From Rhizophagus irregularis (taxonomy: Eukaryota > Glomeromycota > Glomeromycetes > Glomerales > Glomeraceae): a stretch of 64,000 nt of DNA. Position numbers and translations under genes: made by a program. Position 1 is the first letter of the stretch. Every line of letters begins with the position of its first letter. This document shows, piece by piece, positions 1 to 64,000 of the stretch. The DNA lies in contig NC_089448.1 in NCBI RefSeq assembly GCF_026210795.1, positions 1,736,001 through 1,800,000 on the forward strand. The letters run 5' to 3'. The notes below the pieces were generated by a model. That model saw only the letters and a program-made list of their open reading frames with translations. It was not told the DNA's origin and did not search any database.

Positions 1-2599
1 AGTTGTATCATCATTTAAATCAAGTATTTGAAAAATGGCCTGATGATTTAGAGCCAATGTATTGAATCTTCGTTCAATTTGAGAACTCTGCATCATAAAT
101 CGCATAATTTCCGGTTCAATTTTTTGTCTACTATTAGGTAAACTCCCTGTATAATTGTAAAATCGTAAGTAATAATTCTGAATAATTTGAATAATATTAT
201 TGTAAATACCAACCAAGAATTCCATTCATCCTTTCAAAGGAGAAACACCAAAATGAGTAAAGAGGACCGTAATCTTTACAACATTTGTTCAAGTGTAATG
301 AAAGATGTAAATTTGGTGTTATTGAAACTTCTCCGTAATTCGTTTCGATAAGTTTCAAAATTTCAATTAAATGTTCATGTGCGTCATCTAAATTTTTGAT
401 TGTAACAATCCTTCGGACTAATATAGAACAAGCTTGGCTGAAATGTACTAAGATTTTCTGATCTTCTTGGTCCAAAAAATCCCAAAGAACGACTCTGGCA
501 TAAATCAGGAAAAAATTTTTCCATTCGTTAGCTGTTAAATTGGAAAATCCTTCCCCAATATCTATTTTATGAGGAATTCGACCGATTTCTGATGGTGGAT
601 GAATATTGTTCATGTTTTTTTGAATTTTCGTCAGATCATCCATATTTATTTTACCATGTCCTAACCAAAGCTGTTTTACGATAAATGATGCAATTCCTAT
701 AAATAAATTATGCATCGGGTCCACAGGTAAAAATCGTATCAGATCAAAATAAGACAAACGGAGCATTTCTGACCATCTCGCGTGATATTGCTTCGCATGT
801 CTTTTTCTAGCTTCGTTGCTTTTACATTTTCTCCATTTCAAAGCCATTTCTCGATGACTATTCGCGCTTTTAGCAACAAACCATTCGTCAATATCATCCA
901 TGCCACTAAAATTTCTATTTCTTGCAACCTTTAAGCATCTGTGACAGCTTACATTGGCTGAATAATGGCCACATAATTTTCTAGCAGCTGGTATATCGCA
1001 GCAACAAGCAATTACTGCGCATTTTATCAATCTTCTGGATAAATGTTCAGAAGTTCTGTCTAATCCCACTCCTTCCCAAAAAGTTTGAAATTGATCAACA
1101 ATTGGCGCCAAGTAATGATTTATCTGATGTAGGCTTGGTTCATTAGGGCCTGGCATTAATCCTAAAATGAGCATATTTTCGGGTTTAAAGCGCAATTCTC
1201 TTGGGAGATTGCAAATAGCTCCATATATAGCACCAGAACTATGAATTGTCCTTTCAAATGGCTGAAACCAATCGACGTTAATCATAATACCCAAATGATC
1301 ATCCGCATGTTCTTTATTAAAAAATCTTTGTTCGTCAGATTCATCATCCACTATTATTCCACTATTTGAGAAATTCTTCCAAATTTCACCATCATATACA
1401 TCACATAAGACTCGGTCGTTAACGCTTCTATCGGCCCATAATTTAAGATTTTTTTCAAAGTTTGGCCTTTGATACATTTGTAAAAGTTGCTCTTTTATAC
1501 TGGGCATCAGATAAATTAATAATGGCGCATTAACGACTTTACCATCGTCTAGTTCTTTTTGTTCTGATAATGGAGCATTGCATTGTCGAAGTGAACGATG
1601 ATTTGGAAATTGTACATGACCACATTTTTTTATTGCTTTGTGTTGTTGGATTGTGTGTTGTTTAACATCATCTATATTATGTAATTTGTGACATGAAGGA
1701 CATACAGAAAATTTGACAAATTGATGCTTCAATCCTAATTTCTTTCTTGCAGTATACAACGAAGTAGGAAAATCTTTAAAACGATCATAATTAAAATTTG
1801 TTAAAATATGTTTGATGAATTTAATTAATGTATCGATTGCGGTATCTGCTAGTCGAAACCTAGTTTGATACCTCAAAACAAACACAATTATCCAATCTTC
1901 AATATTTTGCAGATTTTCATTAATATTGTTTGGAAAATCATAATTCGGTGGAGAGTAATCTTCAAAAATGTTGGTTTCTTCGCCATTATCATCCCCATCA
2001 TCCCCATCATCCCCATCATCGTTATCATCCCCATCATCCCCATCATCGTTATCATCTCCATCATCCCCATCATCGTTATCATCGCTATCATCCCCATCAT
2101 CGTTATCATCGCTATCATCCCTATCATCGCTATCGCCATAATTATCAGTTTCTTCGTTACTGTCATTGTTATCATCACTGTTATTTATATTTTGCATTTG
2201 AGTGTCACGCTCCAAATAAGTATTATACCTGCTTCGTTTTCTCCTTTTCGAAGAAAATGTTGACAAATTTTCTGATGATGATGTGCTTTCTTGAGGGTCG
2301 ATAGAGATTTCTTCATTAACGAATGACGATCCAATACTCATTGGGTCATTTGAAGTAGTTGCATCATCAAGATTTAGACTCATTGAATGTTTTTGTTTGG
2401 TTCTTGGATCAACATACTTTCCGTTGCATTTATTACAATAACATTTTTCTTTAGTTCTTGTTTTAACGCGTCTTTCATTAACATTCATCATTTTTTCAAA
2501 TTTTGATTTAATTTTACAAAATGTGAATTTAACCAAAATACCAGCATTTCGCTGTAATAAATAATCAGATGATACATTTTTATTTTTTTCGAACATCAA
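1..2599 (-). CDS. tnp2/CACTA-like transposase (element A), 3' end outside window
   Basis: DNA transposase of the tnp2-like superfamily, expected to cut and join transposon ends in the nucleus. The main exon covers 214-2599 (about 795 codons). A GT..AG intron lies at about 147-213, and the last exon (1-146) continues off the left edge; its sequence (PNSRQKIEPEIMRF) matches the corresponding exon of the copy at 57.7 kb. Visible parts: a Cys/His cluster CYCNKC near residue 53, a long Asp-rich stretch, a second zinc-binding cluster (CPSCHKLHN...CGHVQF) near residue 300, the core block NVDWFQPF near residue 441, and the hallmark DPMHNLF near residue 626. Met38 is as good a start as Met1. The main exon has no internal stop, so this copy may be intact. 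Family assignment is by motif; the DDE residues were not located with certainty. Confidence 0.8.
1983..2140 (-). repeat. Asp/Gly-coding minisatellite inside transposase A
   Basis: Repeats of CCCCATCATCGTTATCATC type encode an acidic run of DDGDD/DDNDD on the minus strand. Open frames on the other strand here (Ile- or His/Pro-rich) are shadows of this repeat. Copy number is likely to vary between alleles. Confidence 0.75.
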
Positions 2600-3267
2600 T
2601 ACATCAATTGTATATACATTTTTATTTTTTTTCGAGCTTCAATACATCAATTGTATATTTTTTTCGAACATCAATACATCAATTGTAGATCAATACATAA
2701 TCGAAAGTGAATATGTTACATTTTAACAGATCTACAATAAAATTTAACTTTCAGTATACTCCTTGTTTAACTTTTTATAGCCAAATTATTCTTAATTATA
2801 TACTTAAATATATCAGCGATAACAATAAATTTAACTTTCAGTATACTCCTCATAACCTTGTTTGACTAAATTTATATATTAAATTCCAAATTATTCTTAA
2901 TTATACCAAAATTAGCGATGACCAAAATAGAACAATTCAAATCATTTAACTATTTAACTATTTTCCAAAATCAGTGATGACCAAAATAGAACAATTCAAA
3001 AATTATTTAATTATTTCAAACAATTACGCGAAGAAAACATTTAATTGGAATAAATATATAAAGAGTGATTTTTTTTTTTACAATACAAATGTCGATTTTG
3101 CAATTTTTGTTCCTTTACATTAAAATCGTCTTTACAATTTTCAAATTATTTTATTTTTGTTCCTTTCTAATTTTTTTTTTACTCAACTCTTTTTTTACTT
3201 TACGTTTCTTCAATTTTACGTTCGTTCCTTCCACATTTCTAGCTTTTACTTCATTTCTTTTCTGATA
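2600..3267. promoter_or_regulatory. Divergent intergenic region of element A with direct repeats
   Basis: This gap separates two diverging genes, so it must hold both promoters. It contains three near copies of a block around TCGAACATCAATACATCAAT (about 2588-2690), two copies of a block around AATTTAACTTTCAGTATAC (about 2738 and 2826), and two of a block around GATGACCAAAATAGAACAAT (2918 and 2976). Such repeats are candidate binding sites for an element protein; that role is inferred. No gene is seen here. Confidence 0.5.
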
Positions 3268-5625
3268 ATGACCAAAAAAAGAAGTTTGTTAACACGTCGT
3301 ACTCGTACACTACATTCTCCTTTATCCATCGACGCTTCTCATGATGGACAGGGCATTCGGACAGTTCGCTCTTTATCACACTTAAATTCAGCCAAATCCA
3401 TCGACCAAATACACAATCGTAATCGATTAAATAGGTCATCAAGTCTGGATACTGAAGGTATAATTTACGTTTTGGCGGATAATTTGGCAGATCATTCGAA
3501 ATTTTGATTAAATAGCAAACTTAATTTAAAAATTACTATTTTTTTGTACATTAAGAACGTATTTCACGACTTGAACGGGGAATGTCGTCAATTCAAGAAC
3601 AAATGTCCACTGGGTTCGGGCAAATAACGAGAATTCTGGAGCGTTCTCTGAACTCACAAGAACGTTCACGACAAAATCGACAAATAGAATATATTCAGGT
3701 TGATGATGACGATGACGAAGATGAACTTGATAAACAAGACAATGAGGAATATATCCCTGAAAAAGATCTACATTCGTTGCAAGAGACAGCACAAAAACAA
3801 TATAATAAGAAGCATCGAAAAGAAATAAAAGTTTGTTTTGGTATATTTTTATTATTTATGTGACGTTTAAACTCATTAATTTTATCAATTTTCATTTTAT
3901 AGAACGAAATTAAAATTCTAATTCGTAGCGCAAAAATCGATGAAATTCCCATCGATTATACGAAGAAGTTCGGCGAGATTGCACCACAATTGGAAAAGGA
4001 TCTGATCCCCCGTATCCAATCACTTCTTGAACAATATGGTATTCGTGCAATATTAAGTATAGTTCGGGATGTGTTCTCGAATTTGCATAAAAATTAATAG
4101 CTGACGTAAATGGAAAGAAAGCCAGCTTAACGAGGCAGAAATAAAACAAAAAAAATAATGAGCCATATAATCAACCGTTTATCAGAAGTAAGTTAATCAA
4201 GTTCCAAATTTTTAGGTAATATTGAAAATTAATAATAGTTATTTTAATTTCAGAAACGGGAACGAAGGATGAAGGGCGCATTAGCCATGAAGAATCACCC
4301 CAATTATCGAAAATCTTTTAAAAAACGCGGGATCAAGGATATTAATGAAATATTAAACAAGAACGAATACCACTCTCCTGAAGAGAGTGATCCGGAGAAT
4401 GATCCAAACGTATCCACAGACCGCAAAAACCTTTTTGTTTACAAATTATCATGGAGATCTGATGAAATAAGTCAGACAATTCATTTTGTTTATGCGCAGT
4501 GACACTAAAATGTCTTTATCAATACGTGATTGGTGCTTCTGGTTTCGCCAAATCTCGACATACACAGGTCGAAATGCTAAAAATCGGCAAAAAAAATGGC
4601 GCGAAAAGCAGTGGCTATTCTTGGCTATTCTTGGCTATTCTTGGCTGTTTTTGGCTATTTACGAATTAACCTATACTATTTGTAAATAGTTTATACAAAT
4701 TTGCGAATAGTTTATGCGATTTGCGCCATTTTTTTTGCCTATTTTTGGTCATTTGACGTGTGATATCAATTTTCTTGCATGCTTTCGAATTTTGGAAAAA
4801 TGCCAAACCTCAAAAACAACAGAAGTTTATCTATTTCTAATACATGTTTATTTTTAGTTAACGAACCTTCTACATTCAATTGACGAGTACGTGGAAAAAT
4901 ATTTTCCAGAAAATAAGAGAGTACATCCTCGTATCCTTAAAGATGAATTTTGGAAAAATAAGAAAGCACCACCAAATTTAATTTGGTGGACACTTAAAGA
5001 CGGAAAGCGAGAATCTCCCTCAGTCCATAAATCTATTGACGAAGAATCAGATGATGAGTCGGAATCGGAGAGTGAAGAGGAGGAACAAAGTCAACAAAGT
5101 CAACAAAGTCAACAAAGTCAATGAAGTTATGGTAATTGAGTATTACCGTTCTCTTTTTTTTTTTTATGGAACGGAATTTTTAGAAAATTTTTTAAATTTT
5201 TCTTTTAAGGTCTCAACGTCGATAAATTAGATATAAATGCTGAATTTGATGAAGAAGAAGAGGGTGAGGATGAGGTAAACGAGCTGGAGCAAGAGGAAAC
5301 GTCATTATCACAGACATCGGGACGATGATCAAACAAACGATCTAAACAATCCTCCAAAACCCCACCATTATCACTGCAAAAACCCCCATCATCACGGAAA
5401 ACTTCTCAACAAACACGATCATCAAAAAGAATTTCAAAAAATAAAAAATCCACAAACAAAAACAACGAAGCACTTGATGAATTGCAGGAAGTTATTGACA
5501 ACATGCGTGATCAATCGAAAAAAACAAATAAAAAATCATCATCCAAACTATCGTCCCAAGAACAGGAACATATTCATGATAATGTTCCTAAGAGAACCTC
5601 AAAAGAAAAAGAAAAAGAACAGTAA
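3268..5625 (+). CDS. Accessory coiled-coil protein of element A (multi-exon, probably degenerate)
   Basis: Unrecognised protein, divergent from transposase A and homologous by eye to the accessory gene of element B (15883-17110 and 52499-53274). Exon 1 starts at ATG 3268 and ends before GTATAA at 3458. Exon 2 is 3556-3830 and encodes a helical stretch followed by an acidic patch. Exon 3 starts at 3903 ([11 protein letters not shown]) and meets two stops near 4090. A further exon starts at 4254 and contains [11 protein letters not shown] and LSWRSDE, matching YHSLEISESDEENPD in element B. Another exon covers 4858-5124 (ending in SQQ repeats), and a last one about 5209-5625 is acidic then Lys/Ser-rich with one in-frame TGA at 5327. 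By analogy with the two-gene En/Spm system it could be a TNPA-like DNA-binding partner; this is inference. Confidence 0.5.
4545..4775. mobile_element. Small foldback element in accessory gene A
   Basis: Imperfect inverted arms face each other. The left arm carries ATCGGCAAAAAAAATGGCGC and the right arm GCGCCATTTTTTTTGCCTAT, with flanking sequence also partly complementary. Between them is a short tandem of TTGGCTATTC (about 4615-4660). It sits in what appears to be an intron between two exons of the accessory gene. Ends and target duplication were not resolved. Confidence 0.4.
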
Positions 5626-5724
5626 GGGTGTAGGAAGAATATGTAGGGATATTAATGGATTATATAATAAATATCAAAATATATGTAATATTTTTGACAA
5701 TTTTTATTTCAAATTTGGTAAATT

Positions 5725-6560
5725 TGGCGTCATTACTAAAAATTTACCTAAATTCACCACAATTTGCATTACGTTTGCATAAAATTACTAAAAATTTGCC
5801 TAAAATTCACCACAATTTGCACTTCGTTTGCATAGTATTACCTAAATTCACCACAATTTGCATTACGTTTGCATAAAATTACTAAAAATTTAACAAAATT
5901 CACCACAATTTGCATTTCGTTTGCATAGTATTACCTAAATTCACCACAATTTGCATTACGTTTACATAATATTACTAAAAATTTAACAAAATTCACCACA
6001 ATTTGCACTTCGTTTACATAATATTACTAAAAATTTAACAAAATTCACCACAATTTGCACTTCATTTACATAACATTACTAAAAATTTAACTAAATTCAC
6101 CACAATTTGCACTTCGTTTACATAACATTACTAAAAATTTTACTAAATTCACCACAATTTGCACTTCGTTTACATAACATTACTAAAAATTTAACTAAAT
6201 TCACCACAATTTGCACTTCGTTTACATAATATTACTAAAAATTTTACTAAATTCACCACAATTTGCACTTCGTTTACATAACATTACTAAAAATTTAACT
6301 AAATTCACCACAATTTGCACTTCGTTTACATAATATTACTAAAAATTTAACTAAATTCACCACAATTTGCACTTCGTTTACATAACATTACTAAAAATTT
6401 AACTAAATTCACCACAATTTGCACTTCGTTTACATAACATTACTAAAAATTTAACTAAATTCACCACAATTTGCACTTCGTTTACATAACATTACTAAAA
6501 ATTTAACTAAATTCACCACAATTTGCACTTCGTTTGCATATCATTACTAAAGATTTGCCT
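5725..6560. repeat. 52-bp tandem satellite, about 16 copies
   Basis: The unit of 52 bp contains TTCACCACAATTTGCACTTC and TTTACATAACATTACTAAAA. Copies at the left vary more (TTTGCATAAAATT), while those from about 6000 onward are close to identical, suggesting recent homogenisation from that side. Short open frames here (5474-5876) follow the repeat and are not convincing genes. From 6560 to 6890 the sequence is AT-rich with no gene. Confidence 0.85.
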
Positions 6561-6896
6561 AAAATTTCCCACAATTTAATGATAATTTACTGAAAAATTT
6601 CTCAACATTTGAATTAGGAATTCTGTAGGAATTCCGCCATTTTGACAAAATTTGCCAAATTGTAAGACCTCCATTATCCCAAAATTGTAACACAATTTAC
6701 CCCAATTTACCGGGATAATTCTCAATTTGCCAGAAAAATTCCAGGCAAATTTTGCGACAATGACATCTGTTCGACCTGTGTAAGGGGTAATGCATTGGTC
6801 GTCTATGCTCCCAGTCTACACTACCTCAGGTTAGAGTTGACCGCAAAGTGTTCACAGCTCTTCAAATTAGTTGACCACTAAGTGGTTGGTAGTCCC

Positions 6897-7143
6897 ACCT
6901 AGAGGTAGGGTCCAGTCATCCGTTCAATCCGTTATTTCATCTGATCACGTGATGTCGATCACAGGTATGCAGATTATTTCCTTTTTAGGTAATACTGTTC
7001 ACAAAAAAATATTTTTTCTAAAAATCGATCTTACCAATTTTGGAAATTAGTGTGACATTTGACCTAAAAAGGAAATGATCTGTATAAATCACGTGATTTA
7101 ACTGGATGACCGGATTTACGTTTTTCACCGAAGCCTACCTCTA
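6897..7143. mobile_element. Foldback (MITE-like) sequence
   Basis: The left arm (CTAGAGGTAGGGTCCAGTCATCC ... ATCACGTGAT ... TTTCCTTTTTAGGT, broken by mismatches) pairs with the right arm (ACCTAAAAAGGAAATGATC ... AATCACGTGATT ... GGATGACC ... CCTACCTCTAG). No coding capacity and no clear target duplication. The stretch 7144-7374 to its right holds no gene I can support. Confidence 0.45.
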
Positions 7144-7632
7144 GTCTCACCCCTACCTATTATATCCCCTAAGGGCCTTTTTTTGGATACCAAGATGTTT
7201 TAACAAGAGCTATATGAACCTTATGGCAATCCGAATATCCTGAATTTACAGCTCCCAATGAGACAAACAGGCTGTGCAGAGTGGTAGCATCTACCAGCTC
7301 CAGACGTTCGGTCGAGTTAGTGACCAGTCCTAGGACTCGCCATATCAGTCTACCAATGATCACATCAACCACATCAGTAAATTTTTTAGGGCGTGGATCC
7401 TTAAGGATTCCATAGATTGCTTCAGAATCCCTAAGGATCTGTGATTTTAAGTATTCTTTAAAAATCCTTATTGACTTGTAAAATATCCTTAAGGATTCTA
7501 TAAATTTATAGATCCTTAAGGATTCCTATATAAAAAATCCTTAAGTATTCCTTGAATTTTAATTTTAAAAATTTTATATAAATTTTATCTTTAAATTTAT
7601 TATATTATTATTTTACAATTAATATATTTATT

Positions 7633-10600
7633 TTAAAATTGAAATTTGTTTACAAAAAATTCATTTTTATGATCAAATCTCTTTACCATATGTATTAAAC
7701 CTGCAATAGAATTAAAAGGTATTATATCATATTGATTTACTAATTTCATATGAGGACATCCATATTTTAATGGATGTCGTTTTGAATAATAATCATACCA
7801 ATGCACTAATACAATAGGAAAAATAGGATAATAATTAGGAAGAAATAAAATTTCAGCTATCATTAATATCTAAATAATTAAAAAATGTTAAATCATTAAA
7901 ATTAAAGATTATTTTTAATATTAAAGCAATATTAAATAAACTTACTTTGCCATAACACAATCCATCATCAGTTAAATAATCAACATTATCCATTGCTATT
8001 GCGATATCACTAAATTTTGCATTATTGTGAAATTTACTAGTAGCATAAATAATTTCATTATTTGACAATACTCCTGTAGCATAAATTTTTAAATAAATAT
8101 CTTCACATTCAGTAACATTGGATTTATCATCCAAATAAGCATCTAAACAATTAATTAGGTGATGCATTCCTTCAATACATAGTTCATCTACACTATTTTC
8201 ATGTTCAAGTTTTTCCTTAAGAGCTTGTAGATCACTAATCGGCAATTTCCATAATAATGATTTCATAGTTTCTAATTTTGAAACGTGTGTTTTTTTTACA
8301 TTAGTTATTATTTCTTGTCGGCGAATCTAAATTAAAATATAATAAGTAAAAATATTTTTTTTAATTATAAAACAAAATTTAAACTAGTTAAAACTTACTG
8401 TTTTTAACATTTGATCAAGTACATTTTTTTTATTGGTCATTCTATATGGATTTTTAACCCAATTTTTATGTAACGTCTCATAAGTATCAGTAGCTAACCC
8501 ATTAAGTGATCCATAACGTTTGATTGTATGAATAGTGTGATACCGCCACATGTGAAGTTTTGGTAATTGAAGATTGCTAGGAGAGAAGTTTTTAAACAAT
8601 TTTACAAAATCTTGTGTCCAATCAATTATTTCATACTGCAAAATTAATTATAAAATCAATAAGAAAAAATTATCATTATTAATACTTAAATTGAAATTAA
8701 TTAATTACCTCAAAACTTTTCAATTCACTTTCATTAAATTTTTCTTTTTTTGATGTTTTATACATTTTAATAAACTTAATATAACATTTAATAAGTTTTA
8801 TACATGATGTACCATTATCTATTGCGTAAAGTTCATCAAATACAAATACGATAATCTTCATTACATCTCGCATTTCAGCCCCTGTAAATTTTACCCCTTG
8901 TTGATATCCTTTTGATAATATTCTTAAATTATTATATGGCGTAATAGTTCCTAAACGATTATCCATTTTAGTAAGGAATTGATTTCCGCATTGTTGCGCA
9001 ATCATCATCAGGAAATTTGTTTAGGCGTAATTTAGTGTAATATTTCGAAGGTGGTGTAAAATTTTGAAATATTACACTAAAAACGTAATATTACAAAAGT
9101 TTACGCTCTTAAATTTGAATAATTATAGTAATTTAAGAATATCTCGCTATCTACTGATCCAATCAAGACGATCTATAGCTCATTGGAATCAGCTCATCAA
9201 GACGAATCGAATGGTAGTAAAATCGTATCTTTACGTTTGATAGATGACTTTCTATTAATTTAAAACTTTACTGCATACTATAGAGCGTTCTATCAACTGT
9301 AGAAATGCGATTTTACTACCATTCGATCCGTCTTGATGAGCTGATTCCAATGAGCTATAGATCGTCTTGATTGGATCAGTAGATAGCGAGATATTCTTAA
9401 ATTACTATAATTATTCAAATTTAAGAGCGTAAACTTTTGTAATATTACGTTTTTAGTGTAATATTTCAAAATTTTACACCACCTTCGAAATATTACACTA
9501 AATTACGCCAAAACAAATTTCCTGATGATATTTCTTGTATAATCAAGCATATATGGAAATAAACCTATTTCCTGAAGATGCATACGATCCATAGCTGTCG
9601 CATCATAAATATTTGTCTGAAATTTCCAAAAAAAATTATTATATTCATGAATAGAACATTCAGTAGCATTATTTGAAAGAATAGCTTCACGCATATTATT
9701 ATTATCACGTAAAACAATGGAGTTTTGTTCAATATTCATATTATTTAATTGATCACCAGGTGTAAGACATTTATAGCAAAGACATTGTGTACGATATGAT
9801 TTATACGTACAACAAATATTTTGTGCTTCTGACATATCTGCAAGTATAGCAGATAAGTGCAGAGTAAAATGTTCAATTCTTCCATTTATTGCTAAGTAGA
9901 TGCCATTTTTTTGAAGTAGTGGACTTAATAAATATTCAAAAGAACGCTGTTCTAGCTTTCGTTGCATCTGTCTAAATATTGTGGACCCTTTTAATTTATT
10001 ATCACGAGTAATTAAATGTGGAAGAAAACCAACTAAAACTTTGGCATCAGGAGAATTCCGACGCCAGTTTGGAATATTACCCAGAGTTAAAAAGATTGGA
10101 TATTCCGATTGTCTTCCTAAAGAATCAAGTGTTGTGCCATCAATATAGATCATGATCGCTAAAATCTTACTAAATGGATTCTGTCTTTCACGCCACCAAT
10201 TTGCACTATTCTGCTCAGAGTAAACACGAACTAAATTTCCATTCTTAAATAAAATACAAATATTAGTAAATAGGATTATAATTTATTGTATTATTGGTTT
10301 TTTATAATTTCTACTTACATCATCATGTTCCCACTGTTCTTTATAATCAAAAAGGAAATTTTTACTTAAGTCGGGATTAGATACAAGACTTTTAATAGCA
10401 TCAATAATTGGTCGATATTGAAGTTTGTAAATTTTTCCTTCAAACTCAACCATATCTTTCATTTTTATATTAAAATCTTTAATATCCATTTGATCCATAT
10501 ACATTCTACCTTTTCGAGTGGAGCCAGGAAGAGGTTCGGTACAATATTTTCGAATTATGCGTAACATAGAATCAGCAGCTGCATCTGAAAGACGATGTTG

Positions 10601-11320
10601 TGTGACAGCTGTCATGAACTCTTTATATACTTCGCTCGGCCATAATGTCTCGATTACATCAATTTTATTATTACATAAGTCTTCATATGCATCGTTTAAA
10701 CCCACTCTATAAAAATCTTCATTTTCATTATTATTTATCCATTTGAATCTCTCATCATCATCACTATCAACTTCATTACCTTTCATACTTTTATTAATTC
10801 TATTATTTCCATTATTTTCAACATTAGTATCGGTTCCACTGTCAGTTTCATTATCAACGTTTTCATTCGATCCACCATCAACGTTTTCGTTCGATCTGCC
10901 ATCAACGTTTTTTTTCGTCTGATCCATCATCATTGTTTTCGTTCGATCTATCATCCATTCTTTTTGATCTGTCATCACACATCCCTTCTGATTTATCGCT
11001 ATTATCATCAACTTCTCTTTTATCATAATCTCGGTTTATCTTAAATAAAAAATAGTAATTAGAAGTTGTCGAATTCGTTAATAATCATAAAAAATAATAC
11101 CTACCTTAGCTTGTAAAAAATCACCCAAATCCCCGATTTCATTCCAAATATTATTACTAATAGAAAATTGTGGTGTTTGCGGTACAGAGTTCAACTGTTG
11201 TTGGTTTTGGATCCAATTCGATGTATATGAATGTTTAAGGTATGGATGAAGCTGATTATAATGTTGTGCTAGGTCAGCTTTTCGTGAAAAACGTCTCTCA
11301 CAAAGACTACATTGATTCAT
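7633..11320 (-). pseudogene. Plavaka-type transposase, split by a foldback insertion
   Basis: Cut-and-paste transposase of the Plavaka group (CACTA-related). Exon 1 (11320-11105) encodes a C2H2 finger, CSLCERRF...H...H. Exon 2 (about 11040-10319) is an acidic, Asn-rich stretch with an apparent 1-bp indel in a run of eight A near 10910. Exon 3 (from about 10241) carries the family core IYIDGTTLDSLGRQ and YPIFLTLGNIPNWRR, then LHLSAILADMSE and a CLCYKC motif. The foldback at 9004-9529 interrupts it after LDYTRN; the frame resumes at IAQQCGNQFL. Further exons lie at about 9003-8710, 8639-8401, 8326-7949 and 7867-7633, with GTAAGT-like donors and AG acceptors. The final exon has the usual end of the family (SIAGLIHMVKRF). 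Split gene, so functionally dead unless the insertion is removed. Confidence 0.75.
9004..9529. mobile_element. 526-bp foldback MITE with about 215-bp arms
   Basis: Almost perfect inverted repeat. The left end reads ATCATCAGGAAATTTGTTTA and the right end is its near complement. The arms include AGTGTAATATTTCGAAGGTG and continue inward through GATTGGATCAGTAGATAGCG. A short unpaired centre lies at about 9220-9300. It interrupts the Plavaka transposase in a coding exon. No clear target duplication beyond 2-3 bp. Confidence 0.8.
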
Positions 11321-11900
11321 TTTTAATTAGAAATCAATACGAGGTTTGATTAGATATTAGACGGGATACGATAATTATTACAATTAAAAATGTAATACGA
11401 TATTATTACAATTAAAAATGTAATACGATATTATTACAATTAAAAATGTAATACAATATTATTACAATTTAAAATGTAAGACGTCACTATGATAAAATAG
11501 TATAAAAAAATTCATATGTAAGACGTCATTATAAATAGTATATCATAATTATACTATTTTCCAAAAAAAAAAATTTTAATCCGGAAAAAATTTTAACCGA
11601 AAAAAAACTTACCCACGCAATAATTTCTTTATGGCTAAAGATAAAGGTTGGTATTGTTTTCCGCCATGCCAAAGAGAATGATTCCTACTTGCCAAAGGGC
11701 AAACTCCGTGACCAACTGTAGAGGGTACACAAGGGACCCTTCTCTTGCCACTTTTTTAAATAACTAAAATGATTCCAGCCCATCTGACGCCTGAGGATTT
11801 TAAGTGATTTTAAAATAAGAGAATAAGAGGGGAAACGTGGGAAGCCTTTTTTTCTTATAAAAAATTCTATTCGTAATTATATAGTAAGACGAAAAGCTTT
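11321..11900. promoter_or_regulatory. Divergent intergenic region of the Plavaka element with 28-bp repeats
   Basis: Between two diverging genes. About four tandem copies of a 28-bp unit (ATTATTACAATTAAAAATGT plus AATACGAT) occupy 11368-11480, with a related AAGACGTC block repeated at 11478 and 11518. These are candidate sites for an element-encoded DNA-binding protein. An ATG at 11632 could start the plus gene through a first intron, but that is not certain. Confidence 0.45.
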
Positions 11901-13586
11901 AACTACCAAGCAAAGCCAAAATTCTCAAGAACCTAAGAATGTGGCTAATACTGAAATAGTAGTAAGCGAAGCAGATAAAATTGCAGCAAAATTATCTGCT
12001 GGTAAATCTATATATTAATATTATTTATATATATATAATTTAAACACTTAATAAATTAATTTTTTCATTATATAGCAAAATCTACAAAGGCTTCGTTAAA
12101 ACAACCAAGACGATCAAGACAAAAAAATAAGAAGACCGATCATCAAACACAAGAAGTGATTATTATTGAACCAAATAATACTCTTGAGATATGTGATACA
12201 CAAGATCAACATGACTCAATCGATAATTCTGATAAAGCTGCATTTACAGCTCTTTCCAATGCTGCATCAGATACATCCGTTATACGATCATCGGATGCAT
12301 CAGATGGTATAAAAATATTTGTATTTATTGTAACCTTACCTCATGAAATTAATATATTATCATTACAGCAAACATCATATTTTACCAACAGCTGATTGAT
12401 GGATTGAAAAGATCTTTAGAACAAAACAAGGAGATATTTAAAGCAATTCACGAGACTAAAGTGATGCATGAGTCGTTTCAAAAAGAAGTTCAGAAAAAAA
12501 TAGATGATATTTCAGAAAAAATCGATCAACTTATGATTCCTAATGATTCTTATTGGAAGGTAAGTTTATTAATTATTATCGTTATGTGAATTTATTTATA
12601 TGAAATTATTTATGTTATTACTTTATTGTAGAATTTAGCATCAAGAATATGTAAGATTCAGCTGCCTCTTCTTGGGTTATTCCCTGATGACATAGAGTTT
12701 AAAAAGTGTGTTGAAGGAACACTTGAACAAGAAAAGCCAGGATACGTTGAACGACATGGACCTCAATGGATACATATCTATTCTGGGCGTATTGGACCTT
12801 TAGTAAGTTATAAGTTTCTTTGTTTATTTTTATTTATTGTTATTTAATTATTATATTATTTACTAATATATGTTTTATTAGTGTCATGAAGTAATTAAAG
12901 CTCGTCGATGTGATAAGGCTAAGGACGTTAGATCTGCGATGTTTGATATATTTGGCGAAAAGAATTTAACACGTATTAACACTTCAGCGGGGGTTGATGA
13001 TATTCGCGCATTTAAAAATTCTAAAAAGACAAAGCAAGCATTTAAATGTTTATTTAAAGCTGATGATGATAATAACCTTCCATACGTTGAGGCAATTAAG
13101 AAAAAGGCCTGGGGAAAAAAGAATACAACAAAAAAAGATACTGCTTTCACTTTGGCCGTTTGTGAAATTGTACTTAATCCAAAACACCCAAAAATTTCTG
13201 TTAGTGACAATGCTCTTCATAATCGTTTTAATATATATTGGGTGGGTTTAATTTTTTATTTTTGAATTTTTTTAATTATTATTTACTTAAATATCAAATA
13301 ATAGAGCTGTATTTGTAATTTGGAAGAAATAACTTCAAGTACAACTAAATCCATTAGACAAGAAGAGTTAGGAGAAAATTATCTTAATACTTCTGAAGAA
13401 TCAGATAGTAACGAAAGTTCAGGTGATAATTTGGATAATAATGAAGATTCAGACAATTCTAATGAAGATAACGATGATATGATAAATGAAAACCAAAAAA
13501 GGAGTCATGAAATTAATAATATTGACAATCAAAATCATAAATATCAACGAATTGATAACAATTCTTTAGAAACTAGCTTTAATTAG
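11890..13586 (+). CDS. Accessory protein of the Plavaka element (multi-exon, function unknown)
   Basis: Not recognised. Exons inferred from GT..AG signals: about 11890-12001 (Lys/Gln-rich), 12077-12304 (basic then VIIIEPNNTLEICDTQ), 12369-12558 (helical, SLEQNKEIFKAIHETKVMHE, probable coiled coil), 12632-12802 (LPLLGLFPDDIEFKKC, HGPQWIHIYSGR), 12882-13240 (HEVIKARRCDKAKDVRSAMF, conserved-looking globular region ending NRFNIYW), and 13305-13586 (Ser/Asp/Asn-rich tail, stop TAG at 13584-13586). The start codon is not settled. The gene diverges from the transposase within the same transposon, like the accessory genes of elements A and B, though I cannot show sequence homology to them. A coiled coil plus a basic globular part would suit a DNA-binding partner; this is inference. 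Confidence 0.55.
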
Positions 13587-14090
13587 ATATTTGGATAATA
13601 AAATTAGAAGAGTTCAATTAATTATAAGCTATAGCATTAATATTATGTAGATTTTAAATGATAATGTAATTAAATTTATAATAAATGATACATTAAAATA
13701 AATCATTAAAATATAATATAAAATAAGTCCTTAAGAATTCTTTATTGGTAATTATAAAACCCTTAAGGTTTTCTAAAATTATTTTCATTATGGAATCCTC
13801 GTGGGTGGGGAAGATTTCTTAAGGATCCTCATTAATTATGAGATTTTCAGAATCTTTGAGGATCCGTACCCTAAAAAAATTACTGATGCACCTCACCATC
13901 GGTTGGCATCATTTCAGCTCCCCCTAATTAGAGTACGGGATCTTCAATGCAGTTGGTGGCTGTGCACACAGTAATATTCATAGCAAGGATCGATGGCTGG
14001 ACGATCTGAACCTGCGTCCTATTGATTGGTCAGATCAATAGTGTAGACGCCTTAGGCCATTACACTAGAGACGCCAATCTCTATTACATT

Positions 14091-14334
14091 TAAGGTTGCT
14101 TGCTGAAACCTAGGGGTTTAGGCAAGATGGCGTTTCGCCGAAAAGCGAAATTCTGCCAAAACTATATTAAAGTTATATTAAAAAACTGGCAAAACTTTGG
14201 AGAAAGACGAAACTGCCGAAACTTATTATAAATGCCAAAACTGCTGAAACTCTGCCGAAACTATAATAAATCTATAGTAAAATTTTGACGAAACTAATCG
14301 TAGGATTTTGAAGAGGTTTAGACAAGCAACCTTA
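14091..14334. mobile_element. hAT-type MITE, 244 bp
   Basis: Inverted ends TAAGGTTGCTTGCTGAAACC and, from the other side, TAAGGTTGCTTGTCTAAACC. It is flanked by an exact 8-bp duplication ATTACATT (14083-14090 and 14335-14342), the hallmark of hAT insertions. The inside is built from GCCGAAACT-like short repeats and has no gene. The spacer around it (13886-14082 and 14343-15011) holds no gene I can support. Confidence 0.8.
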
Positions 14335-15011
14335 ATTACATTATAATACTTTCTATTTAAACAAACTCATTGGTCCTAGTATGAAGCAACAGGTGACTGC
14401 TAGTAATTAAAAAAAACAATACAATTCATTCTGCTTTAGAATTATTTTTTTTTAAGAAAAAAAAATGTCATCAGCAGTATCTGTATTATGTCAAATCAAA
14501 AGGATTAGATGGTGGATTTATCAATGGTTTGGCAAACTATATGATTTCACTATTTTATAAATACACAATTTGACATTTCTTAATACAATGTATAGTTACT
14601 TTGCAGAAACCTGTGATTTGTTACCATGCAGTTAAGAAATCGCCATCAAATCACAATGATCTATTAACCAACATGTGATGACGTGGTATCAAACGATCTT
14701 GTGAAATTATCGATAAAATATTTTTACAAAGTTGTAAAATTCTATTAAATAGGTGGTGAATAGATGGTGAATAGATGGTAATTGTCATCAAAATTTAGCT
14801 GAAAAAATCAATTCAAGATAATTTTTCGATGCATTAAATATTACTTGACGATGAATCTCAATTTTAATTTTTTTTTTTTATATAATCAATTTAACCTTTA
14901 TAAAAATTTGGCCTATATTTGGCCAAAATTAATTATTTGACCTAAATTAGTAATGATCTACTATTTCGATCTTGGTAAAAATTTTCATGTGAATCATTAC
15001 GTTTTTGAACA

Positions 15012-15455
15012 ATGGCAAATTTAAACTTTTTTTTACCTTTTTTTAGAACTCTTTTATCCCTTCCCTTTCGTACTTCCCTTCCCTTTCACTCTCCCCTTCC
15101 TTTTCTACCTTTTTCTCATACCTTTTTTCTGCCTTTTTTTAGATTTTTTTATCCTCTTCCCTTTCGTTCTTCCCTTTCCCTTTCGTTTTCCCCTTCCTTT
15201 TCTACCCTTTTCTCACACCTTTTTTTCGCCTTTTTTACACTCTTTTAACCCCTTCCCTTTCGTACTTCCCCTTCCTTCCCTTTCATTTTTCCTTTCCCTT
15301 TCATTCTCCCCTTCTTTTTCTACCTTTTTCTCACACCTTTTTTTTGCCTTTTTTACACTTTTTTAACCCTTTCCTTTCGTACTTCCCTTCCCTTTCATTT
15401 TTTCCTTTCCCTTTCGTTCTCCCTTCCTTTTTTACCTTTTTTTCACACCTTTTTT
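15012..15455. repeat. Pyrimidine-rich degenerate tandem repeat
   Basis: One strand is nearly all C and T. Four or so degenerate units of about 110-120 bp are built from CCCTTCCCTTTCGTACTTCC, CCCCTTCCTTTTCTACC and TTTCTCACACCTTTTTTTCGCC blocks. The open frame at 15012-15248 (Phe/Pro/Leu-rich) only reflects the repeat. It ends where element B begins. Confidence 0.75.
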
Positions 15456-15569
15456 ACTAGTCGAAATAAGGCAAATCGGCTAAAAATCGGATATCTGATT
15501 TTAGGTCAAATTACGGCTGAAATATGTCCGATTTTTACAAAAAAAATATATTCCGATTGTTATCCAATT

Positions 15570-15775
15570 GACTGCCAATCAGATGTACTTCAAAACTTAA
15601 ATTGGACATAAATCAGAACTAAATTATACTAAATTCGAACAGTCAATCAGATGTACTTCGAAACTTAAATCAGACATAAATCAGAACTAAATCATACTAA
15701 ATTCGGACAGTCAATCAGATGTACTTTGAAACTTAAATCGGACATAAATCAGAACTAAATCATACTAAATTCAGA
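15570..15775. repeat. Subterminal 68-bp tandem repeat, three copies
   Basis: Three units containing CAATCAGATGTACTTCGAAA and ACATAAATCAGAACTAAATC lie about 110 bp inside the left end of element B. CACTA-like elements normally carry subterminal repeats bound by their own proteins, so this is a plausible binding array. Confidence 0.7.
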
Positions 15776-15882
15776 AAATTATTATATATAGAAAATTCGA
15801 TTTAAATTTATTATCGTTATATATTAATTAATACATGAAAAAAAAAATTTAAAATAAATGTACTGTAATCGATAGTCCAGCT

Positions 15883-17110
15883 TCATTCAGCTAAATCATC
15901 ACTGGCTGCACTTTTTTGACTATCGATTAACACCTCTTCCGTTTCTTCACCATAGTCTTCATCTTCGTCGAAACCACTTCTATCGATTTCTGTATCATAT
16001 ATAAAATCCTCTTGCTTGACATATGACCATTGTGGAGCATCTTCAGGGTGTATTCGGTCAAAGTGTTGAACTTCATCATCATACTGGCGAGGTCGTTGTA
16101 ATTTTGCCATTTGAATATCTGCCGAATGTGAGTTGATGACGTTTCAAAGTAAATTTTTTAGCTAAAAAAGACAATATAAATAAAATAAATACAAAATAAA
16201 GAAAGGAATGAGAGTGATATATCGAAGTATAAATATCAAAGTATGTATAAATATCAAAGTATAAATATCGAAGTATAATAAATATCGAAGTATAAACCTC
16301 TTGTGATCGTCAAGAATAATCATAGACACATATGATCGTCTTATCTGGATTCTCTTCATCTGACTCACTGATTTCCAGCGAGTGGTAAGATCGATTTGCC
16401 AACATTTTTAATAATTGGTGTTTTTCATAACCAATTATTCTTTCATCACTTTTCCTATAAAGATCCTTTGCAGCCTTAATTCGACGCAATTTTTTCTTAA
16501 ATGATAAATATATAAGAAAATTAGCATAAATCATTAATATGATGATAAAGGAAAAAATTTGACAATTTTACATTTTGTACGCGACTGTTGTTGTGAACTT
16601 TGTGACTGTCCTCGTTACTTTTCCACTTTTTTTCAGTTGTGTTTGTGATCTTCGTGACTTATAGAGGGCGCTTAACCAGTTCATCAATTGTGCTACTGAA
16701 GGTTTATAATTCGGAAACATCGCCCTTCGAAGTTCGGGAATTAATCTACTGCGAATTTCAACATTTTTTGGACTATTAAACATTTCGTTATCATCCAAAT
16801 TGTCATTAGGTTTAATAGTTTTGAGGATCATTTTCATTTCAATCTTTAAATTGGAACAATTAGTATAAAAGTATGAAGACTGTACAATTCTGCCTAAAAT
16901 TACAAAATTACAAACCCTCGCCTCCTTTTCACGTTGTTCTTCTTGTTCTTCTTTTGGTTGATTTTTGGCGTAGTGTACCATTTTCTTTACTTTTTTGACC
17001 CATCCAATTTGAACCATTTTGCTAACCGTTCTTCTGGAACATCAATAACATCAAGGCTTTCAGATGATGATCGTATCTGGTATTGTTCGAGTTTTGTTTT
17101 TAATTCATTT
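15883..17110 (-). pseudogene. Accessory gene of element B, 3' part (cut by Polinton)
   Basis: Continuation of the gene whose 5' part is at 52499-53274. From the Polinton edge the frame reads NELKTKLEQYQIRSSSESLD (coiled coil) and VPEERLAKW. Further exons carry MKMILKTIKPNDNLDD, RSRLIPELRRAMFPNYKPSV and LMNWLSALYKSRRSQ (about 16850-16620), then RRIKAAKDLYRKSDERI and YHSLEISESDEENPD (16500-16315), and a last acidic exon 16110-15883 with QWSYVKQEDF. The stop after CVYDYS (TGA at about 16315) aligns with Trp in LSWRSDE of the element A homologue, so it is a G-to-A change of TGG. Function unknown; likely a DNA-binding partner of the transposase by analogy only. Confidence 0.6.
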
Positions 17111-17573
17111 GTCGTCGGGCTGGATGTGGGAGGTGCAAGCACCACCCACCTCCGGGTCTACGACCCATCGCAGTACCTATATGGCCCCTACGGGGCTCAG
17201 GAATCCCCATATATCCGCCACAATCTGGGACAACATCTGAAACAAATATATATACCAAATAACTAGAAAACAATAGAAAAGGAAGCAATAACGGATATAA
17301 TGAGAGGGTTGTTCCGGATGTGGCAGATGTGGCAGATGTTTCAGAAAAATTATGAGAGGACATCCCCCAGAAAAAGTTTTATTTTTACCCCCCAGATCCG
17401 CCACATCCAGAACATCTGGAACAAGTCAGGATTCCATCTAATAATCTGTTGGAAGCAGTGAGACAGCAAACCAGGTAAGTTAGCAGGTAAGCCCCTAGAA
17501 GGTCTATAAAGCCAGTAAGACCAACCCTGTCCTGCCCCCGTCAGAAAAAATAAGTAATTGAACAATGGGTATA
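17111..17573 (+). repeat. Polinton left terminal inverted repeat, 463 bp
   Basis: Starts GTCGTCGGGCTGGATGTGGG and ends CAATGGGTATA. It matches the complement of 52036-52498 over its full length with scattered substitutions. Open frames inside (for example 17177-17577) appear in both copies, are cut off at the edge and look like chance frames. Confidence 0.9.
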
Positions 17574-17589
17574 CCATAAGTAATATACA

Positions 17590-18027
17590 ATGATGAACTT
17601 ACACGCAGCCACTTCTCTTGCCGAAGATCTTGGTATTGATCTTATAGACATCTATGGAATCCATAAATGGATCCAAATGTGGGCATCGCCCCTCAACGAC
17701 CCGGACATAGTATGAGAGATGGTCAGAAACCTTCCGGTCAAAGAATTCGGAAAGCATCTCAAGATAAATAGACTCTGGTACAACTGTTGTAAAGCCGAGT
17801 TGTGAAAGCGGCGTGAGAAAGCCGAGAAGGCATACGACAGGGCAGTAGAAAAGAAGGAAAAAGCGGGAGATGATCTTGGTCAATCATTTGAGGAGGAGGG
17901 TATTGGAAATCATGAACTTCATGAGCTTAATTGGAAGGCATATCAAAAGGCTTGTAAAGAGTTATCGGAAGCTAGAAAAGAGCATTGTATGGTAAAGTGG
18001 ACTGTTGAGCGGTGTGGATTTCACTAG
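17590..18027 (+). pseudogene. Polinton left-end gene, coiled-coil protein, two stops
   Basis: One frame from ATG 17590 to TAG 18025 (145 codons) is interrupted by two TGA codons. It begins MMNLHAATSLAEDLGIDLID and becomes strongly charged and helical (EKAYDRAVEKKEKAGDD, ARKEHCMVKWTVER). Both stops are read most simply as former CGA (Arg). Not recognised. First gene inside the left inverted repeat, transcribed inward. The minus-strand frame 17599-17883 on top of it is a shadow. Confidence 0.5.
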
Positions 18028-18261
18028 ATATATATGGATTGAAAAAGGGGAAGGGAAGATTTAGAGTAGTCATAAAGGTTCGTGGTTTATAGTTTTTTTT
18101 TACCCCTAGAAGATAACCAGATATAACCGGAGGACTGCAGAACCGCAGGACCACAGGACTACAGGAGGGTAACCTGGTAGGAGTGCAGATCTTTGGAAAA
18201 AATATTCGGCAATTGAAGATTAGGTAACTATAAATTAGTACTCGATTTGATAGAACAAAAA

Positions 18262-20836
18262 ATGACTGCCCAAACTAGCACTCAAGTTCAAATTATCCCC
18301 AAGTTCAGTGAACAGAAGAAGGCTTTTAGTATTGATGAGCTTAAATGGCTCATTAACGCTGCAAAGAATATGAGGGATCTCAATCAAGCTAAAGGTTATC
18401 TTTGCAGTTACTTTATCCCTGCTCCAACCCGCATGGAGTCTTCATGTGGCGGTCAGAAATCAAAAACCTCGAGCACATCCCTGATAAAAATATTAATAAA
18501 CTTATCCGTCCAATTACCAAAGTCTTTTACACACAATCTGAACAGGGTCCTTCACAAAAGGTTGAATTTAATATCAACAAATGGTTTATAATCGAATATA
18601 GTACTGTATGTGTAGCTAGCTACCCGTGACCCTCAAAAATCCCGTATCTTTAAACTAGGTGGCCAACTTTATCTCAATATCTTCCCAGGATTCCTCCATA
18701 TCCTACGTCCGATATCCACTTTTGAATCTACAACCCACCTCACGGTTAAATTTATCTTCTCCCACATTCAGGATATCTGGTATTCAGGCGATTGGAATCT
18801 TACTGAGTATATCATAAAGTGGTTGGCCGGTGTGGCAGCTGGAAGGAAAATGTATTCGATTCTCTATCTGAAATCTGGACAGGGTTGGGGTAAGAGTATT
18901 ATAACAGATTTCATTCAACGTAGTGTTTTAGGTACTCAACTTGTTTATAAGACCAGCGATCCTCAAACGATTCTTGGAAGTTTCAATGGGCAATTACAGG
19001 GTAAGGTTCTTCTCCTCCTTGAGGAAATGCCTACAGAAAAAAGCCAGTGGAATAATCTGTATCGATCATTGAAGGATAAAGTAACAGGCGACATAATGGA
19101 AATCCATGAAAAATACAAGACGCCAATACATTACAAAAACTTTATATCCACCATTGTACTCACCAATGAAAATGCTCTCAGAGTGGAGAATGATGATAGG
19201 CGCACAGTATTCTTGGATATGTCACCATCCCGCAAGGGAGACCTCAACTACTTTAAGAAACTCAGTGACGCTATGAAATACCCAGGCGCCAGTGAGGCAT
19301 TCTATGCTTACTTGAAAGCCATTGCAGACGCTTACCCGCCAGACTTCAATGGGAATCCACCACCTATGACAACATCTAAGCAGGATCACATCATATCAAC
19401 TCTCCCACCCCTATTTCAATTCATAAAGGACACTTACCTCATAGTAAAAAATCATATAACCGACCTACCTGTTCAAGAATTTTATAGGGTATATACTTCA
19501 TACTGTGAAACTCATTGCATTACACCCCTATCAAAGATAAACGCTTCTAGAATCCTATCAAATGAGTTGGTATAAATAGCAGAAAAATACATGTAGGTAA
19601 GGCAACACCATGAGTTTACAGCATATCCAGGGAGGACCTTTACAAGAAGTTTCTCAGCAAAAACTGGATACATGAAACAGATGAAATCGATATAGAAGGA
19701 ATTGATATAGATATTCCTGAGAAGCCTGCATCTGATCCCAAAGCCTTAGAGAAGTTCTTGGCAAATATATATAGCATTCCTGCTAATAATCCATAAGACG
19801 TACAAGAGAAACCTGCTGAGGAAAAACCCGCTCCTGTCGAGAAAAAGCCTACTGAAGAGAAATCTGCACTTGTAGTTCCCAAAAAGACTTTACCACCAGT
19901 ACCACCCAAACCCGATTCCTTGAAGGTAAAACCCGCACCTGTCATCAATGAGGATCCTATTCCTGAAGAATCTCCAGCTCCCATAGAGTCAGATACTGAT
20001 GAAATTATAGACAGTTTCTCAGACTGTTATCTATCTGATGAGGAACCTGATCAAGAAAATGAGCCGCCTGCTAAGGAACCTGCATTTAAAGCTGATGATG
20101 ACTACGACGTTTTAGATGACTTGCTATCTGACTCAAATCTTACAACTGTAAACCCAACTCCTGAGCAACAACCCAAGTCTCCTGCAGAATCTTCTGCAAA
20201 ATCCGAATCTGTTGCAGATTTCAAATCTTCTACAGAACCTGTAGTAGAACTGACTCTCAAAGAGCAACCTATCCCAGAACCTGACACAGAACTAGAAGTT
20301 GACCGGGACCCTGAACCAAAGGAAGGTACTCAAGCACACTGGGCTTAGCATAAAAGACACCAATGGGATCGTAAGCCATAGGTCAAAAATTCAAAGGACC
20401 AGGTCTTTAATGATCTCTATAATACAGGTAAGGAATTATGGGCCAAATACCAAGACACATCAGACGAATATGATTGGGACATGCTTGTATTTGAAGTAGA
20501 GGAATGACCCACAACGCGTATTGAGGACAAGTACCAGTACTAATTTAGGGAGGTAGTAGACCACTTCAAGGACTGGATAGAATATAATGGGACTTACCTA
20601 AAACATCCAGTCATAAAGAGCTTGCAGATCTAATAAGAGCATATAAGGAGGATCATAATGCCGAGATTATTCCTACCACCTCCGGTTATGAAACTATAAA
20701 GATGAATAAGAGTAAAGCACGAGAAATACCAGAGGAGCGTCCAAAGACCGAGATGGAACACCAGTGGAAGGCCGCTAATGGATTTGTAAACGAGCTGGAT
20801 ATTGATGAGGCCTGTGATATGATTGACTCCTTTTAA
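18262..20836 (+). pseudogene. D5-like SF3 helicase with long acidic C-terminal tail
   Basis: Replicative helicase (D5/primase-helicase type) that unwinds the element for its DNA polymerase. The start is ATG 18262 (MTAQTST). Frameshifts occur near 18410 and 18610; the frame then runs through IFKLGGQLYLNIFPGF and NLTEYIIKWLAG into the ATPase core. Walker A is GQGWGKS (about 18880), Walker B LLLLEEMP (about 19015), and the SF3 sensor region TIVLTNENALRV (about 19155) is followed by RRTVFLDMS. A slip at 19573 and a TGA separate the winged-helix end (KKFLSKNWIHETDEID) from an acidic, Pro-rich tail rich in PAEEKPAP-like repeats to 20836. The tail has stops at 19794, 20346 and others, all explicable as CAA, CAG or CGA changes. 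I see no clear primase domain. Confidence 0.75.
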
Positions 20837-20919
20837 TAAGATAAGCGCCTCTTAGTTATCTTATATTTTTTATATAAAAAACCTATATTACAATTGAATA
20901 CAATTCATAGTTATATCAA

Positions 20920-22775
20920 ATGGCCTATTCAAAAATGGCACGTGCTTTACCTACAAGACCAGATATCAAAAAACTACAGTATTCAGGCGCAAGATTTTCT
21001 AGAGGAGCAATAGCAAGACTTGGACAGCAACTCCAATCCCGGTATCCAACTCATAAATTTCAGATCCTGCTTCCCTATGAAAACTGGAAACCTGGTGGAT
21101 GGACATCAGGAAACCAACCAGCCAGCTTCTTCTCACTCTTGGACCACTATGATGAAGCACAACTACCGGATAATGCAGATCCTGATTACTTTGAACGATT
21201 CATAATTTATGTGAGAGATGCTCCACCGGTTGCAGGGGGATGCAATGGGGAGCTAAATGATTGCCTGTATGAATGCCTGAAGCATATCTATGGTATATTC
21301 TCTAAAATACCCAAGACTATAAAAAAGCCTGAGTATATCAAAAAGGCATTAGGTCTCAATCGTGATGCTCCAGTTCCAGTCTCATATATGGATAAGGTTG
21401 AACAACTTGCAGGAAGCCTTGCACTTAATATTGTAGGGGATTCCACTTGAATTTCCAAGAGCAAATCTGACAGACGTGCAACCCTTATTTTGTCTGAAGG
21501 CCACTACTCTCTTGCACTGAATCCCGGAAGACTCCACCCTAGCAAATTAGATAGAAAACAAAAGTCTCCCTTTGTTTATCGTGAAGATGGGGTTAATAAT
21601 GTAGTAATAATATACAATGATAAGACAGTTAAGTCTCTTACAGTTGGACAGTTTCAGAAAGGTAAGAACTCTGATAGTTACTCCTTCATCCCTATCGAGA
21701 AGAATTGTAAAACTGGAATATATGAAACACTTGAGAAAACATACCAGAGGATCCATGAAGAGCGGGATTCCTTCCTACAGGCTACAAAGAAGTTTGGTCT
21801 AGGAATCAACTTATCTTACCACAACTGGTCGTACAAGAGAACTGCTCTCTGGCTTTTTGAACGGTTTAGTGTAGGGGTTCCAGCCAATGATCCTCTTGAC
21901 CCTATAGAAGCAGAGTGGATAAATGATGCTATGATAGGAGGTCTTATCTGGGCAGACAATGAATGGAAGGGCTATGGAAGGCAATACGACGTGACAAGTT
22001 TGTATCCAAGTATTCAGCAATCAAATGCAAACTTTCCAATCCGACAAGGTAAGTTTCAAATACTCAAAGACTTTGTAGACCACAGAAGTTATGCCTTGTA
22101 TGGATTATTTCGTACTAAGGTAAGTGGTAATGACATTCTCTTCCGACAGAATAAGAGGGAGTCTATACATTCATTGACTTACAACGAGCAAAGAAACTTG
22201 GTCTCGATATACAGTTAATCCAGGATGGAAAGCCAAATGCCTTGATATATGACAGAGAAGCAAGAATTCCTGGGACTGTAATATTTGGTGAGTATGTCTA
22301 CTTTCTCTTCAATATAAAGAACCAGGGTGGCATGGCTAGTTGTGTTGCAAAGAGAGTTCTCAATACATTATGGGGAGCACTCTGCCAAAGGAAACGCAAT
22401 TACAAGACACTCACCACAGATCAAACAGATCCATTCAAGTTTCCGGAAGGCCACACACTTGACTCTATCGTACCAGTAGGATCTGACCAGTGGCGATTCC
22501 AGTTCACAAACCCAGGTAGTCCCTTCAAGGGTAAGTATCCTAGGATCGCTCCATTCTTATTAGCACATGGACGGAAGATGACTTCAGAGTTATTAGAACC
22601 ATATAAGGATAAAGTACGACGCATCCATACAGATGGATTTATTCTAGAGAAACAGCCGAGTAGTCCTACATTTATCACTTGTCCAGAAAATGCATCCAAA
22701 GCATTGAAAGCTCTCAAGTTTGAAAACGCAGGATACTGCCATGTGAAAAATGCAAACAAGGTTATCTGGACATGA
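20920..22775 (+). pseudogene. Family B DNA polymerase (protein-primed type) with OTU-like N-terminal domain
   Basis: Replicates the Polinton. Starts at ATG 20920 (MAYSKMARALP). Residues about 105-200 carry NDCLYECL (Cys115) and, after a TGA at 21448 (probably former CGA), EGHYSLALN; a Cys in a DCLY context followed by a His-Tyr resembles the catalytic pair of OTU cysteine proteases. The polymerase palm follows: motif A YDVTSLYPSI (about 21987), motif B KRVLNTLWGALCQ (about 22348) and motif C RIHTDGFI (about 22620), where HTDG stands for the usual DTDS/DTDG. A frameshift near 22170-22200 breaks motif A from motif B. A 3'-5' exonuclease domain was not identified with confidence. Inactive copy. 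Confidence 0.8.
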
Positions 22776-22888
22776 TTGCCAAGAATGCGGTTGGGTTTAC
22801 AGTAGGTATATATATTTTTTCTTGCTTGAATGTAAAGTCAATTTGAAGATTCCTATTTATTACAAAGTACAAAAAAGTATAAGGAATC

Positions 22889-23359
22889 ATGTTAACATAT
22901 ACCGAATTAGCAAGCATTATTAACAGCACTGACAGTATTAGTGATGAAGTTATTTATGATGCATCATGCAATCAGTTTATTATTGTCTCTGATGAAACTG
23001 TCCTCAAGATTATCCGTGCATTGAAATACACTATAGTAGTCGCATTAGTATCTGGGTTTAGCAAAACCAGCTACCTTGTCCAGGATCATGTGAAGTATAT
23101 CAAGAGAATCTAGACGGCAAAGTCTCCTATATTATATGTGAAGTTTGTGGCCAGAAAACTCTTCCCAGATAATGCAGCATATACTGCTAAGATAGCAAAG
23201 ATTCATGAATCATACAAGAATAAACAAGCTCTTCTAGACAAACTTGAGGCCCTCTTCGAGTTGTATTATAATGTGACTAAGGACTCATCAACAGGTCCCC
23301 CAAAGCGAGCTGTCACTATGAATGAGGCTGAAAAAACCTTAGCAGAACTTCTTGCATAA
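22889..23359 (+). pseudogene. Polinton hypothetical protein, one stop
   Basis: One frame of 156 codons from ATG 22889, interrupted by TAG at 23111-23113 (probably former CAG). It begins MLTYTELASIINSTDSISDE and the second half is helical and Lys-rich (YKNKQALLDKLEALFELYY). Not recognised. It lies about 110 bp after the polymerase in the same orientation. Confidence 0.5.
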
Positions 23360-23452
23360 ACGGCTCCTGTATGAATTTAGTTTATATTTTTTATCCATGT
23401 GTAATGGGCATACAGTAATTGAAGATAGCTATAGTATAAGTAACATAACATC

Positions 23453-23785
23453 ATGTTGGACCGATTACCAGTAGAAAAAGTTGAACGCATTGTCACAAAG
23501 ATCCCGGATACTGACCTTATTGCAGCAAGTAAAGTAGATAGTGTGTGGTGGCAGGAGGTTCGTCAAGAAGCATATAAGAGGTGGAAAAATTACGCTACTA
23601 CAATTGGGCATGTCCAAGCTCTTGGAAAGCCGTTTGAAAAAGGGAATATTGACTGGATAACATTTGAAGATGTAAATGACTTCTATAAAAGATGGATAGA
23701 CCGCCTTACCGAGGATCAGCTTTATATTATGGAGAAAATGCTTAGGAATGGGATGGTCGTGGACCCCAAAAGAGGGAAACCATAG
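23453..23785 (+). CDS. F-box-like small protein of the Polinton
   Basis: 110 codons, MLDRLPVEKVERIVTKIPDT then DLIAASKVDSVWWQEVRQEA. The pattern LPxExxxxIxxxIPxxDLxxASxVxxxWxxxxxxxxYKRW fits an F-box, which in eukaryotes docks Skp1 and recruits ubiquitin ligases. The rest is a helical segment (WIDRLTEDQLYIMEKMLRNG). The end at TAG 23783 may be an altered CAG, because the frame continues briefly. Same orientation as the polymerase. The F-box reading is by pattern only; a capture from the host is possible. Confidence 0.45.
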   Translation: MLDRLPVEKVERIVTKIPDTDLIAASKVDSVWWQEVRQEAYKRWKNYATTIGHVQALGKPFEKGNIDWITFEDVNDFYKRWIDRLTEDQLYIMEKMLRNGMVVDPKRGKP

Positions 23786-23876
23786 AGTATGCATTAAGTG
23801 AACAAAGATGGGAAGGCGATCCTTGGGGACTGGGAGTGAAATGAATAGACTCAACAGGAGTAGCTTATTTATCGGG

Positions 23877-25190
23877 TATCCTCATATTTCTCGACAAGGA
23901 CTGATGACCATGTAACCTCGTCATCAGGTATTCTTGTATTTTTTGATAAGGATTGATGATCGTACTTTCTCCCCCGTTGGGCTCTGCCCATTTTTTCCCA
24001 TGAAGTTATGGATGAAAAATATGAGGATTTTTTGCCTTGAGTGATAGTAAAAGGACTTTTCGACGTTATATGAAGTTATTACCGAGGTCTTTAGTTTCGC
24101 CTGAACTCCTTATGGCTTATATTGAGTTAGGACCGTTATCATGAGTCTTGGAGTTACCAATAATACTGTAAGATGGCAGTTCCATACGAACGTTCCCCTG
24201 GGCTTTCTGAAAGGTTGAAAAGTAGTACGTCTTGGTTCCTACGCCTTTAAAGTCTAACTGGCCAAGTGGTTCGCAGGCCGGACCGGTATTTCTTGGAAGG
24301 AGCTCCTGACCAACGTATTTCTTGCTAGTTGATGTTGTTAACTGGGGAGTTAGTCTTCTAAAATAAGGAGACGGAGTTGAGGTGTATGTTTGGTGAATTT
24401 TACTCAGGTTTTTCTCATTGCACTTCGAGTTTTCCTGAGGTTTATGTCTTTATTTTTTGCTTTTCGTTTTTCTTGGTCACTTTTTTCGGTGTAACCTTAT
24501 TTTCTTTGGGGGGTGGGGGGATACTGGAAAATTTGATCGTCATGGTGGCTTGGTGTTACAATTTTCAAAATCGATCATCATTGGGGTGATAAGGGGGGTG
24601 ACAGGTTGGGTACCGCAGTTTTTGTAGTATGCCGATCAAGGTGGTCACATGATGGACTATCATTGGATTGACTTATCCAGGTAGATCTTAGGTCGATGGA
24701 TTGTTCGCAATGAGGTGGGTGTCCTCCGTTTGGGATCGTTCGAAATGAGGTGAGTGTCCCTTTGGGGATTGCACGACACTAAAAAGTTCCCCATCGGCTG
24801 GACTGCATGACACTAAAAAGTTCCCGGAGGTATTTGTAAAATAGGTTTGTTATCCATAGTATGTAGTCAAATAGGGGAAATTGAATTTTAGGCATTTTTG
24901 ATAGTGCTAATGGTAGCTCGGAGGTTCTTTACCGATTCTAGGAGTGGGTACGGCGCTGGATGGGTTACGTATAGCATAGTCGACTTTACTCATTTTGAGA
25001 TATATTTGGGGGGAGTAGCCGTAGTTATTTATATAGAGAGGGTGGGGTTTTTAATCTTAGCTTTTCTTATTTGTAATTTCAGAAGATTATTTGTTCTTTG
25101 TTTTTCTATTAGTTCTGCACTTGTTGCGGTACTTTTTAGATCACTCTGTGTTTCTCTAAAGTTACTTCGGCATTAATTAATAAAATTCAA
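23877..25190 (+). mobile_element. Probable remnant of an older LINE copy (5' repeats and 3'-like tail)
   Basis: Begins with the same repeat block (CTGATGACCATGTAACCTCG followed by TCATCAGGTATTC) found at the start of the downstream LINE, and ends with a tail AATAAAATTCAAGCTCATGC that resembles the tail of that LINE (AATAAAGATAAAGGCTACTA). Between them no ORF is convincing: the frames at 24377-24589 and 24898-25176 lack recognisable motifs. Read as a fragment of a related LINE lying head to tail with the next copy. Inference. Confidence 0.35.
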
Positions 25191-25194
25191 GCTC

Positions 25195-25355
25195 ATGCTA
25201 TGTTTACCTTGATAAGGATTGATGACCATGTAATCTCGTCATCAGGTATTCTTGTATTTTTCGACAAGGATTGATGACCATGTAACCTCATCATCAGGTA
25301 TTCTTGCATTTTTTGATAAGGACTGATGCATTTTTTGACAAGGACTGATAGATCT
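25195..25355 (+). repeat. LINE 5' tandem units of about 52 bp with embedded hairpin
   Basis: Two complete and two partial units with GATAAGGAYTGATGACCATG and TCATCAGGTATTCTTG. In complete units CTGATGAC or TTGATGAC is followed about 11 nt later by GTCATCAG, which can pair as an 8-bp hairpin stem. Related units lie at 23877-23960 and at the LINE 3' edge (33509). Tandem 5' units often act as LINE promoters; that role is inferred. Confidence 0.6.
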
Positions 25356-25453
25356 CTTACCGCCGATCTATTGACCAAAAAAATTTTCGGAAAGAAAATT
25401 TTATATCTTCGTACTAACAACTCTTATATTTTACCCAACTCATACCTTCTAAC

Positions 25454-27586
25454 ATGTCTAGAAACCTTGCTAGAAGAGGTGGCGGCAGCTATAATCCTAA
25501 TAGTAATAAGGCTGCTCATCAAGAAAAGAAAAATAATAAAAAACAACTCTCTGACAACTCTGGCTCTGATAGTGATAATAATTCCCAAAAACGTTCCCGT
25601 ATACTTACAAAAGACTCCATGGATGAAGACTATGAAGATTTCATTGCCGACGCGCCGGCTGACGGTGGTTTAGTTGGTTCAACTTCGACTGCTATTCCTC
25701 AACAAAATAATTCCCGCAGCACCGCCCAAGAAAATACTCAAGCTTCTACCCCGAATAATTCAGCTGCGCCTACTGCGCCTGGCCAAGACGCGTCCTCTGG
25801 AGCTAACGCGTCTATTCATGCACCTCGAAACAAAGAAAATAACTCATCCCCTAACGCGTCCCCTAATATGGACGTGAATGATGGTACATCACCCGATCAG
25901 GCTGTCGATCCCTCCCCTACCATTACCATTAATCGTCAAGATTTCCTGGCTGCGGCTGCGCCCAACTCTGCTCCCCAAACTCTAGAGAAACTTAAAACTA
26001 ATAAGGCAATCATTGATGCCGTTAATAATTTGTTTTTAGAAACATATGAATCATATACCGGTCGGGCTCGTATGACTGGTTCAGGGGACGCTAAACGTCT
26101 CATCATCCACTTCCACACTGCGGAGGCTCGTGACTTGTGTGTTGGTAGTACGCACTCTGAATTTCCGGACCTCCAATTCCACCTGTATGACCCAAAACAA
26201 CTCCGATCTGATGAAGATCTCCGCGCCATTCAAGTTACTGACATACCGTTCTTCATCACCAAACCTCAACTCCAATCCTACTTCAAGAAATTTGGCAATT
26301 TGCTATCCCTCCATCTCTATTCAAGGAAAGGTGCCAAAATGCAACAAGCACGCATCGTTTACGATCATGCCGATGCTATCTCCCGTTTTACCACTCAATG
26401 GGCAGTTTATTGTTTTTCCACCTGTTTACGCGTCACTCCCTGCCATTATTCAGTGGAACTAAAAGCTGCTCGTCGTGAATTCGTCGCAATTCTCTCTGGC
26501 CTCCCTGCTAATACTAAAGATATTCATCTCGCTCCATTGGTTAAAGAACATGGAGCTAAAGCCATTAACATTCCTCTTTCCCTAAATTCATATAAACCCA
26601 AGCCTTGGGCTTATGTTACTTTTAACTCGCAAGCGACGATGGACGCCGCTATGGAACAAACAATTGGATTCCAAGGTCGTATTCTACGATGGGGTACATC
26701 CAATGATTCTAAAGCCCTTTGCCACAGATGTGGCAAACTCGGTTGTGCTCCTACCTCCTGCCCACTCAATCAACGTCATGGTCGCTCACGCACACGTGAC
26801 CCTGTTGCTACCCTTAAAGAACGTTTCAACATTGGCCAAAGACCTGCTCAACAAAAAACTCCACACAATAATTCTCAGTCTCGATCTCGATCTAAATCCC
26901 GGGATCGTTCTGCCTCTGCTCAGCGTTCTACTTCAAACTCCAATCGTTCAAATAATAATAATAATAACAATAACAGTACTAAACCCTCCTCCTCTGGTTC
27001 GGATAACTCCTCCTCAGCTGCTCATGGACGTACACCTTCCAATAATCGAAAAGGCAAAGATAGATCTGTTTCCTTTTCGGCCTCTGCTCGCGTTCCACTC
27101 CCGGACCCAACTACCCCTAATGCCCTTGAAGCTGCCCTTAAAATTCTCAACGTGTTGCAAACTCTTCAACATGATGTCGCACGAGTGGAATCCCGCATCT
27201 CATCTCTTGAACTCAATAATCAACGGCTGTCTGCTATTGAAGCCCACTTAGGCATCAATCCTCCTTCCGCACCTGTTGTCAATTCTGAACCTGGTCGGAT
27301 GGAAGAAGACCCTCCCGAAACTACTGGTACCTTAATCCCACATCCTAATGCTCTTTTGTCTTCTGGTCCTAAGAAATCCACTCCCCCCAAATCTGCGCTT
27401 ACCAATGCTTCGCACTCTGTTTCCGTGTCCAACTCTAACCCTTCCCCGCAAGACGAATTGAACTCGGTTATTTAAGATCAAAAAGCGATTAAAGATACTT
27501 TACAATCGCTCACTGGTTCCATTCAAGGTTTTATTGCTTCTCTTGGTGGTTCTCCCTCCGATCGAGCTTCTGCTCCTTCGCAATAA
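25454..27586 (+). pseudogene. LINE ORF1 protein (RRM-like and CCHC-like nucleic-acid chaperone), one late stop
   Basis: RNA-binding protein that packages LINE RNA. ATG 25454 begins MSRNLARRGGGSYNPN. Residues 1-160 are low-complexity (Asn, Ser, Ala, Pro). Two RRM-like stretches follow: around LRAIQVTDIPFFITKPQLQS (residue about 255) and REFVAILSGLPANTKDI (about 345), ending WAYVTFNS. A zinc knuckle CHRCGKLGCAPTSC (about 428-441) precedes an Arg/Ser-rich tract. A coiled coil (VARVESRISSLELNNQRL) lies near residue 580. A TAA at 27473-27475, probably a former CAA, is followed in frame by 36 more codons ending at TAA 27584. The main body is open. Confidence 0.75.
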
Positions 27587-27634
27587 CTGACTTCTTGATT
27601 CCTTTTCTCCGTTCCCTATTATCATTGTGCTTTA

Positions 27635-30600
27635 ATGTTAGACAATTCTAATTATGATACATTTGTTCGTAACCCACCCAACTCCGTAGATACTTATAAT
27701 TTTTCAGAAAATGAATCTCTATTTACTACCCTAAATTCTTCCCCTATCCCTAATTCTTTTAATATTTCATCCTTTAATGTTAATGGTCTTCGCCATAATA
27801 GTCAAGTTAAATTTGAACAAATTTCCAACTTTTTCAACCTCAAACATATCTCCTTTGGTGGTATCGTAGATACCCACTTATCTCCCAAACAAATTCATTT
27901 CTTATCTAAACGCCTCCCTAATTATACTGTCTTTTCATCTGATATAGATAAAACTAAACAAGTTAAATCTACTGGTGGCGTTTCCCTTTTTATTGAAAAA
28001 TCCCTTGCTTCCCATGTACAAGATTTTGTTTCACACTCTTCACGTATTTTATCTGTTGATCTATATTTTAAAGGCAACGTTAAATTACGCATTTTTGTTA
28101 TATATATTCCTCCTATTTCTGATTCTAAATTACGATCAGAAACTATTGACCTTCTTTTACACTTATTGGTGCAAACCAAACAACAAAATTTTTATCACGC
28201 TATTTGTGGAGATTTTAATATGCACTTAGACATTTATTATCCTATTTACTTTAATCGCCCTGCTATTGCTTCTCAACGAGCTTATCGTTTGTTATATCAT
28301 CTTTTATCTCATGGTTATGAAGAAACCATTCCTGTTAATGCTTCTACTTCTTTAGGCACCTTTCACCGTGATGACCAAGTTACTCGTATAGACTATGTTT
28401 GGTCTTGCCCGATGTTAAAATGCTTTGCTTTCACTTCCTACATATTTGACGCACATGATACCTGCTCTTCTGACCACAATCCTATCATCACGTATTTTGA
28501 TGACTCACTCTTGGCCGTGTCTATCAAGGTTGCTCATGCTAAACAACTTCAACGACGAACCCGCCGCATTTTCAAATTTGATTCAGTCACTACTCAACAA
28601 TGGGAATCCTTTTCTGTTTACACTGACTCCTTATGCGACGTTCCTCCTTCTACCTTTTCAACATGGCACCTCAATCAACAATGTGAATATTTACATTCCC
28701 GTATCGTGAAAGCTGCTAATGCCTCTCTTCCATCTGTCACGGTTGGTAATCAACATACGCCTACGGTGCCCAAAGATTTGGAAGCTTTAACTCAACACTA
28801 TCGTTTCCTCAGCCGTCTTTTGCATTCGATACGTTTATTGCGAAAATATCCTTCCACATATTATACTAAATATGAACGTATTTGGTCTATTCATTTCATT
28901 CGGCTTCAAAAAATTCTTTATCTTTATAAGAAGGTTATTCCTTCTCCCCCTACTCTACCCACTTCTTTACCTACATGTAGGCAAGACGATTTTAATTTTT
29001 TATTAGAATCTTTAAAGACTATTTCCAGTGCCCTCTACGGCCTCCTTCTTCTTAAAGAAAAAGATTTTCAAGATACTTCTATTCGTGCCAAATTGGAAGA
29101 TAGGGACAACAAATTTGAAACTGATATTTCCTCATTTATTGATTCTGCTCTCTCCAAGACTCGATGTCGTATCACTCTGGATCGTGTCTTTATCGACCAC
29201 CCTGCACAACCAAAACTTTTAACGGACCCGTCTGATATTGATGACGCTGTTATCAACCATTTCCAGAATTCCGTGCCCGTAAAATCATCCCCTCCTGATT
29301 ACATCTCCGCTCTCCCGGATAGATGGTCTTCTGCTTATCGCCCTATGGACGATGTGGATTCCTCTATTTACAATTCTTTATTGGATCCTCCTACTCTTGA
29401 TGAATGGTTGTCTACGGTCACTACTATGCCTAATGACAAAGCTCCTGGTCCTTCTATGATTACTTATGAAATGCTTAAACATCTGGGTTCTAAAACTTCA
29501 GCTTTGATTTTGATCCTGGTCCAATCATGTCTTCGCACTGCAGATATTCATGATTTATGGCGTCAAGCTATGGTTTTCCCTATCCCTAAACCTCACGAAT
29601 GGAAATGTCAACTCAAGAATACAAGACCTATTACTTTACTTGAAGTAATTAGGAAATCTTTGGTCAAACTCTTTTATAATCGTCTCGCTTCCATTTTGGC
29701 TTCGAATAAAGTTCTCAAAGGAGGAAACTTCGCCGGTCTCCCTGGTGGTTCTTGTCGCGACCCTATTGTCGTCCTGGAATCTATTATCCATGATGCTCAT
29801 GTCAACAAATCTTCGCTTTGGATCCTTTCACAAGATATTTCGAAGGCTTTCGACTCGGTTGATCTCAAGATGTTGCGTTTTGCTTTAGAACGCATTAAAC
29901 TTCCTGCTTTTGCTACTAAGTTTATTTTATCCCTTTTTATGAAACGCTCTAATTGCGTTTTTACTGCTCATGGAATTACTCCTTCTTACCGTGTTCGCAT
30001 TGGTATAGATCAAGGCGAAGTCATCTCTCCTTTACTTTGGGTTATATATATAGACCCTTTATTGACTGTTCTTAAGAATGAAATGATGGATCCATATACA
30101 CTTCATGCTCCTTCTTTATCTAATCCCTTGGCTGAGACAAGTCCAGATGGATTACGCATCAACAACTTGGTCTTTATGGACGATTCCACTTTAATTTCGT
30201 CATCTAAATCTGGAATGGAATCGATGCTTTCTATTACGGAAGAATTTTATCAGATCAATAATACTTCCGCTAATCACAACAAATATGTTTTAATTACTAA
30301 TTCGTTACCTCCCACTTCAGCTCCTTCGCCTTCTCCAGTCGTGTTTGACTTGCAATTATCTGGATTGAACAAAGTTCCTTCCATCTCTATTGTGCCCATC
30401 TCCATGAATAGCTCTTTCTGCTTCCTGGGCGTCTGGTTCAATGTCGCTGGATCTCGCGATTTTGTCAAAAAGCAAGTTGCTAGAGAATGCAATTCCTTTG
30501 CGGCTATCGTTCGCCCTGCCAAACTATCTGCAAAACAAGTTGTTTATCTGCACAACACCGTCCTTATTCCAAAATTGGAATATCGCATGCAAGTCACTCA

Positions 30601-33253
30601 CCTCTCCGAACCTGAATGTGCCTCGGCTGCCAGCAGTATCCGTTCTTTGGTTAAACATAAGGCCAATTTTTCACGTGTACTCCCAGATTCTATTCTGTTT
30701 TTATTTCAAGGCTTGGGATTGATTAATTTATTTTTTCATCAATCACAAACACATTTAACTAATTTATTTTTATAAGCTAATTCTTCTTCTTCTTTTATGA
30801 AAAGTTTATTTTTATATAGATTGCGTTTAATTCAATTTTCTTTTTTGATTCCTGTTTCCCCTTTGTTAGTTAAAGATTGGACTATATGGTCTAAACTTTT
30901 TGCTTTTAAACAGGATTATATCGCTTGCACTATTGCTCTCCTGACCGCCACTCCTTTCAAGTTGTTGCGTTCTCGACTTTCAACTTTGCCTGACCTTACT
31001 ATATCTGATGGTCATACACCTTTATTTGATGTTATGACTCCAAAGATTTTTATATCTTACTTCCGACGTCTTAGAAGTTTGCAACTTTATTACCTATCTC
31101 AATTCATCACGCCTCAAGGAACCCATATGATCACTTGGAATGTTTATTTATCCAATCTATCAAGTAGGAAAGGTCATCGAGTCCTCCCGCATAAATGGTT
31201 CAACGACATCCACCAATGCGTCACTATTCCAAATTCCAATTCTCTGCTTTTGGATCAATTCTCCTCCGAAGCTATCTCTTCAAACGTTGACTTGGTTCCA
31301 GCTTTTGGCTCATCTCGAAAATCCATGAAATGGATCGTGACTTTGGATGATGATGGTTCTCCTTTATTTGGAAAACAGCTCAGCAAACAACAATATTCCT
31401 GCAAGATTGTCCATTGGACCTCTGACTGTGTGACTCGTCCTAATGATGTTATCACGCTCACTCCTTGTCCCGGTTGTTCTAAACATGTACTGGTTTCTCA
31501 TACTAAAAATCAACCATCTGATGTTACTCCCTTATGTATCATCCCAAAACTCTCTCCAATTAGATCTTTAATTCTCCCAACTACGCAGGAGCGTATTAGA
31601 CATGACACCACCAATATTACTTCTCCCTTTACTTGGACGGACCTTGATGAGACTGTAAGAACATACTTTGGTCATCTGGACATTCAACCTAATTTTTCAC
31701 AAGTAGATGTGGATACTGTGCCTTCTCCTACTCCTTCCCCTTTGGGCTCGGATGCCTCCCTTGCTTTTGCTGCTTCTCCGTTAGCGACTCCTCCTGACAA
31801 CCATTATTGTTTTTATACCGATGGTTCCTTAATTAACCTTGGCACCCCTGATGTTTCAATGGGTTGGTCTTGGGTTCAAGTCCTAGATGGCGCTGGTTTT
31901 TTCCAATCCATCGCTGCTTATGCTCATGGAATTATTCATAATTGGCCTTCCTCTACAAGAGCTGAAACCGCTGCTATACATGCTGCCCTCACAGTCACTC
32001 CTCCTTCTTCAATGGTCACTATTTATACTGACTCTCAATCTGCCATAGATGGTCTTCGTCTATGTGCTTCTTCTTCTTATTCCAATAGTAGGCTTTATTA
32101 CAAGACCACCAATTTTGAACTTTGGGCCATTATTGAACATCTCATTTCCTCCAAGTCTTTATCCGTCACGGCTGTTAAAGTGTAAGGTCACTCTGGTAAT
32201 TTTTACAATGACTACGCGGACTCTTTGGCCAACTCTGCGCATACTTCTTCTTCAGCAATTCTCCTTTCTGATCTGGATCAAGTATCTCCTCATGATTTCA
32301 TATTAAAATATGGTGATATTTTATGCGAATCTAACCCTCGACGCCTATTCAAGCAATATTCGCAGATGTTGTGGATGCATAGATTAACGCGTTTATCGCG
32401 TTTTAATTTTACTATTACCTTATCTTCTTTTCCAGATTTTGAGATTGATTGGGATCTTACTTGGTTCTCGTTAAATTCTGAACCTCAGCATGATGCCTCC
32501 TTTACTCGTGCTCATGCTTCCTCTCATCGCACCTTCAAATTCAAACTCTTTTTGGAAGATTTACCTACCTTGGAACATCTTAAAAGAATTCGCCCGGACT
32601 TGTATATCGACATTTTATCATGTCGTTCATGCCTTGACTCTAAGGAAGATTTCATGCACTTGTTTATGTGCAAATGTAGACGAACTGCTATGGAACAGAT
32701 TCTTCTCTCCTACCAACATCATTTTATCAACAAACTTCAAGAAGCTGGTGATCTCGTTACGAAAGATCCCTCTTTAATTATTAACAAATTCAAATCTCTT
32801 CCTTGTTGGTCCTTTTCTTCTTCAAATTGGACTTCATATAGCCTTGTCCGTGGCTGCCTTCCAAAATCCTTCGTCGAATTTTTCGATGAACTTTCTGTTC
32901 CACGTAACTCAGCGATGAAGGTCATCTCTGCCATCCACAATTACTTTATCCAAAAGATCAGAAAAAGAATTTGGCTACCGCGCTCCTATGATAAATCTAA
33001 ATGGGAAGACGCGATGAATATTACTCATAAACTCAAACTTTCTCGGCCTTCAAATTTGCCAAAGTCCACGTACTTACCTTTCTCAACTTTACCTCCTCCG
33101 ACCCTTTCTGATGCCGCACGTGACTCCGACGTTGATTATTTAAAGAACTCGATGAAATATGGTTTGCCTTGGTATAATCACTATTCAGGTTTTATGGGTC
33201 GTCTAACGGTACAACTTACTAACAGCTTTAGCAGGGTGGTGTGTCAATTTTAA
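27635..33253 (+). pseudogene. LINE ORF2: APE endonuclease, reverse transcriptase, RNase H, terminal zinc motif
   Basis: The target-primed reverse transcription enzyme. A single frame from ATG 27635 to TAA 33251 is broken by TAA codons at 30773 and 32183, both probably CAA (Gln) originally. Endonuclease motifs: SFNVNGLRHN (about residue 47), CGDFNMHLD (about 192) and SSDHNPII (about 284). RT motifs: NDKAPGPSMITYEM (about 600), LSQDISKAFDSVD (about 733), GIDQGEVISPLLW (about 790) and the catalytic FMDD (about 846-849). The RNase H domain is at about 31800-32250: FYTDGSL, RAETAAIHAAL, YTDSQSAI, and after the second stop GHSGNFYNDYADSLA. C-terminal CRSCLDSKEDFMHLFMCKC (about 32615) is the zinc-like motif typical of I-like LINEs. 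RNase H content places it nearer Tad/I than L1. Confidence 0.85.
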
Positions 33254-33605
33254 TAATGGGCACATTGTTCGTTGGTTTGTTTGCATAGTTGCTTCTTCTT
33301 AGGTTGGAATATATCTAGGCGGGAGATCAGGATAGTTTTAGTGTTATGCGATTTTTTCCTTTTCGAATTAATTTTATAGCTTTATTACTGTTTTGGAGAC
33401 TATATAGTTTTGTTTTTAGTTAATTTTATTTTTCTTTTTTGTACTTTGAAAATTTTATTTTATTTTTGTAAGTTCGTTAAATAAATTTAATAAAGATAAA
33501 GGCTACTATGCCATGTTTGCCTTGATAAGGACTGATGACCATGTCACTTGGTTATTATAAATTGAAGAAAACTATTAGGTATGTAGATACATACAGAAAA
33601 AAGAC

Positions 33606-33782
33606 ATGTCTTACCCTTATATAGCTAACACTATAACTGAACGTCCAATTATTATCGGTAGAGATACCTTTAATTGAATAGTTATGGAATCCCATGATTA
33701 TATTAATAGAAGGCTTGTCCGTAGACAAACTGCACCTCCACCTGAAGAGCAACCTGTATATTTAAATACAGATACAGGACGT
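33606..33782 (+). pseudogene. Polinton hypothetical protein, 5' part (cut by LTR retrotransposon)
   Basis: ATG 33606 starts MSYPYIANTITERPIIIG; a TGA at codon 24 is probably a former CGA. The frame then reads MESHDYINRRLVRRQTAPPP to the LTR edge. It resumes in frame at 44224, on the far side of the LTR retrotransposon. Function not recognised. Confidence 0.6.
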
Positions 33783-34949
33783 TGAGATCCCCCAATTCCC
33801 CCTGTCATCAATTTACAAGGTTGCCACATCGAACGGGCATTCTCATGGTCGAACGAACGATTGAGCGAACAAACAAACGAACGAACGAGCAACCAAACGA
33901 ACAAACACGTGATCAAAACATAATTAACGAACAACAACATCAGCGAACAATATACAACGACATTCTTGGTTCACAAAATAAATAGCGTTAGTAATATAAA
34001 ACGTTGAACGGTATAAAATAAAATTAACTTCTCTGAATTTTCCTCAATTTATATCCACTTTCGATTTCAAACTGCGATAGCTCTCGCTACGAATTATTAT
34101 CTTCCAAAGGTATATATTTAATTCATCTTAAATTTTCATTAATTAAAATTAATTAATCAAACATTAATTAAAGTTTAGGGCGAACCTATTACCTTTAATT
34201 AATATTAAACTTCATTAATAATTAAAAAATAAAACTTATATTTTATTGAGTTCTGTGGATGCGAACTGTGGAATTACTTTGAATTCCGTTCTCTATATAT
34301 ATAATTTTTATGCTACTTTCTATTCTATCTATATACTATCTTTTATGTTCTTTACATATTATCTTTGAACTATCTTTCTAATATACTATCTATATTTTAA
34401 ATACGCTATCTTTTAATATGCTATCTTATATATTATTTTATATATTATCTTTTCTATTATTCAAATATTACATCGTAAAGAAATAATTTATAACCCATCC
34501 TTTGTGGCTGTGTTATCTTTATATATGTTCTTTTTAATATGTTATCTTTTATATTCCATCTTTATACTTTCTTTTCATATTATCTTTTATATTATTTTGT
34601 ATTCTTTAATCTTTCCGACATTATTTTATATGTTCTTTTAATCTACTTTATGTGTTTTGCTTATAATCTATCTTTTGTGGCTTATAATTATTCTTTCTTA
34701 TCGTTCTTATTGTTAAAGATCGCTAAGCCGCAAATGATCGACTCTATTTATCCTATTGGTTCTTTGTCAATCATTCAATAAATATTACATCATGTAGATC
34801 ATTACTCTTCTTAAATGTTTATCCTTTTCGGCTAATTATTTATCCATCCACACCAATCCACGATTAATTTGTTTGTTCTTAATACTTGATAATTACATTT
34901 GGCGGTTGAATTTTATCATCTTTTCGTGCTTGATATTTGGCCGTTTACA
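33783..34949 (-). repeat. 3' LTR of the Ty3/gypsy element (1167 bp)
   Basis: On the plus strand it starts TGAGATCCCCCAATTCCCCC and ends GGCCGTTTACA. It differs from the other LTR at only one site that I noticed (C at about 34193 versus T at 43463). A stretch of GAACGAACGA-type repeats lies at 33850-33910. Open frames such as 34539-34781 occur identically in both LTRs and are not genes. Confidence 0.92.
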
Positions 34950-34964
34950 TTATCCCCCTCTTCG
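34950..34964 (-). promoter_or_regulatory. Polypurine tract candidate
   Basis: On the minus strand GAAGAGGGGGATAA directly precedes the 3' LTR. This is the expected place and composition for plus-strand priming. The rest of 34965-35231 is the short 3' untranslated part and shows no ORF. Confidence 0.65.
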
Positions 34965-35231
34965 CTATTTGTGACCTCACAAATAACTTTAAAAGAATCA
35001 AACTCGGGTCTCGTTCATAATAATTCTAATTGAATCGAACTCGGGTCTTATCGAATACCTCTTTTCCTTCAATTACTATTTTTGGTGTAAATCCCCTTCG
35101 ATCATAAAATTTCTTTAACCATTCTCCATTTTGATATTGTCAATTATTCTCTTGTAATTATTTTCTTCCATAATACCTCTTTAATTGATTTCGCTTCTAA
35201 ATTTGTTATTTTCGTTATGTGTTCTGTATTT

Positions 35232-37313
35232 TTAGTTCTGTGCTCTTCTCCATTTCTCCACCTCTTTAAATACTTTTCTCCAACTACTATTGTCATTTTT
35301 AACTTTTACTCGACTGTATCTTTTAGTATCTTTGTACACACCCTGATTTTCCTCAAACATTCTAACCATGTCCAAATATTCATCCTTCTTTAATGTTGGA
35401 TATGATGATTTTTCCGTTTTCTTTGTTTCTCTTCCAATGTAATTTTTCCAACATACGTCACCATCTTTTTCTAAAAATATTACTATTGATTTATCTATTG
35501 TTTCTTTCAATCTGAATATTTCTTTTTCCATCTCATGATTTCCATGCGGAGTAATTAATCCTCTGTCAAAACTTTTCGTCTTTTGATAATAATATTCACA
35601 ATATGGTGATTTGTCTAAAATTATTATATCTGTATCTTCATCGTACTCTACCATTCTTCTATTTATTTGTTCCACTACTTCTTTTCTGAATTTCCATTCT
35701 GTATCCATCTTTGATTCGTGAAATTCATCTTTATCTTTTCTTCTTCTTTTATAAGTATTGAATCTTACTTTTAATCCTTGTTCTTCCCATTCTTTAATTA
35801 AATTTTGTACTATACTTGTTTTTCCCAATCCGTCTACTCCATTGATTATTACTATTTCTGGTTGTTCCTCCACTATCTTTAATAATCTACTTAGTGCGTC
35901 GGCGTTCGTATTTTCTTTTCCCGACCTATGTACTACTTCGAAATTATATTGCTGTAATTCCATTACCCATCTTGCTCTTCTTCCTTTCGGTATTTTTGCG
36001 TTCATTAATCCTTTTAATGCACTGTGATCTGTTATTACTTTAAATTTTCTATCGATTAAATACTTATGAAAATGTTGAATTCCCCAAACTATTCCTAAAC
36101 ATTCCAATTCTGTTATCGGGTAATTTTCTTCTGCTGGTAATAAACTTCTACTTGCATATGCTATTACTACTTCTTTTCCTTTTTCATCTTTTTGACTTAA
36201 TACTGCACCTAATCCTTTTCCTGATGCATCTGTTATTAATAGAAATTCTTTCTTCCAATCTGGATGTCGCAATATTGGATATTGTATTAACTTTTCTTTT
36301 AATTTTTCAAACGCTTCTTGTTGCTCTCTTCCCCAAATGAAAGGTATTCCCTTCTTTCTTAAATCACTTATTGGTCTTGCTATCCTTGAAAAATTCTTCA
36401 CGAATTTTCTGTAATATGAACAAAGTCCTAAAAATGATCTTACTTCTTTCACCGTTGTTGGTGCCTTCATTTCTTTTATCTTTTCTATCTTTTTATCGTC
36501 TGGCCTTAATCCATCATTTCCTACTATATGTCCTAAAAATTCTATATTTCTTTCCAAAAATCTACATTTCTTTAGTTTTATTATTAAATTATTCTCCTGT
36601 AACTTCTTTAATACTTTTTCCACATGTTCCATATGGTCTTTTAAATTTTCTGAATATATCATAATATCGTCAATATATACTACTACAAAATCGTTTATGT
36701 ATTCTTCTAATATTTCATCCATTAATCTTTGAAATGTTGCTGGTGCATTAGTTAAACCGAATGGCATTACATTATACTCAAATAATCCCTTTGAACATAC
36801 AAATGCTGTTTTTTCTTTGTCTTCTTCTTTCATTTCTACTTGATTAAATCCCGCCGCTAAATCTATACTTGAAAACCATTTTGCTTTTCTATATTTGTCT
36901 AACAATTCATCCATCCTTGGTAAAGGAAAACTATCCATTATAGTTATCTTGTTTAACTTTCTGTAATCAATACAAAATCTATATTTTCCTGTTTTCTTTC
37001 CTGCTAATGTAACCGGTGAACTCCACGGACTCTTTGATTTTCTTATCCTTCCTTGTCTTAATAATTTATCTACTTCTTCACTTATAAATTTTGCCTTCTC
37101 ATCTGTTTCTTTGTATCTTCTTTGCTTTATTGGTTCTACCCCATCTTTTATTTTTATCTCATGTTGCGCCGCTTTTGTTCTTCCTTCTATTTCTTTGTCA
37201 TATTCCAAAATATCTTGGTATTTTAATAATAATTTTACCATATTTTCCCAAATTGGTTCTTCCACTTTCCCTATACTTAATTTCTGCATAAATTTTTCAC
37301 TAGGTTTAAGCAT
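35232..37313 (-). CDS. pol: Pol: reverse transcriptase, RNase H, thymidylate-kinase-like P-loop domain
   Basis: 693 residues. RT (about 55-260): SSIDLAAGFNQVE (Asp151), MPFGLTNAPATFQ, and catalytic YIDD at 213-216, followed by thumb and connection (GHIVGNDGLRPDD, FLGLCSYYRKFV). RNase H (about 355-477): ITDASGKGLGAVL, TELECLG, ITDHSALKGL and NADALSRL supply the acidic residues. Eight residues later a kinase fold begins: IVIINGVDGLGKTSIVQNL, with Walker A GVDGLGKTS at 492-500, then IIILDKSPYCEYYYQK (DKSPY 567-571, like the DRY/DRSPYS loop of thymidylate and deoxynucleoside kinases), VIFLEKDGDVCWKNYIGRE (strand plus Arg-containing lid region) and YLDMVRMFEE. There is no integrase HHCC or DDE motif. 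The ORF is open throughout; its first Met lies 36 bases beyond the protease stop in another frame. Confidence 0.88.
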   Translation of the reverse strand: MLKPSEKFMQKLSIGKVEEPIWENMVKLLLKYQDILEYDKEIEGRTKAAQHEIKIKDGVEPIKQRRYKETDEKAKFISEEVDKLLRQGRIRKSKSPWSSPVTLAGKKTGKYRFCIDYRKLNKITIMDSFPLPRMDELLDKYRKAKWFSSIDLAAGFNQVEMKEEDKEKTAFVCSKGLFEYNVMPFGLTNAPATFQRLMDEILEEYINDFVVVYIDDIMIYSENLKDHMEHVEKVLKKLQENNLIIKLKKCRFLERNIEFLGHIVGNDGLRPDDKKIEKIKEMKAPTTVKEVRSFLGLCSYYRKFVKNFSRIARPISDLRKKGIPFIWGREQQEAFEKLKEKLIQYPILRHPDWKKEFLLITDASGKGLGAVLSQKDEKGKEVVIAYASRSLLPAEENYPITELECLGIVWGIQHFHKYLIDRKFKVITDHSALKGLMNAKIPKGRRARWVMELQQYNFEVVHRSGKENTNADALSRLLKIVEEQPEIVIINGVDGLGKTSIVQNLIKEWEEQGLKVRFNTYKRRRKDKDEFHESKMDTEWKFRKEVVEQINRRMVEYDEDTDIIILDKSPYCEYYYQKTKSFDRGLITPHGNHEMEKEIFRLKETIDKSIVIFLEKDGDVCWKNYIGRETKKTEKSSYPTLKKDEYLDMVRMFEENQGVYKDTKRYSRVKVKNDNSSWRKVFKEVEKWRRAQN

Positions 37314-37348
37314 CTTTTCTGTCTCTCTCTCTTCAGAGCCAAGACTCT

Positions 37349-37852
37349 CTATTTAAAATTCTGGTGCATTTTGAATACCTCTCCCTCATCGTTACTTTCA
37401 TATTCTTCATCGTCCTCGCTCTCTTCGCTTTCATATATTGCTTCTCTTTCATATCCTACTGGGATCGTTATTATTTCTCCCCGTTCTTCTATTCTTAAGG
37501 TATGATCTTCGAAATTTATTTTTGCATTATACAGCTTCCATATATCATTTCCCAAAATTAGATCCTCCTCTTCTGAATCGATTACTTCAACGTCTCTTAA
37601 TATCTCTAATTCATCTTTGTATCTTAAAGTTATATTTGCCTTTCCTAATGCTGCTATCTTTTGCCCATTTGCTATTGTACATCTAAATTTACTTTTTCCA
37701 AATATAGGTATATTCAATCTTCTTCTTAATTTATCTGTTATCACGCTTACTGCTGCTCCGGTATCTATTATTACACTCACTAATTGATCTTCAACTTCTA
37801 ATTCCGTTCTCATTGCTGTAGTTCTTTTCTCTTCATCTTTCATAGTTCCCAC
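37349..37852 (-). CDS. Retropepsin (protease) of the Ty3/gypsy element
   Basis: Aspartic protease that would mature Gag and Pol. 167 codons from the first Met, with the active-site motif VIIDTGAAVSVI (Asp30), a flap region, and ILGNDIWKLY near the C-terminus as the second family signature. The C-terminal part is acidic. It lies in the same frame as gag, separated only by a TGA, so it is probably made as a Gag-protease readthrough product. The following pol frame is offset. Confidence 0.85.
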   Translation of the reverse strand: MGTMKDEEKRTTAMRTELEVEDQLVSVIIDTGAAVSVITDKLRRRLNIPIFGKSKFRCTIANGQKIAALGKANITLRYKDELEILRDVEVIDSEEEDLILGNDIWKLYNAKINFEDHTLRIEERGEIITIPVGYEREAIYESEESEDDEEYESNDEGEVFKMHQNFK

Positions 37853-37869
37853 CGAGTGTAGTCAATTTT
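37848..37869 (-). promoter_or_regulatory. Gag/protease stop codon in leaky TGA-CTA context
   Basis: On the minus strand gag ends AAA AAT TGA CTA CAC and the protease follows in the same frame with no other stop. UGA followed by CUA is the best-known readthrough context in plants, animals and viruses. The arrangement suggests programmed readthrough for protease synthesis; no test of efficiency is possible from sequence. Confidence 0.6.
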
Positions 37870-40800
37870 TCTCGTTTATACTTCTTGGTCTATATGTTCC
37901 TTCTCTTAATTGTTTATGGTACTTAGGATTCCCGTTTACTAATTGTCCATATGTTATATTCGCTCTACAATTTTTCACATCTTCCACAATATCATAAGGT
38001 GGTATTCCGTCAGTTAGTCTTGGTCCATATTCTCTGGGCTTTGTTGGTCCTCCTGCTTCTCTCCATTTTCTTAGTCCTTCTGTTGGGTCGTAATAAGCTT
38101 GCCTTTTATTACTCCACCTCATTCCTTTTGGTCCCATTGGTCTATCCCCATTTTGTTCAGTTCGTTCAGGTATATAATTTGGTGCTGTTGTACCAGTTGG
38201 TATTTCTCTATCATCCATTCTATTTCCTGCTTCTCTTAATTCTTCTTGTAAATTTCTTCCTTCATCATTGTTTTTATATCCCACTATTGGACTCGTCCTT
38301 CTTGATTGTCTTCTTCCTTTTACTGCGTCATCTTTTGCGTATAATTCACTATGATAATTTAATTCTCTATCTTCATAATCATCGTAATAGCCTTGTGTAT
38401 AATACATTTCACCGTATTGTGGTTCCTCGTATCCATATTCATCATAATAGTATTCTTCTTGATCATCATATTCGTCTATCATATTTAATCTTGCATTCCT
38501 TCCTTCAGGACAATTATTCTTATAATGCCCCACTCTATTACATCCGTAACATGTTGGTACCCTAATCTGATTTGGTTGATAACTATTCCTATTACCATTA
38601 TTTAATCTCCTTCCCATATTTGATCGATACCTATTCTTATTATCGTTATTTAATCTTCTCTCCATACTTGCTATTTGTGCTTCTAATTTACTGATTTTTG
38701 CCTTTTCTTTAAACATTTCAGCTAATTCGTCCTCATAATTTTCGTTCAATGGTTTTGCGAACATATTTTGTCTATTATCGTCTTTTCCGATGTCTATCTT
38801 CGTACTAATTGACGTTCCTATTGCTTTTCTTAAAAATTCGTCTTTCGCACCTTCTTCCCTTACTGCTATTTCTATCGCCCCATTTAAGTTCGCTGGATTC
38901 TGTCTTCTAACTTGATACCCTATTGTTGGTTCTAATCCTTCAATATAAAAATCTACTTGATATTCGTCTGCTAAGGCATGTCCTCTAGTTGCTATTCTTA
39001 ATATTTGTCTAAATCTTCTTGTATATTCTTCAACACTTTCACTTGTTTCTTGTCGGGTTTTTCTTAATTCTAGCATTTTCTTTCTTCTAACATCCTCTCT
39101 GGTAAATCTTCTTTTTATTCTATGCTTTAAATCATTATCATTATCTGCATCTGCCCAATTCACTAAGTTTCCCGCATTTACTTCTTTCATTTCATTATAC
39201 CATTGTGCTGCTGCCCCTCTTAAATGTGCTGCTGCGTATACCGCTTGTCTTACGCCATTAGCCCCCGCTGCTTTTCCGACTGCTGCAAATGCTACCTCGA
39301 ATTGTCTAACCCAATCAGTAACATCTTCATCTTCTCTTCCATAAAAGAGTGGTATACTAATTGTTCCTCCTGCTTCGTTCCCTGCATTTTCGATCCTTTC
39401 TATCAAACTTCCTCCTGCTCCTACTGCTGCGTTCAAAGTATTTGCTGGAAAACCTAAAGCATTTTCTATCACTCTTTTTATTTGACCCTCAGTTGCCATC
39501 TTCAATATATTCTCTTGAAATAAATCTTGTAAATTGTAATCAGATAATTCACTTTCGTTGTCAGAATTTTTAATATTTAATGAACTATTCGTATCTGAGT
39601 TTTGACTTAAGTCGCTATCCCCTCTATTTATAACATTTTCAACTTCATCTTCAAATTCTTCTTCGTTAAAATTTTCAATATCTTCATCCCATCTTTCATC
39701 CGGACTTAGTATTTCTCCAATCTTTTCTGAATCATCTGTATTATCTTCTTCTGATTCTTCATTATCGCTTCTTTCGCCACTTTCTTCACTATCTATTATT
39801 CCCGCTTGTTCTTTCAACAACTTATCTAATTTTTTTTTCAATTCTTTTTCCGACTCATCTTTATTTTCTTGAAAGATTTCAATGAATTCTTTATCTAAAA
39901 TTTCTCCATCTGTATATCCCATACTAGTTAATCTCAACAATTCTTCTTCAGTTATTATTGTTCCAATATCTTCAAAAATCTTCTGTAATCTTTTTACCCG
40001 ATCATCAATTTCATCGATATTTTCTTCTTCACAATCTTTGCATACCGTTCCTCCTAATCTAAACATGTCATTCATCCATCTTATTTCGCATCTTTCACAC
40101 CAAGTTGTATTCTCATTTAACCACTTATGAATCTCCTTTCTTAATTCTCTATCTTCTAATTCTATTATTCCCATATATTCTTCCACAAATTCTTTAGTTA
40201 TTATTATCCGATTATTTACCCCAAAACTCTTCATTCTTTGAATTTCCGACACATCTATTTCATATCCCAACTTTTCTAAATCATCTTTTAATTCTGCTAA
40301 CTCATCTTGTTCATTTTTCCGCATTTCTTTAATACATTCCCCGCATTCACTATCCGCTTCGTCCATTTCGAACCTTCTACTGCCGCATCTTTCACATATT
40401 ATTGTTTCTTTTTCTAACCATTCTTTTATCCTCAATTCTTTTTCCCTTTCATCCATTTCCTCTACCTCTTGAACTTTATCCATAAATATTTTTGTTACCA
40501 ATATATCCATTTCTATCATCAACTTTATTCCTATCTTCCAAATGTATCTCAATTGATCTTCGTCTATCGAGCTTGTCCTTCTTTTTAATTCACTAAATTT
40601 CCATGATTTATCTCCTATTATTATCTCTAATTCTTCCTCAGAACTATTTTCCAATTCGTAACTTGCTGGACTATCTTCACTTTCCGAATCTTCTGGTTCT
40701 TTTGTAAAACCCCTAGTATCTATAAATATCCTTATTATCTTTTGTATCATATTCTTATGATGTTCTTGAACATTATCTATTCTTACATTTTCGTATATTA

Positions 40801-41428
40801 TTCTTCTCCTTAATTCCTTCACTTTTTCTTCACTTTCCGCTATCTTTTCTTCTTCATATAATAATTCTTTGAACTTCTCTATTGCTCCTACTTCTGCTTT
40901 TACAGCTCTAACTTCTCCTAATGCGACTCTATACCATTGCCAAAATTTCTCAAATCTTCTTTCGACATCCCAATCCTCCAAAATATATTTGTGTTCTATT
41001 AATTCTGGATTTCCAATTAATCTATCAAATACTTCATTCTCTAGATTTCTTTCAATACAATCTCTTACAATTACTAATATAATTGTTCGTAATCCTTTTT
41101 CTTTCATCTTTGGTTGTATTCTATATCTTATTGATTCTGTTATTCTATCCATTATGTCTCTACATTTCCCTTTGTGTATTGTATCTTCCCTTTCTGAATT
41201 ATTCATACTTAATAAATCTAATACTCCTTTAATCGTTACGTCATTATATATTATTATTGCATCTTCAAATTTAAATAATGCGTCCCAAAATTTCTTGAAT
41301 ACTATTGGTTCATTTACTATTGGATAACATAATTCACAATTTAAACATTCGTCCAATTCTTCCGTTCCTAATTCGTGTTCCTTTTTATGTGTTCTATATT
41401 CGCTTTCCCATTGATGGTACCATTCCAT
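37862..41428 (-). CDS. gag: Gag with long zinc-ribbon-containing N-terminal extension
   Basis: 1188 residues, much longer than a usual Ty3 Gag. The C-terminal half is standard: capsid-like region about 690-870 (IPLFYGREDEDVTDWVRQFE, AAAQWYNEM, ESVEEYTRRFRQIL) and a CCHC knuckle CYGCNRVGHYKNNC at 960-973, then Tyr/Glu-rich sequence. The N-terminal 640 residues are unusual: two tandem modules of about 100 residues (337-436 and 437-537), each opening with a CxxC..CxxC pair (Cys345/348/362/365 and Cys444/447/463/466) and followed by helical, Leu-rich sequence, and then a long acidic region. Met644 (MATEGQIKRVIENAL) would give a Gag of normal size if internal initiation or cleavage occurs. Start chosen as the first Met of the open frame. 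Confidence 0.8.
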   Translation of the reverse strand: MEWYHQWESEYRTHKKEHELGTEELDECLNCELCYPIVNEPIVFKKFWDALFKFEDAIIIYNDVTIKGVLDLLSMNNSEREDTIHKGKCRDIMDRITESIRYRIQPKMKEKGLRTIILVIVRDCIERNLENEVFDRLIGNPELIEHKYILEDWDVERRFEKFWQWYRVALGEVRAVKAEVGAIEKFKELLYEEEKIAESEEKVKELRRRIIYENVRIDNVQEHHKNMIQKIIRIFIDTRGFTKEPEDSESEDSPASYELENSSEEELEIIIGDKSWKFSELKRRTSSIDEDQLRYIWKIGIKLMIEMDILVTKIFMDKVQEVEEMDEREKELRIKEWLEKETIICERCGSRRFEMDEADSECGECIKEMRKNEQDELAELKDDLEKLGYEIDVSEIQRMKSFGVNNRIIITKEFVEEYMGIIELEDRELRKEIHKWLNENTTWCERCEIRWMNDMFRLGGTVCKDCEEENIDEIDDRVKRLQKIFEDIGTIITEEELLRLTSMGYTDGEILDKEFIEIFQENKDESEKELKKKLDKLLKEQAGIIDSEESGERSDNEESEEDNTDDSEKIGEILSPDERWDEDIENFNEEEFEDEVENVINRGDSDLSQNSDTNSSLNIKNSDNESELSDYNLQDLFQENILKMATEGQIKRVIENALGFPANTLNAAVGAGGSLIERIENAGNEAGGTISIPLFYGREDEDVTDWVRQFEVAFAAVGKAAGANGVRQAVYAAAHLRGAAAQWYNEMKEVNAGNLVNWADADNDNDLKHRIKRRFTREDVRRKKMLELRKTRQETSESVEEYTRRFRQILRIATRGHALADEYQVDFYIEGLEPTIGYQVRRQNPANLNGAIEIAVREEGAKDEFLRKAIGTSISTKIDIGKDDNRQNMFAKPLNENYEDELAEMFKEKAKISKLEAQIASMERRLNNDNKNRYRSNMGRRLNNGNRNSYQPNQIRVPTCYGCNRVGHYKNNCPEGRNARLNMIDEYDDQEEYYYDEYGYEEPQYGEMYYTQGYYDDYEDRELNYHSELYAKDDAVKGRRQSRRTSPIVGYKNNDEGRNLQEELREAGNRMDDREIPTGTTAPNYIPERTEQNGDRPMGPKGMRWSNKRQAYYDPTEGLRKWREAGGPTKPREYGPRLTDGIPPYDIVEDVKNCRANITYGQLVNGNPKYHKQLREGTYRPRSINEKN

Positions 41429-43052
41429 TGTATGCTTTAGTTAAATTGCTATGAATATCCATCCAGAATTTCAATCGGACTCCTCTCTCTATATATATAT
41501 ATTTCGCTCTTATCATTTCTATTTTTGATCTTCTAAACATTCTTTTATCTTTGAATAGATTACTTCTTTCAATCTTTCGATTCCATCTTTCGGTTCTATA
41601 TATTTACTATGCCATATTTTACTATTAATTTTTACTGCGCCTTAAAATTTCAAAAATTTTTCTAAGTCCACGATCTCCTCAGGCTGCGGAGGTTTTTACT
41701 GTGCCATCAAATTTATCTTTTATCACCGATCTCCATAATTTCACATGTCACATCTTTTCGTCACTGTGATTCATAGTTTCACTTATCACCTCTTTTTGTC
41801 ACATCTTTTTGTCACATCTTTTTGTCACCAAGATCCATAATTTCACATATCACAAACTTTATGAAAATTTTGGAGTTTTAAGGTTTGCGAATTTCCAATC
41901 TCTCTTATCGTCCACATAAATCCTTCTTATTATATATTCTATATTATATAAATTAATCTATAACACACAAAATGTCGTTCTTTTCAGATAAATGTCTTTC
42001 TTTTCAAATAAATGTTCTTTTTCAAATAAATATTCCTTTTCAAATAAATGTTCTTCTTTTAAATAAATGTCCTTCTTTTCGGATTTTACTCTATTATTAA
42101 ATACTGCACGTAATGTTCATTATACGGCTCGTTAATGTGTAAATATCCTTCTATTTTTTTCTTCTTTTAACGGAACATTGTAATGAAAGCGTGAACTAGG
42201 ACACTACACCAGGAACCCTCATCTGAAATGTAGCCTAGGACCTGTAACAATACAACATATCAGTCTTTTCCTCCTTCGTTGGCCGACTCGTCTCTTAACG
42301 GGTGAATCTAATCTTCCGAAATCCAGTTTCAAAAGTCATCAGCTATCCATAAAACTCATCTAAACCAACTTTCTTAAATTGGTGGACCTATACTGAGCTT
42401 ATCTCTATCTTTTACCCGCTGGAGATACCCCACATTGAAATAAAAGCACGACAGTTTTCAGGTTTGTCCCATTTTATCCATCCAATGTTTCTTGATAGTA
42501 GGTGTCTTTACAATTTTCATTCCCCGTCCCCAAAGCAATTCACGTGTTATTGAGCTGGGTATCCAGATTTGACGTAACCCATACGTTATAATCTTTAATA
42601 TCGAAGAATAAAAATTTTCCAATCTCGAGCATTTATCCAAAATCCAAACTCAGAGGTAACCCATACCACACAGATGAACCCCGGATAATACATTGGTGTT
42701 CTCCCATTATTAATCTTTATTTCAAAATCCATCTTTCACTTCCACATCCCCTTATGAAATTTCTCAGGTACTTTATTCCCGAAAGAAATATTCTTGTGCT
42801 TTCTATCGATTAAATGATTACTTGCACAACTTCAAACTTCAATCTTTCACCTTTTCAAGTTTTTAACTCGATTAAATCCTTGTTGATTTATTGGTTCCTT
42901 TTGAACTCGTCAAAACCTGAAATCTAAAAATAAATTCTAAAATAAAATATTGATTAATAATACCTATCAGTGACTTACTAACGAAATTAAATTTTCATAT
43001 TAGTAATAATCATGTGATGATGATCATTTCCTTTCTCGGAGCATGCACCATA
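41429..43052 (-). other. 5' leader of the LTR retrotransposon
   Basis: About 1.6 kb between the 5' LTR and gag without a convincing ORF. It contains a short tandem of TTTTTGTCACATC (about 41785-41825) and repeats of TTTTCAAATAAATGTTC (about 41990-42080). This is where packaging and dimerisation signals would be expected, but none can be named. Confidence 0.5.
43035..43050 (-). promoter_or_regulatory. Primer-binding site candidate
   Basis: On the minus strand TGGTGCATGCTCCGAG starts 2 nt after the 5' LTR. TGG pairs with the CCA end of a tRNA. I cannot name the tRNA from memory with confidence. Confidence 0.55.
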
Positions 43053-44219
43053 TGAGATCCCCCAATTCCCCCTGTCATCAATTTACAAGGTTGCCACATC
43101 GAACGGGCATTCTCATGGTCGAACGAACGATTGAGCGAACAAACAAACGAACGAACGAGCAACCAAACGAACAAACACGTGATCAAAACATAATTAACGA
43201 ACAACAACATCAGCGAACAATATACAACGACATTCTTGGTTCACAAAATAAATAGCGTTAGTAATATAAAACGTTGAACGGTATAAAATAAAATTAACTT
43301 CTCTGAATTTTCCTCAATTTATATCCACTTTCGATTTCAAACTGCGATAGCTCTCGCTACGAATTATTATCTTCCAAAGGTATATATTTAATTCATCTTA
43401 AATTTTCATTAATTAAAATTAATTAATCAAACATTAATTAAAGTTTAGGGCGAACCTATTACTTTTAATTAATATTAAACTTCATTAATAATTAAAAAAT
43501 AAAACTTATATTTTATTGAGTTCTGTGGATGCGAACTGTGGAATTACTTTGAATTCCGTTCTCTATATATATAATTTTTATGCTACTTTCTATTCTATCT
43601 ATATACTATCTTTTATGTTCTTTACATATTATCTTTGAACTATCTTTCTAATATACTATCTATATTTTAAATACGCTATCTTTTAATATGCTATCTTATA
43701 TATTATTTTATATATTATCTTTTCTATTATTCAAATATTACATCGTAAAGAAATAATTTATAACCCATCCTTTGTGGCTGTGTTATCTTTATATATGTTC
43801 TTTTTAATATGTTATCTTTTATATTCCATCTTTATACTTTCTTTTCATATTATCTTTTATATTATTTTGTATTCTTTAATCTTTCCGACATTATTTTATA
43901 TGTTCTTTTAATCTACTTTATGTGTTTTGCTTATAATCTATCTTTTGTGGCTTATAATTATTCTTTCTTATCGTTCTTATTGTTAAAGATCGCTAAGCCG
44001 CAAATGATCGACTCTATTTATCCTATTGGTTCTTTGTCAATCATTCAATAAATATTACATCATGTAGATCATTACTCTTCTTAAATGTTTATCCTTTTCG
44101 GCTAATTATTTATCCATCCACACCAATCCACGATTAATTTGTTTGTTCTTAATACTTGATAATTACATTTGGCGGTTGAATTTTATCATCTTTTCGTGCT
44201 TGATATTTGGCCGTTTACA
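43053..44219 (-). repeat. 5' LTR of the Ty3/gypsy element (1167 bp)
   Basis: Same length and almost the same sequence as 33783-34949, with the target duplication ACGT directly outside it at 44220-44223. Near identity implies insertion too recent for visible divergence. Promoter elements were not identified individually. Confidence 0.92.
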
Positions 44220-44223
44220 ACGT

Positions 44224-44625
44224 TATGTTCGACATGGTACTAGAACATATCATAGACTGATTGATAGTGACTATGAGGTAGTTGAGGATTACTACCTTGT
44301 CCATTATGAAGAAGAGGCGCTTATAGAGGAAATCATCAATGAAACACGCTATAATGAGGAAAATCTTGATGGGCAGCGGTTAACTTTCAATGATATACAA
44401 CAAATCAGGACTGCTATTCAGGCTGACCAAGATGAATATGATGATTTTATCTTACAGCAGGATATGACTGATATAACAACTATCAGTCCTTCCGGTCGTC
44501 CACGAACTTTGGAGGACCATGCCCTGAGACTTGCAGAGCTTAATATTGAGTTGTGTAGGGAATGTCTCATGCCTGTAAGCCCAAGTGACTTAACGGACAA
44601 GTTGTGCAAGGACTGCTCCGAATAG
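44224..44625 (+). pseudogene. Polinton hypothetical protein, 3' part
   Basis: Continues the gene from 33606-33782 after the LTR retrotransposon: with one ACGT copy removed the frame runs on as YVRHGTRTYHRLIDSDYEV. The rest is acidic and helical and ends with a zinc-type pair CRECLMPVSPSDLTDKLCKDC before the stop at 44623. Total length about 190 residues. Not recognised; too short for a major capsid protein. Confidence 0.6.
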
Positions 44626-44670
44626 TTACTTAATTTTGAATAATTATTTTTTACATAAAGAAAGATAGCC

Positions 44671-44886
44671 ATGTCAACATCAATCGTAATAAACCAGTGC
44701 CAAAACTGTGGAGTAATCACTCCAAAAACAGCACATAGAGGATTATCCAGTGTATTATACAGACAGATTATAAAGAAGATTAGTGATGAGAATGACCCTC
44801 TACAAACCTTGGGAATTGCTAGGGATAAGTTAGTTCAGATCATTCATCAGGAAAGTAATGTGGACTTTACACAATTGTTTACATAA
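44671..44886 (+). CDS. Small Cys-motif protein of the Polinton
   Basis: 71 codons, starting MSTSIVINQCQNCGVIT. One CxxCG near the N-terminus and a downstream LGIARDKLVQII. The layout faintly recalls the RNA polymerase subunit RPB10, but the second Cys pair of that family is absent, so no assignment is made. It lies 45 bp after the preceding gene and 9 bp before the next, all on the plus strand, as in a compact viral gene cluster. Confidence 0.5.
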   Translation: MSTSIVINQCQNCGVITPKTAHRGLSSVLYRQIIKKISDENDPLQTLGIARDKLVQIIHQESNVDFTQLFT

Positions 44887-44895
44887 AGACTGGAT

Positions 44896-45231
44896 ATGAA
44901 AATTATGGATGGAGAGCCATATGAAGATATTAGGAAGTGGCTTCTCGAACAGCTTATAGCCATAGGTTGTGACAGTGGAGAAATTGCTTTATATCAATTT
45001 CTAAGGGATACATATCCAGATGGTATCGACGAGCCTTTCACTACATTCTATGAGAACTATGTAAATCATATAAGTAATCCAATGACTAAGAACTTTGCTT
45101 CTCGTGCTTCAGGAGCAATAGGGTTGAAGGCTAAGATGTTAAGGATTGACTTTGAAGGCCGTAAAAAAAGTGCTATGATTCTTAGAGCTTCTGCAGACGA
45201 ATTACTTGATATTCTCACAAGATACTATTAA
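44896..45231 (+). CDS. Polinton hypothetical protein, 111 aa
   Basis: Open from ATG 44896 (MKIMDGEPYEDIRKWLLEQL) with no internal stop; mostly helical by composition, ending ASADELLDILTRYY. Not recognised. Its 3' end overlaps the end of the convergent ATPase gene by 17 bp. Confidence 0.5.
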   Translation: MKIMDGEPYEDIRKWLLEQLIAIGCDSGEIALYQFLRDTYPDGIDEPFTTFYENYVNHISNPMTKNFASRASGAIGLKAKMLRIDFEGRKKSAMILRASADELLDILTRYY

Positions 45232-46201
45232 TCCCTACTTGTAATGCTCGACGGTCCATGTGGCTCTTAGAAAAGATCTGTAGAAGGACTTCAATACCTT
45301 CTATTATTTTTTTATTATCCAGAGGGCGACTAGACTTCAGGGCTTCATATCGGGAGAATAACTCCTTCACATTCTCAGTTTTCAGAGTTTCAGTCTTTGC
45401 AGTCCTACCCTGTACTTTTGCTAAGAAGTCCTGAAAGTCAGCTCCTAGGGTCTTACCAGAGAGTCCATAAGCTTCCCGAAAAACATATTTAATCCAGGTA
45501 TCTGTATTCTTGGCTAAGATACCAGGTACAAGTAAATGTTTACATTCTTTAGGGGATGGAAATACCCGAGCAAATTCAATCAAGTGTCCACCTTTTTTTG
45601 CTTCAGATACAGCTTTCTGACCATAGGGACTGAACTTGGATCGAACTGTGATTGAACTGGATTCAGACTGAGATCGAACTGGGTTCAAACTTGGATTAAA
45701 CTGAGATTGAACTGAGATCAAACTAGGATCGAACTGAGATTGCTCTGTGATTGAACTGAGACTAGTATCCCATCTTACTTGAATGGACAGTGGATCACTC
45801 TTGGACCGTCTAAGATCAAACACTACAAATTCATGTTGCAGAGTAAGATCATCAATTACTGGTGCTAATGACTCTGATTCTTCTGTATATAGGCGGATGA
45901 TTCTCTTGGTATCTGTAAGGCTCCCATGACCTCCATGCAGTGAGATGTAGTTAACATTTTCTCGAATAGCCTTAGGAATGGCAAAGAATCTTTGGGCTAC
46001 ATAAATACATGAAATATTTTTGTGTCGTCCATGTGTAAAGTAACCAGTGATGAGATCCTGGATTTTTTTAGGTGCATCCATCAGATCCTCGAAGATTACT
46101 ACAGTAACTTGAGTAGGGTCAAAGGAGTCAATCTCTGGAATCTCACTATGGGTTACTGCAGTGAATGGGATCTTCTCCTCTTCGAAAAAATCATGTACAA
46201 C
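45215..46201 (-). pseudogene. A32-like packaging ATPase, C-terminal part (cut by hAT MITE)
   Basis: The frame continues from 47308-47463 across the MITE (KWAVVH joins DFFEEEKIPF when one 8-bp duplication is removed). Walker B is VTVVIFEDLMD, followed by RHKNISCIYVAQRFF and KAIRENVNYI, the sensor-like Gln and Arg-Asn signature of the A32/FtsK-like packaging ATPases of Polintons and large DNA viruses. After the ATPase fold comes a repeated SQFDPSL/SQFNPSL stretch and a helical tail to 45215. In active Polintons this motor would load DNA into particles. Confidence 0.75.
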
Positions 46202-47299
46202 TAGTGCCTCAACCCGTATCCGGATCAATCCGGATTGATCCAGATTTTTTTTTTTTTCGGATATCCGGATTTTCACGGTTTTCATCCGGATTATAAACTG
46301 GATGAAAAATATCCGGTTTGACCTGGAATCCGGATGAAATTATTATTATTTTTTTTTTATTAATAATAATTTTGCTGATTCATAAAGATCTATATTTAAA
46401 TGATATTATGGCTAATTATTTTTGCGCCTAATACCAATTTTTTTATTAAAATTTATTAAATTCATATTTGTTATATTAAACTTTTTAATACAGTAAGTTT
46501 AAGAAGATTTTTCAGTTATAATTTATTTATTGAAATTTGTATCAGATTTGTTTATTTAAATTTATACATTAACAAATAACAAATAATTTTAGATTTCACA
46601 TTCAAACATTCAAAAGAAAAAAAACTTTATATTATTTTTGTTACAACAAAATAATAATTATTGTTTTAAATGAAAAATTGTTCAATATTATAAATTTATA
46701 TAATTATAACAACTTTTTTTAAAAATTAAAACTAGTGTTATATAATTTGATTCAAATGATTCTTTAATTTTTGAAAGAAGAAACAAATCCTTAAAAAATT
46801 GCCTTACTAACCCAACACATCTATTTATAGTAATCTTTAGCTGTATATAAAAATATCTTGTTTAAAATTTCATAATTAGTTAATTTACAAAGAAATGTTA
46901 AACAATAGTCTGAGACAATGCTGAAATAATATGAAATTGTTTTAAATAAAAGTATTTAATGAAATTGGAATTATGTAAATTTCGTGGTCTTGGATAATTT
47001 TGGCCAAATTTGTAATTCTGGCCGAAATTAACATCACGTGACACCGGAAAAATAGTTTAGCCACCGGGCAAAAAATTTTTTATCGGCTGGCATGAAAATT
47101 TAATGTTACACAATTTGTAATTCTGGCCGGCGTTATGAATTCTGGCCAGAATTATTGCTGATCATTTGTAAATCCAATCCAGTTTCCGGTTTCTATCCGG
47201 ATTATCTGATCCGGATTCAAAATCCGGGTCAATTCAGATATAATCCGGATTTTTTTTTGTATAATCCGGATGATGGTTTTCATCCGGGTCGAAGCACTA
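46202..47299. mobile_element. hAT-type non-autonomous element, 1.1 kb, in the ATPase gene
   Basis: Ends TAGTGCCTCAACCCG (left) and TAGTGCTTCGACCCG (right, other strand); an exact 8-bp duplication TGTACAAC borders it (46194-46201 and 47300-47307). Subterminal ATCCGGAT-rich repeats lie at both ends. The middle is AT-rich with no gene. Its right third (about 46995-47165) contains a block with AATTCTGGCC, ATCACGTGA and AATAGTTTAGCCACCGGG also present in the MITE at 63452. Confidence 0.85.
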
Positions 47300-47307
47300 T
47301 GTACAAC

Positions 47308-47463
47308 TGCCCACTTCAGCTCGTCAAGATATCTGCCAACTAAAAGTACTGCATCACATAGTACATACCGATTACCATCCTCCTTTGCTTTCTTGTCACC
47401 CATTAACAAATTAATGATCATAGTTGTCTTACCTGAGTCTGAGCTACCTGCTACAAGGGCCAT
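47308..47463 (-). pseudogene. A32-like packaging ATPase, N-terminal part
   Basis: Carries the P-loop: MALVAGSSDSGKTTMIINLL, Walker A GSSDSGKT. The first Met lies only a few residues before the P-loop, and the frame upstream is blocked by a TGA that reads as a former CGA, so the original start was probably further upstream (up to about 47540). Continues at 46201 beyond the hAT MITE. Confidence 0.75.
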
Positions 47464-47565
47464 GATGGAGCAAACTCATTGCCTTGTCTTGAGTCGGTCG
47501 TGTACTCGTCCAAATTGTATACATAAAGATCCATTTAAATTTTATTCTAACTTAGTTTAAATACT

Positions 47566-48363
47566 ATGTCGACATCAACACCAATTCCAGTTTATACTCC
47601 TTCAAAACCTACTGGACCGCCTCCTGCACACTTGACCAATAAAGAAAATGATAATGAATTAGTTAGAATACTTAAGGCTCATGCAAATTTATTGACTACC
47701 AGGGGTCGTTTAACTGTTGATTCAGAGATACAGGAGGCAAATAATCAAATCAAACATATTATTAATATATTAATGTATCTCTGTAAAGCAAAACATGAAG
47801 AACTTGGTATTACAAAAGATTTGTTAGTTTTTGCACAAGGTAAGATAAATGCATTTGATGAAACGTTTACTAATTTAGAATGTCAATTAGTTATTATACG
47901 TGCTGCCAATGATAATTTCATATAAGAAAACCATAACCTGCAAAGAGATTATGATACTATGGTAGAGCTTCGTCAACGGGCTATAGGTAAACGTAATCAG
48001 GCACGACATGAACGTAATGTATTACAAGCAGATTATACTCAAGCAGTAAGGGATCGTAATGAGGCTCAAAATGCTGTGAATCGTGGTAATATCCTTCTAA
48101 ATCATTGGCGGCTGAGGGCTACTTGGACTGGAGGACAACTTGTATTGGTTAATGCGCAACTTGGACAGGTTAATGCACAGCTAGCACATGCTAATAATAG
48201 GGTGCGTTTTGGGATTCAGATATTAGGGAGACTTAGGAATAGACTTTTCCAACAGATAGCTGCTCTTAGAATTCAGGTACAATGGTTTCGAATTAGACAA
48301 TTGAACCCACCACCACCTCTTTTATACAATCCACTAGAGACGATATGGCTACCACTGCGATAG
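47566..48363 (+). pseudogene. Coiled-coil protein next to the Gag-like gene, one stop
   Basis: 265 codons in one frame from ATG 47566 (MSTSTPIPVYTPSKPTGPPP) with a single TAA at 47923, probably a former CAA. Pro-rich start, then long heptad-like helices (RQRAIGKRNQARHERNVLQA; LVNAQLGQVNAQLAHANN). Its last codons overlap the start of the Gag-like gene by 19 bp, suggesting that both work together, for example as a scaffold or matrix-like partner. That role is inference. Confidence 0.55.
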
Positions 48364-49837
48364 GATTGCTGATTTTTGAGGGTAAAGCTACTGATGATAT
48401 TGATACATTTGTTAGGCTTTATATGGGTTATCTTGATACTATTAATCTTAACCCATACGCTGCTGGAGGGCCACCAGAGTCTTGGAAAAGAGCTATGGGT
48501 ATACTTAGAAGCTGCATGGCTGGTGAAGCGGCTGAATGGTTTGATCGAGAAATTACAGGAAAAAATTGGGAACTTTCTGGTATTACTTCAAAAGGTGGAG
48601 CTAATTTAGCTGCTTTTGTAGCATTAGTAATACCAGAAGGTGCAGGAGGACCAAATGCAGGTACCTATGTAAATGGGTCTGAAGCACATGTTCATGCTAC
48701 AGATGCAGCTAATGCATTAGTAACTATTAGAGCAGCATTTATTCCTACCCATGATTTAATAGGTAGAGATAAAGCTTGGGGAAGAGCTGGTGCTCGTCCG
48801 ACAGATAGAGCTGCTCCAGCTACTGCAGATGCTGGTGTTGCTGCTAATAATAATCGTTCTATAGTTTTTCCAGGTATTAAACCTAACCAGGCGCTTTATT
48901 GGCTTAGAACACAATTTCCAACTATTTTAGATGAAAAGAAACGTATCCGTTTTAACAGTCTTTATCAGGAAAATGAGCCAGTTGATGCATTTTATAGAAC
49001 TGTAAAGAGGGCTGGAAAATTACTAAAACTAACTGATGATCTTATTATCGACCAGTTCTTTAGAGGTCTTTCGGCTGATAATATTTTTGAAGCAGAAAGG
49101 TTTAGTAATCTTAATCCTGATGACTTGGTTAAACATCTGAGAAATTTAGAACAGAGAAGGGCTGAAATGCGCTTGGGGTTACAAGATAGAAATCGATGAC
49201 TTCAAGCAGATTACAGTGATGTAACTCAACCTCCATTAGGAAAACAGGAACCTGTCGTACTGACATCAAAGTCATCTGGGGTTACTCAAGAACAATTACA
49301 AGAGTTACTTAAGGCTCAAGTTGAGGAACTTACCAAGAATTTTCAGGTGCAATTTAAACAATTACAGGCTCGGCCAGTTCATAATCCACCAGTCTATAGA
49401 CAGCAGATTAAACCTGTTTGACCAAAACCACAGAGACATGTTATTCAGGATCATCAGGATCCTGATTGAGATGATGGTTATGTAGAACCTGATGTTGGTG
49501 ATGATCCTGATACTCCTGAGTGGACTTTGGATGATCATCAAAATGCTATTGATCTTATTATGGGATATAAACGTGGGATGTCTAAAATACTTACAAAACA
49601 ACTTCAGAAGGCTAAAGATAAACGTGATGATCTGGATTTGGCCCGAGCAATGAGAAACCTTGATCTTAACGATGATGCTATGGACATTGATACTGTGAGT
49701 TTTGGTGAAAAAGTAGAATTGAGAGAAAAAGATGGTGATGTCTATATAGTTCGTGTTGGGTCAAAAAAAAAAGTAGTTCGAGTATTTCAAAACTTCTTAA
49801 GTCGTCCCCAAATAAGACAGCAGTTAGCTCTTCTAGT
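48345..49837 (+). pseudogene. Retrotransposon-type Gag encoded by the Polinton
   Basis: ATG 48345. The pattern is that of Ty3/gypsy Gag capsid domains: LLIFEGKATDDIDTFVRLYM, MAGEAAEWFDREITGKNW, and further on LYQENEPVDAFYRTVKRAGK, LIIDQFFRGLSADNIFEAE and LVKHLRNLEQRRAEM. A Pro/Gln-rich spacer and an acidic region follow; no zinc knuckle is seen. TGA codons at 49197, 49420 and 49467 all look like former CGA. At 49767 a run of ten A marks a frame change into the protease frame, either a 1-bp indel or programmed slippage. No RT and no LTRs accompany it, and it fits snugly among Polinton genes. Confidence 0.7.
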
Positions 49838-50521
49838 GTGCCATTGAATGGCAAAGCAACCCCTGTTAAGATTCCTGTGAAAGTTACTGGTAGTAAGTCT
49901 ACACCTGCAAAAGCTGTTACTAAGAATGACTTATTAAGCCTGTTAAGGTCTGCAGACTTTAGGAAATTACTCCGTGAGATTCTTCAGGAGGAAATGATGT
50001 CTGCTAGAAAAGTCACAGAGATTTCAGATGACTTAGCTAAGGAGGAACAAGAAGAGGATATCAGGAAAGACGATCCTATGGATATTGATATAGCTCGTTT
50101 GGAGAATACTAAAGATCTTTTAACACTGGATGGGGAGGTTAATGGGATAGCAATTCAGTGTTTAGCAGACACTTGTGCTAATGTGTCGTTTATTCAGAGA
50201 GAAGCTGCTGAGGAATTAGGGTTGGATATCGACAAGAGTATTACATACAACATATCTGGTACTCCAGGAACAGGTAGGACATTCGGCATGGTAAAGGGAG
50301 TGTCAATCAAACTTACCCCTGATTATGCTATCACTGAGGATCTTGCAGTCTTAAGTAATTACAAGCATAGGGAAATTGGGTTAAGCCGAATGTGTCTGAA
50401 ACGTTACAATTATGATGTCCATGAATCACATGAACATATAGTCCTTACCTGTGATGGGAAGAATGTTTTTATCCCGATAGTTCCTGATGCTAATCGAGGG
50501 ATAAAAAATAAGACCCTTTAA
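49838..50521 (+). CDS. Retropepsin-like aspartic protease of the Polinton
   Basis: Continues the Gag-like gene in the frame entered at the A10 run (49767); the open frame reads SSSSISKLLKSSPNK before the Met at 49838. The protease core is LLTLDGEVNGIAIQCLADTC then ANVSFIQREAAEELGLDI, that is an ADTxAxxSFI active site in which Cys stands where family members have Gly (DTG). Downstream IGLSRMCLKRYNYDVH corresponds to the ILG-type second signature. The stop at 50519 is only 15 bp from the end of the convergent integrase gene. The DTC variant may be inactive or a real substitution. Confidence 0.65.
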   Translation: MPLNGKATPVKIPVKVTGSKSTPAKAVTKNDLLSLLRSADFRKLLREILQEEMMSARKVTEISDDLAKEEQEEDIRKDDPMDIDIARLENTKDLLTLDGEVNGIAIQCLADTCANVSFIQREAAEELGLDIDKSITYNISGTPGTGRTFGMVKGVSIKLTPDYAITEDLAVLSNYKHREIGLSRMCLKRYNYDVHESHEHIVLTCDGKNVFIPIVPDANRGIKNKTL

Positions 50522-50536
50522 TTCTTCTATTTTTTT

Positions 50537-51659
50537 TTATTCCCAAAATTTGCGAATTAAGTCAGGGACATCCTCCTTCAACCGGTCAGCAGGTTCCCAA
50601 GTAGCCTCAGTGTCTGGATAGTGCTCCCACTTAACCAAATACTGGTCTTGACCTTTTCTAATGCGATGCCGAAGTATCTGCTCAGGAACAAATCTTTCAG
50701 GTTGTCCTCTTATCACAGAGTCAGGTGGAGGCTTTTCATTAATAGGAACTACTTGCAATTCCTTTCGGGTATATGCACATCTGGATACACCTAATCGACC
50801 ATGTGGTCCATTAAGGAGATATGTAGGAGGCTGTTCGGGTGAGAGTATCATTTTTTTGATTACACGAATGTTTGAGTTCCATCTTATGTCTTCTGTACGG
50901 AATTTTCTGTGAAGTTTGTTACCAAGTACAGAAATAGGTTCATCTAACTTGACTCTGACACGTGTTCCTTCAGAGAGGAGGTCTGTCTTTTTTGACACTT
51001 TGGGTGACCCTGTCGGAATGTCTGGGGGATTTCTCTGCCAGAGTTCATTTACTTTACTCACTATATTATGGAAATCTTCTGACCATTCCACAGATGTCAC
51101 CCCGGTTTTCAACTCCTGTGCTACCATTCGTTTAAGAAGGGGTTTTTGAATGGCTTAGATAGCTCTTTCAGCATAAGATTGCTGTTTATGCCTTCCTGGC
51201 TCTCCAAACCTCATCATTACCCTAGGCTGTTCAGGAAAAAATCACGTACCTGGTCGTTAGTGAATTCTGATCCGGAGTCTGTCTCCAGTCAGTGTATTGG
51301 AGGCTTGATACGATTTCTTCTGTAGATTTTGACAAACCCGTTTAGAACTCTATTTGCAGTCTTATCCTTTAGGGGTTCTGCATCAACTCTCTTTCCTGCA
51401 ACTTCCACCACTACGAGAAAATAGTGGAATCCTTTGGGGTCAACTGGCATCTCTGCAAGATCTGCCTGATGTGTTGCATTTGGTTTCCATACAATTACCT
51501 TTGGGCGTTCTGTTGACTTTTCCTTTAGGGGCTTTTTGTATAGGTTGTAGTGCTCTTCACCTTTTAGAATTCATGCTGATACTCCAGAGAGATTGTAGTA
51601 CTTATAGTAATTCTCTAAGTGTGAATTATTACGACAAATTAAAGGAATGGTTTTAGACT
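50537..51659 (-). pseudogene. Polinton integrase (retroviral type) with C-terminal chromodomain
   Basis: DDE integrase that inserts the element. From the 5' side: GEEHYNLYKKPLKEKS, core strand HQADLAEMPVDPKGFHYFLV (first Asp), LETDSGSEFTNDQV (second Asp), QQSYAERAI (Glu), then an SH3-like segment (LSEGTRVRVKLDE) and the chromodomain ILRHRIRKGQDQYLVKWEHY plus EATWEPADRL to the end at 50537. In-frame TGA codons near 51572 and 51292, a TAA near 51155 and a frameshift near 51215 disable it; the nonsense codons are consistent with C-to-T change. Only the part downstream of 51127 is continuously open. Convergent with the Gag-protease gene. Confidence 0.8.
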
Positions 51660-51671
51660 TCAAATCTTAAG

Positions 51672-51992
51672 ATGACACGTTTTTACTGCCTAAAGTGCAA
51701 GAAGGAAACTGAGACAGCTAGTGAAATACAAGATATGACTACAAATGGGCGTTACCGGCTGCATGGTGATTGCACAATTTGTGGTATGCATAAGAATACT
51801 TTTACTGGAGTAGACTGGGTGATCAAGAAGAAGACTAAGGAGAAAAAGAAAGAAACCGCTGCTAAGAGACAGCAGACGGCTTACAATCGGCAATGCAAAA
51901 AACTCAGACAGAAAATTTTAGATGCTGATGACACTTGCAAGCAGTGTATTGATAAATGTCTTAAAGAGGCAAAAAAGAGGAAGTCAGATTAA
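51672..51992 (+). CDS. DUF5679-like zinc-ribbon protein of the Polinton
   Basis: 106 codons. MTRFYCLKCKKETETASE, then TTNGRYRLHGDCTICGMHKN: the CxxC..CxxC ribbon with a central NGR is the pattern of the DUF5679 family found in Polintons and related viruses. A very basic Lys-rich tail and a second Cys pair (CKQCIDKC) follow. Last gene before the right inverted repeat, divergent from the integrase across about 12 bp. DNA or RNA binding is likely. Confidence 0.65.
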   Translation: MTRFYCLKCKKETETASEIQDMTTNGRYRLHGDCTICGMHKNTFTGVDWVIKKKTKEKKKETAAKRQQTAYNRQCKKLRQKILDADDTCKQCIDKCLKEAKKRKSD

Positions 51993-52035
51993 TACTGCCT
52001 TCTAAAAGTATTCTTTATCATCTGAATCGTCTTGA

Positions 52036-52498
52036 TATACCCATTGTTCAATTACTTATTTTTTCTGACGGGGGCGGGACGGGGTTGGCCTTACTGGCTT
52101 TATAGACCTTCTAGGGGCTTACCTGCTAACTTACCTGGTTTGCTGTCTCACTGCTTCCAACAGATTATTAGACGGAATCCTGACTTGTTCCAGATGTTCC
52201 GGATGTGGCGGATCTGGGGGTAAAAATAAAACTTTTTCTGGGGGGATGTCCTCTCATAATTTTTCTGAAACATCTGCCACATCTGCCACATCCAGGACAA
52301 CCCTCTCATTATATCCGTTATTGCTTCCTTTTCTATTGTTTTCTAGTTATTTGGTATATATATTTGTTCCAGATGTTGTCCCAGATTGTGGCGGATATAT
52401 GGGGATTCCTGAGCCCCGTAGGGGCCATATAGGTACTGCGACAGGTCGTAGACCCGGAGGTGGGTGGTGCTTGCACCTCTTACATCCAGCCCGATGAC
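52036..52498 (-). repeat. Polinton right terminal inverted repeat, 463 bp
   Basis: Complement of 17111-17573. Its outer end reads CATCCAGCCCGATGAC, after which the accessory gene of element B continues. Differences from the left copy are scattered single bases (for example GGGCGGGACGGGGTTGG versus its counterpart). Confidence 0.9.
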
Positions 52499-53274
52499 TG
52501 TTAACCTCTTCTTTCAAGTCGTCATTTTCAGAACCGAATTCTGCGTTAACACCAGCAAGAAATTTGTTATCTTCTCGTAAGTGAGCTATTTCAGTGGCAA
52601 CGATAGCTGTATGTTTGGTTAATTCATTATTTCGTCATTCTAACTGTAAACACTTCGCACGCAAATCGGATACTTCTTGAGATAACCTCCGATTCTCTTT
52701 ATAAAAATGTAAAATCAACAAAAAAAAAATACTAAATCTAACTGACGATATATACACGATACAGACCTGTTGATGCATCATCATCATCGCGGGTAGGTTC
52801 ATTAGTTTGATATCTGACTGGAAGCCAAAGATTTTTATATCTCTCTTTTACACTTTGAACTCGTTCATAACTTGGCGCAGCAGATGGTGGTTGAGTATTG
52901 GACGAATCCGGAAGCCAAAGATTTTTATATCTCTCTTTTACACTTTGAGCTCGTTCATGACTTGGCGCAGCAGATAGTTGTTGAGTATTGGATGAATTTT
53001 TATTGATGTTAGTAGTTTGAGCTCGCTCATGAATTGGCGTGGCAGTCCCTTCAACAGCTTGTTGGATATTGAACAAACTTTTATTGATGTTAGTAGTTTG
53101 AGCTCGCTCATGAATTGGCGTGGCAGTCCCTTCAACAGCTTGTTGGATATTGGACGAACTTTTATTGATGTTAGTAATCATTTTATTTTGATTATCACTA
53201 GCCAAACCTTTTTCAGTATTTTTATTTTTTCTATTTTGGATCATTATTTTTTTTGGTTGCGAATTTTGGCTCAT
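52499..53274 (-). pseudogene. Accessory gene of element B, 5' part (cut by Polinton)
   Basis: ATG at 53274 (MSQNSQPKKIMIQNRKNK). Exon 1 contains two pairs of internal repeats: twice a block with NIQQAVEGTATPIHERAQ (about 53155-53030) and twice one with ERYKNLWLP (about 52945-52830). A donor near 52745 and an acceptor near 52700 join it to a coiled-coil exon (RENRRLSQEVSDLRAKCLQL; ENDDLKEEVN) with one TGA, which runs into the Polinton edge and resumes at 17110. Function unknown. Divergent from the transposase at 53848. Confidence 0.55.
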
Positions 53275-53847
53275 TATTTTTTTATTTTTTTTTTGGTTGC
53301 GAAGAGTATTAGACGTTAAAACTCTAAAAAGAAAAGGTTGGTGAGAAAAAATGAAGTTTTATTTAAAAAATTAAACTTTAAGAAACTTTCGCCATCATAC
53401 TGATCGAATAGTCTATTTTATTATTAATATTATTAATCGAACGATTTGAACGCAAATCGACATCATGTAATATTTATAATTTAAGTGATAGTTGATGATT
53501 TTAATAAATTTAATATAATTTAAGTATTATATCGACAATTAAACTCTAAAAAGATTAAACTCTAAAAAGAAAAAGGTTGGTGAGAAAAAATGAAGTTGTT
53601 TAAAAAATTAAACTTTAAGAAACTTTCGCCATCATACTGATCGATCGAATAGTCTATTTTATTATCAATATTATTAATCGAATGATTTATATTTATAATT
53701 TAAGTGTAGATTGATGATTTTAATAAATTTAGTATTACATCGACGCAGTTGATGATTTTATTCTAATTTAAGTATTTTAAACAAATTATATTGATATTAT
53801 TGATATATTATTAACAATTAACTTTATTTCGAAAAACGTTTACAAAA
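53275..53847. promoter_or_regulatory. Divergent intergenic region of element B with long direct repeats
   Basis: Two copies of a block of about 130 bp lie at about 53319-53460 and 53560-53710, sharing AAAAGGTTGGTGAGAAAAAA, ACTTTCGCCATCATACTGAT and AATAGTCTATTTTATTAT. Both promoters of the two diverging genes must lie here. No gene is seen. Confidence 0.55.
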
Positions 53848-55058
53848 ATGACGAGAAAAAGATCATTATCAAGTATACTTAATGAAGAATCAGATTCTAG
53901 ACCTCATGCCATACCTTCATCACGTATACAAAGAACTAGATCAGTGTCAAATATAATTGACGAAGAATCTTCAAATCAATCTTATCCTACATCATCACGT
54001 ATTGGAAGGTTAGTTGCATGTAATTGTTCTGAATGTAATGGACGATTAGTAGATCCTCATACGAAAACTATCCATGAAATTAACCAAGATTCAGAGGATG
54101 ATGATTCAGAAAGAACAGAAGTACATCTAAATGATGAAGCTGAATTGCCTAGTGACGAACCATATGAAAGTGCCTCAATATCAGATGAACTACAAATGAG
54201 AAAATCGGAAGCTGAATTGCCTAGTGATGAACCATACGAAAGTGCCTCAATATCAGATGAACCACGAATGAGAGAATTGGAAGCTGAATTGCCTAGTAGA
54301 CAACGATCAAGAAAATATGTTCGACCGGTTATAATTGCTGAATTAGGAGATATAGTAGATGATAAATCTTCTGAATCTTCTGAATATACTACGGAGGAAG
54401 ATGCAAATATCGATGATAGAAATGAATCATCTGATAATGAACCATCCAATGATGACGAATACCATGAAATTTTTGAAGATTATTCATGTCCACCTTTCGA
54501 ACCATTTCAAGATTCTGATACTGAACAATCAATAAATAATCAGTTCTTATGGATATTATTATGGATCATGAGCTTCTGAACCAGGTTTAACTTACTAGAA
54601 ACAGCTACAGAATCATTGATAAAATTCTTGAAGCTTGTTCTAACAGAAATCGGTAGTCCTGATTTTGATACATTTCCTGACACTTTATATCTAGCAAGAA
54701 AAGCCCTTAATCTTGAAGACTGGTTTCATAGTTTTGTGGCGTGTTCCAAATGCCACAAATTATACAACAAACAGGAAATAAAAAGTTTTCTCCAAAATGA
54801 GCAACCTGCCATCATGAAGTGTTGCCATGTCGAATTTCCTAATTCGACAACTCGAAGATTAAGGTTGTGCCAAACACCTTTGGCACAGAAAACAACATTG
54901 TTAAATAACCAAATTTCAATCAAACCTGAATTATTATTTTCGTTTGTGAGTATTAAGCAGCAATTGGAAGCAATGTATCGTCAACCTAACTTTGAAAATT
55001 CTCTAAGGCATTGGATAAATCATCCAACTTTTGATAATATCCTAACTGATATATACGA
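53848..55058 (+). pseudogene. tnp2/CACTA-like transposase of element B, 5' part
   Basis: ATG 53848 (MTRKRSLSSILNEESDSR). The N-terminal CNCSECNGRLVDPHTK aligns with CYCNKCNGKYVDPRTK of transposase A. An acidic region includes a tandem of a 25-residue unit (AELPSDEPYESASISDE). A TGA at 54577 lies where transposase A has RYQTRF. The zinc cluster CSKCHKLYN...CCHVEFPN follows. The frame is cut at 55058 by the solo LTR, within DIYD (DVYDGEIWKNF in transposase A). Confidence 0.75.
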
Positions 55059-56488
55059 TGAGATCCCCCAATTCCCTCTGTCATCAATTTACAGAGTTGC
55101 CACATCGAACGGGCATTCTCATGGTCGAACGAACGAATAATCAAATGAACGAACAATTAAACGAACAAGCAAATAATCAACAGCATAATTAACAAACAAC
55201 CTATTCAACGAACAACATTCAACAACATATAACGACAACATTCTTGGTTCACAACATAAATAACGTTAGTAATATAAAACATCAAGCGATATAAAATAAA
55301 ATTTAACTTCTCTAAATTTTCATTAATTTTTTTTTTATCCACTTTACCTTTAATTTCAAACTTCGATAGCTTTCGCTACGAATTATTTCTTTTCAAAAAT
55401 GTATATTTAATTCATCTTAAAATTTTTATTTTATTCAATTAAAATTAATTAAGCAAACATTAATTAAAGTTTAGGGCGAACCTATTACCTTTAATTAATA
55501 TTAAACTTCACTAACAAATAATTAAATATAACTTATATTTTTATTGAGTTCTGTGGATGAGAACTGTGGAATTACTTTGAATTCCACTCTCTATTTATAC
55601 AAATTTTATGATACTTTCTATTCTAATATATGCTATCTATATACTATCTTTAATATGTTATCTTTCAATATGTTTCTATATTATCTTTCACGTTCCGTCT
55701 TTTTAATACACTATCTTTCAACATATTTCTATTTTTAATATATTATATTCCATCTTTTGTGGCTTATATCTTTTCGTATCATCTTTTATATTATCTTTTA
55801 TATTATCTTTTCATATTATCTTTTATATTATTGTTTTTATGTATTTTCATTATGTGTGTTCCTTTAATCCGCTATCCCTTCATTTTATATGATTTACCTT
55901 TTGTGGCTTATAATTATTCTTTCTGATTGTTCTTATTGTTGAACTCAATAAACTGGTTGCTAAGCCGCAATTGATCGACTTCCTACTCAATCTATTGGTT
56001 CCTTGTTAATCATTTGATAAATATTACATCATGTAGATCATTACTTTTCCTAAATATTTATCCTTTTCGGATAATCATTTATCCATTTACACTGATTCGA
56101 GATTAGTTCGTTCGTACTTAGTACTTGACGTTCACATTTGTCCATTTGGTATATTAAGGACCCCGGATATCTCCAAAACAGGTCATAAGTCACACTTTCG
56201 GCAGATTGGCCCATTTTTCAGGGCTCAAAAAATCGTTTTTTGTAAATATCTCGGCATCCAGTAGTCCAATTTTGATGAACTTTTTTTTAAATTGTAGAGC
56301 TAAATGAGGGCTACAAAATAAAAAAAGTTCATTAAAATTGAATTACTGGATGCTGAGATATTTACAAAAAACGATTTTTTGAGTTTCAGCAAAAAGGGGT
56401 GTTTTTGGCCAAAAGTCCATTATGACCTTTATATTAGATATCCGGGATCCTGTATATTATTTGCTCTCGTTTAATATTTGTCCGTTTA
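55059..56488 (-). mobile_element. Solo LTR of the same Ty3/gypsy family, carrying a MITE
   Basis: Starts TGAGATCCCCCAATTCCCTC like the LTRs at 33783 and 43053 and follows them with many substitutions and indels, so it is clearly older. It ends TTTGTCCGTTTA without the final CA; the target duplication has been lost with a few bases. A 296-bp foldback sits near its right end. It splits the transposase B gene. No internal retrotransposon sequence remains, as expected after LTR-LTR recombination. Confidence 0.85.
56157..56452. mobile_element. 296-bp foldback MITE inside the solo LTR
   Basis: Ends AGGACCCCGGATATCTCC and, from the other side, CAGGATCCCGGATATCTAA. The two halves are complementary around a centre near 56300 (AAATATCTCGGCATCCAGTA versus TACTGGATGCTGAGATATTT). 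Flanked by TA, extendable to TATATTA on both sides. Mariner-like by the TA flank; this is a guess. Confidence 0.75.
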
Positions 56489-58506
56489 TGGTGAAGTTTG
56501 GAAAACTTTTAAAGAAATGACAGATGAAAGTTCAAATAATTTTTTCCGATCTGATGTTGCTGATTCGCACCTCGGATTGATTTTGAATTTGGATTGGTTT
56601 CAACCCTTCGACGGCACAATCCACAGCACCGGAGTAATATACGCTGCAATCGGTAACCTTCTGAGGGATGTCAGATTCAAGCGCAATAATATCTTGATTC
56701 TTGGCTTATTACCCAGCCCAGATGAAGTAAGTTTACATAAGATTAATCACTATCTGGCACCAATCATTGATGAGTTGAAGTCACTTTGGGAAGGAGTGAC
56801 ATTAAATCAAACGTATGAATGTCAAGAAGGGAAAAGAATTTGCGCAGCTCTGATTCTTGTTTCATGTGACATACCGGCTGTAAGAAAAATTTGCGAACAT
56901 ATTTCCGCTTTGGTGTCGTGTCATAGATGTGAAAAGAAGGCAAATTATGAAAATCGGCAGCATAATTTCGCTGGAATAAATGAAATGGACGAATGGTTTA
57001 CTTGCCGTGATTCAGCTCAACATCGTCAACATGCTATAGGATGGAGACGCTGTAATTCGGACGCAACAAGAAAATGATTTGTAAAGCAAACTGGAGTTAG
57101 ATGGTCCAAATTATTGCATCTACAATATTTCGATCCAATTCAGTTCATTACAATCAACCCGATGCACTGCTTGTTTCTGAGCATCGCAAAATGGATTGTA
57201 AGAAGACTTTGGATCGAAAATGGCATATTAACAACACATATTTTGAAAACAGTTCAGAAAAAAATGGATGAATTTAAAGTTCCAGCTGACTTGGGTCAAA
57301 TTCCGGGAAAGTTGATTGTGGAGATGGGTTTTCAAATTTTACTGCGGATCAATGGCGAATATTTTTTACAATATATGCAACGGTCTCTCTCTGGGAACAT
57401 CTTTCTGAGAATGACTGGAAGATTCTCGTGAATTTTGTGAGAATTTGTTCAATTTCAGTAAGTCAAATTGTAGAAGTTGATTTTATGAGAGAGGCGCATC
57501 AGAGGCTAATTAACCTAGTGAAGTTGATAGAAGAAAATTACGGTCGTGATAAAATCACACCGAATTTACATTTATCACTTTATTTATGTGAATGCTCACT
57601 CGACTATGGACCTTTATATACATTCTGGTGTTTTTCCTTTGAGCGCATGAATGCATGCTAGGTATAATATTTTAAATATTCTTGTTACTTTCTAAAATAA
57701 TGCATTTTTATCAACTTTTGTTTAAAATAAATTTAGGCTCTTTTCCGAATAGCAGAAGGAAAATTGAACCGGAAATTATGCGCCACCTGATGTTTGATAA
57801 TCAAATCAGTAATATCATTAATTCCGGCGTGGAATCAAAGGGCCTAGATTTGATTAGTAATAGACCATCTGTTGGCTTTCTATCAGAAGCTGACCAATTT
57901 TCTGCTGATGAAATGAGGCGATTTTGGTTGACTTCAAGAAACATTCATGAATCGACCACCACAGGAAAAGAAGCATTTCCAGGCAAAATGCTCAGACCAG
58001 TATTTAACGATATTGTAATGTCAAGTGATATGCTTGACTTAATAGTTGAATACTACATGGCGAGCTACGAAATGATGGAATTTTGGAAACCATTTGGAGA
58101 GGGTGCAGAAGATTCGATAATAGTTCAAGTTAAAATGAATCAATTTGGAAGGTGCCGAATTGGTTCTGAAATATTCGGCTCTTCGATATCATCACATTAT
58201 GTAAAAAGTTCATTTATCTTGGCAAAATTTATGACAGAAAGTGGTGATATCGATTGCTATCCTGGACAAGTCCAATACTTTTTTACACATGCCATTAATT
58301 TGCCGGATGGGTTATCCGAACATAATCTAGCATTTATTCGCTGGTATAAACCTGCAGAATCATCAAATATTCAGTATCATTTCAGAGTTAGAGATAACGA
58401 AATATGCAATGTTGAATTATGGGGTACCGAGTTTTACCCAGAATCCCGCGACTGTATTATTCCAGTTCATCATATTCTTGGCCGATTTATACCAACGAAA
58501 TACTGA
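56489..58506 (+). pseudogene. tnp2/CACTA-like transposase of element B, 3' part
   Basis: Resumes with YGEVWKTFKEMTDE and carries the core blocks LDWFQPFDGTIHS, RRCNSDATRK followed by TGA (57075; transposase A has KRHAKQ there, so CGA to TGA), NPMHCLFLSIAKWIVRRLW (the DPMHNLF block with Asn for Asp) and NLHLSLYLCECSLDYGP. Frameshifts near 57330 and 57655 are needed to follow the homology. An intron (about 57661-57735) precedes the last exon from GSFPNSRRKIEPEIMRHLM to the stop at 58504, ending HHILGRFIPTKY. Several independent lesions, so inactive. Confidence 0.75.
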
Positions 58507-59031
58507 ATTTCAGGCAGAAGAAGTTCAAATGTCTATTTAGCGGTAAATCCAGTCAATAGAAAATTTCATATTCGCTGAAATTAGTATCTTTTTCGAACTT
58601 TATTTTGATGAAATGACATATAATTTCAAATAATACAAATATCGGAATTTATTAAATTTCAAAATAATACAAATTTCAAATAATACAAATATCGAAATTT
58701 ATTAAATATCAAAACAATACAATACAAATATCGGAATTATTAAATGTCAAATTTACATATAATATAATTATCGGAATGTCGAAATATTATAATGCGCAAA
58801 CATCGGAATTTGAAACAAATATCGGAATTTTGCACCACAAATCGGCTATGCCAAATGTCATCTGATATGCAGCCAATTATCAATCATATCCAAAATTAGA
58901 ATTTTGCACCGCAAATCAGCTATGCGCCTATGCTGAATGTCAGCCGATTATCGATCATATCCGAAATTTATCCGAAATTTGGCCGAAATTTGGCTGATTT
59001 GCCTTACTTTTGATTTGCCTTATTTCGACTA
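58507..59031. repeat. Right subterminal region of element B
   Basis: No gene. Short degenerate repeats of AATACAAATATCGGAATTTA (about 58625-58830) and later CCGAAATTTGGC lead to the terminal inverted repeat ending at 59031. Confidence 0.6.
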
Positions 59032-60170
59032 ATGTTTTCTGCCTTTTTTTCTTGGAAGTACTGTAAGTTTCATTTCGAAACTTAAAATTTTAAAAAATAA
59101 ATTAAAAAAAAAAAATATGTATCTTTTTTTTTTTTGTTCCTTCAGCTTAGATTTGGATATGTCAATATATATATGTTAAGTTTCTATTTGAAACTTATCT
59201 AATAATTTTTTTAAATTTATTTTTAAATTTTATCTTTTTTTTGCAGGTATCCAGTTCCTTCAGCATTGGACTTTTTAGTTGGATTTCTTGACGTTGGACA
59301 CCATTTGGCTTCAATGTTCTTTTTTGTAGGATGGTACCTTGCTGTAGATCAACATATTGGAATGAATTGGTAAGTTTTGAAGCAAATATTTGCTTTGAAA
59401 CTTTTTAAAATCTATTTTCTTTATTTTTTAATTTAAGAAACAAACTAATGTTTCTTTTCATTGTTATTTTTTTGAAGGAAGCCAGCTCACGAAACTGGAC
59501 TTTAAAGTAAGAAACGAAAGGGGATTTATTTTCTTTTTATTTTTTAAGAAATAAACTAATTTTTTTTTTGTTATTTTTTTTGTAGAATGCGTAGGAGAAT
59601 GCACGAAACTGGACTTTAAGGTAAGAAATGGGAAAAGGGGGAAAAGGATTTTTTTATTTTAAATATGGAAAATGAACTAATTTTTCTTTTCGTATTCTTT
59701 GTTGAGCGCTGGCTTGGACTATAAGAAGAGAAATTTGGTAAGGAAGTTTTTGACTTTTGTAAATAATTTTATCAATGAAGGTTCCATTTTTTTTCTTCTT
59801 TTTGTAGGCTGCTTGCTATTTTCGAACGCATGGATTCAATGGAGATTCAAATTTTTTTTTAAAAAATTTGTTTAGTTTTTCTTTTTTAATTTATTTTTCT
59901 TTTTTTTTTGTAGATGTTAGTTTCTTCAGCTTTGGAACTTGGGTCTGGTAAGTTTTGATTCGAAAATTCAAACCATTTTTTTTTTAATTTATTTTTTTAA
60001 TTTCTCTTTTTTTTTGTATGTATCAGTTCTTTTGGCTTTATCTAATCTGTAATAACATTTTTAATTTATTTTATCTTTTTTTGTAGGCATCCGGTTCTTT
60101 TGGCATTGAACTTTGGATGTTGGATTTCTCAACGTTGTGGTCTCAGTGTTCTTTTTTGTAGGACACTATG
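59032..60170 (+). repeat. Array of intron-like hairpin modules, left part
   Basis: At least six modules start with GTAAG or a near form (TAAGTTT), most with a short inverted repeat (GTAAGTTTC..GAAACTT), run through a T-rich tract and end TTTTTTTGTAG or GCAG. They are separated by short pieces of 30-100 bp such as TCCTTCAGCATTGGACTTTT. Two pieces (59247-59370; 60085-60170 continuing at 62765) are diverged duplicates of the same sequence. It could be a many-exon gene with stereotyped introns or a tandem array of intron-like repeats. No protein of recognisable family comes from joining the pieces. Confidence 0.45.
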
Positions 60171-60171
60171 G

Positions 60172-62765
60172 CAAGCGGTAGTGGTCAAAAGTGCGTAGCA
60201 AAACATAACGTGTACACGCTACAAAACATAGCGTATACACGTTATCTTTTACGGTGGTTACCCCTGTTCTGTTGGATTAACCTGTCAATTTCAGGGGTAA
60301 CCCGCCATAAAAAATAGCGTGTATACGCTACATAATTTAACGTGTATACGCTTTATATTATAACAGTTTATTAATTTATTTTGGACCAAATTTTAAAATT
60401 TTCAAGGGATTGAATACCCGCTGCTTCATATATCAGGTACCAGCCGCTTCACATACCCTATAAAAAAAATTTTACTTAAAATATATTTAAAATATATTTA
60501 ATTTACTTTAAAATATACTTAATTTTCTTATTTTATACTTAAAATATACTGAAAATTGAATTTTCGCAAAATTTGAATTAAATTGTATTTAATATATACT
60601 TAAAATATATTTAATTTATATTTAAATTTTGCCCATTTCAGTATATTTTAAGGATATTTAAAATAAGAATATTTTAAGTATATTATTATATACTTAAATT
60701 ATACTTAAATGATATTTAATTTTTGCCTATTTCAGTATATTTTAAGTATAAAATAAAATTTTAAATATATTTTAAGTATAAAATAAAATTTTAAGCTTAT
60801 TTTAAGTATATTTTAGCAAAAATATTTTTTATAGGGATATCGGGTATTTTACATATTGGGTACCCGCCATTTAATTTTTTTTAAAAAAATTTTTTTTTTT
60901 CTTGGCTTTTTTTTATGAACAAATTTTGTAGAGAATTTTTATTTTAATATAGGCAAAGGCTTTGTTTGATAGAATTTCATTGGGAATTTTTTTAATAAGA
61001 AGATTTTTTTTGATAAAAAATTTCGTTAGAAAATTTTTTTCATTGATAGGGACATTTCTGAGTTTTTTTTTTGATGGATAATTTCGTTAAAAACTTTTAT
61101 TTGATAGAAATTTCATTGGGGAATTTTTTTTAATAACTGATAAGATTTTTTTTTTTTACGTATACTTAATTTGTTGGAGCAATTTTTTTTAACAGGAGAG
61201 ATTTTTTTGATAGAGAATTATTTGAGATTTTTTTTTTTTGTAGAAAATTATTTGAAGAATTTTTTTAATAGAGAAGATTTTTTTTTTTGATAGATAATTT
61301 CGTTAGAAAATTTTTTAACAAGTGAAATTTTTTTTGATAGAGAATTTTGTTACGAATTTTTTTTTAATTAAAGGAGTTTTCCTTAATAAAGAATTTCTTT
61401 TGGGAATTTTTTTAATAGGTGAAAGTATTTTTTGATGGAGAATTTTATTGGAGAATTTTTTTTTAATAGGGAATTGTTTTTGATAGAGAATTTCATTAAA
61501 GAATTTTCTTAAATAGATTTCGCTGAGAATATTTTTTTTTGATAGAAATTTCATCATAGAATTTTTTTTTGATAGATAATTTCGTTAGTGTAAATTTTTT
61601 TAACAGGGAGATTTTTTTTGATAGAGAATTTCGGTAAAGATTTTTTTTTTTTAATAGGAGAGGAGTTTTTTTTTGGTATAGAAATTCTTTTGAGAATTTT
61701 TTTTAATAGGTGGTAAGAATCTTTGAATTTTTCTTTAATCGGGATATTTTTTGATTGAGAATTCATTAGAGAATTGTTTGTTGAAAAATTTTTTTATTTT
61801 TTTGATGGAGAATTTTGTTTAGAAATCTTAATAGAAAATTTTATTGAAAATAGTTTTTTTTAATAAGTGTATCGAGAATTTTGGCTTGAAAATTTTTTTT
61901 AATAAAGAATTTCATTAGATCTTTTTTTTTTATAAAAAATTGATTGAAAATTTATTGGAAAATTTTTTATTAAATTTACAATTTTAATAAATTTTTACTT
62001 CTCTTCATCTTCCCATCACTTCCTTTCATCTCCCATCACTCCTTTTCGTCTCCCATCACTCCTCTTTGTCTACCATCACTCCTTTTCATCTCTCATTATA
62101 TCCTATTTCTCCTTTTTGTTTTCTATCACTTCTCATTACTCTTTTTTACTCCCTTTCATCTTCTATTACTTTCCATTACTCCACTGTTATTTCATTTTTT
62201 TATTAGCATCTTTCTCCTTGATCATTGTAATTTACTTATCTTTTTTATTTATTGTTATTGTTAATTTTATTTGTACACTTCAATAAAAATAAATATGGTG
62301 ATTTTTTTCTTTAAAATCATAAATGTGTGACTTAAATTTTAATATTTGTCAAATAAAATTTCATTAAATAAATTATCATTATTGATGTTTATCAAAAGTT
62401 AATATGCTGACTGCCAGTTCTTATAACGGGTATCCGCCGTTTCTTATAACAGGTACCCGCCGTTTCTTATAGCGGGTACCTGCCATTTCTTATAACGGGT
62501 ACCCGCCATTTCTTATAGTGGGTACCCGCTGTTCCTTATAACAGGTACCTGCCATTTCTTATAACGGGTACCCATCATAACATATAACGTATATAACGCT
62601 ATGAAATATAGCGTATTAAACGCTATTTTTTGCAACAGGTTACCCCTGAAACAGACAGAACAGGGGTAACCTACCGTGAAATATAACGTATACGCACTAC
62701 AAAACATAGCGTATACATGCTATGTTTTGCTACGTACTTTTGACCATGACGGCTTTCCATAAGGA
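60172..62765. mobile_element. 2.6-kb inverted-repeat element, non-coding
   Basis: Ends of about 120 bp are inverted: left CACTATGGCAAGCGGTAGTGG ... GTAGCAAAACATAACGTG ... GGTTACCCCTGTTCTGT; right the complement with mismatches. It splits a sequence that is intact at about 59300 (GTAGGATGGTACC), with AGGA on both sides. Inside: AT-rich TACTTAAAATATA repeats (60460-60840), a degenerate tandem of TTTGATAGAGAATTTCATT type (60900-61970), a CTCCCATCACTCC tract (62000-62170) and a tandem array near the right end. Open frames at 61315-61766 follow the repeats. No transposase, so non-autonomous. Confidence 0.6.
62410..62580. repeat. Tandem of about 24-bp unit, seven copies
   Basis: Unit of TTCTTATAACGGGTACCCGCC type, each containing the palindrome GGGTACCC or a variant. 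Related single copies stand near the left side of the same element (60410-60450, 60840-60870). Regular spacing suggests a binding array, but this is speculation. Confidence 0.6.
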
Positions 62766-63420
62766 TGGTACCCTGCTATAGATCAGCGTCTTGGAATAAA
62801 TTGATAAGTTTCAAAGCAAATCTTTGCTTCAAAACTTTTTAAAATTTATATTTATTTTTTTTTTTTGATTTTTTTTCTTTTTTTGCAGGTATCAGTAAAT
62901 TGATCTTCCTGGATCTTGAGATGATAGGATTAGTAAGTTTCAAAATGGTTCATTTTGAAACTTTTTTTAAATTTATTTTTTAATTTTGTTTTAAAGATAC
63001 TAATCATTTCTTCTTTTGTCTATTTTGTAGGTCTCTTCGATTTTTGGTCAGCATCTTTCGTTTTATTCAGTTCATCCAATATGCAATATATTAGGGGTAA
63101 GTTTCGAAGTTCAATGAAACTTAAGTTTTTTTTATTTTTCTTTTAGAAACATTAACTAACGTTTCTTGTTGCTTTTTTTTTTGTAGGATCTGGGATTGGT
63201 ATATGAGATTTTAAAGGTATAGACTTTCGAATTTATTGTTATTTTTTTTTTTAATGAAACGTTTTTACTAATGGTTTCATTTTTTTCTTTTGTAGGTCTA
63301 AGATATGACCGGATTCCTATTTTAAAGGTATATATATTGATATACCTTCAAATTTACTTTTTTTTATGAAACGTTTTGCTAACATTTCATTTTTTTTCTT
63401 GTAGGCCCAAGACGCCCATT
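62766..63420 (+). repeat. Array of intron-like hairpin modules, right part
   Basis: Continues the array at 59032-60170. Modules begin GATAAGTTTCAAAGC..GCTTCAAAACTT, GTAAGTTTCAAAATGG..CATTTTGAAACTT and GTAAGTTTCGAAG..GAAACTT, each ending in a T-tract and GTAG. Pieces between them are 20-70 bp. The short ORF at 62955-63146 runs through module sequence and is not convincing. Confidence 0.45.
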
Positions 63421-63451
63421 TAGAAACTTTGACTTTGACTTTGGCTTTGAA

Positions 63452-63932
63452 TAAAGTTTGGAACCGGTTGCACCAACCGGTTTAAAAATCGGTTCCAACC
63501 GATTTTTTGACAATTCGGTTTGACCCGAATTCATATTCTGAAACCGGTTTACGTTTAAAACGGGTGCAACCGGATTTCCAACCCGGTTTGACATTGAAAC
63601 TTTATAGTGCTGGCCCGAATTACGAATTAAAATCACGTGACCACGGCTAAATAGTTTAGCCACCGGGTAAGTTATGTTACACAAAATTTTATTACAGATA
63701 ATTGTGTCCCACAAAATTTCGTATTGTGTTACACAAGGGTTGTAATTCCGGCCGGAATTATAACTTGGCCAGATTTATGCCGATCACATTTAATTCTGGC
63801 CGGAATTATCAAATATATACGATTCGGTTATTCGGTTTCAATCGGGTTTTGCGAAATCAGTTTGAAACGGATCGAACCGGTTGCATCCGTTTTAAATTTG
63901 GTTTTCGAAAATAGAACCGGTTCCAAACTCTA
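63452..63932. mobile_element. hAT-type MITE, 481 bp
   Basis: Ends TAAAGTTTGGAACCGGTT (left) and TAGAGTTTGGAACCGGTT (right, other strand); exact 8-bp duplication GCTTTGAA at 63444-63451 and 63933-63940. Subterminal AACCGG repeats lie at both ends. The centre (about 63610-63810) shares a block with the hAT element at 46202 (ATCACGTGA, AATAGTTTAGCCACCGGG, AATTCTGGCCGGAATTA). Open frames here are chance. Confidence 0.85.
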
Positions 63933-64000
63933 GCTTTGAATTTAGACTCAGAATTTGGATTTAGAATTTTTTCTTGTGGATTTATTCAACTATGGCTTTG

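Follow-up and report, generated by a model that had tools for sequence, protein, structure and literature searches.

A Ty3-like LTR retrotransposon of Rhizophagus irregularis with a nucleotide-kinase-like domain in Pol and a remnant of integrase

Non-autonomous LTR elements are mobilised in trans, lacking a protein needed for their transposition. Reverse transcription in particles depends on a supply of dNTPs, which is low in non-dividing cells, and some retroviruses encode a dUTPase or target the host's control of dNTPs. Passages of PMC5408684 place a dUTPase in Pol between the protease (PR) and the reverse transcriptase (RT) in elements of bdelloid rotifers, and record it also from LTR elements of basidiomycetes, a fungal precedent. 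In dUTPase-bearing retroviruses and LTR elements, according to the same passages, this nucleotide-metabolism enzyme of Pol is sometimes situated between RT and integrase (IN).

Here we describe an LTR retrotransposon in a 64-kb window (the whole stretch of DNA that was analysed) of the R. irregularis genome. It shares with Ty3/gypsy elements (Metaviridae) the LTRs, the target-site duplication, a probable primer site, a polypurine tract, a capsid-like gag and the order PR-RT-RNase H. Unlike them, it has a kinase domain in its Pol, and integrase is present as a stump only. The kinase differs from dUTPase both as an enzyme and in fold, being a P-loop kinase. With the thymidylate kinases (PF02223) and deoxynucleoside kinases (PF01712) it shares the P-loop and the fold over most of the domain, but it is fused to RT-RNase H and its profile scores fall below the cut-offs of those families. 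In contrast to other elements mobilised in trans, the element keeps gag, PR, RT, RNase H and the added kinase, and misses integrase only.

LTR elements whose Pol includes an extra enzyme of nucleotide metabolism are a known kind; the enzyme found here appears to be new. A reading of this locus from its sequence alone (hereafter the sequence-only reading) knew of no such LTR element, and our search of the open-licence PMC literature likewise found no description of an LTR retrotransposon with a thymidylate or nucleoside kinase in Pol. In the available text of two papers on R. irregularis transposable elements (PMC11075540, PMC8647823) no word begins with “integrase”, and the kinase passages there concern expanded protein-kinase gene families. 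The main text of a paper on endogenous giant viruses of R. irregularis (PMC10640383) mentions no kinase, NUDIX or thymidylate.

Structure of the element

The following features were located in the window.

33783..44219, minus strand: Ty3-like LTR retrotransposon, 10,437 bp (LTRs, target-site duplication, gag-PR-RT-RNase H order)
43053..44219, minus: 5′ LTR, 1167 bp, a single mismatch to the 3′ LTR
33783..34949, minus: 3′ LTR, 1167 bp, direct repeat of the 5′ LTR
33779..33782: target-site duplication ACGT, copy 1
44220..44223: target-site duplication ACGT, copy 2
43033..43050, minus: probable primer-binding site, TGG-initial, 2 nt inward of the 5′ LTR (by eye)
34950..34963, minus: polypurine tract GAAGAGGGGGATAA, adjoining the 3′ LTR (by eye)
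37862..41428, minus: gag ORF, 1188 aa, with a long N-terminal extension (Pfam Retrotrans_gag 1.1e-12, Ty3_capsid 8.9e-10)
37349..37852, minus: aspartic protease, in the gag frame beyond one TGA stop (gag-asp_proteas 6.5e-09)
35232..37313, minus: Pol ORF, RT-RNase H-kinase, 693 aa (open frame and Pfam)
36522..36998, minus: reverse transcriptase domain, Pol 106-264 (RVT_1 5.9e-45)
35946..36260, minus: RNase H domain, Pol 352-456 (RT_RNaseH 1.2e-37)
35235..35864, minus: thymidylate/deoxynucleoside-kinase-like domain, Pol 484-693 (structure model, fold matches, family alignment)
35814..35840, minus: Walker A motif GVDGLGKTS, Pol 492-500 (family alignment)
35601..35615, minus: DKSPY motif, Pol 567-571 (family alignment)
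35029..35133, minus: remnant of the integrase C-terminus, with a stop codon directly after it at 35026-35028 (tblastn, randomisation)

The single Pol ORF was as the sequence-only reading had described it, and the LTR ends (TG..CA) and the 4-bp duplication on both flanks were also as reported. With one mismatch between the two LTRs, the recent insertion proposed there was upheld. The same reading had placed the stop of Pol 283 bp from the LTR; the gap was confirmed at 282 bp. It had seen no integrase motif in the element, and there is indeed no intact or working integrase, but the 35-aa remnant had escaped it.

Profile matches, including RT_RNaseH_2 (1.1e-36) in Pol, and similarity to Ty3-type Pol proteins suggest that the element is Ty3-like. 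RT-RNase H was 96-98% identical to that of six R. irregularis records (P0003, P0004, P0006, P0007, P0011 and P0017), in keeping with a Glomeromycotina host, R. irregularis or a close relative. The order gag, protease, RT, RNase H is that of Ty3/gypsy, while an integrase following RNase H is missing. With its integrase reduced to 35 residues, the element is a non-autonomous derivative of Ty3/gypsy and not a full member.

In gag, the capsid-like domain occupied approximately residues 724-859 and was followed by a possible zinc knuckle at 959-975 (zf-CCHC 0.016, under its Pfam cut-off). The N-terminal extension comprised 643 residues before MATEGQ, the usual gag start as judged by eye, and contained, also by eye, two CxxC...CxxC stretches resembling zinc ribbons. 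At the gag/protease boundary (37859-37864, minus strand) a single TGA was followed by CTA, a context prone to readthrough. Since the Pol frame differs from that of gag and protease, a single event of recoding, splicing or initiation would not suffice to express gag-PR-Pol.

The window also held pieces of other mobile elements. A Pox_A32-like packaging ATPase (5.3e-05; 45215-46285, minus), a DUF5906 match (2.9e-18; 18823-19575, plus) and a DNA-polymerase-B-like motif seen by eye with no Pfam match (20920-22775) resemble fragments of Maverick/Polinton-type DNA elements. Transposase_21 (tnp2) pieces were found at 197-2599 (minus, 1.1e-09) and 56478-57077 (plus, 4.8e-10). A LINE-type ORF at 27635-30775 (plus) had an RVT_1 match (1.1e-22), together with an endonuclease-like part that narrowly missed its cut-off. 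Finally, a chromodomain ORF at 50537-51127 (minus, 2.1e-17) may represent the end of integrase in a further Ty3-like element.

The kinase-like domain and its relatives

The sequence-only reading had recognised a thymidylate/deoxynucleoside-kinase-like domain in Pol and had proposed a profile comparison. By profile the match was weak: Thymidylate_kin (PF02223) scored 3.1e-4 and 20.9 of 27 bits against the window Pol, below the Pfam gathering score, with other P-loop families close behind. AAA_28 and AAA_14 also matched 11 out of 11 family members, and the deoxynucleoside kinase profile PF01712 matched four of the 11 (best 8e-4) and was not listed for the window protein. Among PDB sequences the best matches were to FtsY (7.1e-4, for the most part over the P-loop) and to adenylate kinase, whereas the match to thymidylate kinase reached just 0.05. 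A search of solved structures with a 52-row alignment was swamped by RT-bearing rows. The AlphaFold2 model of the domain built from this alignment had a pLDDT of 90.7 and a pTM of 0.87, and it matched both the thymidylate kinase and the deoxynucleoside kinase folds, at 9-17% identity to the listed structures. Thus, weak by profile alone, the predicted kinase fold is secure from the model and its structure matches, in agreement with the sequence-only reading. The two folds were tied, and so favour no one substrate.

To assess conservation of the motifs, 135 segments of 132 proteins were aligned and counted without that of the window itself. Among the rows covering each position, the Walker A lysine was kept in 102 out of 104, and in DKSPY the D was kept in 114 out of 117 and the K and Y in all 117. 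The P-loop, the D-[KR] motif and the arginines are presumably comparable with those of the thymidylate and deoxynucleoside kinase families. It is this conservation, and not the openness of the frame, that counts as evidence; open stretches of 215 codons were not rare (411 of the 14,816 stretches sampled outside the element).

Searching with Pol residues 480-693 retrieved 35 proteins, 29 of them from R. irregularis or Rhizophagus clarus. RNase H and the kinase occurred in one protein in 30 of the 35, although P0002 had a short RNase H piece only. A profile search added 96 proteins, including some from Glomus cerebriforme and R. diaphanus, which brought the kinase to four named species; in two G. 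cerebriforme models (P0093, P0099) a piece of RNase H was joined to the kinase. A one-off chimera, the alternative raised in the sequence-only reading, was ruled out by recurrence in the 35 and 96 proteins found.

Where integrase parts were found with the kinase, the kinase came first: in P0028 (R. clarus), which ends early in the integrase core, in P0029, which lacks the core, and in P0031, a single kinase-integrase ORF without RT (both R. irregularis). P0034 was the only model with both RNase H and integrase; besides these it comprised protease, RT and a partial kinase, of which the C-terminal part was present. In P0121 the middle of the kinase was apparently joined to an integrase tail, with no integrase domain by Pfam, and this is perhaps a separate deletion. 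Most of these architectures are database gene models, several of them visibly mis-spliced (P0003, P0004 and P0006 lack YIDD). P0028 fell in a different part of the kinase tree from P0029 and P0031, with weak support, and a single origin is possible. The tree contained 75 rows, 12 near-duplicates and segments shorter than 150 aa being left out and P0129 (120 aa) added by hand. Among 18 hand-picked proteins of the 96 from the profile search, apparent stand-alone kinase ORFs measured 251-267 residues, 17 of the 18 began with Met, and their ends were similar within subgroups. As many relatives are such stand-alone ORFs, RNase H-kinase-integrase is not certain to be the ancestral order; support in the kinase tree is weak.

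Identities of the kinase and of RT-RNase H were correlated (r 0.69, 153 pairs) among 18 proteins chosen for sufficient length of both domains. There were clear exceptions. P0012 and P0013 were 67% identical to the window in RT-RNase H and 86-87% identical to it in the kinase; P0014 and P0016 matched each other at 93% in RT-RNase H and at 74% in the kinase. This suggests, from the sequence identities, that the kinase module may have been exchanged between subfamilies, the alternative being mis-joined gene models. P0015, like P0012 and P0013, carried a near-window kinase on the RT of another subfamily, an apparent module swap.

A JGI record, P0032, is a fusion of NUDIX and a related kinase (46% identical), and no retroelement domain was found in it. 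P0129 and P0132 were partial and more distant relatives, and the stretch preceding the kinase in P0129 resembled the NUDIX-kinase linker stretch of P0032. As judged from these similarities, P0032 may hint at the origin of the kinase, and all three are possible non-transposon kin. A viral or phage donor was sought by tblastn of the window kinase and P0032 against 50,697 phage records, with no match. Scans of IMG/VR with queries A1 and A4, the whole Pol and a DNA pattern, and of GTDB genome contigs with A1, confirmed none; such scans are seeded by exact matches to short peptides, so that distant relatives can escape them.

The integrase remnant

Three-frame translation was applied to the 282 bp that separate the stop of the kinase from the LTR. 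The stump was 54% identical over 35 aa to P0034 residues 1058-1092, the last of that protein (tblastn against the element, E 1.7e-07), and we take it to be the end of the GPY/F module of integrase. It scored 46.2 bits, whereas 1000 random tails, drawn from the dinucleotide transitions of the real one and scored against the same three integrases, reached 30.0 at best. A second candidate, corresponding to the N-terminal side of integrase, was rejected, as it scored 23.1 bits, crossed a stop and was reached by nine of the 1000 random versions.

When 111 Pol-type proteins were compared with the element by tblastn, 135 pieces were aligned, of which the stump alone fell in integrase, if one sets aside three alignments of RT-RNase H extending 8-13 residues beyond the estimated integrase start. 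Matches of six other queries, with integrase ahead of RT, were confined to RT-RNase H. The 111 queries were P0028, P0029, P0031, P0034 and 107 new proteins, all matching the P0034 integrase; the new ones were found among the best 120 of 409 matches in a search for longer kinase-integrase proteins, and none had the kinase by profile. Integrase ahead of RT was observed in the Ty3-type Pol proteins P0158, P0194, P0196, P0208, P0230 and P0236.

The sequence-only reading had put the kinase in the place of integrase. This replacement is ruled out by the four relatives in which the kinase precedes integrase, together with the stump behind the kinase stop. The same two observations indicate that an ancestor had integrase behind the kinase and that it was deleted secondarily.

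None of 15 near-identical relatives continued into integrase; these are at least 92% identical over at least 60 kinase residues, and some of them possibly represent the same locus from several assemblies, so that they do not give a copy number. Their C-termini were RRAQN in seven, RQA in three, RKVQN in one and RKH in one. P0005 and P0090 ended in MVKEIL, a reading of the stump region in a different frame, and P0017 had a tail unlike the others. The sequence AATGGAGAA occurred at the end of the kinase and was repeated 124 bp downstream, and in P0005 and P0090 the DNA between the two repeats may have been deleted in a further step, if these records are not gene-model joins.

Proposed function and spread

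We consider it probable that in this Ty3-like lineage the Pol kinase feeds the dNTP supply and that the window subfamily lost its integrase and spread in trans. The kinase of the lineage, of the thymidylate/deoxynucleoside kinase superfamily and present in Rhizophagus and its kin, sits behind RNase H and, where integrase is kept, ahead of it; it would be made within Pol and packaged with RT. There its most likely activity would be phosphorylation of dTMP or of some other deoxynucleotide or deoxynucleoside, which would increase the local dNTP supply for reverse transcription. In the window subfamily an internal deletion would have taken nearly all of integrase, leaving the C-terminal stump, and the integrase-less branch would have spread with integrase from integrase-bearing relatives. 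A role in raising dNTP supply is the most likely one in view of the fold, the conservation, the position in Pol and the dUTPase precedent. That integrase was supplied in trans we infer from the target-site duplication, the near-identical LTRs and the repeated integrase-less relatives. A more detailed version, in which the Pol kinase of a diverse fungal LTR lineage derives from a NUDIX-kinase type nucleotide enzyme and was inherited and swapped between subfamilies, with part of the dNTP supply made in each particle and an integrase-less branch that spread by using the integrase of its relatives, is put forward tentatively.

Other explanations are less likely. The domain could be a P-loop NTPase for other work, such as RNA or nucleoprotein handling, phosphorylation of RNA ends or host interaction; many P-loop families matched with similar weak profile scores, and we regard this as unlikely, though the most credible of the alternatives. 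Somewhat less credible is that the window copy is one dead deletion derivative, the working members retaining an integrase, whether in this ORF or in a separate one. The kinase-integrase ORF of P0031 and the apparent separate join in P0121 would fit such a derivative, but none of the 15 near-identical relatives, which may include one locus from several assemblies, runs into integrase, and the near-identical LTRs show that this copy moved recently.

LTR elements capture host fragments, and stand-alone forms of the kinase exist, as would be expected if a host or parasite kinase gene had been acquired by chance and kept as a useless passenger. However, the kinase is found in several diverged subfamilies and in the four named species, with near-invariant motifs and identities like those of RT, which makes a passenger improbable. 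An artefact of assembly or gene models is scarcely credible: several database models are visibly mis-spliced, but in the window the ORF is unbroken DNA, and the junction of RNase H with the kinase is shared by several records of R. irregularis and by others such as P0014.

If the preferred reading, with a kinase feeding dNTP supply and integrase provided in trans, is true, a Pol-borne dNMP or deoxynucleoside kinase would be a new answer to dNTP limitation, in a coenocytic symbiont. The element may, in addition, show in nature how a retrotransposon can lose integrase only and yet still amplify.
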